Assembly (NCBI GenBank): GCA_022925895.1
Contig: JAKSYS010000070.1
Span: 62,001 to 126,000 of the forward strand
Origin: Fragilaria crotonensis
Lineage: Eukaryota > Bacillariophyta > Fragilariophyceae > Fragilariales > Fragilariaceae
Length of the DNA: 64,000 nucleotides
Reading direction: 5' to 3'
Below, in pieces: positions 1-64,000 of this stretch. A program made the position numbers and the translations under genes. The notes under the pieces are model-generated. The model was given only the letters and a program-made list of their open reading frames with translations. It was not told the DNA's origin and did no database searches. Position 1 is the first letter of the stretch. Every line of letters starts with the position of its first letter.

Positions 1-2799
1 GACCCCACCAGTTCATCCTGAATGCTATGAAACAATGCCCTTATCATCTTTGCATAGATTCGCAGTCCGTCGGATTCACTCTACACGTTCAACTTGGGTA
101 ACGACGCGACCGCGTTGATCCGAGTTTTAGCAAGTAGTCTACCGTAGTGTTTTGCATAGTTAAGATATCACTGTAGTAACTTTCGACACTTTAACGTCGT
201 TATCCTTGCTGCACAACGATGTTTATGGATCTGGTTCCACTTTCCGTGCACATTCCCATACCAACTGAGCAGCTCCATTTCTTAGACCTGGTGGGGGTTT
301 TGGAAACCAGGTCACTACTAACCTAAGTCATTATGCAACTAAAGTATTACAGTTGGAGCAATTAAAACAGTTTACTCCCTCCATCAAGAAACACGTTGCA
401 CACAAGCGTTACCACTTTCCAGTTCTCATGTGACAAGATGGTCCAGAATCATTCTGCACTACTTCATGTTTGTAGCCACTATTACTGTGAAGGGTGTAGC
501 AGGGATCGGTGAATATATGGGACCCAGGTGTTCAACTGCAGTAACATCAACCAATTGACAAATCTTGGGAAGTTAGCTAGCCACTTGCCTTACAACTGCT
601 ATGTGTGTTACATAAGCAAAAACCACTAAAATCTGTGGTTATCAACTTTAGCTTGCAGAAGTAGTAACTTCAGGTATGGTTAACTGAGTTGGGACAGAAG
701 TCAATAATGCACACGGTTCCCACATCCTGAAATGGGTACAATGCCGGTCCGTCTCCTGCAGCAATTGATCCACCATAACCAGCCATGTCTCTCCTTGGCA
801 TAACCGCGCAACCTATGGTGACTCTTTGTGGAACACTCTGCATCTAACCTCTTGGAATCAAGTTCTCCATGACGCCCAAGAATGGATTGCGGAATTTTAG
901 ACTGTCCGAGTTTGCGGAATAAGGGATTAACATCAGCACCCAAGACTAGCGCCAGCAGAGCATTGTCACTGATGTGTCCAGCAACCACTCTGCACATTTC
1001 TATCAAGCAACAAACCATCAGCAAGGGTTGCAATACAGAATGTGTCTGCCATTACTGAGATTATAGCGTCGTTACGTCAGTCCTCGACAATAATTGATTG
1101 CATTTTATTGAGGTGGTGGTGAAGGTGTCAGAGAAAAGCAAGAAAATGGTGCTGAGAAATGGGCGCCGCGCTATGTTACATACTAAAGCTGCCAATGCTG
1201 TGCAAAGTGGATTGGCCGTGTTGGGGTGTGCTCCTAGGCCTTGACAAAAGACTCAGCGCGGCATTAAGCCGATAACTAGGTTGGTGTTTTTATTTGGCTG
1301 CTCGCTTGCCACTCTTTGTCGGTTTTGTGCCAAACAAGTCAGCATACCCCAAACATTTTGGTCAGCCAATCTGTTGGCATCCACCATTCACATCATCTCC
1401 TTTTGGAGCAAGCAATATCCTTGGGACTCCAAATTCAAGATCTCATGGATGTAAACAACCTGGTGAGAATATTTCTCCAGGGGGTGAAAGCTATTGGCAT
1501 CACAACTGCACGCAGAGCCTACTCCTACCTTCCATTTGCTGGAACTGGTAAATGATATGAACTGACCATAAGTCTCAGATGACATTTGCCTGATAAATGA
1601 CTTGATCCAGCAGTCAACACAGAATCTGGAGAAACTTCTTAACCGTCTCCTGTTGCACAGGAGTGAAGTAGCTGACCACCCCTGCCTTAGTAAAACCCTT
1701 GGCCCATGGATCGTTGAATCCAATATGATCTAGATAGTAGTCATGATGACCCATAACATTAGACTTTCAGAATATCCATTCCCAGCAGGATCTACAACAA
1801 CACTCCTCTTGCAAATCAAAATGTTGTGGTTCAATTCCCACAACATTTGTTTTGTCTGAATGATCTCAGGCATTTGGTACTGCCTTCAATTGTTGCCACC
1901 CTGACTGATACTCCACAAGAAGCAACTGTCAACTAACAATGGCTGTTCCCAGAACTGATATTATAGGTCACATCTTGCTTGTCTGATGAATACATATATA
2001 AACCAAATTATTGGGTTATTCACCGTCTTCCAATCTTTTGTCAAGATCAAAATGTGTACCCCAGCTTGTCCAATGAATACCCTGCTCTGCCATCACCTTG
2101 TGGTTCCAGCAATGGTGCAACAACTTCAAATGGTGGAAAAGCAACTTGCTTGCCCGCTCCTGTACGAAGGCGGCCCACAGAAAATTGTAGCCTGCATCAA
2201 TGCCGACACCACTCAGAATGTTTTGTACTGGTAGCAAATGTGATGGTGTGCAACTTCTGGTTGCAGTTTGTACAACAATTGCATTGCCGAGCATTCAATA
2301 CCATTCCGCTATGTAGTACTACAGGGTTGCCTAAAACATGGGGACATGAGCACAGAGCACAGTGCTCTGGAAATACTGTTGTATGTAATTGCACCTTGTT
2401 TCCGCAGACTTCTCGAGACGACACATTTTTTTGTGGAAAGTTTGGTGTCCGGTGAACAATCGAACAACATTTGGCACGATTGCGTGACAGTTCGAATTTG
2501 GACGTCATCAGTTTTTCAAAGAAATATCATCTCAAGTACACATATACTGGTCAATCACGAGAAACATGATTTCCTAGTATCGATTATGCATACACCTGTA
2601 CGCTTTCTCATACTTGTTCGTGTGCTACTTTTCTCAACTGTCGTCAATTCCACTGCAAAGATTTCTAGTTCATATCACACGTCACAGGTGAAATGAAATC
2701 AGTACCTGAGCGGACTAAATGCGAACTCTTGATTTCCGCGTTTCTCCGTCAAGCATATCGGAGAAATGAATATTCATCGGCCACAATCTTAAAAAATGC
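1..2799. other. Gene-poor left end, no confident gene
   Basis: Only short open frames occur here on both strands, and none carries a domain I recognise. The texture, with many short frames interrupted by stops and fairly even base use, is what a decayed transposon or pseudogene would give. I could not assign a family. No RNA gene or clear promoter was seen. Confidence 0.4.
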
Positions 2800-3815
2800 A
2801 TGGCAGGAATGCGGTTTCTTCTCCGAAACAATATGTTCGCCGATGAGTCGTCCAAGATATACCTTCCTCCAAACTTTCAGCCATCATCACGAGATGTAAT
2901 TTGTGCCCGAGGAAAACAGGCATTCTTACATCCTGGAAACAAGAGGTTTCGCGAGATAATAGCAATGAACATCGCTTCGTACGCAAGCGCAGAATCCAAA
3001 AATGAGAAGTCTTCAATAGTTTGGCGTATCATCGAGGACGTCGGCACTGACGCTAACGGTGGTTTCGTTAAATATTGTTCCACACAGAAATTGTGGTATC
3101 GACTTGGGGATGCGGCATCAAGTAAGTTTGCCGCCCCGTAATCACACCAGACGCTTTCGCAACTCACCGCCATGTTCATACCCATTCCTTTTCTTCTAAC
3201 GAAAAATGTTTCCTATCAGAGGAGAAAGTGGGTCAAACAATTCGGGAGTTAATAACTCAGAAAGATCCCGAAAAGAAAGAAAAGAAGAGAGTGAAAAGAG
3301 CTGTCAACAAGGCCAAGCGAGTAGCGGTCACAAAGTGGGACGCTGCAGACCTTGAACCTATTCCTGTCCCTGGCGTGGTCAAAGCCTCGAGGGATAATTT
3401 GCCACAATGGCCTTCAAATTCCCTTGAACCTGATTGTGTTGAGATGAATGACGAAAATGTAAAATCGGCTTCTCTCCAGCTTATGCTGGACTTGGAGCCA
3501 ATTCCGGTGAAATTCCACCCGCATAATCATTGCCCTCCCGCAGAGTCGGGTCTGCTTCAAATGGCATGGGCGCCTATTCACCAATCAAGGCCGGATATGC
3601 TACATCCGACCAAAATCGCAGTTGAACCTCCAAGATCATACCAGTCGCCACAGCGACAGTTGGATTCGATCTCACTATCTGAGGCGATGTCGGCGGGTGT
3701 TTCCAAGGACGAAAATCTTGACGGAATCGATGGAGAAACACTGTTGCTTCGACGTCACCACTACCTTCCATATAGTAACCTTGAGGCTTACACTGATTTC
3801 CGTCGTCACACTTGA
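2800..3815 (+). CDS. DUF6824-domain protein, two exons
   Basis: Exons are 2800-3121 and 3220-3815. The 98-nt intron has GTAAGT at its 5' end and CAG at its 3' end and joins codons in frame, reading ...DAASKEKVGQTIREL. The first exon holds the hallmark of the diatom DUF6824 family: DVICARGKQAF, HPGNKRFREII, then GGFVKYCSTQKLWYRLGD, and the family's KEKVGQ-type end is restored only by splicing. An in-frame TGA at 2767 makes ATG 2800 the first possible start. The rest of exon 2 is basic at first (KKEKKRVKRAVNKAKR) and then low in structure. The domain's function is unknown to me; many diatom paralogues exist and a DNA-binding or regulatory role is only a guess. The C-terminus is uncertain, because a second frame (3803-3909) stays open up to a GTGAGT donor-like site. 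Confidence 0.75.
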
Positions 3816-4591
3816 AGTTGAGTGAGCTGAGGAATGAGGATGTTCTCGTTTATGAAGTAGACGATGAGCATTATTCAGTTGTTTTGCCGATCCCTTGGAT
3901 TCATTCCATGACATTTCAAGTGAGTCCTCAGTTACGCGCAGAAACATTACGACCGGACTGAGGGGATCCGATCAGATGTCGAGAAACAACCTAGAATATG
4001 TTCGACGTTGCCGGCGACGAAATCATGCCACCGCATCCATGGCGAGAGGGAGATACGGCGTCATACGACCTTCTTCGAGATTGCCTTGGGCAAGTTCTTG
4101 AAATCTTCCAGACAACAGTTGTCGAACGGTAATAAAGTAGTCTCTGAATTAAAAGCCATGGTGTTCAGCGATAGGACCAACATAGGTACACAGGTTAGGC
4201 ATGTGGTCATGTGCGACAGCGAAGCAAACATGACCTGCAAGGACGACTCACTGTACGTTGTTTAGGGCGGAAAACAGACCACAAGACTACAGCAGTTTCG
4301 AGCAACTCACAGGAACATCCTAAGTATTTACTGGGGGAAGTGTGTTGGCATGAGTTATTTGGGATGCTGATACTGAGGACATCGGCACGCCACCATCGAA
4401 GTCACGGCCACATCCATGCACAGAGCATAAGCTTCCCTCGGATTGTCACTCCTCATTTTCGTGAGAGGTTTCCAGGCCTACAGAGGATGACAGCCTTGCG
4501 TCCAAGTTGTTGGTCATCACAAACGTAACTCGATCGGCTATCGAGATAACTCGACAATTCGGACACCATTTCCGGCAATGCCTTTGAGAGA
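3816..4591. other. Spacer between DUF6824 gene and Kelch/U-box gene
   Basis: Several overlapping short plus-strand frames are present but none shows a domain. Part of 3803-3909 could be an extra exon of the upstream gene. The right edge holds the 3' end of the minus-strand Kelch/U-box gene. Confidence 0.35.
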
Positions 4592-6752
4592 CTAAAGGCC
4601 CACTTCTCCCGAACGGTTGCTAAGCATCTCCTGCCTTGTTGATTGTTGCCGACTAGCAGAAACTCGTCTTGATGACTGATTGCTTGACGCGACGCGCTCA
4701 CCGGCGCTTGATCGTCTTTCGAGAGTCGGCCGTGAAGGTGTAGATGTTGACGACCGAGGTCGACTAACTGAATGACCGCTAATTTCCAGGCTTCGGGACC
4801 TGTTTTCTACCTGGCGAGGGCCTCGTCTCGCAGGCGAAGGATGTCGTGCCTTTTCGCGGTTGTTACTGCCTCCAGCAGCAACGATGTTCGCTAAGGGGTC
4901 TGCCACTTCCGGCTCGTTCGCGATTCCGAGCTTCTCTTTCCAAGTCTTGCATTGCGACCGAATATTATGTGAAGGAATCAGCCGACGAGATGGAAGAGGT
5001 TCGTTTGTAAGCGGTGAAGTTGGGCGTTGCGTCTCGTTGAAACGCGAAAACCAAGCTTCGATTGCTGATCGTTCGTATGTGTGACCGTCCATCGCAGTCA
5101 CAGGGTCATCCATTAAGTCGCCAGTGATACAACAGCAAAGTTCACTTGGAGGCTCCAATTCATCCGCATCGTTCGATACCAAATACTCAGGGGCGGAGGT
5201 AGGATTCATGCTTAATTGGGCTTTGTTCTTCTGGAGTTTGCTATCCAGTCGTGAAATCGCATCCCGGCGTTCCTTTTCTGCTTTTGCCACTGACTCTTCC
5301 CGTTCCTTCCGCGCTTGCTTCATTTGCTCCAGGATTTTTTCTCGCTCTTTATCAATTATCCGCAAGCGTTCTTCTAGTGAGGTTACTGTCCGATCAAACT
5401 AATGGGAAGCAGTAGAACGGAGTCAGAAACGGTCAACTTGAAACAATGTTTCACAGGTGGAACATTCAGATTTTGCTTACCATATCTTGAGCTTGTTTCT
5501 TTGATGACTCGTACGTGCTTTTGATCCTCACCCTGTCTTGTTCCAGCATAGAAGATATGGTGTTCGCGAGTGAAATCAAATCTCCGTTGGCCTCGTTGCG
5601 GCTAGGCGGAGACTGATTAAGGTCCAAGAAGTTTCCTAGACTCACTCCGTTTTCGCTTTCCATTGGTAACTCTAGACATTCCACCGACTCAAGATGCTTC
5701 CCATCCTTTCCTCTGCCTCCTATTACAATGATCTTGTTGCCTACAGCAGCTGCCGAGCAACCAAACCTCTTCGACGTCATCTTCGGCACCTCCTTCCACG
5801 CTTGCTTTTCCACATCAAGGATCTCCACCGAAGCTGATGGTGATGTAGAGGATTCTCCGCCGCCTAGAACCACGATGCAGTTTCCAATAACGCATGATGC
5901 ACTCGCGTCTCGTTTTTCCTTCATACTAGGCATCCGACTCCACTTCTGATTGCTCAAATCCAATACTTCGACAGATGACCTGCACCCTCGTTGATTGCCT
6001 GAGGTAGTATGTCCTCCCAGAACAAATACTCGATGACCGAGAGCCGAAGCAGAGCAACCAGCACGTGGCGTCGCCATTTCTGGCAGACTGTGCCATTGTT
6101 GCGCACTAAAGTCGAGGATTTCGACAGTGCCCGATGCATTCTCACCATCCATCCAACCTCCCAAAACCACCACTCTCTTTCCCAACACTGTCACGGCAGC
6201 ACACCCTGCTCTTGGATTCTGCATAGGAGGAAGTCGGTGCCAGTGTAGTGTCGATAGATCGAGATATTCCGCCGTATCAAGGTACTTTCTACCACGTTGA
6301 AATCCACCTACAACGACGACAGCATTATGCTGCTCCAAGTACACCGCGGCGCATCCCATTCTGGCAGTTTTCATCGGTGGATATTCGGACCATTCGTTCG
6401 TAGACACATCAAACATGGCACAGGACTTGAGGAATTTATGTTCCGCATGGTACCCGCCGACCACAAGAATCTTGGAACCCATGATTGCGACAGCAGCACC
6501 TCCCTCGCGTTGTGACTGCATAGGGGCCAACTGTGTCCAGATTACAGATTTAAGCTGTTCCATGGCAACCTTCTTCATTTTGGAGCTGTGGAAAGAATCG
6601 TTGGCTTCCAGATCGTATGGGTTGGAGGAAAGAAGGGTGGTGAATGTGGTGCCGTTGATTTCTGAAATGACTTCCTCGAGAACGGGTTTACGAGCGATAT
6701 GGACTGAGGAGGCACCCAGGCTCGAACAGGCATTGCGTTGTGTTTGAGACAT
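4592..6752 (-). CDS. Kelch-repeat / coiled-coil / U-box protein (probable E3 ubiquitin ligase)
   Basis: Exons run 6752-5481 and 5398-4592. The intron at 5480-5399 (82 nt, GTAAGC...TAG) is phase 0, giving about 692 residues that read ...KKQAQDM then FDRTVTSLEERL. Six Kelch repeats lie at about residues 80-365, each with a GCAA/GCSA turn and a V(V/L)GG strand (KILVVGGY, AVVVVGGF, RVVVLGGW, RVFVLGGH, CIVVLGGG, KIIVIGGR). They are followed by a charged coiled coil (about 405-490) and a U-box (about 509-580: CCCITGDLMDDPVTAMDGHTYER, then IEAWF and SPLTNEPL). The tail is Ser/Arg-rich. A U-box recruits an E2 enzyme, and a Kelch propeller usually binds a substrate, so this should be a stand-alone ligase. 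Kelch domains are usually coupled to BTB or F-box modules, so this pairing is unusual. Two separate genes are unlikely because both splice sites and the frame agree. Confidence 0.85.
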
Positions 6753-7821
6753 ACATGTACTGGAGTACCTGGTACATATACAAGTTCTTGCACCAGTACA
6801 ATGTACTCTGCAGTTCTGTACTTGTTCCTGTTACTGTATTTTACAGTCTAAGGGCTGTTGGCTGTTGGTACAGTCTCTTGACGACAGATACTCCGGACAC
6901 CGGACTCGGGAATTAGTTCGTTTTAATTCTATGTACTCGTACCATGTACCTGGTATGTACTGTGGGACTACTGAGCGCTCGGGACAAGAGTATGACAAAT
7001 TATGTGCAGTATGCAGAATATAATCGAGGTGAAAGCGGCACAAACAAACAGATCTCCATGCACACGATAAGTCCAGGGCATACAATTGAATGTAGTGGCG
7101 ACTGGCATAAATCGAAGGTCATTAGTTGAACTATGACTGAAGGAATGCTGCTAAATGCTAAACGTGGACCTGAGCGGAAATATCAATTGCCCCTTTGTCC
7201 TGGGACTGTACTGTCCTCCGAAGATAGTAGAGTAGCACCTGGAATCAGTATGCACTATGCACGTACAGTACCTAAAACATACGAGTACCTCGTACTCGAG
7301 TACTTCGAATTTCATACTTACACAACGCATCGTATCTCGTATCGTTTAGACTTTAGGCACTGATTGTATGAGGTACAAGTACTCGTATCATACGGCTAGT
7401 AGGATATTCCAGACGCTGCGGAGTATGCATACACATAGTAAGAGACAAAAAGAGATGTCATAGCCTCAGAGACATCAACAGTTCTACGTCGGAATGCGGA
7501 AGTCCTATTGCTCTGAAAAATTATGTACTCCGTGTATGTCCCCTAATCGAGCCGGTCGAGCTTTTCTAAAAAAATCGACTCCATAAATTATATCGCAATC
7601 AAGTTGCACATCAACTTTACCTACAAAACACAGACTGCTCCTCTGAGGACAGAATTACCGTACAATGTACCAGTAGTCAGTAGAACTCAGTACTCCCGTA
7701 CACTATTGCAGGTGATGGCCGGCTCGATTAGGGGACATACACGGGCTCCCTGCTGCATGCCTGGTCATTGGTCACACTCTGGTCGGCGGTGTTAAGAAGG
7801 AATTGAGTATATTATAAGTTA
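6753..7821. other. GTAC-rich spacer
   Basis: No gene seen. The stretch is dense in the self-complementary word GTAC, often in phrases such as GTACCTGGTAC or CTCGTACTCGAGTAC. It also contains the inverted-repeat element at 7530-7744. It probably includes the promoter of the Kelch/U-box gene, but no core element could be singled out. Confidence 0.5.
7530..7744. repeat. 215-bp element with 26-bp perfect inverted ends (MITE candidate)
   Basis: Positions 7530-7555 and 7719-7744 are exact reverse complements over 26 bp, beginning CCGTGTATGTCCCC. The 163-bp interior has no open frame of note. The flanks show no obvious target-site duplication, so a MITE is likely but unproven; a chance foldback from an inverted local duplication is the alternative. 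Confidence 0.6.
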
Positions 7822-8397
7822 CTAGTGGGTACCTCCCAATTGGTCGGACTTTTGGAATACGTGTACGGTATGGGTTGTGCACGGTTGTGTGTACTGTTTG
7901 TAAAGTTCAGTACTATACGCAAGTAGTGCAGTACCCCAGAGTGGTCATACTCCGTAACAGACGCACGCACTGACGCAACTACGTATATGCAAATCTTACC
8001 GACATCGCTTACGGAGTACTCCAGTATGCATGTATGACATATATCATACTCCCGAGTATGAGACAGTATTCATTTGATCCAGTACCCCAGAGTGGTCATA
8101 CTCCGTAACAGACGGACGCACGCACGCACACACGCACACAATTAATTTATAACTAGTGGGTGCCTCCCAATTGGTCGGACTTTTGGAATACGTGTACGGT
8201 AAAAACGAAAAAACCCACGCCTCCCAATTGGTCGGACTTTTGGAATACATGTACGGTATGGGTTGTGCACGGTTGTGTGTAGTGGCAAGCGTGCTGCAAA
8301 TGATGTGTTTTACAACACAATTAGATGAGGAAAAAAAGTGACAAATTCATAGAAATTTGCTAATTTAGATTGCCAAAATACACAGTATTGAAGTTGT

Positions 8398-9760
8398 TTA
8401 CAAATCCTGTTGATGATACTGAGGGCACAGTTTTGATATCAGGACCTCCTTATAAACAATGTTGTGCAGAAGATGACCATCAGTAAATATGAAAAGATCA
8501 TGTGGGTTACGAACTCTTGAGAGAGCAACGTAAAGCTGGCCATGTGCAAATACACCTTGTGGCAAGAAAATGCCAACTCTTCGCAATGTTTGACCTTGAC
8601 TCTTGTTGATCGTCATTGCATATGCTGGTTGAACTGGAAACTGACGTCGTTTGAAGACAAATGGCAGCTCATCTTGAGGTGATAGGAGAGCAATCCGTGG
8701 TATGTCCACAATTTCTGCAGTGGTAGGAATCAAACACTGGAGGACAGACTGTGAGATACGGCGAACAATGAGACGGGTGCCATTGCTGAGTGTGCTTGAT
8801 AGGTTTCGGAGCAGCATGACCAACATGCCTTTTTTCAGAGTGAGGCAATGTGGTGGAAGGCCAGATAGCTCCAAAGAGTTCAGGAATTCAGGAGGATAGA
8901 GGGTATGTGCAGGATCATTAGGTTCCTCAGATATGATGTTGTCAATACTGAGAAACACATGTTCATCATGAGGTAGCCTTGAGGTTACCATATCATTGAT
9001 TCTTTGAACATCTTTGTTTTTAGGACATAGAATAGCACGTTCAGACCAATAGGCTGGTTCATTGGAAGAAAAATCATCAAACACATGCTCAACCAGTTCG
9101 TTTGTATCCTGAGGCTGGAATATATAAGATGGTAGATTTATTGGGGAAGGCTCCATATCCTCGCCGATCCTCAACAGGAAAGATGCAAAATGGGAAAGTA
9201 CTTCTTGGAACTCTGGGTTAGCATTCGTGTTCTGTAAGTCCATTCGCAATCGCATATTTTCAGAGAGTTGCATTACATTCACAGATGATGTTTGCCAGAC
9301 TTTGGATTGTAGGACAGTTGAATGCACAGTGGTAGCTCTTCCAGCATGGCGTAGTATGGGAAGCACTTGACGAAAGTCACCACCCATGACGACAACCAAG
9401 CCACCAAAAGGAGCATCATTACGTTCAAGTAAATCACAAAGAGACTGTGAAAGAACATCAAGACCAACACCCTTAAGCATTGTGATCTCATCAATGATCA
9501 AAATCTTTGCAACCTTCATAACTTCTGCCTTCTCTTTTGATAGGTTGCACATGGATGTTTCATATAATTGAATTGGAAGCCCGGATATATAGTGCAGAGT
9601 ACGGCCCAAAGGGGCAAAGTTTGAGGCAGCAATGCCTGATATGGCCGTTGCAAGGGCAACCTTCCCTTCACTGCGCACCTTGGCAAGGATCATCCTGAAC
9701 AACTCCGTCTTACCTGAGCCTGCAGGTCCATCAACAAAATAAACATTTTCTGATTTTCAG
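8398..9760 (-). pseudogene. PIF1-like helicase domain of the Helitron
   Basis: This is the C-terminal helicase of the RepHel protein. Walker A reads VDGPAGSGKTEL (about 9743-9708), Walker B is ILIIDEITML, then GGDFRQVLPI, and the last motifs are YAMTINKSQGQTL and LYVALSRVRN. The helicase is complete from Walker A to its stop at 8398. Just upstream of Walker A the frame closes with a stop, while the neighbouring frame reads the expected ...GTENQ, so an indel in an A-run separates it from the Rep part. In Helitrons this domain unwinds DNA during rolling-circle transposition. Confidence 0.85.
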
Positions 9761-11945
9761 TACCAGCATTGTTGTTCACAGAAGCAAGTACAGCATCAAA
9801 AATAGCACGCTGTTCAAGATTCAGGAGAGGAGGCGATCCAGCTGCTGTTGAATATCAGTGTTGGATGATGACAGCTGCAATTCTAACAAATGGTTGACTG
9901 AATTGTTGTCCATGGCACTCCCATGCTCCTCAACCAGAAGTGTGCGGAGGGATGGTATCCATTCGAATACAGAACGGCTGTGCATTATCCCCAGAAGGGC
10001 ATCAAGTTTACGCACAAGGAGGTCCTGCAGGTGTTGTTCACTAAGGCTGGGTTGACGGTGTGCATAGTCTTCTGACAGGGCAGCCCAGTGAGAGTCATAG
10101 AGTGACCTTGGGTCAGAGACATCACAGTTGAAGAGGATGATTGCAAAAGTCTTCTGAGCCTTGCTGGGAGAGTGTCTGTGTGGCTTCCTGCATGGCTCGA
10201 TGCCACTCAGTATCATCATCTAGAAGACCCAATGTACGACAGGCATCTTGAAATGTTGGACAAAGTACATCATCAACGGTTCGTAGAGCTTCAAAGCTTG
10301 TTGCACCTTTCACTACAGTCAACATCCTTCGCAGGAAGTATCTCTCACCAGAAGAAGGGGAAGCACTGTAGAGGCGAGACACAGTGGGAATGTCTGCCGG
10401 TGATTGGAGCGTCGTACCCAGCACTTCTCGACACCAGCACTTTTCCATGTGTAGTGTTGTGGGATGTCATGATAAAGGAACTGGCGAGCATACTGATCAT
10501 GCCGATTGAGGTCCAACCAGGCAGTCAATTGTGTACAGGGTGGTCCTCTTGCAAGCACTTGAGCAACATTTTCATTTTCCTCAAAAACCACCGATTGCTG
10601 ATTGGGAAGATGGAACATTAGGCGCATCACATTGGGCTTCTCTGAATGTAGACGAAGGCTGAAGAGGCGCCAGCATGCCTCTGATGCAGAGACATAACGT
10701 CCATCAAGATAGAGCTTGATCTCATCAACATCTTCCCCCCATCTGGACTGCAGCACGGTCGTGTCCCTTGTATACATACTTGTAGAGGTACTTGACGGCC
10801 TGCACTGAATTGCACACCTCAACATTGATATGACAATCATACTTCTTGGTAAGATGGCAATTATATGGCACAACCCAGCGGTTGTCCAACTCAGCTCCTC
10901 GAACAGTTACAGTCCTTCCATCATCACGTCGATGATATTGAGGGAATCCATCATCATTGAGTGTTGTCTCATCTTGAAAGGGCCGGGGATACTTGTCCTT
11001 GCATTCACCTGCTGGCTTTGTAGAACTATTACAACACTTCAAATTTTTCCATCGATTGGGGGAAACTTTGGTGCCACAGGGCCCATGCAACATACACCTC
11101 TTCACAGTTGCAAAAAAGTTCAGGATCTATCAATGCATCTGGGATCTCAGCTGAAACAATATGGTCAATGTCAGATTCTGTGCGCGGTTTGTCATTCTCT
11201 GCCAAAATGACCAGTACATGTGCATGCGGCAATCCTCGCTTCTGAAATTCGATGGTGTAGATAGCAGCCACAACCCTTCCAAGCACTTGCCGCTTCTGGA
11301 GGTCAATCATCATCTCTGTAAATTTGAGATGGAACACTCGTGCCACCAAATCTGGTCTGTCATTTACAGTTTGGCCAGGAAGAAGGTTTTCAACAACTTC
11401 TGGCCACTGCGGATTGGTTGTCATTGTAATAAAGAGGTCTGGCTTGCCCATTCGGCGCACAATTGCCAATGCATCCTGGCAAAGCTGGTGCATGTTTCTT
11501 GCACTTCAATGTGAGATGAAGGCAGAATGATTCGTCGCCCCAGCTGTCGAGTGTTTGTCACATCCTCACCAGCAACAGCATCTGCAATGCCTTGATAAAG
11601 TTCAGCACGCAATCTTGGTTGATTAAGACGGATGAAATTAAGACGGCCTTGTTCCACTTGGGCATAGCAGTCCACAATGTATTGGTGAAACAGCTTCCTG
11701 CAAAGTGAAGGTGATTGGAGAACTGAGCAGCAGGTCGTACAAAAAGCCGAAATGCAGCATGCATGAGGCAAGTTAATCTTGTCAAATGTGGAGTCGTAGC
11801 ATTTGGACCAGTTTGCATCATGCCAGGATGCCAGCCTCCTGGGAGCCTGTTGGAAAAAGGAGTACATATGCCAGTGGAGAATAGTCGGGATGGAGCTCTG
11901 AGATTGACTGAATTGCTCCAGCACAAAGCAATACTCGAATATCAC
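9761..11945 (-). pseudogene. Rep (HUH endonuclease) and linker part of the Helitron, frame-disrupted
   Basis: Conserved Helitron pieces lie in order but in changing frames: QGRLNFIRLNQPRLRAELY and RRIILPSSHI (about 11680-11510), KPDLFITMTTNPQWPEV (about 11450-11400), the HUH motif in FQKRGLPHAHVLVIL (about 11250-11210), and the catalytic-tyrosine region VKYLYKYVYKGHD (about 10810-10770). DEIKLYLDGRYVSASEACWR follows (about 10720-10660), then a linker to the helicase. At least four frame changes occur, for example after LLFPTGSQEAG, where GWHPG continues in another frame. The HUH His residues and the tyrosine motif are present. Confidence 0.8.
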
Positions 11946-13332
11946 GGTTACCTGAACCTTCGTCAGGAAGAATCACAGCTACCTCACTGGAACTTGGTGC
12001 ATTGTACCGTCTGTTGTCCAATTCAGGTTGATCCAGGATATGCATTGCAACATTGTGGCCAGGCAATTCAACATCATGATTACCATCAGTATTACTGGCC
12101 AAGGTTTCCTCATCAAGAGCTTGCTTGAATAATCCATACAGCCGGTTTTGATTCTGAATCATTTGCTGCAATAAAACCAAAGTATTCCTGTCCAAGGTAT
12201 TCAAATGATGTAAACGATTGTCCACCTCATGGTTAGTGTCATAGAAATAGAGTTGTGCAAAAGCAGGATGCTGTCCAGGTTCTGGGAGCAATGATCCTAA
12301 CCGGTGGTACATTGAGCCATGAATGCGAAAAGTATAAATTCCACAACTCCTATCAATCAAAGCATCATCCACATTAGCGCCTATTGAGGCAAAACTCAAG
12401 GCAGAGTTGTAGGCACGGATGTGTGGCATGAACAATTCATGTGCATGAAAAAGATCCATCAACACATTTGGTGTGGGATCAAGAGGGAGGAGAGATACCT
12501 TGCCCTTGGCACAGCAAGAAGAAAAGTAGCCCCTTTCAGACCTTGATTCATTTGGAAAATGCAGTGCAGAGCAGCCCTGACATTCAACTGTGCATGGGCC
12601 AAGGACATGACGTGCTGGAGCAGGAGCAGATGAATAGGCTGCGCCATTGGTGCGTTGGCAACTTTGGCGTGTTTGTCTCATGTGCTCTTGGTTCCTAGTG
12701 GTGATGGCAGCCATCTGTGTGGCAGCTACAGGGTCACCTTCTTGAGATCTCTGGAGGCGCTCCAGACGTGTTTGTCTCATCTGCTCTTGGTGCTGAGTGG
12801 TGATGGCAGCCATCTGTGTGGCAGCAACAGGGTCACCTTCTTGAGATCTCTGGAGGCGCTCCAGACGTGTTTGTCTCATCTGCTCTTGGTGCTGAGTGGT
12901 GATGGCAGCCATCTGTGTGGCAGCAACAGGGTCACCTTCTTGAGATCTCTGGAGGCGCTCCAGACGTGTTTGTCTCATCTGCTCTTGGTGCTGAGTGGTG
13001 ATGGCAGCCATCTGTGTGACAGCAACAGGGTCACCTTCTTGAGATCTCTGGAGGCGCTCCAGACGTGTTTGTCTCTTCTGCTCACGGTTCCTGGTGGTGA
13101 TGGCGGCCATCTGTGTGACAGCAACAGGGTCACCTTCTTGAGATCTCTGGAGGCGCTCCAGACGTGTTTGTCTCTTCTGCTCACGGTTCCTGGTGGTGAT
13201 GGCGGCCATCTGTGTGGCAGCTACAGGGTCACCACCTTCTTCTTGGGACAGGTTGCGAAGTTTGGCACGCCTTTTCCTTGCTGCAATGGCAGCTGGCTTT
13301 GTTGATAGTGAATGTTTACTTGGGTGTGACAT
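11818..13332 (-). CDS. N-terminal region of Helitron Rep protein with 33-residue repeats
   Basis: The first ATG of the open frame is at 13332 (MSHPSKHSL). About 5.7 tandem copies of a 33-residue unit (RQTRLERLQRSQEGDPVA then TQMAAITTR/QHQEQ) follow. Then comes a Cys-containing segment (CTVECQGCSALHF...CC) and the Helitron-like N domain: HIRAYNSALSFASIGANVDD, GIYTFRIHGSMYHRLGSLLP and FAQLYFYD. The frame ends at LLFPTGSQEAGILA, exactly where the family's conserved continuation shifts frame. The repeat unit is basic and could form a helix; its role is unknown. Confidence 0.75.
   Translation of the reverse strand: MSHPSKHSLSTKPAAIAARKRRAKLRNLSQEEGGDPVAATQMAAITTRNREQKRQTRLERLQRSQEGDPVAVTQMAAITTRNREQKRQTRLERLQRSQEGDPVAVTQMAAITTQHQEQMRQTRLERLQRSQEGDPVAATQMAAITTQHQEQMRQTRLERLQRSQEGDPVAATQMAAITTQHQEQMRQTRLERLQRSQEGDPVAATQMAAITTRNQEHMRQTRQSCQRTNGAAYSSAPAPARHVLGPCTVECQGCSALHFPNESRSERGYFSSCCAKGKVSLLPLDPTPNVLMDLFHAHELFMPHIRAYNSALSFASIGANVDDALIDRSCGIYTFRIHGSMYHRLGSLLPEPGQHPAFAQLYFYDTNHEVDNRLHHLNTLDRNTLVLLQQMIQNQNRLYGLFKQALDEETLASNTDGNHDVELPGHNVAMHILDQPELDNRRYNAPSSSEVAVILPDEGSGNRDIRVLLCAGAIQSISELHPDYSPLAYVLLFPTGSQEAGILA
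12668..13235. repeat. 99-bp tandem repeat inside the Helitron coding region, about 5.7 copies
   Basis: The landmark CTTGAGATCTCTGGAGGC recurs every 99 bp (about 12741, 12840, 12939, 13038, 13137). The period is a multiple of three, so copy number can change without breaking the frame. Neighbouring copies differ at few sites, for example GTGGCAGCAACA versus GTGACAGCAACA, which points to recent expansion or homogenisation. Confidence 0.9.
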
Positions 13333-13720
13333 AATGGTTATATGCTGATTGGAAAGAATTGGAAGCAAGGAATTATGTGAGCGGTACAATTACTGTAGGT
13401 GTATGAGGTACTGGAGTCTACAGTACAGCGTACAGTACCATACTGTACAGTACTTGGAGTACATCTTATAGTGAGTGAGTGTATGAGGTACTGGAGTACA
13501 ATGTAGAGTCGTAACAGGGACTACAGTACAGCCAGCGTACAGTACTGTGCAATGACCACCAATAATACAACTTCACGACGCAACCCGCCGTTAATTAAGC
13601 GTTATCTTTCAAAAAACGAAAAAACCCACCGTTAATAAAACGTTATTTGAGTAAGGGATGACATTTGTAACCAAAAAATTTGCGTTCATGCGGGGGCCAA
13701 GCACCAATACTGGCGAAGCT

Positions 13721-14045
13721 TCTTGGTTACTGTTACTGTTTACTTTCAGTACTCAACCCTGGCGAAGCTCCGTAGTGAAAAAATTCAGACAGTATTCATT
13801 TGATCCAGTACCCCAGAGTGGTCATACTCCGTAACAGACGGACGCTAGTGGGTACCTCACATTTGATCTGAGTGTCTACTACAGGAAACTGGACGTACAG
13901 TACCCCCAACCTGGTCGTACTCCGTACCACTACATTTACTGTTACTGTTTACTTTCAGTACTCAACCCTGGCGAAGCGAAAAAATTCAGACAGTATTCAT
14001 TTCATCCAGTACCCCAGAGTGGTCATACTCCGTAACAGACGGACG
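13721..14045. repeat. Duplicated ~115-bp module in the Helitron 5' terminal region
   Basis: The run from ACTGTTACTGTTTACTTTC to the GTAACAGACGGACG block occurs twice, at about 13730-13845 and 13938-14045. The second half of the module (CAGTACCCCAGAGTGGTCAT) is also found in the small Helitrons at 7924, 8083, 33465 and 33615. It therefore appears to be a family-wide subterminal block present in one or more copies. Confidence 0.75.
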
Positions 14046-14095
14046 CACGCACGCACACACACAATTAATTTATAATATAGTAGGATATAGTAGGA

Positions 14096-17043
14096 TAAGC
14101 TACACTATATATTCGATAATTGCATGGTTTCGATTACAGTACCGGTAGAATGCAAGGAAATGACGTCAAGCATGACACCGGTACATACCCTATTCCAGTA
14201 GATGTACTGCAGTACTTATTAACGGTAATTCCGTAATTCCCCTATGAAGTTCTTTGATGTCGCCAGAAAACTCTATGATACTCATATTTATATATACTAC
14301 AAGTAGTGGGTTCCTCACATTTGATCTGAGTCTATACTCGAAGGTATACAGGAATAGAGGATACAGCCAGGTGATACTTGACCAGTACATTGTACTGTAG
14401 TTCCTGGTACAGAGTAGCAGCAGCACTTGAAAAAAAGGAAATTCTTTCCACGAGAAAGGAGCATCTCTTATGGCTGGTTTCACGAGTTGAGAACATGTAG
14501 TAGAAATTGTGTAGGGATGGTACAACATTAAGTGACATCACGGAGTGAATTCTGATCTGGCATACTCGTTCATTCGAACAACACGAACGACATCGCACAA
14601 AAAACAGGGCTGCTGACCATGATAATCGAATGACTATTTCATCATCTTCCAGTCATCATCAGCCCCGCCTCTTTTGACATAACTTCAATAAACCAAGCAA
14701 GGAAGGCACTTGCCAAAAAAGGCGGGGCTGATTGGCCGTCATGAAGACGCTACAGGTATTTTACTAGGACCAGAGGTTATGACCTACAAAGCGCACGTAA
14801 ACGATCCTGAACATTGATCATCCCAGATTTTAAGGGTACAGTTGTTGGTTTCGGATTAGCAGAGCTAGGACGTATGAAATTAGAATTAGTAGTATGTAGT
14901 GATATAACAGTATGCAGTACGTAAATGTCCGCACCGGAGCGCTTTTCAGAGTCCAGCATCAATGGGGAAATGTGAGTTGATACACATCAAATCTGGAAGA
15001 GCTTGCATGTAGAACAATCTTGAGATCGCTGATTCCCTTGCTGCCAAGTTAGCAGCCGGCAACATTGTTGAGAAAGCCGCCCGTGTTGCCGGCAACCACC
15101 GTGAGGTCCGTTTCCTGTTGTTAGGGACTCACGACTGCTGGCAACAAAATTACCATCATTTCAACGACAGACAACTGGGAACAAGAATACCGGTCAAATT
15201 GAACCCACGTCAAACATAATCACTCGTGCCATTCCTGGTGCACCCAAGGAAGTGATGCTGATTGACTGCTAGGGTTGTGCACAAGCAACCCACAACAAGG
15301 GATTTGTTGACTGTCAACCTTAGTACGCTCACAATATTCTCTTTGGTCAGACAAAAGAGTGGAAGCCTTGTCTTGACCACAATGTAGCATCACTCGCGCA
15401 CTCAATGGCAAACCTTTCCCAGGGCTGCATCCCCTGCTGGACAGGTTTTTTAAACCACTATGCAGTGCTGGATGAGGTCAAAAACAGCGGATTCACGACG
15501 ACTAGAAACGGCGTTGATGGCGCTCTTTGAACCATGGAAGCTTCCTTCTGAAGTCAAGGAGGCGCTCCTCAATGCCATTCCGCGCCCACTGGCAACGCCA
15601 CGCCAATGGGAATGGGAGGTATTCCAGTCGGGAAGATGCCCACTGATGATTCCGCATCACCACTCCATACGAACGACGACACGTGTAGATGCAAGGCAAC
15701 CCTTGAATTCAGTCCAACTACGCTTACGCTTCCACTGATTGAGCGTCTTGTTAAGGCGTTCAAAACCCAGTGAATGCTTTTGCACCGACGCTTGAGAGGT
15801 GTGTCTTCGTAAGGAATGACACAAATGAAGCAGCGCAAGAAGAATAACAGGTTGTGGTACTGTATGGATTATGGAGATGTGATATGTGTGAGAGGTCCAT
15901 TTTGGGGCTTCAACTAAATTTTTAGATTACGGAGTCTACGTGCCTCTAGGATTTGCAGGCGCAGGATGAACCCAGCCATACAAATGTCCTTCGTGGATGT
16001 TTTGTAGATTATGGAAATACTGGAGTACAAGAGATTTCTACATTCTCAAGAGCTGGAAAGTCAATAAGAAATTGAAAGAAATTCTATCCTTTAATTGCTC
16101 AAGCTGAACATCTGCATTTAAAGCCAAGTGCAGAGAGTTTGCAAGAATAATGAGTACTATTCAGCTTTCTGAACAGATTGGATGCTCCACTGTCTGGGAC
16201 AGCAACTCGGAAACAATACGTTTGAAATGAGCACCTAGCTTGGCTTTAGGATGGAATTCATCATGTCCTCTCCGGGTGCAGATTGTTTTAAAATGTTATC
16301 AACACATGAAGTCTGCTACATTGATGCCAGCAGCTGTGCCTACTACCTAGTAGCTGTACCCGACACCCAACTGAGGTGAGCGAGTTTTAGCATGCTATTG
16401 AGTACGAATGTACCGGAGTACACGTAGGATTCAGAAAGGTGTTTTAATACAAAAAACCACCCTCTTTTTGGTGTTTTAATCCATTAACAGATTGAACCAC
16501 TTCCAAGATCCGGAATAAGGTGTTTTTTCCAGCCATGATGCATACAGACTACAGATGCAGTGTGACCGTCTGACCTCTGACCATACTCGGAACTCGGAGG
16601 ACTCCGAACAAAGGTACAAGTACCCTCGCCTATAGTACTTGAACGGTATACGGTATACATGCAGCATCTACAGTAAAACGTAACTCCATGTACTGGTACT
16701 CCTGTACTGCTGTACTGGCATCCTGCCTTTCCACTGTCCCCATACATACAGTCTACTCGCGATATTATGGGTACCCTGGTAACTGGCGAAAAGTGCCCAT
16801 AATATCGAAACACCCATAATACATTTACACGTGATTTGAACGTGCTTTTTAAGTACAGGCACAGTACAGTAGTGTTCTACGGGAATGAGTGGCCCTGTCT
16901 TGTACTAGTAGTACGTAGTAGACATAGGTACAAATACTAGCTATGGAGTACTGGAGTGAAGGTAATAGAGCACCCTCAAAACCAACGGTAGACAAAATCA
17001 CTAACTCACCAACAACAGCAACAACGTAACATTGACTATTAGC
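14096..17043. other. Repeat-rich spacer left of the LINE
   Basis: No convincing gene. The stretch holds a near-perfect stem-loop at 14658-14732, a second inverted pair around 16760-16806 (CGATATTATGGG / CCCATAATATCG), and GTAC-rich sequence at about 16660-16930. Short open frames at about 15460-15840 have no recognisable domain and look like remnants. Confidence 0.45.
14658..14732. repeat. 75-bp foldback with 22-bp arms
   Basis: The outer 13 bp (ATCAGCCCCGCCT at 14658 and its reverse complement at 14720-14732) match perfectly. Extended to 22 bp the arms agree at 20 positions, leaving a 31-nt loop. It could be a very small MITE, a hairpin in a transcript, or a relic of an inverted duplication. 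Confidence 0.65.
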
Positions 17044-17064
17044 TATGAACAGCAATGGCAGAAT
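17044..17064 (+). repeat. Left target-site duplication of the LINE
   Basis: TATGAACAGCAATGGC here is repeated exactly at 25107. With one mismatch the match extends to 21 bp (…CAGAAT versus …CTGAAT). Confidence 0.85.
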
Positions 17065-17145
17065 TTTCACCTTAGTGAATTTTGTAAGCCATACAAAAGT
17101 CCTACGTGAATCTCTGGTACGAACCCTACTACGGCTACGCCGACA

Positions 17146-18840
17146 ATGACGACGCAGTCTTTCCCAATCTCCAGCGTTGGCTGTGATCCAGCCCGCAATT
17201 CTGAGGTGGAAGATGACTTGTCTACTTCTACCCCACCGGCCGGTTATCGTAATTCTGAAGAAGATCATGAATTCGTTTCGAAAACGATCCGTTTCTATTT
17301 TGCGCCTACTGATCGTACGCGTCTCGACAGCATGGCTCCTGCCGAAGTCCACACCAAATGGTTACGCATGATTACGTCTATTTTCGGAACTGATGTCAAG
17401 ATCATCAACAACAACAACAAACAGGTGCTTCACATTGACACAAACAGCAAGGCTGCTAAAGGAACATCTCACGGAGATCAGTTCAAAGTACACGAAAAGC
17501 CAATGGGTCTCTCGTCGTCCGGAAATCCCAAGACTGCTGTAGTTATCGTTCATCGCATCCTTACCCGTATCCCGCTCGGTCAAATCAAGCGTAATCCGTC
17601 GGCGTTCAAATTCCTGATCGAACATAACTGTTTTTTGAGAGAACACATGTGGGACGAACATGAATGGGATGTTCAACAAATTGGATTCGTCACTGGATTC
17701 AATCCAAAGTATTACTCCCCAGAGAGAGCCACTACGCTTGTTCGTGCTCGGTTGTGCAAGGCGATGCCACGTGCAAAAGTTCCTAAGTTCCAAATGGTAC
17801 TCAAGAGTCACAAAATCAATCACCAAGGACGTACTTCTTCTACCCAAGCATATACCATCGAAGTTCCAACAAATTCCGTCGCCCAGCTCATTCCAATCAT
17901 CAAAGATGTCACTAAAGACACGAAAGAGTACGTCGCATTTCAGTTACGTCGGAAAAATCCAGATGCCTTCCAAGGCGCGATCAGGTATCAAAATCATACT
18001 CTGGCCAATCAGCACGTCGTTATGATCAACTACCTAGGATCAGATGCCATGTACTACTTGACCGACAGGATCCAAACCATTACAGGTGTCTACGATGTCA
18101 TTCCTACAAAGAAAGTGTCGGAGAACGGCAAATTCTACGTTCTAGTCGATAAAAAGGCAGCAAGTAATATTCGCGAATCGTTGACCAAGACATTTGACAG
18201 GTGGTTTCAAGAATTTGTCCCAGAAGATGCCAGACCAATGCCCGGACGGTTCGATGGCCCGCCAGAAATAGGAAAGCCTAAGTCAGACGGATACTCGAGC
18301 GGCGACAACTCGTGGATAACGGCATCTACGAAGAGCTTCCTGACGTATAGCGTCAAGAATATGGAAACGGATACGAGTGTTGTATCTCAGGACCTTGACA
18401 GTGCATGGGAGCAACGCACAACAGCCACAACTCAATCCAAGTCCTCTACACCACCCCAACGTCCAATCGGAAAGACATTTGAATCGTACGCTGCGGCAGC
18501 ATCCTTCGACCAAGTTTCGGGTATGACAGAACCAGAACAGCCACGCGACGCGCGTCATGATGAGCTCAGCAATAAAATTGCCAATCTCGAAGCAATGATT
18601 GTCCAATTATGTCAACAGGTCCAAGCATTAACAAACAGACCTTCAGATCAAAACGATCAGATGCTGCACGAGCAGTCAGGAAAACGTGTCGATAGGAAAG
18701 AGTCCCCGAGGAAACATAAACCACCTCAGCGATACTCCGCTCCCTCAGCTGTCGAAGAAGACACAAATGAGCCAGCGCCAAATGACGACGATCGTCCCAC
18801 CGTGTGGGACGATTATTTATCAAGTCCCAAAAATGATTAG
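17146..18840 (+). CDS. LINE ORF1 protein, 564 aa
   Basis: Starts at the first ATG after an 81-nt leader. The N-terminus is acidic and Ser/Thr-rich, then a folded middle follows (about 45-350, with TIRFYFAPTDRTRLD, IKRNPSAFKFLIEHNC and VTGFNPKYYSPERATT). After a Pro/Ser-rich linker there is a short heptad-like coiled coil (ELSNKIANLEAMIVQLCQQV, about 470-500) and a basic tail. I see no CCHC knuckle or RRM signature. ORF1 proteins of LINEs usually bind the element RNA and may trimerise through a coiled coil; that role is inferred from position. The stop TAG at 18838 lies inside the start region of ORF2. Confidence 0.85.
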   Translation: MTTQSFPISSVGCDPARNSEVEDDLSTSTPPAGYRNSEEDHEFVSKTIRFYFAPTDRTRLDSMAPAEVHTKWLRMITSIFGTDVKIINNNNKQVLHIDTNSKAAKGTSHGDQFKVHEKPMGLSSSGNPKTAVVIVHRILTRIPLGQIKRNPSAFKFLIEHNCFLREHMWDEHEWDVQQIGFVTGFNPKYYSPERATTLVRARLCKAMPRAKVPKFQMVLKSHKINHQGRTSSTQAYTIEVPTNSVAQLIPIIKDVTKDTKEYVAFQLRRKNPDAFQGAIRYQNHTLANQHVVMINYLGSDAMYYLTDRIQTITGVYDVIPTKKVSENGKFYVLVDKKAASNIRESLTKTFDRWFQEFVPEDARPMPGRFDGPPEIGKPKSDGYSSGDNSWITASTKSFLTYSVKNMETDTSVVSQDLDSAWEQRTTATTQSKSSTPPQRPIGKTFESYAAAASFDQVSGMTEPEQPRDARHDELSNKIANLEAMIVQLCQQVQALTNRPSDQNDQMLHEQSGKRVDRKESPRKHKPPQRYSAPSAVEEDTNEPAPNDDDRPTVWDDYLSSPKND

Positions 18841-21800
18841 ATCAGATCATCATCGCAACAACACAGCTAAGGTTAATCATACCGTAGCTATTGATATCGA
18901 CAATAATCGAGTGCATAATTCTCTGATGGACAGACTGAAAGCATTATCCGAGGCCGCGACCAGACAAAGACGCGCAGAATCCCACGAACAGAACAACGAT
19001 GAATCCTCATCCACAGGCGGTACGGCAGTTCGAATCGATTGCACCACACCACTCGAACCGCCACTCCTACCTTCAGTGCGAGTCACCCGAGACCAACGGC
19101 TGCTTATAGCACAAACAGAATGGAAGAAGTTACTATCGCAACGTAGCATCCAACACAGGACGTACGATACACGTCAACGGATACTCTCAGCGGAAAATCA
19201 AAGGGACAACAATTATTGGGGCGATTCGCTCGGAGAAAAAGGCAACAACGTTACCAGAGTTTACTCTCTAAACGTTAATGGTTTGTCCATTGATAGGAGA
19301 GGAGGTAGATTCGGAGAGCTGTGTCAAGTTGCACAGGAAGTCCAAGCGGATATAATATGTTGTCAAGAGCACAATCTGGATACTACAAAATCGAACGTTC
19401 GGAGTGTTTTATACGATACTGCGAGGCAACATTGGAGTCGCTCCCGCATCATCTCTGCAACAACGCCAATTCCATTCGAGACAAATTATAAGCCAGGAGG
19501 AACGATGATGGTAGCTATAGGTGACATGACCGGGCGCATAATCGCGCAAAGTCATGACAAGTGGGGTCGTTGGACAAGTCAAACATTTCGGGGAACAGGC
19601 AACACAAATCTTACCGTGATTTCAGCGTACCAAGTGGTATCTGATAATCCGCACACGGGATTAACAACCGCGACCGCGCAACAACAAAGCTTACTAACTC
19701 AATCAAACGATTCGTTGAGTCCTCGCAAAGCATTTAAACGCGATCTTCGACAGTTTCTGCAGGAACGAATTTCCCAAGGGGAAGAGCTGATCCTCGTGGG
19801 CGATTTCAACGAAGTATTTGGTTCGGATATTGACGGTATGAGTCAGATAGCTGCTGAACTTCACCTTCTTAACATGATGCAGACTCGGCACCAACACAAG
19901 CCACCTGCAACTTATTCCAGGGGGAGAAAGTGCTTAGATTATGGACTTGCTACCCAAAGAGTTGCAAATGCGCTTCTCTCTTGCGGTTACGAAGCGTTTA
20001 ACGAACGGTTTGCAACAGATCACCGGGCCTATTACTTCGATCTGGATAATGACAAGCTATTTGGAAATATGACCCAAAAACTAGCACCCCACTCGCAAAG
20101 GACGTTAAAATCCAACAACATTGAGCAAGTGACGCAGTATATCAAGTTGAAATATGACTATTTGATGCAGAGGAACGCTCAACGTCGATCGGATCAATTG
20201 TCGTTGCCAGGCGACAGACATGCTTTCGCTGAACGTCTCGATTCAGATGTTTTGAAAGCTAGCCTGGATGCGGAAAAGAACACTAAGCAGTTCAGAGAAC
20301 CGGCGTGGTCAGTCGCGTTAAGTCAAGCTCGTTTACGAAAAGTCATATTGAAGAAATGGATGACTATGCATCGTACCGGATTAGACCACTCCCGAATCAT
20401 AACGAAACATATAACATCCGGGAACCTAGATATACAGCTCCCGACTTCCATGCAACAATGCAAACAGAAACTCCGGGAAACGCAGGCCGAGATTGACAAA
20501 CTGGTTGTGGACAGTTATCGCCAACGGGATCAAGAAAGAGATGAACGTATCCAGGAACTCGATCGATCTATGCTTAAAGCTGACAAAAAACACGCCACAT
20601 TGTTACGTCGATTAAAAAGGAACGAAAAAGTGAAGCGAGTAACCGAGAAAATAAAAGCAGCAAAAGAGAAAGGGCAACGACAGGGTGTAACCAGACTCGA
20701 GATTCCTCGACCACCGGCAACCGATCCAAAAACATGCACTGATTGGCAGACTATCGATATTCCTTCCGAGATTGTGGAAAATCTTCAACGTCGAAACCGG
20801 CAACATTTCGGACAAGCACATGGCACCCCGTTTACCGTGGATCCGCTAGCAGAAGACTTGGGTTTTTGTGGGGATTCACCAAATGCAGAACTAATACTCG
20901 ACGGGAACTACCAACTGGACGGGCATCAGGAGTCGGTACGAATGCTGCTTCAACACCTAAAGCAAACGCACGAGATCGCTTCACTGCAAACATACCCTAC
21001 CGTTTCCCTTGAAGAATTCCAAGGAAAACTCCGAGCATGGAGAGAATCCACTACCACTTCACCATCGGGTATGCACTTAGGGCATTACAAAGCCTTGTTT
21101 GCAAAACACAAGTACTCCAATGTCCCCCCTTTAGACCCGTCTGCAAGGCTAGACGACGAGAAAACAGAGGAACACAAACGACAACTTGCTCTCAAAGCAG
21201 AATACGACTATATGCAACAATTCTTAGCAAATTTGCATTTATCGTTGCTTAATTATGCACTGGAAAGAGGATACTCGTTTCGTCGCTGGCAAAATATTGC
21301 TAATACAATTCTGTTCAAAGACCCCGGTAGCGTCAAGATTCATCGAACCAGAGTCATCCATATATACGAGGCAGATTTCAATCTCATGTTAGGAATCAAG
21401 TGGAGGGTGGCGTTGTATCAATCCGAGGCATTGAACCAATTAAATGACGGCCAATATGGTTCGCGACCACGACGAAACGCCGTGGATCCGGTCATGATAG
21501 AAGAATTGCAGTTTGAAATCTCTCGGCTGAGCAGACGAATGTTTCTTCAAACCAACTATGATGCTAGCGCGTGCTATGACCGTATCATACCCAATTTGGC
21601 AATGATCGCGAGTCGCAGATTCGGTGTGGCAAAATCCGCAACTCAATCCAACGGAAACACTCTCCTCAATGCCAAATATCACGTTCGGACGGAGCTTGGA
21701 TTGTCGGATTCTTCGTATTCGCATTCTCCCGAAATGCCGATTTATGGCACAGGCCAAGGGAGCGGTAACTCGCCAATGATATGGTGTTTCATGTCGAGTA

Positions 21801-24800
21801 TATTGTATGATTGCTACGAATCGAAGGCAGCGACAGCTCAATACTGCAACCCAGATTGGTCAAATCCAAACAAGGTCTCGATGATCGGCTTTGTCGACGA
21901 CAGTAACGGCCAAGTGAACTCGTTCTTTGAACCAGAAAACACCAATACTCTTCGCGCCATGGTTTATAAAGCGAAGCAAAATGCTATCGAATGGTCAACA
22001 CTTTTACAAGCAACAGGCGGAGCGCTAGAGTTGTCCAAATGTTCATACCATGTGATGTATTGGAAATTTTCGGCTCAAGGAGCACCGGTTCTCTCGAACA
22101 TTCAAACCGAGATACCACCACTGCAAATCATCGACCCTCTCACGGGCACGGTCCAAACCTTGGATTATCTTCCACCATCGGTTGCACATAAGACTCTCGG
22201 TCATTACAAAGAGCCTTGCGGATTACAGAAAACGCAATTCAGACAACTCAAACACAAAAGCGATACAATTACTGAATTCCTCTGGTCGACTCACTTTACT
22301 CGCGAGGAAGCGTGGACATATTACCGCTCTTGTTACATACCCGCCGTGGCATACCCGTTGACATCCTCCTTCCTTTCCAATTCCCAATTGAGAGCTATCC
22401 AAACTAGGGCAATGGCAATCATCACTGCAAAATGCGGGTTCAATCGCAACACAAAATCCGAAGTGCTGTATGGACCGAGAGATCTGGGAGGAGCGGAGTT
22501 TCGTCACCTCACTGTCCAACAAGGTATCTCACAAACCACCTATTTCCTTCGCCATTGGAGGACACAAACATCAGTGGGTAAACTTCTCCAATGCACGATG
22601 GCATGGCTACATCTCTCTGTAGGAATGTCTTTCTCGGTTCTCGAACGAGTAGAAGTCCCACTTCCCCACCTCGAATCGAAATGGATCAGAAGTCTTCGTA
22701 CTTTTCTTGCGTCCATCTCAGCATCACTTCACCTTGACAACCCACGCGTCCCACAGCCGCAGCGCGAACAGGACAGGCATTTGATGGATATGATTCTTCA
22801 GGCGAATCGATTCTCCCCTTCGGAAATAAGAAGATTGAACTACTGCCGACTTTACCTTCAGGCAGTCACATTGTCCGACATAGCGAAACCAAACGGACTG
22901 GAGCTCGACCCATGTTTTCTGCGCGGTACATCCTCGCTGTATAGCAGCCGCACACGATGGCACACCATAAATCAAGATCGCCCGTCCGAGAAAGAGTGGA
23001 AGTTATGGCAATCCGCAAATCGAATCTGGAGCGACTCCCGAGGACATCTTTTGCAACCTCTCGGAGCCTGGCTTCATCCTCTTTCAGATCATCGTTTCGA
23101 ATTTTTCGCGTACAAGTATCGCCGTTCTATGTTCATTCGCACAGAGACAGGATCGTACGCAGTCTTCAGACAAAATGGATCAAACCAGTATCGCCCATCA
23201 GCCACGTCAGGTCTTCGGAGATACGAACAGCTGCCTGAACGATCGCGACCAGTCGAAGTGGAAATGGGACCAAACGGAGTATGGTGCATAAAAGGCACTC
23301 CAGCAACCATCATCCAGATTCCCCACGTACCTCCTTCAGCGACAGCTACCTTCGATTTGTTTATTTCCACACTTGAACCATGGGAAACGGACCTATTGCG
23401 TCAAGTCTCCCTCACAGTGGACCCCTTTTCGCTTTGTCTCGACTTAACTCACGGTTTTAGAGCCGTCAGCGACGGGTCTGTTACAAAGGAGCAATATGGA
23501 TCCTACGGGTGGGTTTTAAGCTCGCGCACGAATGAACGAGTCGCATTTGGGATGGGCCCGGCACGAGGACGACGACCGCACTCATATAGAGCTGAAGCAT
23601 ATGGGCTCCTGTCTTTCCTTCGATTCTTAATTCGTGTCAAAGAATTTACAGGGATGCAGGAACAGTGGAAAGGAATTTTGGCGACCGATAGTCAAAGCGT
23701 CCTGGATACCCTGCAGATCGGGGATATTGATCCTCAAGAAGAGGAGGAACCGGTGGACCTCGATGAAGGGACAGTTGTGCTCGATTGTTTACGCCCCGAC
23801 TGGGACGTTCTAATCGAGATCCAATCCGCACTACAAGGACTACCACACGTCAAACTCCGACACGTCAAAGGGCACCAGGACAAGCAAAGGTCTTATCAAA
23901 ACCTTGATCTTCTCGGTCAGCTGAACGTCGATGCCGACGCACAGGCAGGAATGTACAACCTGGAATATGGAGCTCGACGCCCGTTCGTACTCATGTCTCC
24001 CTTAGCCCGAGCGCACTTACTCCTCCCAGATGGAACAGTAACTGGCAAATATTCATCCGTCTTACTTCACGAGGCATCCGCTAAACCCCTACTCAATTAC
24101 ATCCGCGAAAAGAACGCATGGACTGAATCAACTCTTCAATCAATCAATTGGGATGCGCACGCGACAGCGATAAACAGGACTTCAGTTCCTCATACTCATG
24201 TCGTCAAGCTTCTGCACGGCATTTTGCCCACCCATGCGCGAGCAAATAAATTCGATGGAGGTACACGTCAATGCATCCTTTGTGGATCGAATAACGAGGA
24301 TTATCTTCACATTCTCCGATGTGCACATACAACCCGAGTGGAGTGGCGCAATAAATTTCTGACAGGCATTCGAGATTTCTGTATCCGGTCCGATACTCAC
24401 CCTCTGTTGTGCGGCTTGATGATGGACGGTCTTCGACAATGGTTAAATTCGACGACCAAGGAGATTACCTTGTCACCGGAACAATACCATCCCACTCTGC
24501 GTAGTATTATATGTCAACAAAACAACATTGGTTGGAGTCAATTATTCTTGGGGAGATTTAGTACCGCCTGGAGCCAACATCAGCGTCGGTATTGCGAGAG
24601 TCAACAGGGCGCCGACGACAAGGACGGATGCAGTGCGGCATGGCAGGCAAATTTAATCTTATACGTTTGGGAAAGATGGTACACCCTCTGGAAGCAACGA
24701 AATCTGGAAGTTCATGGACATGATGAACGTACCAAAGCAGAAGCATCCAAACGCGAAGTGCGCTCCCAATTAACCGAGATTTATCGTCATCGCTCCATGT

Positions 24801-24982
24801 ATGAGGCGAACGTACAAAAACTACTGCACCGGGAGGTGGGAGACCATGAACAGCATTCTCTGGGAGTTGTTAAGAATTGGTTATCGATCAACGCTCCCAT
24901 CTTTAAGGAAAGTTACAGACGAGTCAAACAGCGCGCAACGAACGGTATGAGGTCCATCCGTGAGTATTTCAACGCACAGTAG
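18833..24982 (+). CDS. LINE ORF2: AP endonuclease, reverse transcriptase, RNase H, zinc knuckle
   Basis: The frame is open from 18686. Candidate ATGs are 18767 and 18833; the latter overlaps the ORF1 stop as ATGATTAG, giving 2049 aa. The endonuclease begins near 19260 (YSLNVNGLS, CCQEHN, ILVGDFNEVFG, then ATDHRAYYFDL). In the reverse transcriptase, motif A is NYDASACYDRI, motif B is GTGQGSGNSP and motif C is FVDD at 21890-21901, rather than the more common YADD. RNase H (about 23460-23990) retains the acidic set in AVSDGS, SYRAEAYG, ATDSQS and NVDADAQAG. A CCHC-type knuckle follows: CILCG...H-x4-C (about 24270-24320). All catalytic motifs are present with no stop, so this could be functional. 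Confidence 0.9.
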   Translation: MIRSDHHRNNTAKVNHTVAIDIDNNRVHNSLMDRLKALSEAATRQRRAESHEQNNDESSSTGGTAVRIDCTTPLEPPLLPSVRVTRDQRLLIAQTEWKKLLSQRSIQHRTYDTRQRILSAENQRDNNYWGDSLGEKGNNVTRVYSLNVNGLSIDRRGGRFGELCQVAQEVQADIICCQEHNLDTTKSNVRSVLYDTARQHWSRSRIISATTPIPFETNYKPGGTMMVAIGDMTGRIIAQSHDKWGRWTSQTFRGTGNTNLTVISAYQVVSDNPHTGLTTATAQQQSLLTQSNDSLSPRKAFKRDLRQFLQERISQGEELILVGDFNEVFGSDIDGMSQIAAELHLLNMMQTRHQHKPPATYSRGRKCLDYGLATQRVANALLSCGYEAFNERFATDHRAYYFDLDNDKLFGNMTQKLAPHSQRTLKSNNIEQVTQYIKLKYDYLMQRNAQRRSDQLSLPGDRHAFAERLDSDVLKASLDAEKNTKQFREPAWSVALSQARLRKVILKKWMTMHRTGLDHSRIITKHITSGNLDIQLPTSMQQCKQKLRETQAEIDKLVVDSYRQRDQERDERIQELDRSMLKADKKHATLLRRLKRNEKVKRVTEKIKAAKEKGQRQGVTRLEIPRPPATDPKTCTDWQTIDIPSEIVENLQRRNRQHFGQAHGTPFTVDPLAEDLGFCGDSPNAELILDGNYQLDGHQESVRMLLQHLKQTHEIASLQTYPTVSLEEFQGKLRAWRESTTTSPSGMHLGHYKALFAKHKYSNVPPLDPSARLDDEKTEEHKRQLALKAEYDYMQQFLANLHLSLLNYALERGYSFRRWQNIANTILFKDPGSVKIHRTRVIHIYEADFNLMLGIKWRVALYQSEALNQLNDGQYGSRPRRNAVDPVMIEELQFEISRLSRRMFLQTNYDASACYDRIIPNLAMIASRRFGVAKSATQSNGNTLLNAKYHVRTELGLSDSSYSHSPEMPIYGTGQGSGNSPMIWCFMSSILYDCYESKAATAQYCNPDWSNPNKVSMIGFVDDSNGQVNSFFEPENTNTLRAMVYKAKQNAIEWSTLLQATGGALELSKCSYHVMYWKFSAQGAPVLSNIQTEIPPLQIIDPLTGTVQTLDYLPPSVAHKTLGHYKEPCGLQKTQFRQLKHKSDTITEFLWSTHFTREEAWTYYRSCYIPAVAYPLTSSFLSNSQLRAIQTRAMAIITAKCGFNRNTKSEVLYGPRDLGGAEFRHLTVQQGISQTTYFLRHWRTQTSVGKLLQCTMAWLHLSVGMSFSVLERVEVPLPHLESKWIRSLRTFLASISASLHLDNPRVPQPQREQDRHLMDMILQANRFSPSEIRRLNYCRLYLQAVTLSDIAKPNGLELDPCFLRGTSSLYSSRTRWHTINQDRPSEKEWKLWQSANRIWSDSRGHLLQPLGAWLHPLSDHRFEFFAYKYRRSMFIRTETGSYAVFRQNGSNQYRPSATSGLRRYEQLPERSRPVEVEMGPNGVWCIKGTPATIIQIPHVPPSATATFDLFISTLEPWETDLLRQVSLTVDPFSLCLDLTHGFRAVSDGSVTKEQYGSYGWVLSSRTNERVAFGMGPARGRRPHSYRAEAYGLLSFLRFLIRVKEFTGMQEQWKGILATDSQSVLDTLQIGDIDPQEEEEPVDLDEGTVVLDCLRPDWDVLIEIQSALQGLPHVKLRHVKGHQDKQRSYQNLDLLGQLNVDADAQAGMYNLEYGARRPFVLMSPLARAHLLLPDGTVTGKYSSVLLHEASAKPLLNYIREKNAWTESTLQSINWDAHATAINRTSVPHTHVVKLLHGILPTHARANKFDGGTRQCILCGSNNEDYLHILRCAHTTRVEWRNKFLTGIRDFCIRSDTHPLLCGLMMDGLRQWLNSTTKEITLSPEQYHPTLRSIICQQNNIGWSQLFLGRFSTAWSQHQRRYCESQQGADDKDGCSAAWQANLILYVWERWYTLWKQRNLEVHGHDERTKAEASKREVRSQLTEIYRHRSMYEANVQKLLHREVGDHEQHSLGVVKNWLSINAPIFKESYRRVKQRATNGMRSIREYFNAQ

Positions 24983-25106
24983 ATCCAATACCCGGAATCA
25001 CAGCGACGATAGCTACTGCACATCCCAGTGCAGTGCCTATCCGTGTGAGTCGACTGCTTTTCGTCTTGGGCAAAGCGGCAGCACGTAAATTAGATTTCTA
25101 GTTTTT

Positions 25107-25127
25107 TATGAACAGCAATGGCTGAAT
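25107..25127 (+). repeat. Right target-site duplication of the LINE
   Basis: Pairs with 17044-17064. The first 16 bases are identical. It follows directly on the T-rich 3' end of the element. Confidence 0.85.
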
Positions 25128-26323
25128 GAAAATACTTTCCCTGAAGATGAGATTATGTTAGACCATACTACTGTAATGATACTTCTACAAATGCCAAGAA
25201 TAATATGTGGGTCATTATGGCAGCAGTAACATCTTGGCTGGAACCAGCACATTAATGATAGATGAGATGCTATTGAGCCTGCAATTGAGGGAGCAAATGA
25301 GGATGCTATCAATCCACCGACAGAAATAGCAAGGGTGTTGATCCCGATGACCCTCCACCTCATCAATTGCTCTCACACCATGGCTGCCCAGCATGAGACC
25401 CTGAGGATGTTTCAAAACAATCTTGGCTAGCTAGTACCTTGAATCAGAGCCTTACCAACAAAGATGCCAAAATGATGCAACTAGCAAGAGGGACACAGAC
25501 ATTTTAGGTGCATTCAATCTAATGGGGGAATCCAGTGAAGAATTTGCAGATACAAGGTATCTTGGAAACAAGTAAAGCTGCCAGCCAACTGTGGTTCATT
25601 TTTTCTAACATGAATAAGCCACCCACAGATGTGCAGGGCATTGATGCATATCATGATGACTCTTCCTACTCCTCAGCAGCAAGTGCCAGTGCACTACATG
25701 ATGTAATAAGAGAGTAGCAATGAGTTCAACAAGCATATGAATTGGCCATTATTAGGTAGGCAGTGCAATGATCCAGTACAGTACCACATGCACAGTACAC
25801 AGTACGGACGTGGTCTGTCCGTCATCGGAGGTGGTAAATCCAGAATAATGCCCATATCATACTACCGAGAGTGCCCATACTATTTTGCCCATAATATCGC
25901 GACTAGACTGTAGTCGCATGTCACATTTGCCATAGTACATACAGTACTGGAGTACAGTACTCCGAGGAACTGGTCGCGCACCACCATCCACCACATACGG
26001 CACCATACACCATTCGCATTAGCGCAATACCCTGAGGTGCACGTACCGTACTAGGTACTGTACCAGGTATACTAGCACCTTACACCCATATGTTCTGCGT
26101 ACGGTCAACGTGGTTCAATTTATCATACTCGGTCTAAAAGTAACAGTACGGAGTACATGTACGGGAGTCTCTACTTCCTTGTTTGTCATATTCCGAATTC
26201 CGAATACTTGTACCGGAGTACTGGAGTACTCTACTGATACCAGCTGCATCTTACAGCACTGTGATCCATCAAGTTGTCCGCGATCTCAGGGTAATCACTC
26301 GTTTTCAGACGTCTGATTTCAAG
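25128..26323. other. Spacer between the LINE and the JmjC gene
   Basis: 25128-25740 has degenerate short frames without a recognisable family. 25780-26300 is GTAC-rich and carries CCCATAATATCGCGAC at about 25891, shared in inverted form with about 16756-16771. The last few hundred bases must include the promoter of the gene starting at 26324; no element was isolated. Confidence 0.45.
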
Positions 26324-28179
26324 ATGTCAATGCTTCGGTTGCTGGTCGCACTCCTTTGGACAACCGCTGCCGCCGGTTTCGCCACCCCCAGTGCCACCCG
26401 AAGATCATGTGTTCCCTTTTACGCCACAATCGATGATACAAAGGTCGCGAATACCGATGCGTTACTTGAATGCATGTCGACTTCACCGGACCCCCAAGAG
26501 TGGGCCGACATGTTCGGGTTCGGCGCATCCGAACGGGCATTCTATGCTCTTTTTGAAGGTATCAAGAAGAACATTCCCATCGGATTGAGAGGTAAACCTT
26601 TCGTGTTGCGAGGGGATCAAGTCCAGAAAGCCGTCGGCGCGTCCTTCGGTGGATTCTTTAACTATCAAGACCTCGAACAGGCAGTCAACGATGATTTTCT
26701 TGACGCGGGAAGAGGAACAACCGACAACAGAAAGGGTTGGAAGGTGAGTATTCTTGAGTTGCTTGGATCTTTGCACTTTATCCAGTGAACCAACACTTAT
26801 TTCATTTACAAAAGATGGCCACTGTTTCCAATCCTCGAGGACAAACCTTCGAAGAAGCTCGCCTTACTTTTCAGGATGTTCAAGCGGCTCTCGAGAAGGG
26901 CACGGTCATCTTCAACTCTGCCGGTGCGCACATTCCTAAATTAGCTGGTCCATCTTTGGCATGCACTGATGCAACTTCCCTTCCAAATGCCCTTAATGTG
27001 TATGTGACCTCACCTCAAAAGCGCACCTCGGCGCCGCCACACACTGACAAACAAGACGTCGTGGTGGTGCAAACATCTGGGAAGAAGCACTGGAAGGTGT
27101 ACTCCCCTCCTGACCCTTTTCAGAAGCCGGCAGCTGATATGTTTGCTCGAGGGAAAGGGGACGACAATTTACCCCTGTATGCGATAGAATCAGAATTCGG
27201 ATGTGAACTACTCCTGGAGACTACGTTGAACGATGGAGATGTCTTGTTCATTCCAGCTGCATTCCCGCACACAACCGATACAGCCGATACCGGACTGGAC
27301 GATACATCAATTCATCTCACATTTGGGCTCGACACGCATATCTGGGGCTTGGATTATGTGAGTGTCCGACGTTGGGCATTGAGGCGAGCTCAGGTGAGAG
27401 ACACCAAGCTAGGACAGAATGACGAGAAAGACAATCACTATGTGGGCGCAGTGAACCAGCTTCCCAGAGAACTGCTCCTTAAAATAATGGATGCTCTACC
27501 CATGGGGTTCTTGGACGACACAGCAGGTGAAGCGGAAGTTGACCGCGTATGCGCGGAACTGGAGCGAATCGCAACGGCCGTGGACGATTCAACTGCATCG
27601 AAAGTGGGTAGTGACGTTTGGAAAGAAACCACGGAGAGAATTCAACAACATGGAAAGGAATTGCTGGAGATTCACCGCGATATGTATTTGGCTGCTGTTG
27701 AAGAGGGCAGAAATCGAGAGGCCGAGAAGTTGATGACGGCTCATCTCCATGACGTCCACCGAAAGGGTCTCACTCCGGAGCAGATGCAGCGGTTGAGTGT
27801 CTTCAGAGTCAAGAGATTTTTCGACAAGATTGAGGTTAGCAGCAAGTCGTTATTTGATTGGTCATATGCAGGAAAGCCGTCTGATGCTGTTGATGCGGAG
27901 ACGATTCTTCCTGACAACTGGGCTTTCACGTTACCGGTGAATGTTGGGGATGTTGTTGACGCAGACTTGGGAGGTGCCTACTTCCCTGCGACGGTGACTC
28001 GCGCATCTGGCAACACGTTCGATGTGCTATTTTTTGATGGCGACAGGGATGAAGGACTGGATCGCAGCCAGATCAAGCTTCTCAAACCGCCATCTGTGCA
28101 GGTCGATGTCGATACCTCCGCCATGACGCCAAAGCAGTTGAAAAGATGGAGAAAGGAACAGGAGAAGAATAACAAGTAG
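26324..28179 (+). CDS. JmjC/cupin-type 2OG-Fe(II) oxygenase with Tudor-like tail, probable plastid precursor
   Basis: Exons are 26324-26743 and 26815-28179. The 71-nt intron (GTGAGT...AAAG) is phase 0 and the product is 594 aa. The iron site is visible as His-Thr-Asp at about 216-218 (PPHTDKQD) and a second His at about 292 (GDVLFIPAAFPHTTDT), with KKHWKVYSP after the first strand. This is the cupin_4/ribosomal-oxygenase layout (YcfD, MINA53, NO66), whose members hydroxylate ribosomal proteins. The start is a hydrophobic signal (MLRLLVALLWTTAAAG) with Phe directly after a likely cleavage point (AAAG|FATPS), resembling the diatom ASAFAP plastid motif. Near the C-terminus, VGDVVDADLGGAYFPATVTR followed by FDVLFFDGDRDEGL looks like a Tudor/SH3-type barrel. 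The substrate is unknown. It converges on the next gene with 33 bp between stop codons. Confidence 0.85.
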
Positions 28180-28212
28180 GACGTAGGACTGCAAAAGCCA
28201 TCATTCTCTGAA

Positions 28213-31159
28213 CTAGAGGTTACTTTTCACGACAGATGGCTCAAACATGGACTCTTCTGGAAAGCTGTTGCTTTCCAAGTCGTGCAATCGCTGCCTAGCG
28301 AGAATCAACCTTTGACTCGTCGTCGCATCCACTACTGGCCGTATCTCTGTCACTTTCACGGTTTGCACCGCCGTTTCCGGTCGTTTGCGCTCCGGTATCG
28401 AAATAGATTCCCTGTCTCCCGTCTCAAGCTTCTTCGCGGTTATCTTGAGCAACTGGGTTGTGAGACGATTGCCTGCCTTCACGACACCACTTCGTCTTTC
28501 CCACACTTTTCGACCTATCAGAGTCGCGAGTTCGACGGCTTCTTCTCCAGTCACCGTGGATAGATCCAGCACCGGGTTATTCGACTGTCGTATCTGCGAT
28601 TGCATCAAACTCATCAATTTCTGGGTCGTTTCAATAGTCTCGGTGTCCATTTTGGTCATCCGTACCAATGGGCTTGTCCTCCAAACTCCGAGAGGGTCAA
28701 TTAAGGTTCCGAGGACGGTTCGCCCAGTGGGAAGAGTGCCAGACGCGCCCAGCACTTCAGTCCAGAAAGAACGAGATCCGGCACCGATGATTTTTGCAAC
28801 CTGCTCGATGATGATTGATTGGAGAGGAGTCGCTTCTTCGGCGAAGATCAGGTCAAGAACTTGTTCAGCATAGGCTTCCAACAGTTGGGTTCTGGTGAGG
28901 TTCTCCTGTCCAAGCAAAGCGCCGGAGGAAGACGTTGTGTAGCTGGCAAATCCCTCCACGAGTTGTTCCACTCGTTTGTAATCCACAAGCCGAGTATCGA
29001 TGTTGTGTTTCTCAGGACCAAAAATAAATGTGTTCAGCGCCGCACCAGTTCTCACATTCTTGTCAGTGAGGAGGCGCTTCGACACATACGGCAAACACTC
29101 ATTAATGATCGAGTATTTGGGATCGTTGCTAAGACCGATGCCCTCCAAAACAGAGAAACATTTAGCAATGTATGCAAAATAGGGAGGAATTTGGAAGAGG
29201 TTTCCCTTCGCGGCAGTCAAATCTTGGAGTTGGGCAACCACCTTGTTCACATTTATTGCTGCAGCTCCGCCGCCGCTAGTCCAAGCACCATAGATATCCG
29301 CTAGTACTTCCACGATCCCGCTGTCGTCAATTAAATCGGCCTTGTCCTTGGGGATGAATCCTAATAACAGCAAATCGCGAGGGATTTCTTCGTAGTCGCG
29401 AGAAGTCAGGTGCGCCATGTGAGTGATGAGTGTCAATTGAAGGTCATTATCCAGTTTGGTCACCATTCCCCAGTCCAATATACACAATCGCCCATCCGGA
29501 GTTCGAAGCAGATTACCCGGGTGAGGGTCGCTGATGAAAGTCGTAGGAAAAAAAAAGGTAAGCAGGTCATAACAAAGCGTGACATTCTTTCCAAAGCAGC
29601 TGCCTACCTGTGAAGAGTCCCAAGTTCCAGCATCATGGTCAAATATGTATTCATAGCAATCGAACAGACGACAGTCACATCAGCCTGATTCGATCGATCA
29701 AGTCGTTCCCCATCCACCCATTCCGTGGTAAGCACCTTTCGAGTGGAAAGCTCTTCCACAATAGGAGGCGCGAACACAACGTCCTTGAGCTCGGTCTGTT
29801 CAATACCCCTCATAAACTCTTGCGCGTTTCTCGCCTCGGACACATAGTCCAGTTCGTCAACGAACCCGGTTCCCCAAGTATCGACAACTCCCACAATGTC
29901 TGTATTCAAGTTGAAGAGGCCCTTGACAATCGGCGCCAATTCTCTCAAAATATGCATATCTAGCGCAATTTGTCCATCAATGTTGGGTCGCAAAACCTTG
30001 ATGGCAACTTGTTTGCCGGTGGCCTTCAAGGTAGCCTTGTACACCTGTCCCAAGGAAGCGGCCGCTACGGGCTCGGAGGAAATGTCACTCAAAATCGAGT
30101 CGATGGACGTGACGCCCCATTCGTCTTGCATAAGTTTGCGGGCAATGGCAGTATCAAAAGGTGGCACTTGATCTTGCAGTGTCGTCAATCCCCGAACGTA
30201 AGCGGGTGAAAGGAGGTCAGTTCGAATGGAGAGGGATTGACCAATCTTGATAAACGAGGGTCCCAGTGTGGTCAAGAGTTGTGCTAATTCCACAGCACGA
30301 ATATCGGCATTCTTTGTCAACTCGTCACTGGAATTGGTGACAGTGACAGTGACAACGGCGGGGGTTAGAAAGCTGAAGCATTGAAGGACAACAATCGCAT
30401 ACTCAATCATTTGGGACAGGCAACAAAAGCGGTTACTTACTTGATTGAATCTCTGAGAAGTTTTAAACCGAATCCTAGACTGGCTGTTGCAATCTCCAGC
30501 CCTCGTCTTAGGACCATGGGGAATTGTCGATCAAAGTAGGCACGAGCAGCAGCCGCGTCGTATCGCTTGAGCGGATATGGATTGGTCGGTGCAGGTGCCT
30601 TCGCGAGGGACAAGAACGACGAGACGATGGTGTAGGTAAGAACGGAAGATATGAGGAGTGTCACAGTCGGAGGTGTCGATTGGAGTCCTGGAAGAATTGT
30701 TTCTGGAAGTCGTTGTAGAGTTTGCGTCACAGCATCGAATGCAGGTCGCAGGGTAGGGTATTGCACGAGGAGATTCTGCAATGCCTCCGTCACTACGCTC
30801 GTAGCTTGATGAAGCTTGTCCATCACAACAGGGTCCAATTTATCAGCCACCTGTGCAAGCTCGGTTGCTAAATGTTGAATTTCAGTTGCTGATTGTGTGA
30901 CGGCGTCAAGACCTTGACGAAGAGTGGACTGGAATGTATCTTCCAGTCTCTGATTGATTGAATCCAAGAATTGAACGACATCCACTAGCCGTTCTTCAAC
31001 AATCGTAGGAGTCTGAGGCGGGAGCGCATGCAATGAGGAAGACTTGCTTGACCATCCGCTGGATCCTGTTTTTCGATTCAGTGTTGTTGTTGACGGGCAC
31101 GGGAGAAAGGCCAACGACGAGGGCACCCAGAGGATGAGAATACACTTGGTCAATCTCAT
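28213..31159 (-). CDS. ABC1/ADCK (UbiB-family) atypical kinase, probable plastid precursor
   Basis: Three exons: 31159-30441, 30327-29608 and 29530-28213. The introns (113 and 77 nt) both have GT-AG ends and restore codons in frame, giving 918 aa. Family signatures follow in order: FIKIGQSLS (about 265), the Ala-rich loop AAASLGQVYKA (about 328), the VAIK lysine (about 350), DPHPGN (481) created by the second splice, and LDWG (about 499) in place of DFG. The N-terminus is a signal peptide with SSLAFLP, an ASAFAP-like plastid motif, then about 200 residues of helical leader with a hydrophobic segment near 172-195 (VTLLISSVLTYTIVSSFLSL). ABC1 kinases regulate quinone and lipid metabolism in plastids and mitochondria. 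The TTG upstream of 31159 is not needed. It ends 33 bp from the convergent oxygenase gene. Confidence 0.9.
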
Positions 31160-31885
31160 CTTATGCAATTTGTGATGACTCGGTTTGGACTAACTATAGT
31201 ATTCTATGTTTGTTGCGAAACAGACTCAACTGAGTGACGATCTCGCAACCCGATCATCGTCATCTACTACGTGAACTTGCTCATTCTCTTGCACGCACCA
31301 CCGGGTGACGTGGTCGAGCTGTCTGTAGTCTGTAGGCTGTAGGCTGTATGATAGGCCCGCTCCGAGTAATGTACATACATGTTGCGCCGATGGACGTAAG
31401 TGCCAGTACGATACCTGGGTACTGGTACTTCAGTCTTCAGTAGAGGAGCAACTGGGAGGTGCACCATTCGAGATTCGAGAGTACTCGTGCCACGTACTAC
31501 TTACTGTACACTGTACCTATTTCAAGTACCAGGCTACCAGGTACAGCTGTACTGTACAATGTACAGTCTACAGTTGCAGGTGGCAGTACCCCTGTTACGA
31601 TCCTGACGGTGCGTACCTATACTCCAGTATTGCAAAGTGCAAACTACTGTGAAGCTCTACTCCGATCTCCGAGTACGCTCTAACCTATAACAGTAGCGTA
31701 GCCAACGAGGTAGCTACTAGACACTACCGTAGTACTCCGACGCTAAATAGCACTACAACACTGGAGTGCAAGTACCTCAATATTATGCTATCTATAATAC
31801 GTGGCGTTGCACAGTAGTGTACGTGAATACCGCGCACAAGTACATATGGTAGATCATCGTATCGTAGTGTCCCAACTGTCCCTCC
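31160..31885. other. GTAC-rich spacer
   Basis: No gene. Very dense in GTAC and in near-palindromic phrases such as CAGCTGTACTGTACAATGTACAG (split by mismatches). It lies upstream of the kinase gene and downstream of the transporter gene. Confidence 0.5.
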
Positions 31886-33189
31886 TTAGTCACCAGAACC
31901 TCCGGCTGTCTTACCATTCCCCGAGGCGCTGTTTCTCTTTTCCGCCGCCTTAAAGTAACTCTTCTGAATCTGGTAAAATAAGACGCCAAAGACCAGGGTG
32001 GCACCGACGAAAGAAAGCAGCCCAAGGTGATGCTTGAACAAGACCGCCGAAATCGTGATGGAAAAGAGCTGCCGCGTTGTCATTATGATAGTAAAGACAA
32101 TAGGTCCGAATTCTTTGATTGTGTAAAAGATAAAGAGCTGCCCGGTTGCGGATGTGATGGCCGTGATAATGTTATAAACCAGAACCTGTGGATTGACAAG
32201 GAGGAACTCATGCACCTTCAAAAAGTCGCCAGTGGCAATCAACCCTAACGTGGTAATGATAATGGCACTGGTGTTGACTCCCAACATCATCTGATATTGA
32301 TCAATATTCGCTTTTCCATAATTTTTGTAGAGACGACTCTGCCACTGCGACGTGAAGGAATCAGAACAAACATAGCAGACCATGAGGAGGAGCCCCTTGA
32401 TTTCGGTACTGGTATCAGAGTCGGACGACTTGCTTGCCGCGCTAAAGACAGCGACACCGACTGTAATGAGGAATGCTTCGAAGTACTGGTTCCAAGGATA
32501 AACAGTACCCTTGAGTAGCTTCCCCATGAGCATGACAGGAATGATCTTCGAAGACTTGAAGACAGTCTGGACTGGAAAGGATACGTACGCTAGCGATGCA
32601 TATTGCGACCACGAACTCGTCGTGTTCGAAATGGCACAGGGAGTAAAGGCTAGCAATGGGGCCACGTTGTTTCCGAACACGGAGCCATGCTTGAGCTTGA
32701 CGCAAATCATGGCAACAATGACTGCCAGGAAACGATTCGAAAAGACACAAAAGGCAGCGCTTGGAAATTCACCAGTGGGGGAGCTGGGAGTAGGGGTGAA
32801 CTTAGTCGTCATGATAAGTTCTTGCATGTAACCCCAGGTAAGATATGAGACTTGAAGACCGCCAAAGCAGATGCAGAATTTGAATGCAGAGAACCAGAAC
32901 TGTGGGTTGTTGGGGCATGCTTTAATGACCATTAGTTCCCAGAACGAGGTTCCCATTTGGCGTGAATCTAGTTCCATTTCCACTTTATCGCTGTCTTTTG
33001 TCTCGATAGAGGGCACCAGCGGTTGCATTTGACTGCGATCGAGATGTCATCGAAGAGTCAGCCTCAATTAATGCGTCGTATCAAAACAGTACAAATTCAA
33101 CGGCGAATGTTAAACAATCATGGCTTCGTGGACACTCACCTTTCCATGTCCTCGTCGTTCATCGGTGCAGATACCGAGGGATTACTCAT
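31886..33189 (-). CDS. SLC35B-type nucleotide-sugar/PAPS transporter
   Basis: Exons are 33189-33140 and 33032-31886. The 107-nt intron (GTGAGT...CAG) joins AG|T in frame, so the protein reads MSNPSVSAPMNDEDMESQMQ... (398 aa). A further in-frame ATG upstream cannot be excluded. About ten hydrophobic segments are seen. The SLC35B2/B3 signature YASLAYVSFPVQTVFKSSK followed by IIPVMLMGKLL is strong, as is the late FTIIMTTRQLFSI. This UAA family carries PAPS or UDP-sugars into the Golgi or ER lumen; the PAPS branch is the best fit by motif. The C-terminus ends in a Ser/Gly/Lys-rich cytosolic tail. Confidence 0.88.
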
Positions 33190-33359
33190 GGTAGGTGGTC
33201 TCGTTTCGGTCCCAGGCTTTCTCTTCACTGTTGGGCGGCTCATGTGGCGAATAGCCCCCGCCCTGCTCATGAAAGTCTGAGTCCAAGATCTCGGCCACGA
33301 TTTTATTCGTAGTAAAAAATCACGTAGTATTTCCTGCTTCATGCGAATGTATGTATGTA

Positions 33360-33696
33360 CTAGTGGGTACCTCCCAATTGGTCGGACTTTTGGAATACGT
33401 GTACGGTATGGGTTGTGCACGGTTGTGTGTACTGTTTGTACAGTTCAGTACTATACGCAAGTAGTGCAGTACCCCAGAGTGGTCCTACTCCGTAACAGAC
33501 GCACGCACTGACGCATGTACGTATATGCAAATCTTACCGACATCGCGTACGGAGTACTCCAGTATGCATGTATGACATTTATGCTCCGAGTATGAGACAG
33601 TATTCATTTGATCCAGTACCCCAGAGTGGTCATACTCCGTAACAGACGGACGCACGCACTCACACACGCACACAATTAATTTATAATATAGTAGGA
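33360..33696 (-). mobile_element. Non-autonomous Helitron, 337 bp, uninterrupted
   Basis: Nearly collinear with 7822-8152 plus 14086-14095. Minus-strand reading starts TCCTACTATA at 33696 and ends CTAG at 33360, between A 33359 and T 33697. The inner part keeps the CAGTACCCCAGAGTGGTC block twice. It has no ORF. High similarity to the other copy suggests both moved recently. Confidence 0.85.
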
Positions 33697-34055
33697 TAGG
33701 ATATATAATCAGTCCACGGGGTGCACGGTGCACGCATCCATCGTCGTAGGTAACACATATGTACATACCCGGTACCCGGTACTACCCTGTGCACCCTGTA
33801 CTAATACTCCTTAACAGTACCGTACATTGACACATAGTACATACATGTATCAAATACCGCGAGCGTATGTTACACACAGATGTAAGTATGTACTCGTACT
33901 CCCCTATAAGTCACATGTCATATGCAAAAGGCAAAAGTATGCATCGACGCTACAGTAGTACTACAAGCCAGCATAGAGATCTGTATGTCATACGTTTACA
34001 CCGGGCGCCTTCCTTGTCAGTAGTAGTCAATTAGTCTACCCACCTCCTACTCTGT
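33697..34055. other. GTAC-rich spacer
   Basis: No gene or further repeat family identified beyond GTAC-rich and CATGTAC-rich sequence. Confidence 0.45.
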
Positions 34056-36360
34056 CTATACTTGTCCGATTGTAACGATCTCCGGGCTTGACTTCATCTC
34101 CGTCGCGACTCCCTTGGTAATTTGTTGTACCTGGGTCCTGATGTATCGCATGAACGCATCCCTCTCCAACGTATAATCAGTTTTATTGTTTCTACCGGAA
34201 CCCCTGCTTTGAACAATGCTGTTGTTGCTCCCAATCTGAGCGAAGGGGTTCCTATCGTCTTCAGTGGAAAATGGGAAGCCTAAGCTGTCTTTGCCATACG
34301 ACTGGACTGCTGCCACCCATATGTGATACAATACCTGAGTAGATATGATAGCCATTAACACCACTGTCTGATCTGCCCGCACTATGTTGACGGGTCGATC
34401 TGCAGAATGTTTCCACTTTGTTTTGTCGACTTTGTAGTTGCCGAATCGTGCTACCAAATGTACGAGGGCTCTGACCGGGCAAATGGCCTCGGCCGCCACG
34501 GCAGCCTCCATCCTGTGCTTAGTCATGATGGTTTCTCTGTCACCCTTCGGCTTTTGCGTCCTGTACATGACCGAGACGGTGTCAGATCATCCCCCAAACA
34601 AATTGGTACAGTCCTTTGGTTTCCTTGGATGGGTGAGTATTTGCATGATCTCATTGCAAAGAAGAATGCAGTAGCTATAAGCTGTCCAAGCGCTTCTCCC
34701 AGATTTGTGCCCTTCATGCTCAATGCAAGTGATACCACAGCTACTAGTATTGCTTGTTGTTAAGTGGTCCCGAAATCCTTGTGAGCGTAACCTTTCAACT
34801 GCTGGGCACCCACAAAGGGTTTGAGTTGTCCTCTGGTGGAGTCATGCATCGGGCTACTACTAAATCATTTGTTAACCCGGCCGAAAGGCCTGTGCCACAC
34901 CGTCGAGGGTGACATGAACTGTGCCCGCCTGCTGTCCAGCAGGGCAAGTTCCTACAGAGCATCCTGCATTGTTGGCGACCATCAAACCTTCCCTAACGGA
35001 GGCTGCGTCATGGTGGTGGTCGATGACGTTAAGGAAGCCCAGCAACAAATACTGCCCCCAGCTGCGACTGCATTGGGAGCGGGTTCCGTCGGTAACTGTT
35101 GTGGTGAGAAATGCTCTTACACGTCAATGACGAAGCGGCATCGGTGATGTGGAAATCACGAGAGAGCGCGTCTGTGAGGACCGAGTTCTCTTTCCCCGCT
35201 AACCAATGGGCATAGTGAGGAAATCCATGCTCCATGAGATAGAACGAGGCCAATGTGCAAGCAATTGCAAGATGTAGCCTAGAGGGCATTTATTGTCAAA
35301 GCTGGAATGAGCTAATATCCACTCGGTTGCTGACAAACTATTACCCTGGAATAGGAGGACGATGTCATTATCTTGCAAGGCCGACCTGAGCTGATGTTTG
35401 ACCAAGACACCCACCAAGGCCGCAAGGAGCTCAAGCAAGCTCAGCAATCCTTGACCAATCAAATCCGGCCCAAGCTTCAACCTCCACGAAATACATGCAG
35501 TTTAGCTAGTACCTATCCAGCATGACCGGTGGGCACATGGCGACCCGAATGACATGAGTCGGCCAGCGGGACTCGGTCCAAAAAACCTTTACCACAAGAC
35601 ACTGTCGTGCACCTGAGCGTCGAACAACCTTACCGAGCCGATTGCCTTTGCCCGTTCGCTGGCGTGCTTATAGAGACTACCTAAGAAATGCCGTGCATTG
35701 GGAAATCGATATAGAGCGTGGTTAAATCACCCGACGGTCATCTCAAGCCCCGGCAAGTGTCTCAGCATGCAGAGGCCATCCACTCTGGTGCACTGCTCAT
35801 TGGTGGGAAGAGAAAGGATGAGAGACCTCGTGATGATGACCCAGCCGAGGATTGCTCCACAGCCGCGCCTGCTCACCAAGAAAATTCGAAATCGCGAGTC
35901 CCATCGTGGAGTCAGTCACTTTGAGTTGCAAATGCATCAAGTCGTCCCCTGGTGAAATTGCCGTTGTCCTGCTGAAAGCCTCGGGGCGGTCGCTTGTAGA
36001 CAAAATGAACGATGTCATACGCACACCAAACAGAACCCTGGGGGAAAGGATGTCAATACCATCTGCTGTATGGTGACCAAGAAGGCATTGAGGAAACCCT
36101 TCTTGGAGATTGCTGCGGACAGTTCGGTGGCCTGGAGGGCCAGGACGTTTGCCACGGTTCGTCCAAACCTCAGCGCCGATCCGGGTTGTGTTCCTTCCGT
36201 CCCGGGCAGGTTCAGGGGACGCGCATACCCTTAAGTACATCACGTGAACGTGATCTCGGGCCCATGCGTCAGCGTATGGGCTTACTGCCTTGAGCAACTT
36301 CACTCCGGCAACATGACCGAGCTTGGCACAACCCTTCTTTGTGGCAATGTTCCATATCAA
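34056..36360 (-). mobile_element. DIRS-like retroelement fossil (RNase H and tyrosine-recombinase parts), broken
   Basis: Minus-strand fragments fit a DIRS-type element. A reverse-transcriptase/RNase H portion is marked by AHWLAGKENSVLTDALSRDF near 35210-35150, a typical RNase H C-terminal phrase. A tyrosine-recombinase-like portion lies at 34568-34056 (CPVRALVHLVARF). The element is clearly decayed, with several breaks, and no terminal repeats were found. Edges are approximate; 36580-36733 may belong to it too. Family assignment rests on two motifs. Confidence 0.5.
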
Positions 36361-36985
36361 AGGTGGCTACTACATAGGCAGCGCCTTTCACAAGAACCGA
36401 TGATGCAGCATCGACGATCACGTCTTAGTTAGTGTTGCTTTTGTCTTCACAAGTGTCCGCCGCATTGTTTTCCTCACTTAGCTCTAGTAGTATACATCTA
36501 TAGTCTGCTTTTGTTGACTTGCCCCGTGTCCTCCGGGTGAATTAATGAGAGTCGGAAACTAAAAGAATCGTTCTCGTGACTTTGGCTTACCTGCAGGAGG
36601 AGGCTTCTTTGTTGTTGGTGTGGCATCGGACGCAACAAGGTCCGTTGCTGTCATCCGATCCCTCATGGTGTCCCATTCAATTGCAATACCCGTCTGGCTG
36701 GCGTACGCTGCTCCCGTCTGCTGGTCTGGATTATGTTATATAACTATGCATACTACCTGGTACGACCGTCGGCAGCTGGTAGAATGACCTAGCACAACGG
36801 GTGCAAGAGTACATGTACAAGTACCTGGTACAAGTACTCGGAGTACGGTACCATACTCGGAGCGTACCAACTAATTCACAGCTACCTAGAATTCCCGGTG
36901 TAGGACAAACAATTTTGCTCGTTTTCGGGACACGAGTCTTGTCAGAAGTGGGAGTCCGTGCATGTTTCCTATTGTCAAGCAAGCC
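36361..36985. other. Spacer between two transposon relics
   Basis: A minus-strand stretch at 36580-36733 is open (IAIEWDTMRDRM...) and ends at a GTAAGC donor-like site, so it may be an exon fragment or part of the flanking fossil. 36770-36890 is GTAC-rich. Confidence 0.35.
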
Positions 36986-38300
36986 AGTCGGATCTCCTGA
37001 TAAAATTGGTCAAGGCTGCTGCCATCACATTTCTGCCAAGGAATGCGAAGAGCAGCTTCATTGAGGCAGGTTGAAATCCTCAGAAGTTGAAGCAGTTTCA
37101 GAGTCTGATAAAGAGCTGTACATTTAATTCTAAGCACCAGCTCCAAGTTGTGCTTCCCGCCCAAGGAAGTAGCTACTAATTCTTTCATTGCTCAGATTTT
37201 TTGCTGCACCATGCCTCAATTGATCAAACGCCTCATACACAGCATGTGACTGCTGTTTGGCCACAAATTTTTGCACTCATTGCTGGTGGTTGGACAGATC
37301 AACCAGTGCAGAACAATTCATCTGGAAACTACGAATCACCATCATTCAAGATGATTTTGCTTCTTTCATTTGCTGCTTCCATGCCATGGATGAATGCACC
37401 AATCAAGAATCATTGGCACTGAGATGGCATAAGCGCCAGGAATAATTGAATAATTTTCTTCTCAGGCATCACAGAAGTAATGACTAGCGGAGGTCTCTGG
37501 TATTGTGCCCATGGCCTCATCAACATAAAGAGTTTCTGGGAACATGACATACATTTGCTGCCATTGCTTTGTGCCGTGAAGCCCATGATGAAGCCCCATC
37601 AGCAGGATTTTGGTATCCTCGCTGCTGAGACCGTGCAATCTTCTGATTGACTCTGCATATGAAAGGGTGTCTGCTGTGTCTGTGTCATTGAGAGAAAATT
37701 CATTCTGCTTACTGCTGTCCTTGTGATGGTCAACAACTTTCTTGCCATTGTCTCTTGATGAGCTGACCAAGGAAAATGAAGTGTAAGCAAGTTGCTTGCT
37801 CAGGCAGCACCATTCTGCACATATTACTAGTACTAGTAGCGTAATCAACCAGTTGTTCTGAAGGGGATAATTGATCATGTTGCAACACCACCTGATGCAG
37901 TTGTTGCATTGAAGGCACCACCTTCTGTGGTCCTGCCAACAGAATGCCTCACCTGATCATGGGACAGGCCAGATAGATCCCTGTGCAATGACGGATCAAA
38001 GGTTGAACAATGTCACTCTCTGAATTGTGTGCCAGTGCCATGGAGGATTGCTGAGCACTCATCAGATCTGATGTATTTAATTCTGAAGGAGGCATTGTAG
38101 CAATGATACAAAAGCTTGACATCCTCCAAGTGGCCCTGATGAGATTTGCAACCAGTCCCTTCTGCACAGAAATCCCAAAGCACAGCACCAACGTCTTCAG
38201 AGGTGTCACCATCCCGCCAATACAGAAAATACAAATGGACACAACCTTCTTCATTGTTGTTTACTAGCAGTGATGGACAGATGCGTTGGTTCAAAGAAAT
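36986..38300 (-). mobile_element. Mutator-like (MULE) transposase relic
   Basis: Minus-strand fragments in different frames recall a MULE DDE transposase: MFPETLYVDEAMGT (about 37550-37510), AFIHGMEAANERSK (about 37400-37360) and LNDGDS (about 37350), in the order expected of the 'fPEvlfvDaT ... tDGD' pattern. Upstream, FLYWRDGDTSEDVGAVLWDF (about 38225-38165) could be the preceding domain. There are many stops and frame changes. No inverted ends were found. Classification is tentative. Confidence 0.4.
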
Positions 38301-39560
38301 TGTGAGCCTCTGCTTTGTAACAAGTTGTTAGGAGGGTCATCTTTTCCATCGGTTTCTTAGAAGATTGAGGTTAGAGCAGCAGCACCAGGCAAGTGGCCCT
38401 CTTCTTGTCATCACAAATGCAAGAATGCTGACAAAGCCACATCTTCTGCTGTGATTTCTCTAATCTTTATGTTCAGACGGAAATCTGATGACTGTGCATT
38501 CTATTCATACCTTTGCTATGAATTGTATTGTTTTTCTGTCCCAAAGCAAGTTGTGTTGATCCTGAATGCCAAGAATGCCAATGAACATAGGCAGATTCAC
38601 AATGGCGGTCCAGCCACTCTTCATATTTTACTTGGTGAACTTCAACGGCAAGAATTTCTGTCTCCCATTGTTTCTTTTTCAAACCAAAGCCTCATTGATG
38701 CTGCCACTGCTTGGATCCATTTGTAGCGTTGTCATTACTTGCAACAATGGGTTTGTCATTAAGAATTGCTTCACCAGCCAGACTATGATTTTGTGATCAT
38801 GAGCAACATGGCAAGTTGTTTTCCAACAGCTGTTTGCACAATCAGTAATGGTGGGGCCCGTTCGGATTGGACTACTAGGCAGCATTTGTGGGACTCATTG
38901 TCATTGGACTTGGTGTTAGCGAGTAGGACTCATCATCATGAGACTTGGCATACGTGGGACTCATTGTCATGGACTTTGTTTCTATTGAGAAACAATGGGA
39001 TGGAATGATGCCATTCTAAAGCGCTTGTTGTGAAAGGTTGGTACAATATCGTAACAAATCACATTGAGAGAAAAATTCTGGGGAAATCGGTATTGTACCT
39101 GTTAACTATGCAAACACCTGCTTTCTTTGTTAAAACACCTTTTTTTTCGTAGAAAACAGATGTTATAAGGAAGAAAACAGGTGTTTTAAAATTGTGCAAC
39201 AATATAACAGGTGGAATAGCAATTTCCCTCAAAAAAAATTATGAAGAAATCGGATATACTCCAGTACCAAGTTCCCCTTTTTCAGAGATACTCCGAGTAA
39301 ACGCTTTTTAACGCGAGATTTTCGTACTATGCAAGTGTATGTTGAGAGCGTTGGTTTTAGCGAGCATTGGATGACAAATTTCGTACTCCCAACTCCAGTC
39401 TGTGCCTCTCAAGGCAGATTTGGCGGTCTCCAGTCTCCAGTATCACCGGTCTCACAAGATTTCCCAGATCCCTGGCAACTGGCAAGGCATCTTTCGACTT
39501 TCGATCTGATATCCCTTTCAAGTATTGGCCGTCTGAAACCATTCATTCGTACCGACAACC
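38301..39560. other. Spacer with degenerate sequence
   Basis: 38301-39010 continues the decayed transposon texture, including a repeated phrase GACTCATTGTCATTGGACTT / GACTCATTGTCATGGACTTT at about 38892 and 38960. 39100-39240 is AT-rich with GTGTTTTAAA-type runs. The promoter of the gene at 39561 must lie near the right edge. Confidence 0.4.
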
Positions 39561-40310
39561 ATGGCTGCTGTTATCTGTCAATCAGTCGGCGATCTCTGCC
39601 GCGGCTGCGGAGAGATCTGTTGCCTTCCATGCAAGGCGTGTGGCATGGGATGCCAGTGCTTGTGGGATGTGGTGTCAAGTTCGTTCTTTCCTTACATGTT
39701 CATCACATTTGCCCTCAACGCCCCTCCTCTCCTTTTGGGCATCCAGAGTATCACTGATTTAACAGGAGGTTGTGTGGATGCAGCCACGTGGCTCCTGGTT
39801 AATGCAGTCTGTTGCGGAATACATATGGTGGCGTGTCTGTATATTGTCCATAAGGTGCAAGTGGAGGCACCGGCGCAACAGGTGTTGCTGCCAGCGGCAC
39901 AGCCCGCCAAAACGACGACGTCCACCGTCGTCAAGGCATCTGTCTATGATGCCGAAAGCAAGAAGGAAACTATCACGACTACGGCGACTCCGGTCTCCAA
40001 TTTGGAATCGGGGACGTACTACCAGAACATGTACCACCAACAACGTCAATACCAGGGCGATGTGGAACCCGGTAACACCTGGGGTCGCATCGGCCACGTC
40101 ATGTGCTATGATAAGGGCGTTGCCCTGTATATTGTCATTGCTATCGGATGGATAATTTACCAAACAGTGGGAGTGGCCAAGTTTTTAACCCAGAGTGGAG
40201 ACTGCAGTGACCTTGGCAATCGCATGCTAGTATCTCTTGCTTGCGGATGGTTCTACATGTGTATGGTCGGCTTTGCCTTTCTCTGTTCCATGTGCTGCAT
40301 GAGGTTGTAA
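39561..40310 (+). CDS. Cysteine-rich four-TM membrane protein, family unknown
   Basis: A clean 249-residue ORF. The first 36 residues carry ten cysteines (CRGCGEICCLPCKACGMGCQ), a pattern suited to palmitoylation or metal binding. Four hydrophobic segments follow at about 42-62 (YMFITFALNAPPLLLGI), 74-97 (AATWLLVNAVCCGIHMVACL), 187-210 (GVALYIVIAIGWIIYQTVGV) and 224-248 (LVSLACGWFYMCMVGFAFLC). A hydrophilic Thr/Gln-rich loop separates the pairs, and the C-terminus ends in CSMCCMRL. I do not recognise the family. Similar Cys-rich membrane proteins are common in diatoms, and a membrane-trafficking or signalling role would be a guess. Confidence 0.7.
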   Translation: MAAVICQSVGDLCRGCGEICCLPCKACGMGCQCLWDVVSSSFFPYMFITFALNAPPLLLGIQSITDLTGGCVDAATWLLVNAVCCGIHMVACLYIVHKVQVEAPAQQVLLPAAQPAKTTTSTVVKASVYDAESKKETITTTATPVSNLESGTYYQNMYHQQRQYQGDVEPGNTWGRIGHVMCYDKGVALYIVIAIGWIIYQTVGVAKFLTQSGDCSDLGNRMLVSLACGWFYMCMVGFAFLCSMCCMRL

Positions 40311-41005
40311 ATTGGAAGGGTTTGTAGCTGTTTGCGTGCGTATTGGAGACCATACGATACTGGTACTTGTAACATCTAAATTGAGATTCGATTGACATGG
40401 GCAAGTTCGGTATTTGTATTCGATTCCATTAGACGAAGGCAGAAGTGAAACGCAATGTTATCAGTATCCATAACCAGGACGTGCAATAGCTATGCATTCT
40501 CCATGCGCGTCGTTCCCTCGGCGAGTGGCGTTCCGTATAAGTGTATCCCGTCATCCACTCCATTGCCCCGCGCCCCATGGAAGTAAAGTGACGATAATCA
40601 AACCAACGCACCATCCGCTGCAAAGTAATAGCTTCCAGAACAATCGGGGATGAGGGATGAGTAATTGATCACTATTCCGTGACCGCCAGCTGTTAATAAG
40701 CTCCCTTTACAATTGAGATCAGGAGTCCTGTTGGTACATTATGCATATCTACATGGATTCACCTAATAGTACAACTAGCACAACAAAAAAATGCAATTCT
40801 CTGGATCATGTCTAGTTACGGAAGGAGTTTTAATCTGAGGGTCACGGATGCGCACGGGAAAAACGTAACTCTGCTCATGGAACATGGAACACGTAGCAAG
40901 GTACAAAGGCATAAAATGAAAATCTTTTGACCCAAAATCGAACCACATTTTAGACGAACAATACATTTCACACACAATACTTGATTCGTACACACAAAAA
41001 CTCAA
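40311..41005. other. Spacer
   Basis: No gene or repeat family recognised. Short frames on both strands lack domain signatures. Confidence 0.4.
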
Positions 41006-41323
41006 TCAATCAAAGATGGGAGGATGTCGTCGTGCAGTTTCAAGTAGCAAGATGGGAGGAATTGTTATGTCTGAGACATCCGTCGGTGCCGTTGTGATAC
41101 ATTGGTTGGAGCAGCCATTCAAAATCGATTCTTGGTGCTTGTAGTAGCGTCCCATGACCTCCTCGCTCTCGTACCAATCCTCACCTTTAGTCTTAAGAAG
41201 CCAGGCTATGGTAATAATGAGCACAACCACAGGGATAACTCCCAAGAAAAAGTACAAGGCCACGGTTGCTCCCACCGTAGTGTGGTGTACGGCATGACCT
41301 CGGAGCAGTCGTACCTCCATCAT
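41006..41323 (-). CDS. Small single-TM protein, hypothetical
   Basis: From ATG 41323 the frame encodes 105 residues with one strong membrane helix (ATVALYFFLGVIPVVVLIIT, about 19-38) and a charged tail (KTKGEDWYESEEVMGRYYKHQ). A second ATG follows directly. Upstream open frames at 41595-41320 suggest there may be an additional exon, but no convincing splice pair was found. No family recognised. Confidence 0.4.
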   Translation of the reverse strand: MMEVRLLRGHAVHHTTVGATVALYFFLGVIPVVVLIITIAWLLKTKGEDWYESEEVMGRYYKHQESILNGCSNQCITTAPTDVSDITIPPILLLETARRHPPIFD

Positions 41324-41811
41324 CCCAATCGCCACGTCCCTGCAGTTCCACGACAAATAGTTGCCTCTCGACGGGCAACAGGAGGGAGCTTAAGGTCGAC
41401 TGTGGTTTTCTGTTTGTTGTTCGAACGTCGCGAGGGCGGGGGTCTACTATGACGCTGACATCTGCCGAAGCGATTCGTCCGCGTTGAAGATTTATGATGC
41501 TGTCTCATGAAAAGTGTGAAGGACGATATCAAGAAGGACGAGCAGTAGTTGCAGGATGCTAGAGGTGACACGTAGTCATACGAAGCAGAATCCAACCGCG
41601 TTCCCGTCGCTGGGAGCGCGTTCCTTCAAAGTTTTTGGCAGAATTGTTTAGGACATATTAAGTCATTAGTGGGAATTCTCGAGTTTAATACATATCGGTG
41701 TTGTAGACAATTTGCTTTTTCACATATGTACAGCCTTTTATGTTATCATATCCATCACAACGGTTGATACACCTAATTCTCTCAACGGCGCCACCTCCAT
41801 CCGCTCCTAAT

Positions 41812-43103
41812 ATGTTGTTCACTTTTTCGATGAAACCACCACTGCTTTGCTTGCTACTTTCCGTCCCTGCTCGCCTCTTTTCTGCTGTCCCACCTTCAAC
41901 CAACCCCTCCTCGAAATTGAACGAACAATTTCGGTACGAAGTCGAGAACACTCTGCTGGGTGAGATTGTTGAAGCGAATGCAGGCAGGGTTCGATTCAAA
42001 CCCACAGATGCCACTCCACCGTTTCAAACATGGTCGTCACTTTTAACCAGTGGCGTGCGGTCCATTCGCATCGTAGTATTGGAAAAGAATGGCCTTCAAG
42101 CAACGTACGGAGAACAGGAGATTACGGACCTGATTGATATTGAAGAAATGCTTTCGAACGACGCGTGGTTTATGTTGACCTATCCACTACCTTCGACACT
42201 CACGTTTCGAGTTAGGGTTCGGAAATATGCAGCATGTATATGTACCCATCTGTCAGCTACCAGTTTGTCCAATAAAATCAGCACCAAAGTAACGGAGGAG
42301 CTAGGTTGGATTTCTGTAAAAAAAGCTGATTTGGAACTCCAAGTACTTCTGGACGGCTCGAAACTTACTGTGGAGATTCCCATTCTGATCCGCCCACACA
42401 CTGCCGAAGAACTTCCCAAACCCGGTTTCAAACGCGTCGAATCCTTCGCCCTGACTAGGACGGCTCAGATACAACCGGGAGACACGGTCCTCGATCCCAT
42501 GTGTGGGTGTGGCACCTTTTTGATCGAGGCGGCCACCATGTGGCCACATGATGCTATAAATGTCACATATCTCGGTGTGGATTCGTCTCCCGCACAACTT
42601 CTGCATGCACAAGCCAACGTGGATGCTGCACGTGTCAGGGTTCAATTAAGTCAAGGAGATGCTCGTCGTATGGATCTTTCGTCGGTTCAATCGACAAGAT
42701 TGTATCTTGTCCGCCATTTGGGCGACAGTTTGGAGCGCCGGACGAGATTCCGGACCTATACGACGACCTTCTGCAGGAGTGGTCCCGTGTTTTGAAACAT
42801 GATGGCAGGATGGTGTTGCTCGTGGACACTGCAAACATAGAAAACATCTTTGGCTCCGTTGAAAAGGCAGGTTGTCATGTTGCTAGAATGCGGGATTATT
42901 TTCGTCTTGGAAAGATTCAAGCGACAATCATGATTATCGCGAAAGGCCCTGCTACATCCGCTCAGGTCCGTAGAGGGCGATTTGATTGGGAGGTCGGACC
43001 TCAGAAAGGCCGTGCTCTTTGGGCAACGCTGCGATCAGGCGCCTTGCCCGCGCTCATTCCATTCTCGTCGATTATGAGGAGTCAGACGACACGACCAACA
43101 TGA
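41812..43103 (+). CDS. THUMP-type RNA guanine methyltransferase with an internal frame slip
   Basis: ATG 41812 (or 41740, 41830) begins a hydrophobic signal (MKPPLLCLLLSVPARLFSA). A THUMP-like region covers roughly 42000-42430, then the SAM motif I VLDPMCGCGTFLIEAA (about 42487) and LGVDSSPAQLLHAQANV. After RRMDLS (about 42680) the frame ends within about 100 nt as STRLYLV..., while the neighbouring frame continues as VGSIDKIVSCPPFGRQFG, the catalytic (S/D)xPPF/Y motif, and on to LQEWSRVLKHDGRMVLLVD and 43103. One base is therefore missing between about 42677 and 42693. The family (Trm14/THUMPD3-like) makes m2G in tRNA. The conserved continuation suggests an assembly error or a recent lesion. 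Confidence 0.78.
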
Positions 43104-43182
43104 GGACGACGAAAAGGGAGGACGAAATGTCAAGTATCTTCGTGCTATGTAAAACCTACGAACTACGATCACCCCCTTTCAG

Positions 43183-44775
43183 TCAGATAATCTCGCATCC
43201 AAGCCTTGACAGTACCACAGTCATCCATGTCCGAACCATTGCCTGAAGAACTTCCAATCCTGGGTGGACCAAGTGCTTACCAACTGCATTGGATTTGTCG
43301 ACCTGTCGATTGTCTGGTCTGGCCAAGGTAAGCCAGTATCCGTCAACGATATCGAAACCGTCGTAGCTGTCGAGTACTCGCAAGGCAACATTGTTGAATG
43401 CATCAACCATGTGCGGCGATGTTGTGAAGGCTTGGGGTTGTCCAGGACTCCATCCTGGCCCATAATTGCCCCACTTCATCCAGCCAGCGCTGGTCGTTTG
43501 AAAGATTTTTATGCGGGCTGGCATGGATGAGATGAAATGCACCAAATCTGTCAGGTTTTCTCGGTATTCATCAATGCAAGCGTCCTTGCTTGGATCTGAC
43601 AAATACCTAGGACCGCTGGTTTCGATGCGGTGTCTGCAGAAGGCACCAATATCATGCAAGCCACTGTTGAAGAGTATGACAACATCTTCTTGCTCCAAAT
43701 TCAATTCATCGAGCGATGATGTGACGTTGTGTATCATTTTTGAGATACCACCATTTGTTGCGATCCTAGTAACTTTGACCAAGGGAGAGTGAGCCCAACC
43801 AATCATCATGTCAATTTGTAGGCGCATCACAGAGTCTCCGATAAAGACAAAATGGAGAGGCTTTCCTTGAAGCAGATTCTTGACACACCTATTGATCACG
43901 GGTGTGAACGGAACCCGAATGAGGTCACAGTTGGTCGGCTGATAGTCCGCCCAGATACCCAGCGAGTTTCGTCCATCTTGGTAACCTGCGAGGTCGACGA
44001 TCTTGTTCCTGGATCGTCCGTAATTTATCGAGTTGACCTTGTCCACGACTTTCCATGATGCGACACGCAACCCGTCGTCAAGTGACTCTATTCGCAAGTC
44101 ATCAGCACCACAGAGTCTATTAATGTGTGGGCTTGCTGATCCATCACTTGCCACTTCGATGGCGAAAGGAAAGCCTGGCAACAGATGACCTTCATAAGCC
44201 GGATCTGATGACTTGAGGAGAGCCTCGTTTTCTGAGATTGGATAATTCCCAATATCCTCACCATTGGAGAAGGTCAAGACGACTTCCACCCAATACTTGC
44301 CTACATCCCGCGGCAAAAACTCAATTCTGTACCGGCCCCTATTGATGGAGGTCACCTTACCTGTGAGAATTGAAGGTCCATACATACGGACGTAGAATTG
44401 AGCCCAATTATGGGTCGAGCAGCGGGGCGACTGACATTGAACAATGAGCGTGATAATGTTTTGAGCCAAATGAGGTCCAGGTGTTATGTATTCGATCTGA
44501 TACAATGGAGCATCGGTGTACGAGGGACGGGCCCATCCAGTGTAGCCAGGTAGCTCGCCAAGCCCAATAGAAGGGTATTGCTGATGCGAAGTTGGATCTG
44601 GACTGAAGGACAGATTAGATGAAGCATTTATGGTCCCTGCATCCGTGACCGGAACTTGTGAGACATCGTCAGAGTTACTCGGAGAAAACCTACATCCGAC
44701 TGCAACGAGCGAGCTGAGAGCACGAGCGGCGAGAATCACCACTGCAAGGATGACCACGCTTATCGACTTCGCCAT
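43183..44775 (-). CDS. NXPE-like protein: filamin-type domain plus PC-esterase/SGNH domain
   Basis: A single 530-residue ORF. The N-terminus is a signal or signal-anchor (ISVVILAVVILAARALSSLVA). Residues about 85-210 resemble a filamin/immunoglobulin-like repeat (GPSILTGKVTSINRGRYRIEF, then GKYWVEVVLTFSNGEDIGNYP and GFPFAIEV). The C-terminal half is a PC-esterase: FIGDSVMRLQ at 312-321 provides the catalytic Ser of the GDS block, VVILFNSGLHDIG a middle motif, and KHLVHPG near 510 the His. This two-domain plan is that of the animal NXPE family; related SGNH enzymes acetylate or esterify glycans in the Golgi. The substrate is unknown. It converges on the methyltransferase gene with 79 bp between stops. 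Confidence 0.8.
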   Translation of the reverse strand: MAKSISVVILAVVILAARALSSLVAVGCRFSPSNSDDVSQVPVTDAGTINASSNLSFSPDPTSHQQYPSIGLGELPGYTGWARPSYTDAPLYQIEYITPGPHLAQNIITLIVQCQSPRCSTHNWAQFYVRMYGPSILTGKVTSINRGRYRIEFLPRDVGKYWVEVVLTFSNGEDIGNYPISENEALLKSSDPAYEGHLLPGFPFAIEVASDGSASPHINRLCGADDLRIESLDDGLRVASWKVVDKVNSINYGRSRNKIVDLAGYQDGRNSLGIWADYQPTNCDLIRVPFTPVINRCVKNLLQGKPLHFVFIGDSVMRLQIDMMIGWAHSPLVKVTRIATNGGISKMIHNVTSSLDELNLEQEDVVILFNSGLHDIGAFCRHRIETSGPRYLSDPSKDACIDEYRENLTDLVHFISSMPARIKIFQTTSAGWMKWGNYGPGWSPGQPQAFTTSPHMVDAFNNVALRVLDSYDGFDIVDGYWLTLARPDNRQVDKSNAVGKHLVHPGLEVLQAMVRTWMTVVLSRLGCEII

Positions 44776-45019
44776 GTTGATTTCTGTGATTTCTATCTAC
44801 TACTACCAGGGTTTGGTATGACCTACCATCTGGTAGAAGGTTGATATGTAAAATTTCAAACTCGTGGAAGCATTTTATCTTGTCGATTACAAAAAAATGG
44901 AAAGAGCGTGGGCATAGCCATGCGAATAGGGGTGATGGTAGTCCAATGAGTCGGTGATCTATAGGGATGCAAAGCCCCGTAACGTTTGTCCTGCGGTCGA
45001 AATGAATACTGCACTATTA

Positions 45020-45423
45020 CTATTTCTTTTTCTTTCCAGCTCCCTTCTTGGGGGGTCCTTTTCCTCGTCGACGCAACGTCTCCAACTTCTCGATTCTTCG
45101 TTCTTCCAGCTCTGTTTGATAACCAGGTGTCGCCTGTAAGGTTTGGAGGGGTAATTAGAACGAGATTTTCTTGCACTTGACACAGTTTGGTTACCAAACA
45201 AATTTCGTCTTATTCCAACCAGTGCGCTCACCATTTTCGCAAACTTTTCCAATTTTTCCGGATAGTAACGCGCAATATAAGCACCTCGATGCATTCGTTT
45301 CAAAGACTGGTAGCCTGTTTTCAAATTGAGCTGCGGTAAGGCTCCAAAGATTTCAAATTGGAGTTTTTGAATGGATGCCTTAGCGGCTGGAGTGAGGAGC
45401 AGCTTTGTCGCTGAGGACGACAT
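45020..45423 (-). CDS. MRPS33: Mitochondrial small-subunit ribosomal protein mS33
   Basis: Exons are 45423-45232 and 45133-45020; the 98-nt intron (GTGAGC...ACAG) is phase 0. The 101-residue product is close to the usual size of about 105. The N-terminal half has LQFEIFGALP and GAYIARYYPEKLEKFAKM. The second exon gives ATPGYQTELEERRIEKLETL followed by RRRGKGPPKKGAGKKKK, the diagnostic mS33 C-terminus, which reads correctly only after splicing. It is a component of the mitoribosome head region. ATG 45423 (MSSSATKLL) is the first ATG; the open frame upstream has no ATG. The basic N-terminus may suffice for mitochondrial import. Confidence 0.88.
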
Positions 45424-46025
45424 CAGAGCGCACGTGCAATATCGTTGAAGAAAGGGATTGCAATTCAAGAGGGCGACGGCAGTCAAAGAAGCGTAACAAT
45501 GAGGGGGACCGTCCGTGCAGTCAGTATGCAGATCGATGTTCTGCCTTCTGCCATCGTCTCCGTCATGACCAAATAATCCCGTACAGATGCAAGACGAAGG
45601 ACTCGACGACGTGTGCTGTGTCCTGTTGACAGTCGAGCAACAGTACGAGGTATGTATAGTATAGTATCATAGAAGGGAGTACACTCTATGTCATATTATT
45701 AGTACTGTAGGGGAGAGTGCAGTACTGATGTGTTTGCTACTGTAGTACTTCAGTGGTGAACACCACAAATCTTCTAACAACCATAGCGCCCAGAGCCTGT
45801 GTCGACAGAAACCAAAACAAAGCGGGGCAAAACGAAAACCCACAGGGCGGTCTGAACTCTGAACACCGACATGTGTGGCGAGAGTGCGACAGGAGGAATA
45901 AGAGTATGCAACAAGTATACGTCTAGTAACTAATAATGCATAAAGACTACCATAGTGGACACGTGAAAGTGCTGAGAGGGCCGATCTTCGCTTTCTGCTT
46001 TTATGCTGTCAAAGCTCTGCTCAAC
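45424..46025. other. Spacer
   Basis: Contains the presumed promoter of the mS33 gene on the left side. No other gene or repeat was recognised. Confidence 0.4.
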
Positions 46026-47102
46026 TTACACAACTTTGATGACGCATTTACCCTTTGATCGTCCTGACCAAAGCTTTTGTGCTGCGACATTGAAGTCCTC
46101 CAACGAAGCAGCTTCAGTGTCGATTATGACCTGGATGGCTCCAGTTTTGAGATGACGAGATATATCATCCAAGTCTTGACCGCTGGGATTCATGAAGATA
46201 TACTCCCAAGTCCCATGCTTGGAAGCAGCAGCGCGAGACGCAGCGCGATTGCGCTTGGCAAACAAGAACATCTTGATGAAGAAGCTGGGAGGTCCCATAG
46301 CGTCTGTGATGGCTTCAATTGAAGGCTGTCCTGAAATAGAAACAATCTTCCCACCCTGCTTGAGTAACCCTCCCATACGGCTTGCTTCATTGCACGTGTC
46401 AAACGCCACATCAAAGTCTTGACCCTCCAGCACTTTACTAAAGTCCTCCGACTTGTAGTCCACGACTTGATCGGCTCCGAGCTTCAAACAGAGTTCAACT
46501 CCTGCTCCTGCACTGGCGGTCGTACAGACATAAGAGGCACCAAGCATAGTCTTGGCGATTTGAATGGCAAGAGACCCAACACCGCCCGCACCACCAGCGA
46601 TAAATACCTTACTTCCCTTCGTGACTCCACCGCGACGGAGGGCCTGCAGAGCCGTCAGTCCAGCCAAAGGCACGGCCGCTGCTTCCGAGAAGGAAACATT
46701 GGAAGGTTTAAATCCAAACGAGCTCACATCATCCACAACATACTCTGCCAAGGCGCCAAACTTCATTCCTTTTGTATCCAATCTTGCATACACTTCATCT
46801 CCCACCTTGAACTTGTGGACGTCCGATCCCACCTCTTGAACGACTCCGGCAACGTCGTAACCGATGACATTCTGATCGTATACTTCTGGTATAAGTGCCG
46901 CGAGCCCACCCTGAACTCTAATTTTGTCGATGGGATTGAGGGCAGCAGCGTGTACCCGAATAAGAATCTCAGTCGCGGTTGTAATGGTTGGTTTGGGGAT
47001 GGTGCATACCTGCAAAGTGGAATCCACAGCTGGTCCGTAGTGCTGAAAACATACAGCTCGCATCGTTGCCGCGGACGGATGTGCTGGAAGTTTAGGGGCC
47101 AT
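46026..47102 (-). CDS. Zinc-less MDR oxidoreductase (quinone oxidoreductase/RTN4IP1-like)
   Basis: A single 358-residue ORF, typical for the medium-chain dehydrogenase/reductase superfamily. The catalytic N-domain shows VHAAALNPIDKIRVQG, IGYDVAGVVQEVG and FKVGDEVYARL. The Rossmann fold has VFIAGGAGGVGSLAIQIAK (167-185), the NADPH-binding GGAGGVG, followed by LGADQVVDYKSEDF and FDTCNEASRMGGLLKQGGKI. The structural-zinc cysteine cluster and catalytic zinc ligands of alcohol dehydrogenases are absent. The family reduces quinones or enones with NADPH. There is no clear targeting peptide beyond a short Ala/Pro-rich start, so it is probably cytosolic. Confidence 0.9.
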   Translation of the reverse strand: MAPKLPAHPSAATMRAVCFQHYGPAVDSTLQVCTIPKPTITTATEILIRVHAAALNPIDKIRVQGGLAALIPEVYDQNVIGYDVAGVVQEVGSDVHKFKVGDEVYARLDTKGMKFGALAEYVVDDVSSFGFKPSNVSFSEAAAVPLAGLTALQALRRGGVTKGSKVFIAGGAGGVGSLAIQIAKTMLGASYVCTTASAGAGVELCLKLGADQVVDYKSEDFSKVLEGQDFDVAFDTCNEASRMGGLLKQGGKIVSISGQPSIEAITDAMGPPSFFIKMFLFAKRNRAASRAAASKHGTWEYIFMNPSGQDLDDISRHLKTGAIQVIIDTEAASLEDFNVAAQKLWSGRSKGKCVIKVV

Positions 47103-47758
47103 GGTGGAGGTTGGAGATTATTATGCTTCAATTTAGATCCAGATTGAGTGCGAAGTCGATCCTTTCCTTGTGGCGAGTGTTACATGTTGTGAGTTGTGAA
47201 GCTATAGGAACAGTCGCGATCTTAGTCTTCAGTCAGGATCTGGGCTTTGAAAAGTGCGCCAAGCGAACTCAATAATAACTCAATTGGTTGAGGCTGTACT
47301 TGTTCTCCAGAAAGTACTTCGGAACTTGCAAACGTACATACAATCGTACCTTGTCGCTCTAGTACGAGTCTGTACAAGGTATGTATTAATTATTAATACA
47401 AGGTGCCCAGTACCGGTACTACCGGTACTTGTGGCATGATACCAAAAAACTGGAATCTTTTATCTACTATGCAGGTATTGTACTACTCGGTAAGAAGTAC
47501 TTGTACTCGGTACTCGGAGTACTAGTACCGAACTGCAAACTTCAAAAGCAATGAAAATCGCAGTAATTGTAGACTTCGATGTTGATATGTGATGAGCATC
47601 ATCATAGATGCTAACACCCAACGCGCTACATTCATGATCTCGCCGCTTTATGCGTCGCAGTTCCAATTTCAATTGTGCGAAAAAGACTTCTACGGAACAG
47701 CTCTTGTGGGTATTCTGGCGCATCGAGATTTTGAAAGACGTCGACCGTGCTAACGGAT
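47103..47758. other. Shared upstream region of two divergent genes
   Basis: The oxidoreductase runs left and the glycosyltransferase right from this 656-bp spacer, so both promoters must be here. 47390-47530 is GTAC-rich. No core promoter motif could be isolated. Confidence 0.45.
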
Positions 47759-49084
47759 ATGTCCAACCGAAATTCACTGAACCTGCAATGCCGTTCACGT
47801 CGATCACGCATACGAACGCACATGAACAGGTTGACACTTTGCCTATTCTTAATTGTCATCATCCCCGGATTCCAACTTTTTGAAGCCAATAAAGCTCTTA
47901 ATTCGTCTCTCAGACCACAGTCAGATGACGCCTTTTCAATACCGCCTAAACCTTCGTCATTGATCAACGGCGTCTTTATCATGAAGGTTTCGTTCGCACA
48001 TCAAGCTTGTCGAACGATCTGCTTTCTGACAACTTTTCTCGAAACGCCATATCCTATTCATATTTTTGCGGACAATAACTATACTTCTCAACAACTGGAA
48101 GAGATCCAGTCGTACGCTGGCAATTTCAGCGTCACCATCAGTGTTGACACCGAGCGGTGGAAGCAGTTACCTCCGACCTTGACTCCAGCCGAACGAGATG
48201 CTGTGCGCAAAAAGTGCACCAACCTTTCGAATCCAGAGGAAGCCAAATGCATTTTAAACACTCCACTTTCTTACATTTATATGGGATACTGGCGATACAT
48301 GCTCATGGCTTACGAGCCCGCCCTCCAACCGTTCGAATACTTCATCTCTATTGACGTCGACGCCAGTTTTACCAAGCCCTTTTCTGATCCATTTGCCATC
48401 CTCGCCAGGAATGATTTAATTGGTATGTTCAATGTCGACCTGATACAGTCTGGACCGTTCGCAAGCGGCATCCAACATACGGCGAACGCATTGTTTTCTT
48501 TGGAGGAGCGACGAAACGCTTACCTCGACACACCTCGCAACGGATATTTTAACAAGAATGGTAGGTATGTGAATCAACAAGGCCAACCTCCGTCTTTCTG
48601 GGGCTATTTCTTTGGTGGGCGACTGGACTTTTTCCGCTCGCCGAAATTCCGCGATTTTGCGAAGCGAATGGTCCCCTACACGTATCAATATCGAACCGAC
48701 GAACAAGTAGTCATTGGTGTAGCATGGGCGCTCTTGGCCGGACCGAGGGTATGGTTTTTATCTCAGCGCAACATATCGATGGGCCTTTACCATCAAGGGT
48801 GGGTTGACCATCAACAAGTAGTTAGTACTGCGGCTCGCCAGCCTAGTCCCCAGGAGATGGCAGCACAGAAGCATAACACTTCACGGTATTGGTTCCACAC
48901 GCTTGGCGAATGGGGCAGATTTCAGCGCGCGTCGCAGCATGATTTGCTACTCGTGGAAGAATACGTCGAGACACTGGGTTATGAAGAGGGTCACAGGTGG
49001 GAGAAATGTAAATGCGCCCGACCAAAAGTTCCCTATGTGTTGCGGAGGGCGTGTCCAAACTACAAAGCCATGTATGTAGACTAG
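47759..49084 (+). CDS. Type II membrane GT-A glycosyltransferase
   Basis: ATG 47759 gives 441 residues; a second ATG at 47822 starts immediately before the membrane helix (LTLCLFLIVIIPGFQLF), which is preceded by an Arg-rich cytosolic stub. The lumenal catalytic domain has FEYFISIDVDASF with the metal-binding DVD at about 199-201. It also has WGYFFGGRLDFFRSPKFRDF, YRTDEQVVIGVAW and a late HQGWVD. This is the layout of a Golgi nucleotide-sugar transferase and recalls GT15 (Kre2/Mnt1 mannosyltransferase) or GT34 members, but I cannot fix the family or donor. Several N-x-S/T sites fit a lumenal orientation. No introns are needed. Confidence 0.78.
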   Translation: MSNRNSLNLQCRSRRSRIRTHMNRLTLCLFLIVIIPGFQLFEANKALNSSLRPQSDDAFSIPPKPSSLINGVFIMKVSFAHQACRTICFLTTFLETPYPIHIFADNNYTSQQLEEIQSYAGNFSVTISVDTERWKQLPPTLTPAERDAVRKKCTNLSNPEEAKCILNTPLSYIYMGYWRYMLMAYEPALQPFEYFISIDVDASFTKPFSDPFAILARNDLIGMFNVDLIQSGPFASGIQHTANALFSLEERRNAYLDTPRNGYFNKNGRYVNQQGQPPSFWGYFFGGRLDFFRSPKFRDFAKRMVPYTYQYRTDEQVVIGVAWALLAGPRVWFLSQRNISMGLYHQGWVDHQQVVSTAARQPSPQEMAAQKHNTSRYWFHTLGEWGRFQRASQHDLLLVEEYVETLGYEEGHRWEKCKCARPKVPYVLRRACPNYKAMYVD

Positions 49085-49221
49085 TAGATCTGGTGGTTGT
49101 GGGTCGAGACATGAAAAATGGATACAAGCCGGAAGGATATGTACCACCGGATAATCTTATTCAAATGATAAAGATGACGTTAACGTCCCTCGTCCTTTTC
49201 AGGCATGACAATCCAAGTTTT

Positions 49222-50077
49222 TTATGTGATTGTGGTTTCGGGCCGATGTGCCGGGATCTCCAAATCTTCTGGGCCTAGGTTGCGTCCGCTAATTTCATCA
49301 GTTCCGTCGCCAGAACTCAACTTCCACCAGCTGAGAGAAAAGATGGGAACCTTCTGTACGCACGAGGTGTAAACGATGGCGTAGAGTCCAATGTTGATTG
49401 CAGCGATGCCGCATCCCAATGCCACGGCTGGGTCAATCCACCACGCTTCCGGAATTTGCTTGATAATGATCGTATTGACAAAAAGCGCAGTCGACAATAT
49501 AGTTCCAATCAAGGAGCAAATGCCATCCTTGTGGAGGGATGCACTATTGAGTGCCACAGAGTAATGGAACTTGATAACCGTCATGGATCCAAAGATGAAG
49601 ATGGAAGCGGTGGAAATCCCCAGAAGCACTTTCAATGATTCTGCATCTTCCATACCCCTGAGAAAATCACTGACTGCTTGGGTCGTGATGAAGATTCCCA
49701 AAATAAACAAAATGACGGAAATGGCTACAGATGCTCGCTTTTCACGCTTTTGCAGTGTGACTTCAATGGCCGGGTCCAGCTCAGGAGCATAGAAGCGCCA
49801 CAAGACAACTGCAGACGAAAGAAAATCGACACAATTCTCCAACCCGTAACATAGAATCAACGAGGAACCAGTAGTCTGCAGGAAACGAGTGTGCCACGGA
49901 TTGAATTAGTGTTAGTATGCAGCAACTACATCGCAGAACAAACAGGCCAGAGTTGCCTGTGTCACGTACGAAGTAGAGAGAAATTCCCGTAATCGCTGCA
50001 ATCGAGGTAATCGCAATGCTGATCCACGATAACCAATAGGCGTGTCGTGTGGTAGGAGCGCTCCACCAGGTTGGCAT
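49222..50077 (-). CDS. TMEM163-like cation transporter
   Basis: Exons are 50077-49970 and 49875-49222, joined in phase 0 across a 94-nt intron (GTACGT...GCAG), giving 253 aa. Six hydrophobic segments are expected: WLSWISIAITSIAAITGISLY, SLILCYGLENCVDFLSSAVVL, ASVAISVILFILGIFITTQ, VLLGISTASIFIFGSMTV, SLIGTILSTALFVNTIII and PAVALGCGIAAINIGLYAIV. The phrase YGLENCVDFLSS is the metal-site helix of the TMEM163 branch of cation-diffusion proteins, completed only by splicing. TMEM163 moves zinc out of the cytosol into vesicles. It ends 137 bp from the convergent glycosyltransferase stop. Confidence 0.82.
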
Positions 50078-50515
50078 GGTTGTTGTTGTTCAAACTTTAA
50101 ACCTTGGGACTGAGGTGGGTTATTTATTTTTGTATCCCATGGATATGACTCCAAGATGCCTGTCTCCAACATTTACAGTAAATGACAGCACCTCAACGCT
50201 TTGTATTGTACTGTAGTACTCGGAGTACTCGTTATACGTTGTACTGTACGTTGTACTTTGGACTTTGGAATGAAAGTACTGTCCTAGTAGCACCCTGTAC
50301 AGTACATCGTACCGTAGTTCGAGTACTTGTACCTGGTACTGGTACCAGGTCTATTGCAATATGCATACTTTGCCTCTACCGGTAGAAAATTGGATACTGG
50401 AGTACAGTGTAACAAAAACGGGGAAAGTACTCAGTGCATAGACACATAAACCATTCTTTATTACGAGTTCAACCGCAGATTCCATTATGCTTCCGACGAG
50501 TCGCCACTCGCCACT
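50078..50515. other. GTAC-rich spacer
   Basis: 50205-50410 is one of the densest GTAC stretches in the window, including GAGTACTTGTACCTGGTAC. It lies upstream of the TMEM163-like gene and downstream of the SNARE gene. Confidence 0.5.
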
Positions 50516-51232
50516 TCAGGCACGATTGCGATACTTGCCTTCCAGAAAATTCAGCCCGCGGGCATTTAGGCGCCTTTGTTTGTACCCTGCCGTATCCAGG
50601 TTACTCTCAATGACATTCATCGTGTCCGTCGACGCGTGAATCTCGCTGGAAATGTTGTTCTGAAGGTTTGCCAAATTCGACAATGTTGCAGACGCATTAT
50701 CTAACAGGCCTTCAATTTCGCGGTCATTTTGAGCTAGATCATTCAACTCTGAAGCGTGAGTTTCTCTCAGGATAGAAACCCCATGCAATATGTCAGTCTT
50801 GTCGCTCTCCACGTATGATGCACATTCGCTATTATTGTGTTTCGAAGGCATCGTTGATTTGTTGAAAATTCTGGGTGTAGAGTCAGTCGGGGATGAATTA
50901 CCATGTTTCGTCGCCGATCCCCCTTTGGACGGAGTTGACTTCTTAGGTGGCTTAATGCGAGATTCTATCGCTCTTCCACCAAACTTCATCGTCCATCGCC
51001 CAAGACGATTCTGGAGACGGCGAGATTCTGCTTGCGCATCATCCAGACGATCTGTCTCGTTGAGGATGTTATTGAGCTTGTAGTTCTGACGCTTTATTTC
51101 CTCCAGGCTCAGATTCCCACCTTCTTCGCAGTCAAGGAGATCTTCGTTGATGATCTTCAATGCATCGATGGTCTTCCGCTGTGCATGAAATGCCTTGTCG
51201 AGCGTTTTGACCTGTGTCGAACTTGTTGCCAT
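50516..51232 (-). CDS. SNAP25-like Qbc-SNARE
   Basis: ATG 51232 (MATSSTQVKTLDKAF) opens a 238-residue frame. There are two heptad-rich SNARE-like segments. One lies near the N-terminus (DALKIINEDLL...LEEIKRQNYKLNNILNETDR, then ESRRLQNRLGRW) and one near the C-terminus (ETHASELNDLAQNDREIEGL, LANLQNNISSEIHASTDTM). They are joined by a Pro/Ser/Lys-rich linker. There is no transmembrane helix, as in SNAP25/SNAP29, whose two helices join the four-helix fusion complex. The candidate zero-layer glutamines are in KRQNYKL and LQNNI. There is no Cys cluster in the linker for palmitoylation, more like SNAP29. The upstream open frame begins with TTG and is not needed. Confidence 0.78.
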   Translation of the reverse strand: MATSSTQVKTLDKAFHAQRKTIDALKIINEDLLDCEEGGNLSLEEIKRQNYKLNNILNETDRLDDAQAESRRLQNRLGRWTMKFGGRAIESRIKPPKKSTPSKGGSATKHGNSSPTDSTPRIFNKSTMPSKHNNSECASYVESDKTDILHGVSILRETHASELNDLAQNDREIEGLLDNASATLSNLANLQNNISSEIHASTDTMNVIESNLDTAGYKQRRLNARGLNFLEGKYRNRA

Positions 51233-51713
51233 GGAGGCAATATTGTTCACGACTGTGGTGTGCAAATCTGTGTATTATGGACCCTTTTTTTAGCGCAAAT
51301 ACTTTGACAGCAACAAGGCATATTTCGCGGGTAACATCAAATCGATTTACCGGTACAGTAGTGTTTGTCGTTTGTCACGGTTACGACTGAAGTGTGTTCA
51401 AGTATCGACCTATGCATACTGCATACGTACCATGTACCATGGGCTACTATAAACTATACGTATCACGTATTACTGTCAGCGCCTGATGGTCGCTGGGTCG
51501 ACCCACGACCAATTCAAGTCGGGGCTGTGAGTTTGAAGGTGAGGTAGAATACAACGATAATAAGTATGTCTGGTGTCATTCAAGTACTTATACAACAACA
51601 TGCATATGTTCATACCTGCTACAACTGGTACTCGGGTACAAGATAATCGGGAGTACTTGTGCTAAAGTACGAGTAATCCTTTCGCCACCAGTATATTAAT
51701 CCCTCTCACTTGC
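51233..51713. other. Spacer
   Basis: Upstream region of the SNARE gene. Several GTAC words and no gene. Confidence 0.4.
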
Positions 51714-52944
51714 TTACAGTAGCAAAGCTTGCAACATGTTGCACCTGCCTTGTGAAACAGCATTTGATAGGTGCTGTAGGTTGCAAGCCAGATAGTGAAC
51801 CACGCGGGACCATCCAGGATGATCAGTGTTAGGTAGCTGCGGAAAAAGCACATCACCGATCCTGTCTTCGGTAATTTGGAAAGGTAACTCTTGCTGTGTC
51901 GAATGAAGCATACGAATGAGCGACTTTAAAGCACCGGACATGGATGACATGTCCTTTCCAAGGTTATATACTCTCTTTTCATGTATAAGTTTAGCGCAAG
52001 TCGTCAGAGGAATGATCCGCCACTCCTTCGCATGTAGGGACATGGATAATAGTAGCTGTGCCACCTGACTCCAGGCTACCTGAATCTCGTCCCAGCCCAA
52101 ATCGCCTTTCGGACAGAAAGCCAGGCGGAATTCGTTGATAAGAGGATATCGCAAACCGCGCTTGTCGATAACTAATGAAAACAGCGATAGGTCAACAGCA
52201 GCAAGTTTTTCAATCTCCATTTCTGCTATCTGCAGCGTTGATGTGAGCTGGTTCTGAGTGTGAGACATTGCGCGAGCCTCCAATTGCAGCGCATTTTCTT
52301 CGTTAGCCATGGTCACGTCCATCTCGTCCAACTCAATCGATATTTCCTCTTGCTCTTTCTTGAGCTGCTTGAGGTGAGCGAGCTCCTCTTCCTGCTGTGA
52401 TATCGCCTGCAAAAGCAAAGCTATTTCGTTTTCAAATGCTGACTCAATTCTATAACGAACGGAAGTGAGATGTGTTACACGAATAGATGAATCATCATAG
52501 ATCAACAAACCTTTCGATGACACTATCCTGTGGCTCGTCGAAACTTGGAGGAAACATGCCGTTGGTAAGTGTTCTTTCTAGACCACGAAGGCGTTCCTGT
52601 TGCGCTTTGACCTCAGAGTTATAGGCTTGACATTCGTGTCCTAGACGTTCAGAATCTGCCTCCAAGGCTCTTGCAGCACTAAAAGGTGTGAGAGAAAGAA
52701 AGTTACCTCATATCTGTACCACCAAGGTGACGCACCGATCGAGACAATCAACGCAAAGCCAAATTCCTTCTTCGACTACATTGCCCTCTGTTACTTTGAG
52801 GAGTGTTTCTGCCTGATTCAAGGCGCTTAGAGGAGTTTTGACTGAATCGAGATGCACAAAGGAGGCATCCAAGTTCGATGATGTCCTTGGAAGGTCTTTC
52901 AAAGACTTGATGTGGTTACCACAGCGACAAGAAGGAATCGCCAT
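51714..52944 (-). CDS. ATG6: Beclin 1 / ATG6 autophagy protein
   Basis: Three exons: 52944-52736, 52678-52511 and 52449-51714. The introns are 57 and 61 nt, both GT-AG and phase-consistent, giving 370 aa. The N-terminus has the cysteine pair of the family (SCRCGNH and LCVDCLDR at 64-67). A long coiled coil follows (about 70-195: ALEADSERLGHECQAYNSE, QQEEELAHLKQLKKEQEEI). The C-terminal evolutionarily conserved domain is marked by YPLINEFRLAFCPKGDLGWDEIQVAWSQ (split here for reading) and LLLSMSLHAKEWRI. ATG6 is a subunit of the VPS34 PI3-kinase complex that starts autophagosome formation and endosomal sorting. It is shorter than the human protein (about 450). Confidence 0.9.
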
Positions 52945-53290
52945 TGTCCATGGGACTCAGTGTTCTGCCTTGTCTGAACTCTGATGAAGTTTACTTCGAC
53001 GATATACACTGTACTCGGAGTAATTCTGTAATTGCATGTATTTCGACGTACTGTACATACACACGGAGTACACTTCTGCTGAACTCATACTGTACTCTGT
53101 ACTGTGCTACGAGGACGTGGTACTTAAAGTTACATCTACTTCCGACTCCCGGAAGGTCCGGCAATACGGGCGAAGTCCTGAATAAAGGAAGTATGCGCGC
53201 CCGCCGGGAGGGAAACAAGTTCCGATCTATGTCTGGCTGGCGCAAAATTGGATGTGCCGGCGTGGTGGTGACACGGCTGACGTCTGTAAG
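52945..53290. other. Spacer upstream of ATG6
   Basis: Probable promoter region of the ATG6 gene on the left, with several GTAC words at 53010-53130. No gene. Confidence 0.4.
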
Positions 53291-53614
53291 AAGATTTGCT
53301 TACAGCGAAAAAAAAATTGCTTACGGAATGAAATTGCTGACGGAATTTGCTTACCATAAGCAAATCTATTGTAAGCAGAAATTTGCTTATGCATACAAAA
53401 TTTGCTTACTGGGAGATTAAATTTGCTTACAGGGACTGTCTTTTCTACGTAAAAACATACCAATTTTAAAACACCTAAATAAAATTTACTTACAGCAAAG
53501 AAGAATTTGCTTACGAAAATCAAATTTGCTTACAGAAAAAATTTGCTTACAAAATTTGCTTACCGGCATAATTTGCTTACTGATTTTGCTTACTGTCAAG
53601 AAAAATTTGCTTAC
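53291..53614. repeat. Irregular array of the word TTTGCTTAC
   Basis: Twelve exact TTGCTTAC words occur in 324 bp, eleven of them as TTTGCTTAC and nearly all in direct orientation, with variants ATTGCTGAC, TTTGCTTAT and TTTACTTAC. Spacing is irregular (about 10 to 85 bp), so this is not a simple tandem repeat. Two reverse words (ATAAGCAAA, GTAAGCAG) lie within. On the minus strand each word reads GTAAGCAAA, like a 5' splice donor. Confidence 0.85.
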
Positions 53615-54011
53615 GATGCAGCAACCTTGCCGGCTCGGATGGATCATTACGATTGCTAAAATTCTCGCATCATGCAAATCGGAGCAAGGCTGGCGCGCAA
53701 ACTCAACTGCCCCTAACGGTACGGCTGGAACGTGCATGGGCCGGACCTTCCCGGGTGATCTCCGCAACTGTAACTGGTACTCTACTAGTAGCAGCCTACA
53801 CAACTAATGCACAGGTATGGACGCGACGTGAAATCAGAGACTTTCGGAAGTCATTAAGTCAGTTGTTAACAGTTTGCAACCTTGAATGCGCTTGCAGGAA
53901 ACCTACTGGTACTTGAGAAGGAAACTCAAGGCTCTCCAAAAGTCTCCTTCTACCAAGCTCGGACTGAAGCCCGTCTAATTCAAAGAAGAAGGAAGATGAA
54001 ATGGTACGGCA
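53615..54011. other. Spacer
   Basis: Between the TTTGCTTAC array and the VASt gene. Short frames without domains. Confidence 0.4.
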
Positions 54012-55214
54012 CTACGCCGGAACAGGGAGGGATTCCTTTTTCGTCAAGCGTTTCGATAGCGACCTTCGCAAGACATGCAGTGAGGCTTTGATTCGGGCTT
54101 TGGCTGGTGCTGGGTCCATTTCCCAATCGTCGTCCTCCTCCATCTCCTCGCCCACTATGCAGATCCGTTTTCGCTCCGCCTCGTAGGCCACTTCAACCTC
54201 ATCCATACTATTGGGCTCATGCTCCTTCCGACGTTTTCTTTCAGTAGCAATCAGAGCCTTTTTCGCCACATTAGTCCAGGATGACAGCACCTCTCGTAGA
54301 GTGGCAGACGACTTGCTACTTATTTGGCTTTCAAAAGGACAAGATTGGGAGAAAACGGCCTGTGCGGTCACACGAAGAGAGCATATTTTCTCCGGCGTCG
54401 ACGTGAAAACCCATTGTTCGCGAACGACGAATCGATCGGAATACGGAATATCCTCCAACGAAGTCGTGGACTCCATCACAACACATGACTTGGAGTACAC
54501 TGTCAAGACTTGAGTTTTCGAAGCTTGGGCGTGCGAGGGACCAAAGAACGGCGTCCGAGTTGGAGTTTTGAACCGAATCAGTCGTTTCTTCGATTCTCCC
54601 CATTTTGAGTATTCAATATCCAAGTCACCACCCTGTCGCTGAAAGTCCACAAATGAGAAGGGAGCGTCATCTCCGAAAAAAATTTGAAAGAAATCCTTAG
54701 CATGAAGCGACGAGAACTCCTCTTCTACAATCATATTGGCAAGAGGAGCTGGAAGAACATGGTCTGCGGTGCTTTCAAGCGATTTTCTAGGCGATGTACG
54801 ATCGTCACTGTTCATTTCGTCGCTCGAATCCGCTGAAACGACTGTAGAAATAGTGACTTGATGGGGAAGGTCAAACTTAGACTCGTGATAGTTTTCGCTC
54901 TTGGGAGATTTCCCGCAGTAGGTGGCACAGTCAGGCAGACCCATCTTTGCATACGCCCCTCCAAATAACAAACCAGCTCCTGCCAGAAAGAAAAGTGGAT
55001 GCGCAATAGCCAAGAAGGCAATGCCCACCGTGGGCACACCGTAGCTGACGATTTTACCCCAAGTGGCGGGAGAATAGTCGGAAAGGGTTATAACCGAGGA
55101 AGCGTCTGACTTGATTTCTTCCTGTGTATCAGAGGATAGCCTTGCAATCAGCGGAATGGATGCGACATCGCGTGGGTCAGGCTCCAGCACCTCAACCATG
55201 CTTGCCTTGGTCAT
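54012..55214 (-). CDS. VASt-domain membrane protein (GRAMD1/Lam-like lipid transfer)
   Basis: ATG 55214 (MTKASMVEVL) gives 400 residues; the longer open frame starts with TTG. A hydrophobic region at about 55-88 (VPTVGIAFLAIAHPLFFLAG) forms one or two membrane helices. From about 170 to 330 the sequence fits a VASt/StART-like fold: DFFQIFFGDDAPFSFVDFQ, RLIRFKTPTRTPFFGPSHAQ, QVLTVYSKSCVVMESTTS, and PYSDRFVVREQWVFTS followed by a helix-rich end (LREVLSSWTNVAKKALI). VASt proteins of yeast and animals move sterols at ER contact sites. A basic, acidic-patched tail follows. The membrane segment lies before the domain, unlike the usual GRAM-VASt-TM order, and no GRAM domain is seen. Confidence 0.75.
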   Translation of the reverse strand: MTKASMVEVLEPDPRDVASIPLIARLSSDTQEEIKSDASSVITLSDYSPATWGKIVSYGVPTVGIAFLAIAHPLFFLAGAGLLFGGAYAKMGLPDCATYCGKSPKSENYHESKFDLPHQVTISTVVSADSSDEMNSDDRTSPRKSLESTADHVLPAPLANMIVEEEFSSLHAKDFFQIFFGDDAPFSFVDFQRQGGDLDIEYSKWGESKKRLIRFKTPTRTPFFGPSHAQASKTQVLTVYSKSCVVMESTTSLEDIPYSDRFVVREQWVFTSTPEKICSLRVTAQAVFSQSCPFESQISSKSSATLREVLSSWTNVAKKALIATERKRRKEHEPNSMDEVEVAYEAERKRICIVGEEMEEDDDWEMDPAPAKARIKASLHVLRRSLSKRLTKKESLPVPA

Positions 55215-57436
55215 TGTCAAGCTTGACGTTCCCTCCGTTTTTGAGATGTTTTGGCCCCTCTTCCAATCAAAGTAGCCAGTCAAGAATTAAGACGTCTCAT
55301 CATAGTTTTTTCTTCGAATATCCATAGATGCATAAGGTCCGTTGTGCCATTTAAACATAATACGTGCAGTCGGCATAATTAATGAAAAGTTCTCTCTCAG
55401 TAATAAGAAGGACGGCCAACGCCTGTTTAACGGGTTTTCTATACTTGCAGATTATTTGAGCTTCGAATGTTTTTCACAACAGGTTTGAACGGAAACAGGT
55501 CGTCGCCGTGCCGAGTCGTCATGCCATCATGCGTACTAGCTCCAAACGGGTTGCAAGTGTACCTCCGATAAAAATAGGCAGAGCATGCAAAAACTCTGCG
55601 TCAGCTCGTTCAAACCTAGTACATCTCTACAGGAGTTTTAAATCAAGTCCACTCGAACTGAAGAACACTCACAGGATAGGGTTGAAAGCACGTGTATCAT
55701 GTACGTGCTCCTGGTGTGTCCATAAATAACACGGACGGCGCAACAGCATCATGACAACACAACAACATTGACAACGACCTTTTGGCCCAACTACCCGTTG
55801 GCATCCTTTGGGGACAAGTCTTCTCCTATTCTAAAGAGATTGATGAGATCATTCCACATGTACAACTCTGATTTGTGATGGTGTATCCGATGGACAAATC
55901 ACGGAAGGCAGCACAATTGATGGCGGTGTCTCATATTCCAAGTTACTCGGAGGAATTGCGAAAGGAAGTTTTGAAAACTCAACTTCTCAATCGACTGTTG
56001 ATTGGACCACCATTGGACTTTCTTCTGGAACATCACTTGGCTGGTCATCTGATAGAATTCTCGATGGCAGGCTTAAGGGAAGAATTCCTGACTAGCTGCG
56101 ACAACAATAATCGAGGAATGCCTTTGGGCGGGATGGAACATAAGGGTCAGACGGCTTACTCAATCGTAGTTCAGGTGGGATCGCTGTTGACTGATGAAGG
56201 CATCATGGCAGGAAAATATTTGGAGTGGGCATGAGAGTTAGGAAGAAACAGCACTGGGTTTGTCAGATGGAATGTTTGACGGCATTGCTGATTGCTCATC
56301 CGACTATCCGCCAAGACTATGAGACTGATAGCCGGCGGGCGGATTTAATTCCCGATTGGCGGGTCCGTGATGGGAATCATTGAAGGCACACTCAATGACA
56401 TGTCCAACTATTGAACTCTTGGGGAAGCAGTTGTGCCTGGCACAATGTTGTGAATCTCAACTTCTCGGTTGACTGTTGGTTGGAGAGTTGGCTTGATCGG
56501 CAACGGACGGCCTGCGATAACTTACTTGGCTGGTCCAATGGAGAATTTTTGATGCCAGACGGAGGCGACAGGAAGGCATGAATCCTCGACTGCAACAATG
56601 ATGTAATGCCCAAATGAATTACCTGATAGTGCAACGACAATATCTTGCAGCAGCAGGAAAGAAGGAACTCCTGATGTCCTGGCTCTATTAAGCTAACAGC
56701 CGTGGCAAGTGACTCAAAGTCATAAACTTCAGTTCAAAGATGCTAAGCAAACTCTATTGGGTTGAGACTGTGTTAGTTTACTACATTGTAAATCTGTGAT
56801 TTTAATTGAGCTTGCATGATCTTTCTATGAACAGAGAGAACAAACATGAATCATAGTCAATAGTCAGCCGAGACCTACTACGCATGTACTTGCAGCTGGT
56901 AGTACAGTACATGTACTAACATCTACCGGTAGTAGAACGAGCTCGAGCGGCGTTGAAAAAAGACGTGCGCACGCAGTGGCCTATAGACGCTTATTTCTGT
57001 CACGTACAAAATGTACACACGTCTACGGCAATTGTTTTTGTTTTTCGAAGGTACACTTGCAACCCGTTTGGAGGTCGTATGTATGCGCAGAGATTCAAAG
57101 AGAGTCGCTGGAACTCCAGTACTGTAAATACAGTACAAGTACCCGGTACTGTACTTGGGACCTGGAACAACCAGCACTATGCGCAGAGGTGTAGAGGATA
57201 GGGTAGGTCAACGTCAACGTATCGCTTTGTTGAAACCTTGAATTGGCCTCTCCCTCGCACTGATGGCCAAGGCGAATATGATACATCCATCGACCCAAGA
57301 CTATTGATTGTCCACCATGTTTCAAAAGGGAAGCTGCACGTTTTCATGCTAAACCCTGTATTGGTACCTCGAGTGTCCAAGCATCGTGTTGGAGTTCATG
57401 CCACGAATGCAAACACACTATCAAGGCTCCACCACT
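55215..57436. other. Repeat/relic-rich spacer
   Basis: Contains an open plus-strand frame at 55875-56234 (119 aa, unknown family) and a diverged second copy of part of it at about 56455-56640. Both share CTCAACTTCTC, a GACTGTTG(A/G)TTGGA core and ACTTGGCTGGTC. The second copy has stops, so this looks like a broken tandem gene duplication. 56880-57180 is GTAC-rich. Nothing else could be named. Confidence 0.4.
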
Positions 57437-58433
57437 TTACTGGTTCCAACCAGAATTGCTCCTCCACTCTGCTGAATTGACCACAACTTCGTACTCGTTG
57501 TAGGGTGCCACTCGAACGTAGTCGTTATCACCCATCAGCCAGACGACCATATTGCTTCTCGCTTCAGTCACATTATACACGCCATGAACATGCTGTCCCA
57601 GATGAACAACTGCCATTCCAGGAGTAGCGAGGCTTACATTGGTCGGCGCAATGTCTGTATCAGCATCGCCTATTCCACGTACGCTCTTGAAATATAGCGG
57701 AGCAGCTTCTGTTGTAGGTTGAAGGCAAACATTAATTGTTACGGTTGAGGCGTCTGCGTGTTCCGCAAGGTTGGTATCCGCATCTGGGTGGTACTGCACC
57801 ACGAAGCCGTAGTCTGAAGAGATATCACCTTCTGCAACGCGATTTGGGAACATAACATGCGCCATGGGTCTGAAGACGAGATCGGGAGAGTGCCGCAACA
57901 AAGTTGTCAAATCCTACTTGGCTGAGAAGACATCCATAACGATTCATTCCGTTGGGACGCCTCATGGGTATCCGAGAAGCTTCTTGGTAGGCTAGCTCGT
58001 CAAGAAAGAGGCTAACGAAATCATTTGTAAACACCTGAATAGTGTAGACGCCCTTCTTTTCAGTTGTATGAAAGAGCGCCTGCAGCATCCCAATAGATTT
58101 CCTTCGAATGGCATTCGAGATTCGTGGATCCAAAAATCTGTTCATAAACTCATCATTAATCTCGTACAATATTGGATGCTTGCGTCCCCATTCAGTCCTC
58201 GCTTCCTTCAAAAGATCGTTGTGTTCTGCCCAAAAGTCGACCCCCTCCATTTCACCTCCAGACGTGGAGGCCACCTGAGGCGCTCCAAGCCCTTGCGCTC
58301 TTGTCAGGGCACTGGTCGACACAACTGCGCACTCCCCACTAGTAGCACGAACCCCCATTACCATGGTTACCACCACCAACAATAGCAACGACAAGGACAG
58401 CCCCAATAGGGCTTCGTCATTTTTGCGGAACAT
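57437..58433 (-). CDS. Secretory 2OG-Fe(II) oxygenase with one frame slip
   Basis: ATG 58433 begins a signal peptide or anchor (LLGLSLSLLLLVVVTMVMGV). The N-terminal part (FLDPRISNAIRRKSIGMLQ... RPNGMNRYGCLLSQVG) runs to about 57905. The conserved continuation LLRHSPDLVFRPMAHVMFPN is in the next frame, so one extra base near 57895-57912 (TTT run) breaks the ORF. The C-terminal part holds the catalytic core: GFVVQYHPDADTNLAEHADA with the His-x-Asp pair, then HVHGVYNVTEARSN with the second His and the 2OG-binding Arg. Related enzymes hydroxylate secreted or glycosylated proteins; the substrate is unknown. It is either an assembly error or a young pseudogene. It lies on the same strand as the MBOAT gene. 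Confidence 0.75.
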
Positions 58434-58805
58434 TTGAGCAAATGTGACAACTGCATATCGCACATGGGGCAGTCGTATACATCTGAATCTGATGTGGATA
58501 TTCTCACTACGGTACAAGTACTCATAGTGCTACCTGGTACAGTATGATAGCCGACAACTGCTACTGGCACCAACTGAACACGACATGCTTGTCACAGCGG
58601 TCCTCCCCTTAACAGTTCCCAACTCCAAATGATCATCCTTGTGGTGAACCGTACATGATGAGTTCACGGGTGAGGGATAACAATCACGTAATTTTGAGGA
58701 TGTGAAGATAACGGGGTGCCACGTAGCTACCGGTGGTTCTTAAACGAACCCAGTGCAAACATTCGCACAGTGGTCCGAGAAAAACTCTGCATGTCTGCTA
58801 TGCTA
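58434..58805. other. Short spacer
   Basis: 372 bp between two minus-strand genes. It is the likely promoter of the oxygenase and 3' region of the MBOAT gene. No element recognised. Confidence 0.4.
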
Positions 58806-60129
58806 TTAGATCTTAGAAATCTCCTTTATGAGAGGAAACCCAATTCCAGCATGGTCAAAGAAGTTGGATACGACATAGGGCTCGCAAAACCAGTGAGCAA
58901 CTGGCAGCGCCAGCATGACTAGCACCACTGTCCTCAAAGGAGCAGGCACAGTGTTAACGAACTGAACCACAAGCTTGGATCCTCCGATCGAGTACTCGAG
59001 CGCGATTATCAATGCATTCCATATGAAAAAGGCTGTAGATCCTCCAAGTGGTGTAGCGTAGCAAAGCGGCGCACTGCACGATCCATCTGTTCCCAACTCG
59101 TGAGTTCGGGGTTGGAATACAAAAGAAAGGATCCACTCGTGAAAAAGTCCACTGGCCAAAATGCTCCACCAGCGGCCAAGGCCCGTGGAACTTGGTTCTT
59201 CCGGAGAGGTATGTAAACCCCACGTTTCAAAGCTGAATGAATAACTCGATTCCAACGCTTTCCCCAGAACTCCGACGGGGATGTAGCAGTGAAAATTGGA
59301 TTTTCCATCACTGTCTCGCATTTATATCCTGTCAAGAGGACAGTGGCAGCAATCAAGCCCTCGGCCGCAGTCGTAATGAATGATTGGAAAATGATACCCA
59401 TGGCACAATTGTTTGCAAGTTGTGCTGGGTCCCATATTCTGCTTGCCAGATGCCACGGTTGGTCTTCAAACCTTCCAAATGGTTGGTAGTGTGAAGGGCG
59501 AACGAGCGATACCATGACGCCCAGAGTAAACAGGTATATGAAGAACCATTTTACATGAGTTGCAACGTCCTTCAGTGACGCCTTGACGTACTTGCTATCC
59601 CTGTGGTTGTATTGCAAGGTCATGGGACATCCGCAATAGTGGACATACGCACCCATCGAGTTCAAATAAGAGGGAACGCAACCGTGCATTGCTGGACAAC
59701 CAAAGGGAGTGAGTGAGTCATGCAGCTCTTGCAAATGAAATTAAATCATGGCGGCTTACCTTCCGTCGTGTGAAAGATTCCGAGCGTTGGAGCAATCGCT
59801 CCAAAACAAAATTTCATAAATTTGTTTCGAATATCAAATAGCTCAACTCCGAAGTGCGGCACGATAATCCAGAACGGCATCAGAACACCGTAACCCAAAA
59901 GATACGATAGAGGCGTGCCTGGCTTCTTGACGATGTACACGTAGGTGATGGCCCCTGTCAACGCCGCCATTGCTGACATTGCGCCAAAAATAGCGAGTGT
60001 CTCAACCCACCAGATGATGGAGAACATGTACAAGCCGTATTCTGTGTCCGCAACGATGAACGAGAAGAGAGCTTCTCTGTCATCAGTGTCGAGTTTATAG
60101 GGGAGCATCCAAGTCAATGATCCACTCAT
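58806..60129 (-). CDS. Wax-synthase-like MBOAT acyltransferase with one frame slip
   Basis: Exons are 60129-59760 and 59691-58806, with a 68-nt intron (GTAAGC...CCAG) that restores G|CA in frame. Multiple membrane helices are present. The family pair FWGKRWN (about 59250) and SGLFHEW, with the catalytic His of membrane-bound O-acyltransferases, is present, followed by FFIWNALIIALEYSIGG. Between them the frame changes at the T-run around 59158-59161: ALAAGGAF reads in one frame and LASGLFHEW in the next, fitting one missing T. The family transfers fatty acyl groups to fatty alcohols or diacylglycerol in the ER; substrate is not predictable. The full protein would be about 420 aa. The break may be a homopolymer assembly error. 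Confidence 0.8.
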
Positions 60130-60713
60130 TGTTCGAAAATGAACGTCTCTTTAAGACGAATCGACCCAAGCGCGAATTGTGGTGATGGTTGATGATCCCT
60201 GAGCTCTCGGGACTTGGCACCAAGCACTGCACCAAGATGTGCAGATTCAAGACATGTCGGATTTATGACATACACAGTATGCGTACTACCTTGTACCCAG
60301 TACCCAGTACGATTGTAGTAGAGTAGTGCTAAAGTACCGGTAGTTCGTTGGCTTCAACGTGAATCGTGATTATGCATACTAGAGCGTGCATACAGTAGAA
60401 GAAGCAATTGAATATCCCATCTCCCAATCCAACACATCGCCAGTCCTTCGACGTACACCTGGTATGATCCGAAATCCAAAACCTCCTACTCGAGTACCTT
60501 GTACCATGTACACATGTAGCATATGTATATTCTGTTGTTTAGCATTTTTCTTGTCGTCAGTCGTCACATCTTGTCAAGAACGGGCGAGTACTGTACATCG
60601 CAAGCCGACGCCGCACACTGGAGATCGGAGGTACCATGTACCACAGACCTATGATACCGTTACAAAGCTGACAGTACTTGTAGTGTGTCATCAGCGATCT
60701 ACAGCACCTGTAC
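60130..60713. other. GTAC-rich spacer left of the Crypton pair
   Basis: Promoter region of the MBOAT gene on the left and several GTAC phrases (60295-60340, 60490-60520). No gene. Confidence 0.45.
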
Positions 60714-60961
60714 TACGAATGTATCCGGAATTCATGCGTCAAGGCATACCACTTAATAGGGCGTCGTACGTGTGGGCTTTCGTATGTTAAAACTCTACCA
60801 GAAGATAGCGTACACACAATAAATGTACGTCGAAGTATGATGTTACGTAAATACATTGCGAAAAACCCTCCGAGTCCAAAAAACCTCCGAGTCCAAAAAA
60901 CCTCCGAGTCCGAAGCAAACCTATCATGTGCCGAGCTCATTGTTGCTGGGAGCTCTCCTAA

Positions 60962-61231
60962 CTAAATTCGAAGATTGGGATTGAGATTCCCACTCCTTTT
61001 GTCCCTCCTAAGCCTATTAATAATGTCAGTCACACTCGTCTGCGGTCCGTATACGTTGTAGATCATGTCAATTGCCCTATGGGAAGTGTGGCCCAAGCTC
61101 ACGAGATCACGAACCACATCCCAGATAACCTTCCTTCTGGTGTACTTGTACTTGACCCGTCCTCGCTCAGTTTCGGAGAACAGCCTTGCAGGCTTTCTCC
61201 CCCCGACTCCGTGTAGATATTCAGTCCACAA
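60962..61231 (-). CDS. GCR1_C-like DNA-binding domain of the Crypton-like element
   Basis: The frame stays open upstream of 61231 (…HPDAESKSLYDL), so this is the C-terminal exon or end of a longer protein. Signature: LWTEYLHGVGGRKPARLF, ERGRVKYKYTRRKVIWDVV and IDMIYNVYGPQTSVTDIINR, then RLRRDKRSG. This matches the GCR1-like activator domain that fungal and stramenopile Cryptons join to their recombinase, presumably for binding the element ends. A near-identical copy is at 63587-63856. Confidence 0.7.
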   Translation of the reverse strand: MWTEYLHGVGGRKPARLFSETERGRVKYKYTRRKVIWDVVRDLVSLGHTSHRAIDMIYNVYGPQTSVTDIINRLRRDKRSGNLNPNLRI

Positions 61232-61950
61232 GTCGTAAAGACTTTTGGATTCGGCATCAGGGTGGCAGGATTCGTCATGGCAAGGGCAGGTGCAAGCAAG
61301 GCTCGCTCACCAGCAGCAACGTCATCTGCAGCAGTTCCTTCCCATTTTCAGCTCCATCGTTAGCATTAGTTGTTGTTGCCGTTGTCAATACTGCTCGTCG
61401 CGGGATGGCTGTAGAGCCATTCTTCTCATATTCCCATTCACAATTTGAAACCCTGCTCCATAGCCTGCATTATTCCAGCAATCTGCCCGGTTCCACATTC
61501 TCACGCCTCAAACTCATAAAGCCACTCTGCAATTGCAGCATCCAGTTCTGAAGTTTATCGCCACTGATTTGGTTGTTCTCCAGAATTCGCATGTTCAGAC
61601 GTCGCGCATTGAGTCCTTGCAGTGCTCCTCCATTGTCATCCACATTGTTGTTATTAGCACCAGCAGCGAAACCGTCAAGATCCGGCAGCCTTGGAATTTC
61701 ATCAATAAACACAGTGCCTTGGTTTCCACTGACAATGATTGGCACCTTCGCAATTGGATTCTGTCCATCAAGAATAACGGTTCCCGTATCGGCCAAATCC
61801 GCTTTCACACGATCGCGATCCGTTGCAGAAATGAAATCGCATGCAACACTTGAATAAACAAGCCAAAGCACAGCCTTACCAAGCACAATTGCTGCCGATT
61901 CGGGAAGTAGTTGACGATATTTGGAACCACTTTTGTAAGAACAAATGTTT

Positions 61951-62178
61951 TCAACGTGTTGAGTCGCACAAAGAGTTGTCGATCACATAATAGCAAGCCC
62001 CACCCATACACAACTTTTCCGCCACTTTGCAATCTGGGTACGGCAACTCAACATCATCATAGCAATCTGAAACGCGACCCTTTCCTTTCCAATGGCCTCT
62101 GGTGTCCTTGTCGCCTTTTGAGATGCCACAGCGCCGAACATGCGTCGATGCAAATTTCCGAATACTGTGACTTCCCAA
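61951..62178 (-). CDS. Tyrosine recombinase C-terminal fragment of the Crypton-like element
   Basis: HSIRKFASTHVRRCG carries the catalytic His-x-x-Arg box of tyrosine recombinases. After it come DTRGHWKGKGRVSDCYDDVELPYPD (split at RVSDC for reading), in which the Tyr is a candidate nucleophile, and KVAEKLCMGGACYYVID. This block is common in diatom integrase-like proteins. Further fragments of the same protein probably lie on the minus strand up to about 63200 (for example GDWEQRWQSTKCAEVNDFVV near 62760-62700), in other frames. Confidence 0.65.
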   Translation of the reverse strand: MGSHSIRKFASTHVRRCGISKGDKDTRGHWKGKGRVSDCYDDVELPYPDCKVAEKLCMGGACYYVIDNSLCDSTR

Positions 62179-63338
62179 TAGACCTCCCGCTTTGGAACTC
62201 TTGCAACTTTAAGACCTTCTGACCGAAGATGTTTTGTGCTGTCTCCTTAGCTTTTGTCCACCACCAGGAATTGTGATGTCGTCCGAAAAAGCAAATACAT
62301 ACGGCGAAGCCATCGCGATGCACTTGCTCGCAAGTTAGTTTCCAACCACAATCCCAAACTAATATACACACAAAAAACAGGGTTCATACTTCCGAGGACA
62401 ATCTGCCATGGCGCATCGCATTCATCTTGCACATTCTTGCTCCAATTCAGGCGTTTTCAACGCATTCTTGAAATTGTCATGCACTCGAATGTGGTCCATA
62501 ATTACCTGTGTTGTGTCGTCAATTCTAGCAATCATGTGAAATTGAAAGTTCATAAGTGCTGGCATTCCATACTTCCAAATTGCTGAAGTGTGAGGACCAC
62601 CAAATGTCTTGAATACCCTCATGAAGGCTGAAATTCGTTTTCAACCATCGGTCGCCTTGTTTGAGATGCTGCACCTTGTTTTCTCGCGCTTCTTTACATA
62701 CCACGAAGTCATTAACCTCTGCACACTTTGTTGATTGCCATCGTTGCTCCCAGTCGCCAACCATGTAGACGATCAGGCATATGAAAGGAAATTGCCTTTT
62801 TCCAGAATGCAATGGTGTTCGCACGTACTGCTGGTCGAATCATTGTGTCGGTGCAGGATCAGGGACACTGAATGTTCGCATATTCAGCCAACAACAATTC
62901 TTCCGGTGTTACTTGCCTTTTCTCTGCCTCAGTATAAACACGGTTATACTCATATTGCTGTCCGTCAAGCGATGGACACTGGACATCAAGCTGTCCAATA
63001 TCCGTTTGTAAACCTTCTGACCTCTCATTGCTATTTGTGCATATGTGGCACGGAACAAACAGATCAAACATCGAAGTACTCGAAAAATTCCAACAGTTCA
63101 TGTTGTTCTTTGGTACACATCCTACAGATAGTACGAGTGATGCCAGTGCCAAATTGAAGCAAATCGATCGGAATATCCAATCCTGCATGCGCGTACGCTG
63201 CATTCTGGATATTATTCCAATCCTGATACAGGCTACACAAATCTACGTTCCAGATATTATACAGTACTACAGTATTAATTTTCTCGCCTTCACGAGTATC
63301 CACGCGTGCATACCACTTGGGTGGTATTTTCCAGATAA

Positions 63339-64000
63339 TACGAATGTATCCGGAATTCATGCGTCAAGGCATACCACTTAATAGGGCGTCGTACGTGTGG
63401 GCTTTCGTATGTTAAAACTCTACCAGAAGATAGCGTACACACAATAAATGTACGTCGAAGTATGATGTTACGTAAATACATTGCGAAAAACCCTCTGAGT
63501 CCAAAAAACCTCCGAGTCCAAAAAACCTCCGAGTCCGAAGCAAACCTATCATGTGCCGAGCTCATTGTTGCTGGGAGCTCTCCTAACTAAATTCGAAGAT
63601 TGGGATTGAGATTCCCACTCCTTTTGTCCCTCCTAAGCCTATTAATAATGTCAGTCACACTCGTCTGCGGTCCGTATACGTTGTAGATCATGTCAATTGC
63701 CCTATGGGAAGTGTGGCCCAAGCTCACGAGATCACGAACCACATCCCAGATAACCTTCCTTCTGGTGTACTTGTACTTGACCCGTCCTCGCTCAGTTTCG
63801 GAGAACAGCCTTGCAGGCTTTCTCCCCCCGACTCCGTGTAGATATTCAGTCCACAAGTCGTAAAGACTTTTGGATTCGGCATCAGGGTGGCAGGATTCGT
63901 CATGGCAAGGGCAGGTGCAAGCAAGGCTCGTTCACCAGCAGCAACGTCATCTGCAGCAGTTCCTTCCCCATTTTCAGCTCCATCGTTAGCATTAGTTGTT
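63339..64000 (-). mobile_element. Second tandem Crypton-like copy, cut by window edge
   Basis: Begins TACGAATGTATCCGG directly after the first unit and runs to the end of the window without a boundary. It is nearly identical to 60714-61374, including the three CCTCCGAGTCC repeats and the GCR1_C-like frame. Confidence 0.75.
63587..63856 (-). CDS. GCR1_C-like domain, second copy
   Basis: Encodes the same 89 residues as 60962-61231 with no difference seen in the protein. The gene continues upstream beyond the window end at 64000. Confidence 0.7.
   Translation of the reverse strand: MWTEYLHGVGGRKPARLFSETERGRVKYKYTRRKVIWDVVRDLVSLGHTSHRAIDMIYNVYGPQTSVTDIINRLRRDKRSGNLNPNLRI

Follow-up and report, generated by a model that had tools for sequence, protein, structure and literature searches.

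Recurrent nesting of a Helitron family at one base of its own 5′ end in the diatom Fragilaria crotonensis

Helitrons of a single family in the genome of Fragilaria crotonensis were found nested within other members of the family, time after time at one base and in a single orientation. The doubled decamer left as the trace of an insertion between bases 10 and 11 of another copy (10|11) occurs exactly at 25 places in the genome (control 0), 12 of which are delimited by an inner element, a 3′ joint and an outer end. It is the nesting repeated at one base that is new; the element type itself remains a Helitron family. These observations are, with good confidence, best explained by a young multi-copy family whose own 5′ end is a near-ideal target, hence the repeated self-insertion in one orientation.

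The nest in the window

On the minus strand of the window (the whole stretch of 64,000 nucleotides that was analysed), a 5,933-bp Rep/helicase element splits a 341-bp element between A and T with no duplication. The features, listed in the direction in which the elements read, are as follows.

14086-14095, minus: first decamer of the outer non-autonomous Helitron, TCCTACTATA, with A before it (flank CTTA)
8153-14085, minus: inner Helitron (5,933 bp) of the Rep/helicase type, inserted between A10 and T11 of the outer copy and 99% identical over its full length to the nested copy in C37
13845-14085, minus: 241 bp of B-type short-element sequence with a CTAG end of its own (13845), forming the fused 5′ end of the long element (in L001, CTAG is followed by CGTCCG, not T)
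11218-11235, minus: HUH nuclease motif region (GLPHAH) of Rep (PF14214, 1.1e-38 on ORF 11029-11493)
10764-10793, minus: two-tyrosine motif region KYLYKYVYKG (motif string; Tyr spacing compared with Y727/Y731 of Helraiser, from excerpts of PMC4778049)
9706-9729, minus: Walker A motif, just upstream of the helicase ORF (motif string)
8398-9702, minus: Pif1-type helicase ORF, 434 aa (PF05970, 1.1e-41; PF21530, Pif1_2B, 3.6e-16)
8509-8532, minus: helicase motif VI (motif string)
8220-8284, minus: additional copy of the 3′ region inside the element, its end damaged, with GGGAGGCGTGGG replacing GGGAGGCACCC (BLAST, element positions 5802-5866, 97% over 65 bp)
8153-8201, minus: intact 3′ end after the damaged internal copy (BLAST, element positions 5885-5933, 98% over 49 bp)
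7822-8152, minus: outer non-autonomous Helitron, positions 11-341 (3′ part), with its CTAG end at 7822 (CTAG|T at 7822|7821)
33360-33696, minus: uninterrupted 337-bp non-autonomous copy flanked by A and T, the empty-site reference (96% identical to the rejoined outer element)

The nested arrangement described in the earlier note is exact to the base at both pairs of borders (8153/14085 and 7822/14095). In minus-strand reading, the inner element runs from TCCTACTATATTATAAATT at 14085 to ...GGGAGGCACCCACTAG at 8153, within the flanks TATA|TC...CTAG|TTAT, while the outer element (14095-14086 joined to 8152-7822) has the terminal bases GGTACCCACTAG and the flanks CTTA|TC...CTAG|TAAC. The interrupted copy rejoins as cleanly as had been claimed, TCCTACTATA|TTATAAATT being matched in the uninterrupted third copy (flanks CCTA|TC...CTAG|TACA), and all three insertions in the window (at 7822, 8153 and 33360) lie between A and T with flanks that are not duplicated. 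That the two nested elements have the same termini holds for their common first 102 bp (95%) and last 49 bp (98%), but not to the letter, as the last 22 bases differ by one (GGCACCC in the inner element, GGTACCC in the outer). The B-type short element that forms the 5′ end of the long one probably had its own 3′ end read through.

An HUH/two-tyrosine Rep and a Pif1-type SF1 helicase are present in the window copy in pieces, spread over several frames; the string GLPHAH is presumably the HUH motif of Rep, and a Walker B string was also found in the helicase region. The proposed tie between a non-autonomous family and its autonomous partner is borne out by the shared ends. The long copy in the window, with a reading frame that is broken as assembled, represents the lineage of the partner and not a proven working copy. 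A sister element (L109), 85% identical in DNA over 4.9 kb and also located between A and T, has an open frame of 1,706 aa, and the 5′ end of its family, TCCTACTCCTTTTTAAATTTGG, is devoid of an internal landing site.

Family ends, flanks and class

The ends of Helitrons are hard to call because these elements have neither a target duplication nor inverted repeats. At up to three mismatches, 271 5′ ends and 214 3′ ends of the present family were found in the genome, and chance is excluded as their source since the reversed patterns gave 0 and 1 matches, respectively. The C form of the 3′ end (GGCACCC), which is the autonomous type, has 36 exact matches. Full-length short copies, with both exact ends about 340 bp apart, number 48 with the T-form 3′ end and two with the rarer C form in an equivalent search. 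Reading covered 45 of the 48 (those in C751, C775 and C869 were left out), and in this set, selected on intact ends and so exclusive of damaged copies, every copy lies between A and T: 42 of 42 distinct filtered copies, with flanks that differ in nearly all, as well as the three dropped by the filter (L070, L076 and L090). The earlier note had anticipated many full copies between A and T, as found, and among the 45 copies read, themselves chosen by their intact ends, none extends beyond the borders. When all fetched sequence is considered at up to one mismatch, an A stands before 99 of 104 distinct 5′ ends (five have G instead) and a T after 106 of 111 distinct 3′ ends (but not after the other five).

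Target-site duplication is absent, with none of the 42 copies sharing one, three, five or six flanking bases. A dinucleotide is shared in 20 of them and a tetranucleotide in four, which is ascribed to the TA-rich target and not to duplication. A duplicated TA was rejected, given that TA stands before 90% of the copies but after just 57%, and the A|T reading was kept. In a search with the joined flanks of five sites, the C225 insertion gave a clear unfilled paralogous counterpart in C2, and the other four matched their own filled loci. Weaker matches of the joined C98 flanks fell in C624, C360 and another place in C98 (89%, extending about eight bases to the left of the junction), and of the left flank alone (31 bases) in C456 and C30; an empty paralogue of L071 in L080/L016 is weaker than that in C2 because it falls within a tract of tandem repeats (88% over 186 bp).

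Assignment of the window elements to the Helitrons is supported by the HUH, two-tyrosine and Pif1 motifs, the TC...CTAG ends and the lack of target duplication. A 5′ TC, a 3′ CTRR and insertion between A and T without duplication are the marks of canonical Helitrons (Helitron1), and an HUH/two-tyrosine Rep fused to a Pif1-type SF1 helicase is that of the superfamily; the earlier call of nested Helitrons with base-exact ends, inserted between A and T without duplication, is sustained by the genome-wide ends and these motifs. The canonical definition, as excerpted from PMC13286980, also comprises a 16-20-nt hairpin located 10-15 nt upstream of the 3′ end. No such hairpin was found in the five 3′ ends that were folded, none being better than shuffles (z of -0.19 to 1.31), and a stem search of four 3′ ends gave a best perfect stem of 4 bp, directly abutting CTAG in two. 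The Helitron2/Helentron rule of a T-rich or TT target (PMC5148889, in excerpt) was rejected, an A and a T flanking the insertion in 45 of 45 copies read.

Self-insertion at 10|11 and its explanation

Far from being a single lucky case, the window nest has about two dozen counterparts, itself included, that share its insertion base. Among the delimited cases, long-in-short nests are found in the window and in C37, a short-in-long nest in C573, short-in-short nests in C90 and others, and a three-deep stack in C260. The CTAG|TTATAA 3′ joints number 33 at up to three mismatches and 28 at up to one (control 0). Eight of the 25 doubled decamers are without a 3′ joint: three run off contig ends, two look re-mobilized and three remain. 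Together, the doubled decamers constitute repeated, internally controlled empty-site tests that fix both ends of the elements. In the fetched loci, which were partly picked for a 10|11 joint and are biased accordingly, joints at 5′-end sites were seen in the forward orientation 25 times at 10|11, six times at 8|9 (one with a 3′ partner) and once at 21|22, and none was seen in reverse. Genome-wide, no true case of reverse nesting at 10|11 was found, the sole pattern match being rejected because the left flank accounts for each of its three mismatches.

A target profile built from 34 non-self insertions and scored at three spans ranks 10|11 forward first at each of them (6.47, 8.66 and 9.72), with far lower scores for 10|11 reverse (-0.84 and -4.68 at the two spans scored); the profile, learned from insertions elsewhere, puts the correct self site and orientation first. 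The site 8|9 forward ranks fourth at span 6 and at span 10 scores 5.64, close to the 5.49 of 13|14 reverse, for which no joint was seen in the fetched loci despite the high score.

In the mechanism that we favour, the long copies supply the proteins, a Rep of the HUH type with a Pif1 helicase attached, and the short copies retain just the ends. Transposition would be by rolling circle, with a nick at A|TC, the peeling of one strand, termination after CTAG and joining into a target A|T, steps suggested by the encoded Rep/helicase, by the ends and A|T targets of the elements and by the Helraiser experiments. The favoured target is TA|T followed by an A+T-rich stretch, and the 5′ end of the family, TCCTACTATA|TTATAAATTAATT, offers a near-ideal one ten bases within the element, so that new copies would land there repeatedly and in the same orientation. 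The first decamer of the outer copy would stay before the newcomer and the remainder behind it, which accounts for the decamer doubling on one side and the CTAG|TTATAA joint on the other. Some stacks apparently underwent a later move that began at the outermost 5′ end and stopped at the first 3′ end, which would produce several decamers, and others have apparently been read through an internal 3′ end, which would produce fused bodies. L004, with three decamers, one 3′ end and a non-family flank, and L060 are apparently such re-mobilized stacks.

Self-insertion was observed at 25 of 271 sites (9.2%), above the 0.2%, 2.9% and 2.6% predicted by the profile at the three spans. A factor beyond local sequence may add to the preference, or composites moved as units may inflate the count. 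The excess would fit tethering, in which transposase on a resident 5′ end draws in circles beyond the expectation from target sequence, and in the excerpts of PMC4778049 the Helraiser transposase makes one cut at the end of the LTS and another at an AT dinucleotide within it, on the opposite strand. However, the non-self profile alone already ranks the site and orientation first, it derives from just 34 sequences, and re-mobilized composites can raise the observed number; tethering is a possible contribution that we consider rather unlikely. Slightly more doubtful still is the idea that the 5′ end serves the family as its own landing platform, where bound transposase and the embedded TA|T and A/T-rich site steer new insertions into the family's own ends; if so, host genes would be spared and new composite, multi-terminus Helitrons generated.

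Rolling-circle multimers laid head to tail in one event, with no resident copy invaded, are an improbable source of the nests. True head-to-tail joints do exist, a 5′ end lying no more than 24 bases beyond a 3′ end at nine places (control 0), including C25, with two exact CTAG|TCC joints within a run of short elements, and C159 and C822, with one CCCA|TCC joint each; the exact CTAG|TCC joints are compatible with circles or multimers without proving a rolling-circle or circular intermediate. Multimers, however, would join CTAG to TCC instead of leaving a leading decamer and a trailing CTAG|TTATAA, and the 12 delimited cases cut the outer copy exactly at 10|11, mostly with inner and outer elements that differ in length or end type. 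A nested composite that arose only once and was then copied as a unit to many places is even harder to credit: the window and C37 contain the same kind of pair (outer copies one substitution and one gap apart, inner copies 99% alike), and movement of composites is suggested by L004 and L060, but the delimited pairs vary in type and length, an argument that holds for the whole set and not for the window and C37 alone. Assembly artefacts or collapsed repeats are the least credible source, since the joints are base-exact at 25 places with different flanks and artefacts would not keep to A|T and a single orientation, even if the six long copies (15 pairs) differ by 13-25 indels of 1-3 bases per pair, more than half in homopolymers in 15 of 15 pairs (a raw share, uncorrected for homopolymer content), as long-read errors could give.

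Relation to known Helitrons

The family resembles Helraiser/Helibat1 (PMC4778049) and Xuan-Feng of wheat (PMC13286980), which in the excerpted descriptions have TC...CTAG ends, AT insertion without duplication and non-autonomous partners. Like Helraiser, as excerpted, it has a target rich in A/T, most strongly so on the 3′ side, and combines an HUH two-tyrosine Rep with a Pif1-like helicase. It departs from canonical Helitrons in that no 16-20-nt hairpin was found, and in its repeatedly used 5′ self-target and decamer stacks. Excerpts of open-licence PMC papers did not describe repeated self-insertion of Helitrons at one exact base, which is weak evidence of absence.

The tandem clusters of bats and Bombyx (excerpts of PMC4067079) are head-to-tail arrays, as here at C25, ascribed to bypass of the termination signal, whereas the delimited stacks described here are insertions at A10|T11. 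There is also a likeness to FoHeli of Fusarium oxysporum, for which the excerpts of PMC5148889 describe self-insertion and elements in which several 5′ termini share a single 3′ terminus, attributed to movement from an outer 5′ end to the first 3′ end. The FoHeli elements differ in resembling Helitron2, with other target rules, and in presenting, in the same excerpts, a single nested pair along with duplicated 5′ stretches 31-85 nt long, in contrast to the base-exact hotspot, with both joints and at many loci, of the diatom family. The nests of F. crotonensis suggest a stepwise route to multi-5′-end and fused Helitrons, as proposed for the fungal elements in the excerpted text (PMC5148889).

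Window elements and family spread

The nested pair and the third copy lie, to the base, where the earlier note had placed them:

14085 to 8153, minus strand: inner long Helitron, 5,933 bp, splitting the outer element between A10 and T11
14095-14086 plus 8152-7822, minus strand: outer short element, 341 bp in total
33696-33360: third short copy, uninterrupted, flanked by A and T

The inner and outer elements have a common start, TCCTACTATATTATAAATT, and a common end, ACCCACTAG. Each of the three window copies has A before it and T after it, with no duplication of flanking bases, as had been claimed; the nested-Helitron reading is supported by coding domains, ends, A/T flanks and recurrent joints. 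Next to the outer Helitron, two perfectly matching inverted arms of 26 bp (7530-7555 and 7719-7744) enclose a MITE-like stretch, 215 bp overall. A relic of the 3' end of a B-type Helitron lies at 14304-14338 (88.6% over 35 bp). At 17146-24982, an ORF of 564 aa overlaps one of 2,098 aa that has a weak Exo_endo_phos match (2.4e-05), and the two are possibly a non-LTR retrotransposon.

Across the 62.1-Mb assembly (881 contigs), the 26-base 5' end has 271 matches and the 22-base 3' end 214 at up to 3 mismatches (controls 0 and 1, respectively). The C form of this end, as on the long element, has 36 exact matches. Short copies delimited by two exact ends with a spacing of ~340 bp number 48. A precedes and T follows in 42 of 42 distinct filtered copies (45 of the 48 were read), of which L087 and L095 have the same flanks, as well as in the three dropped by the filter. 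In the fetched sequence as a whole, the choice of which partly favoured nested places, A stands before 99 of 104 5' ends and T behind 106 of 111 3' ends. The loci L087, L095 and L102 have the same flanks on three different contigs (C249, C422 and C562), as would be seen with a segmental duplication, a mobile repeat or contigs from separate haplotypes. The outer element on contig C37 is identical to at least 8 others among 43 short copies compared, and this high likeness points to a recent spread of the short family.

The long and short ends are 95% identical over the first 102 bp and 98% over the last 49 bp. These common ends tie the short family to the long one, as had been proposed; that the long element mobilizes the short one is the part that we infer. 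Domain matches in the long element are to Helitron_like_N, PIF1 and Pif1_2B, and strings for the HUH, two-tyrosine, Walker A/B and motif VI signatures are retained, with the coding sequence in the window copy spread over several frames. Six long copies were compared in 15 pairs; in every pair homopolymers account for more than half of the 1-3-base indels (16 of 23 for the window and C37 copies), and for this reason the broken frames may reflect either real decay or assembly error. A sister Helitron on contig C120 (L109:137-6179), flanked by A and T, with a DNA identity of 85% to the window copy across 4.9 kb, has a single open Rep/helicase frame of 1,706 aa; its 5' end is without the self-target. 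Tandem units of ~99 bp (~33 aa each) occupy 12655-13305, where the window Helitron encodes its N-terminal portion, and the C120 protein contains similar repeats.

Recurrent self-insertion at A10|T11

Insertion at A10|T11 of a resident copy has to leave a doubled decamer (the first 10 bases of the family 5' end) on one side and CTAG|TTATAAATTAATT on the other. Exact doubled decamers number 25 genome-wide (control 0), and CTAG|TTATAAATTAATT joints 33 at up to 3 mismatches and 28 at up to 1 (control 0). For 12 of the 25, the inner element, 3' joint and outer end were delimited by script; these represent 11 distinct 3' joints, two stacked decamers on contig C603 having one in common. The result that goes beyond the earlier note is that self-insertion has used one exact base, A10|T11, in a single orientation, some two dozen times, at the site ranked first by the family's own target preference.

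Nest types and remaining doubled decamers
Window, C37: long-in-short nests
C573: short-in-long nest
C90 and others: short-in-short nests
C260: three-deep stack
L039 first, L047: 3' joint present, no outer end within the fetched stretch
L049, L050, L051: 3' joint altered, or preceded by a variant 3' end
L004, L060: single 3' end, then non-family-like flank
L039 second, L058, L059: doubled decamers running off contig ends
L023, L056, L061: remaining 3 of 25, outside the other classes

The pattern at L004 and L060 is as expected if a stack was re-mobilized from its outermost 5' end, decamer slippage being the alternative. For the window and C37 nests alone, common descent of one nested pair is possible, but a single composite copied to many places does not explain the whole set, since flanks and pair types differ between cases.

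A 3' end is followed by a new 5' end within 24 bases at nine places (control 0). Two exact CTAG|TCC joints within a run of short elements on contig C25 do not obey the A|T rule and resemble joints of circles or multimers, and contigs C159 and C822 carry CCCA|TCC joints; stacks are made by more than one route. At L020:1815-2300, head-to-tail short elements with exact CTAG|TCC joints are preceded by an inverted copy.

Target profile and empty sites

A target profile built from 34 full-length short copies with distinct flanks, self sites left out, consists of TA before the insertion, T after it and an A/T-rich stretch behind; A+T over 20 bases is 70% on the left and 79% on the right, against 53% for the window. 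When the A|T sites of the family 5' end were scored, 10|11 forward came top at each span (6.47, 8.66 and 9.72), with far lower scores in reverse at the two spans scored (-0.84 and -4.68). The fetched loci, chosen in part for the 10|11 joint, carry joints as follows: 25 at 10|11, 6 at 8|9 (the 3' partner present for one) and 1 at 21|22, all forward; no reverse joint was found there at the five 5'-end sites, nor any true reverse insertion at 10|11 genome-wide. Because 10|11 forward ranks first and the joints concentrate there, the base and orientation of self-insertion are picked by a profile blind to self-insertions. The fit is imperfect: 8|9 forward ranks only fourth at span 6, and at span 10 scores 5.64 versus 5.49 for 13|14 reverse, where no joint was seen.

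Within the window, 18, 1 and 4 positions on both strands score at least as high as 10|11 (spans 6, 10 and 15). The rate of self-insertion is less well explained than the choice of site: the predicted share at the 271 self sites is 0.2%, 2.9% and 2.6%, versus 25 of 271 (9.2%) seen. The excess could stem from tethering, in which transposase bound to a resident copy attracts incoming ones, from re-mobilized stacks or from the small training set of the profile. For Helraiser, targets are described as A/T-rich, most of all 3' of the insertion point, and the bottom strand of its left end as being cleaved at an internal AT (PMC4778049), which makes the self-target model enzymatically plausible.

Uninterrupted copies serve as empty sites for the nested ones. 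Beyond the family itself, an insertion on contig C225 has an empty counterpart on C2 with no base lost or gained at the junction, aligned over 15 matching bases on one side and over more than 200 on the other, although a different insert of ~620 bp is found 15 bases off. Paralogous repeats in L080 and L016 lack the L071 insertion, a weaker case because the site lies inside a tandem-repeat tract; four more joined-flank queries of the genome gave no clear empty site.

The 3' end and comparison with known Helitrons

At L071 (C55:208700-210552) the flank behind the 3' end is present twice, ~810 bp apart and 99% alike, each copy behind a 3' end, possibly through read-through or duplication.

The family departs from the canonical Helitron in one respect, the 3' hairpin, defined as 16-20 nt lying 10-15 nt before the 3' end (PMC13286980): no such hairpin was found. 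For five 3' ends the terminal 60 bases fold no better than shuffles, and in the four examined for perfect stems none exceeds 4 bp. Helraiser without its hairpin is reported to transpose less, and more of its events, proportionally, are truncated or read through (PMC4778049). The window long element opens with the 241-bp sequence of a short element, whose CTAG (13845) runs straight into the long body, and this fused 5' body would fit a product of read-through.
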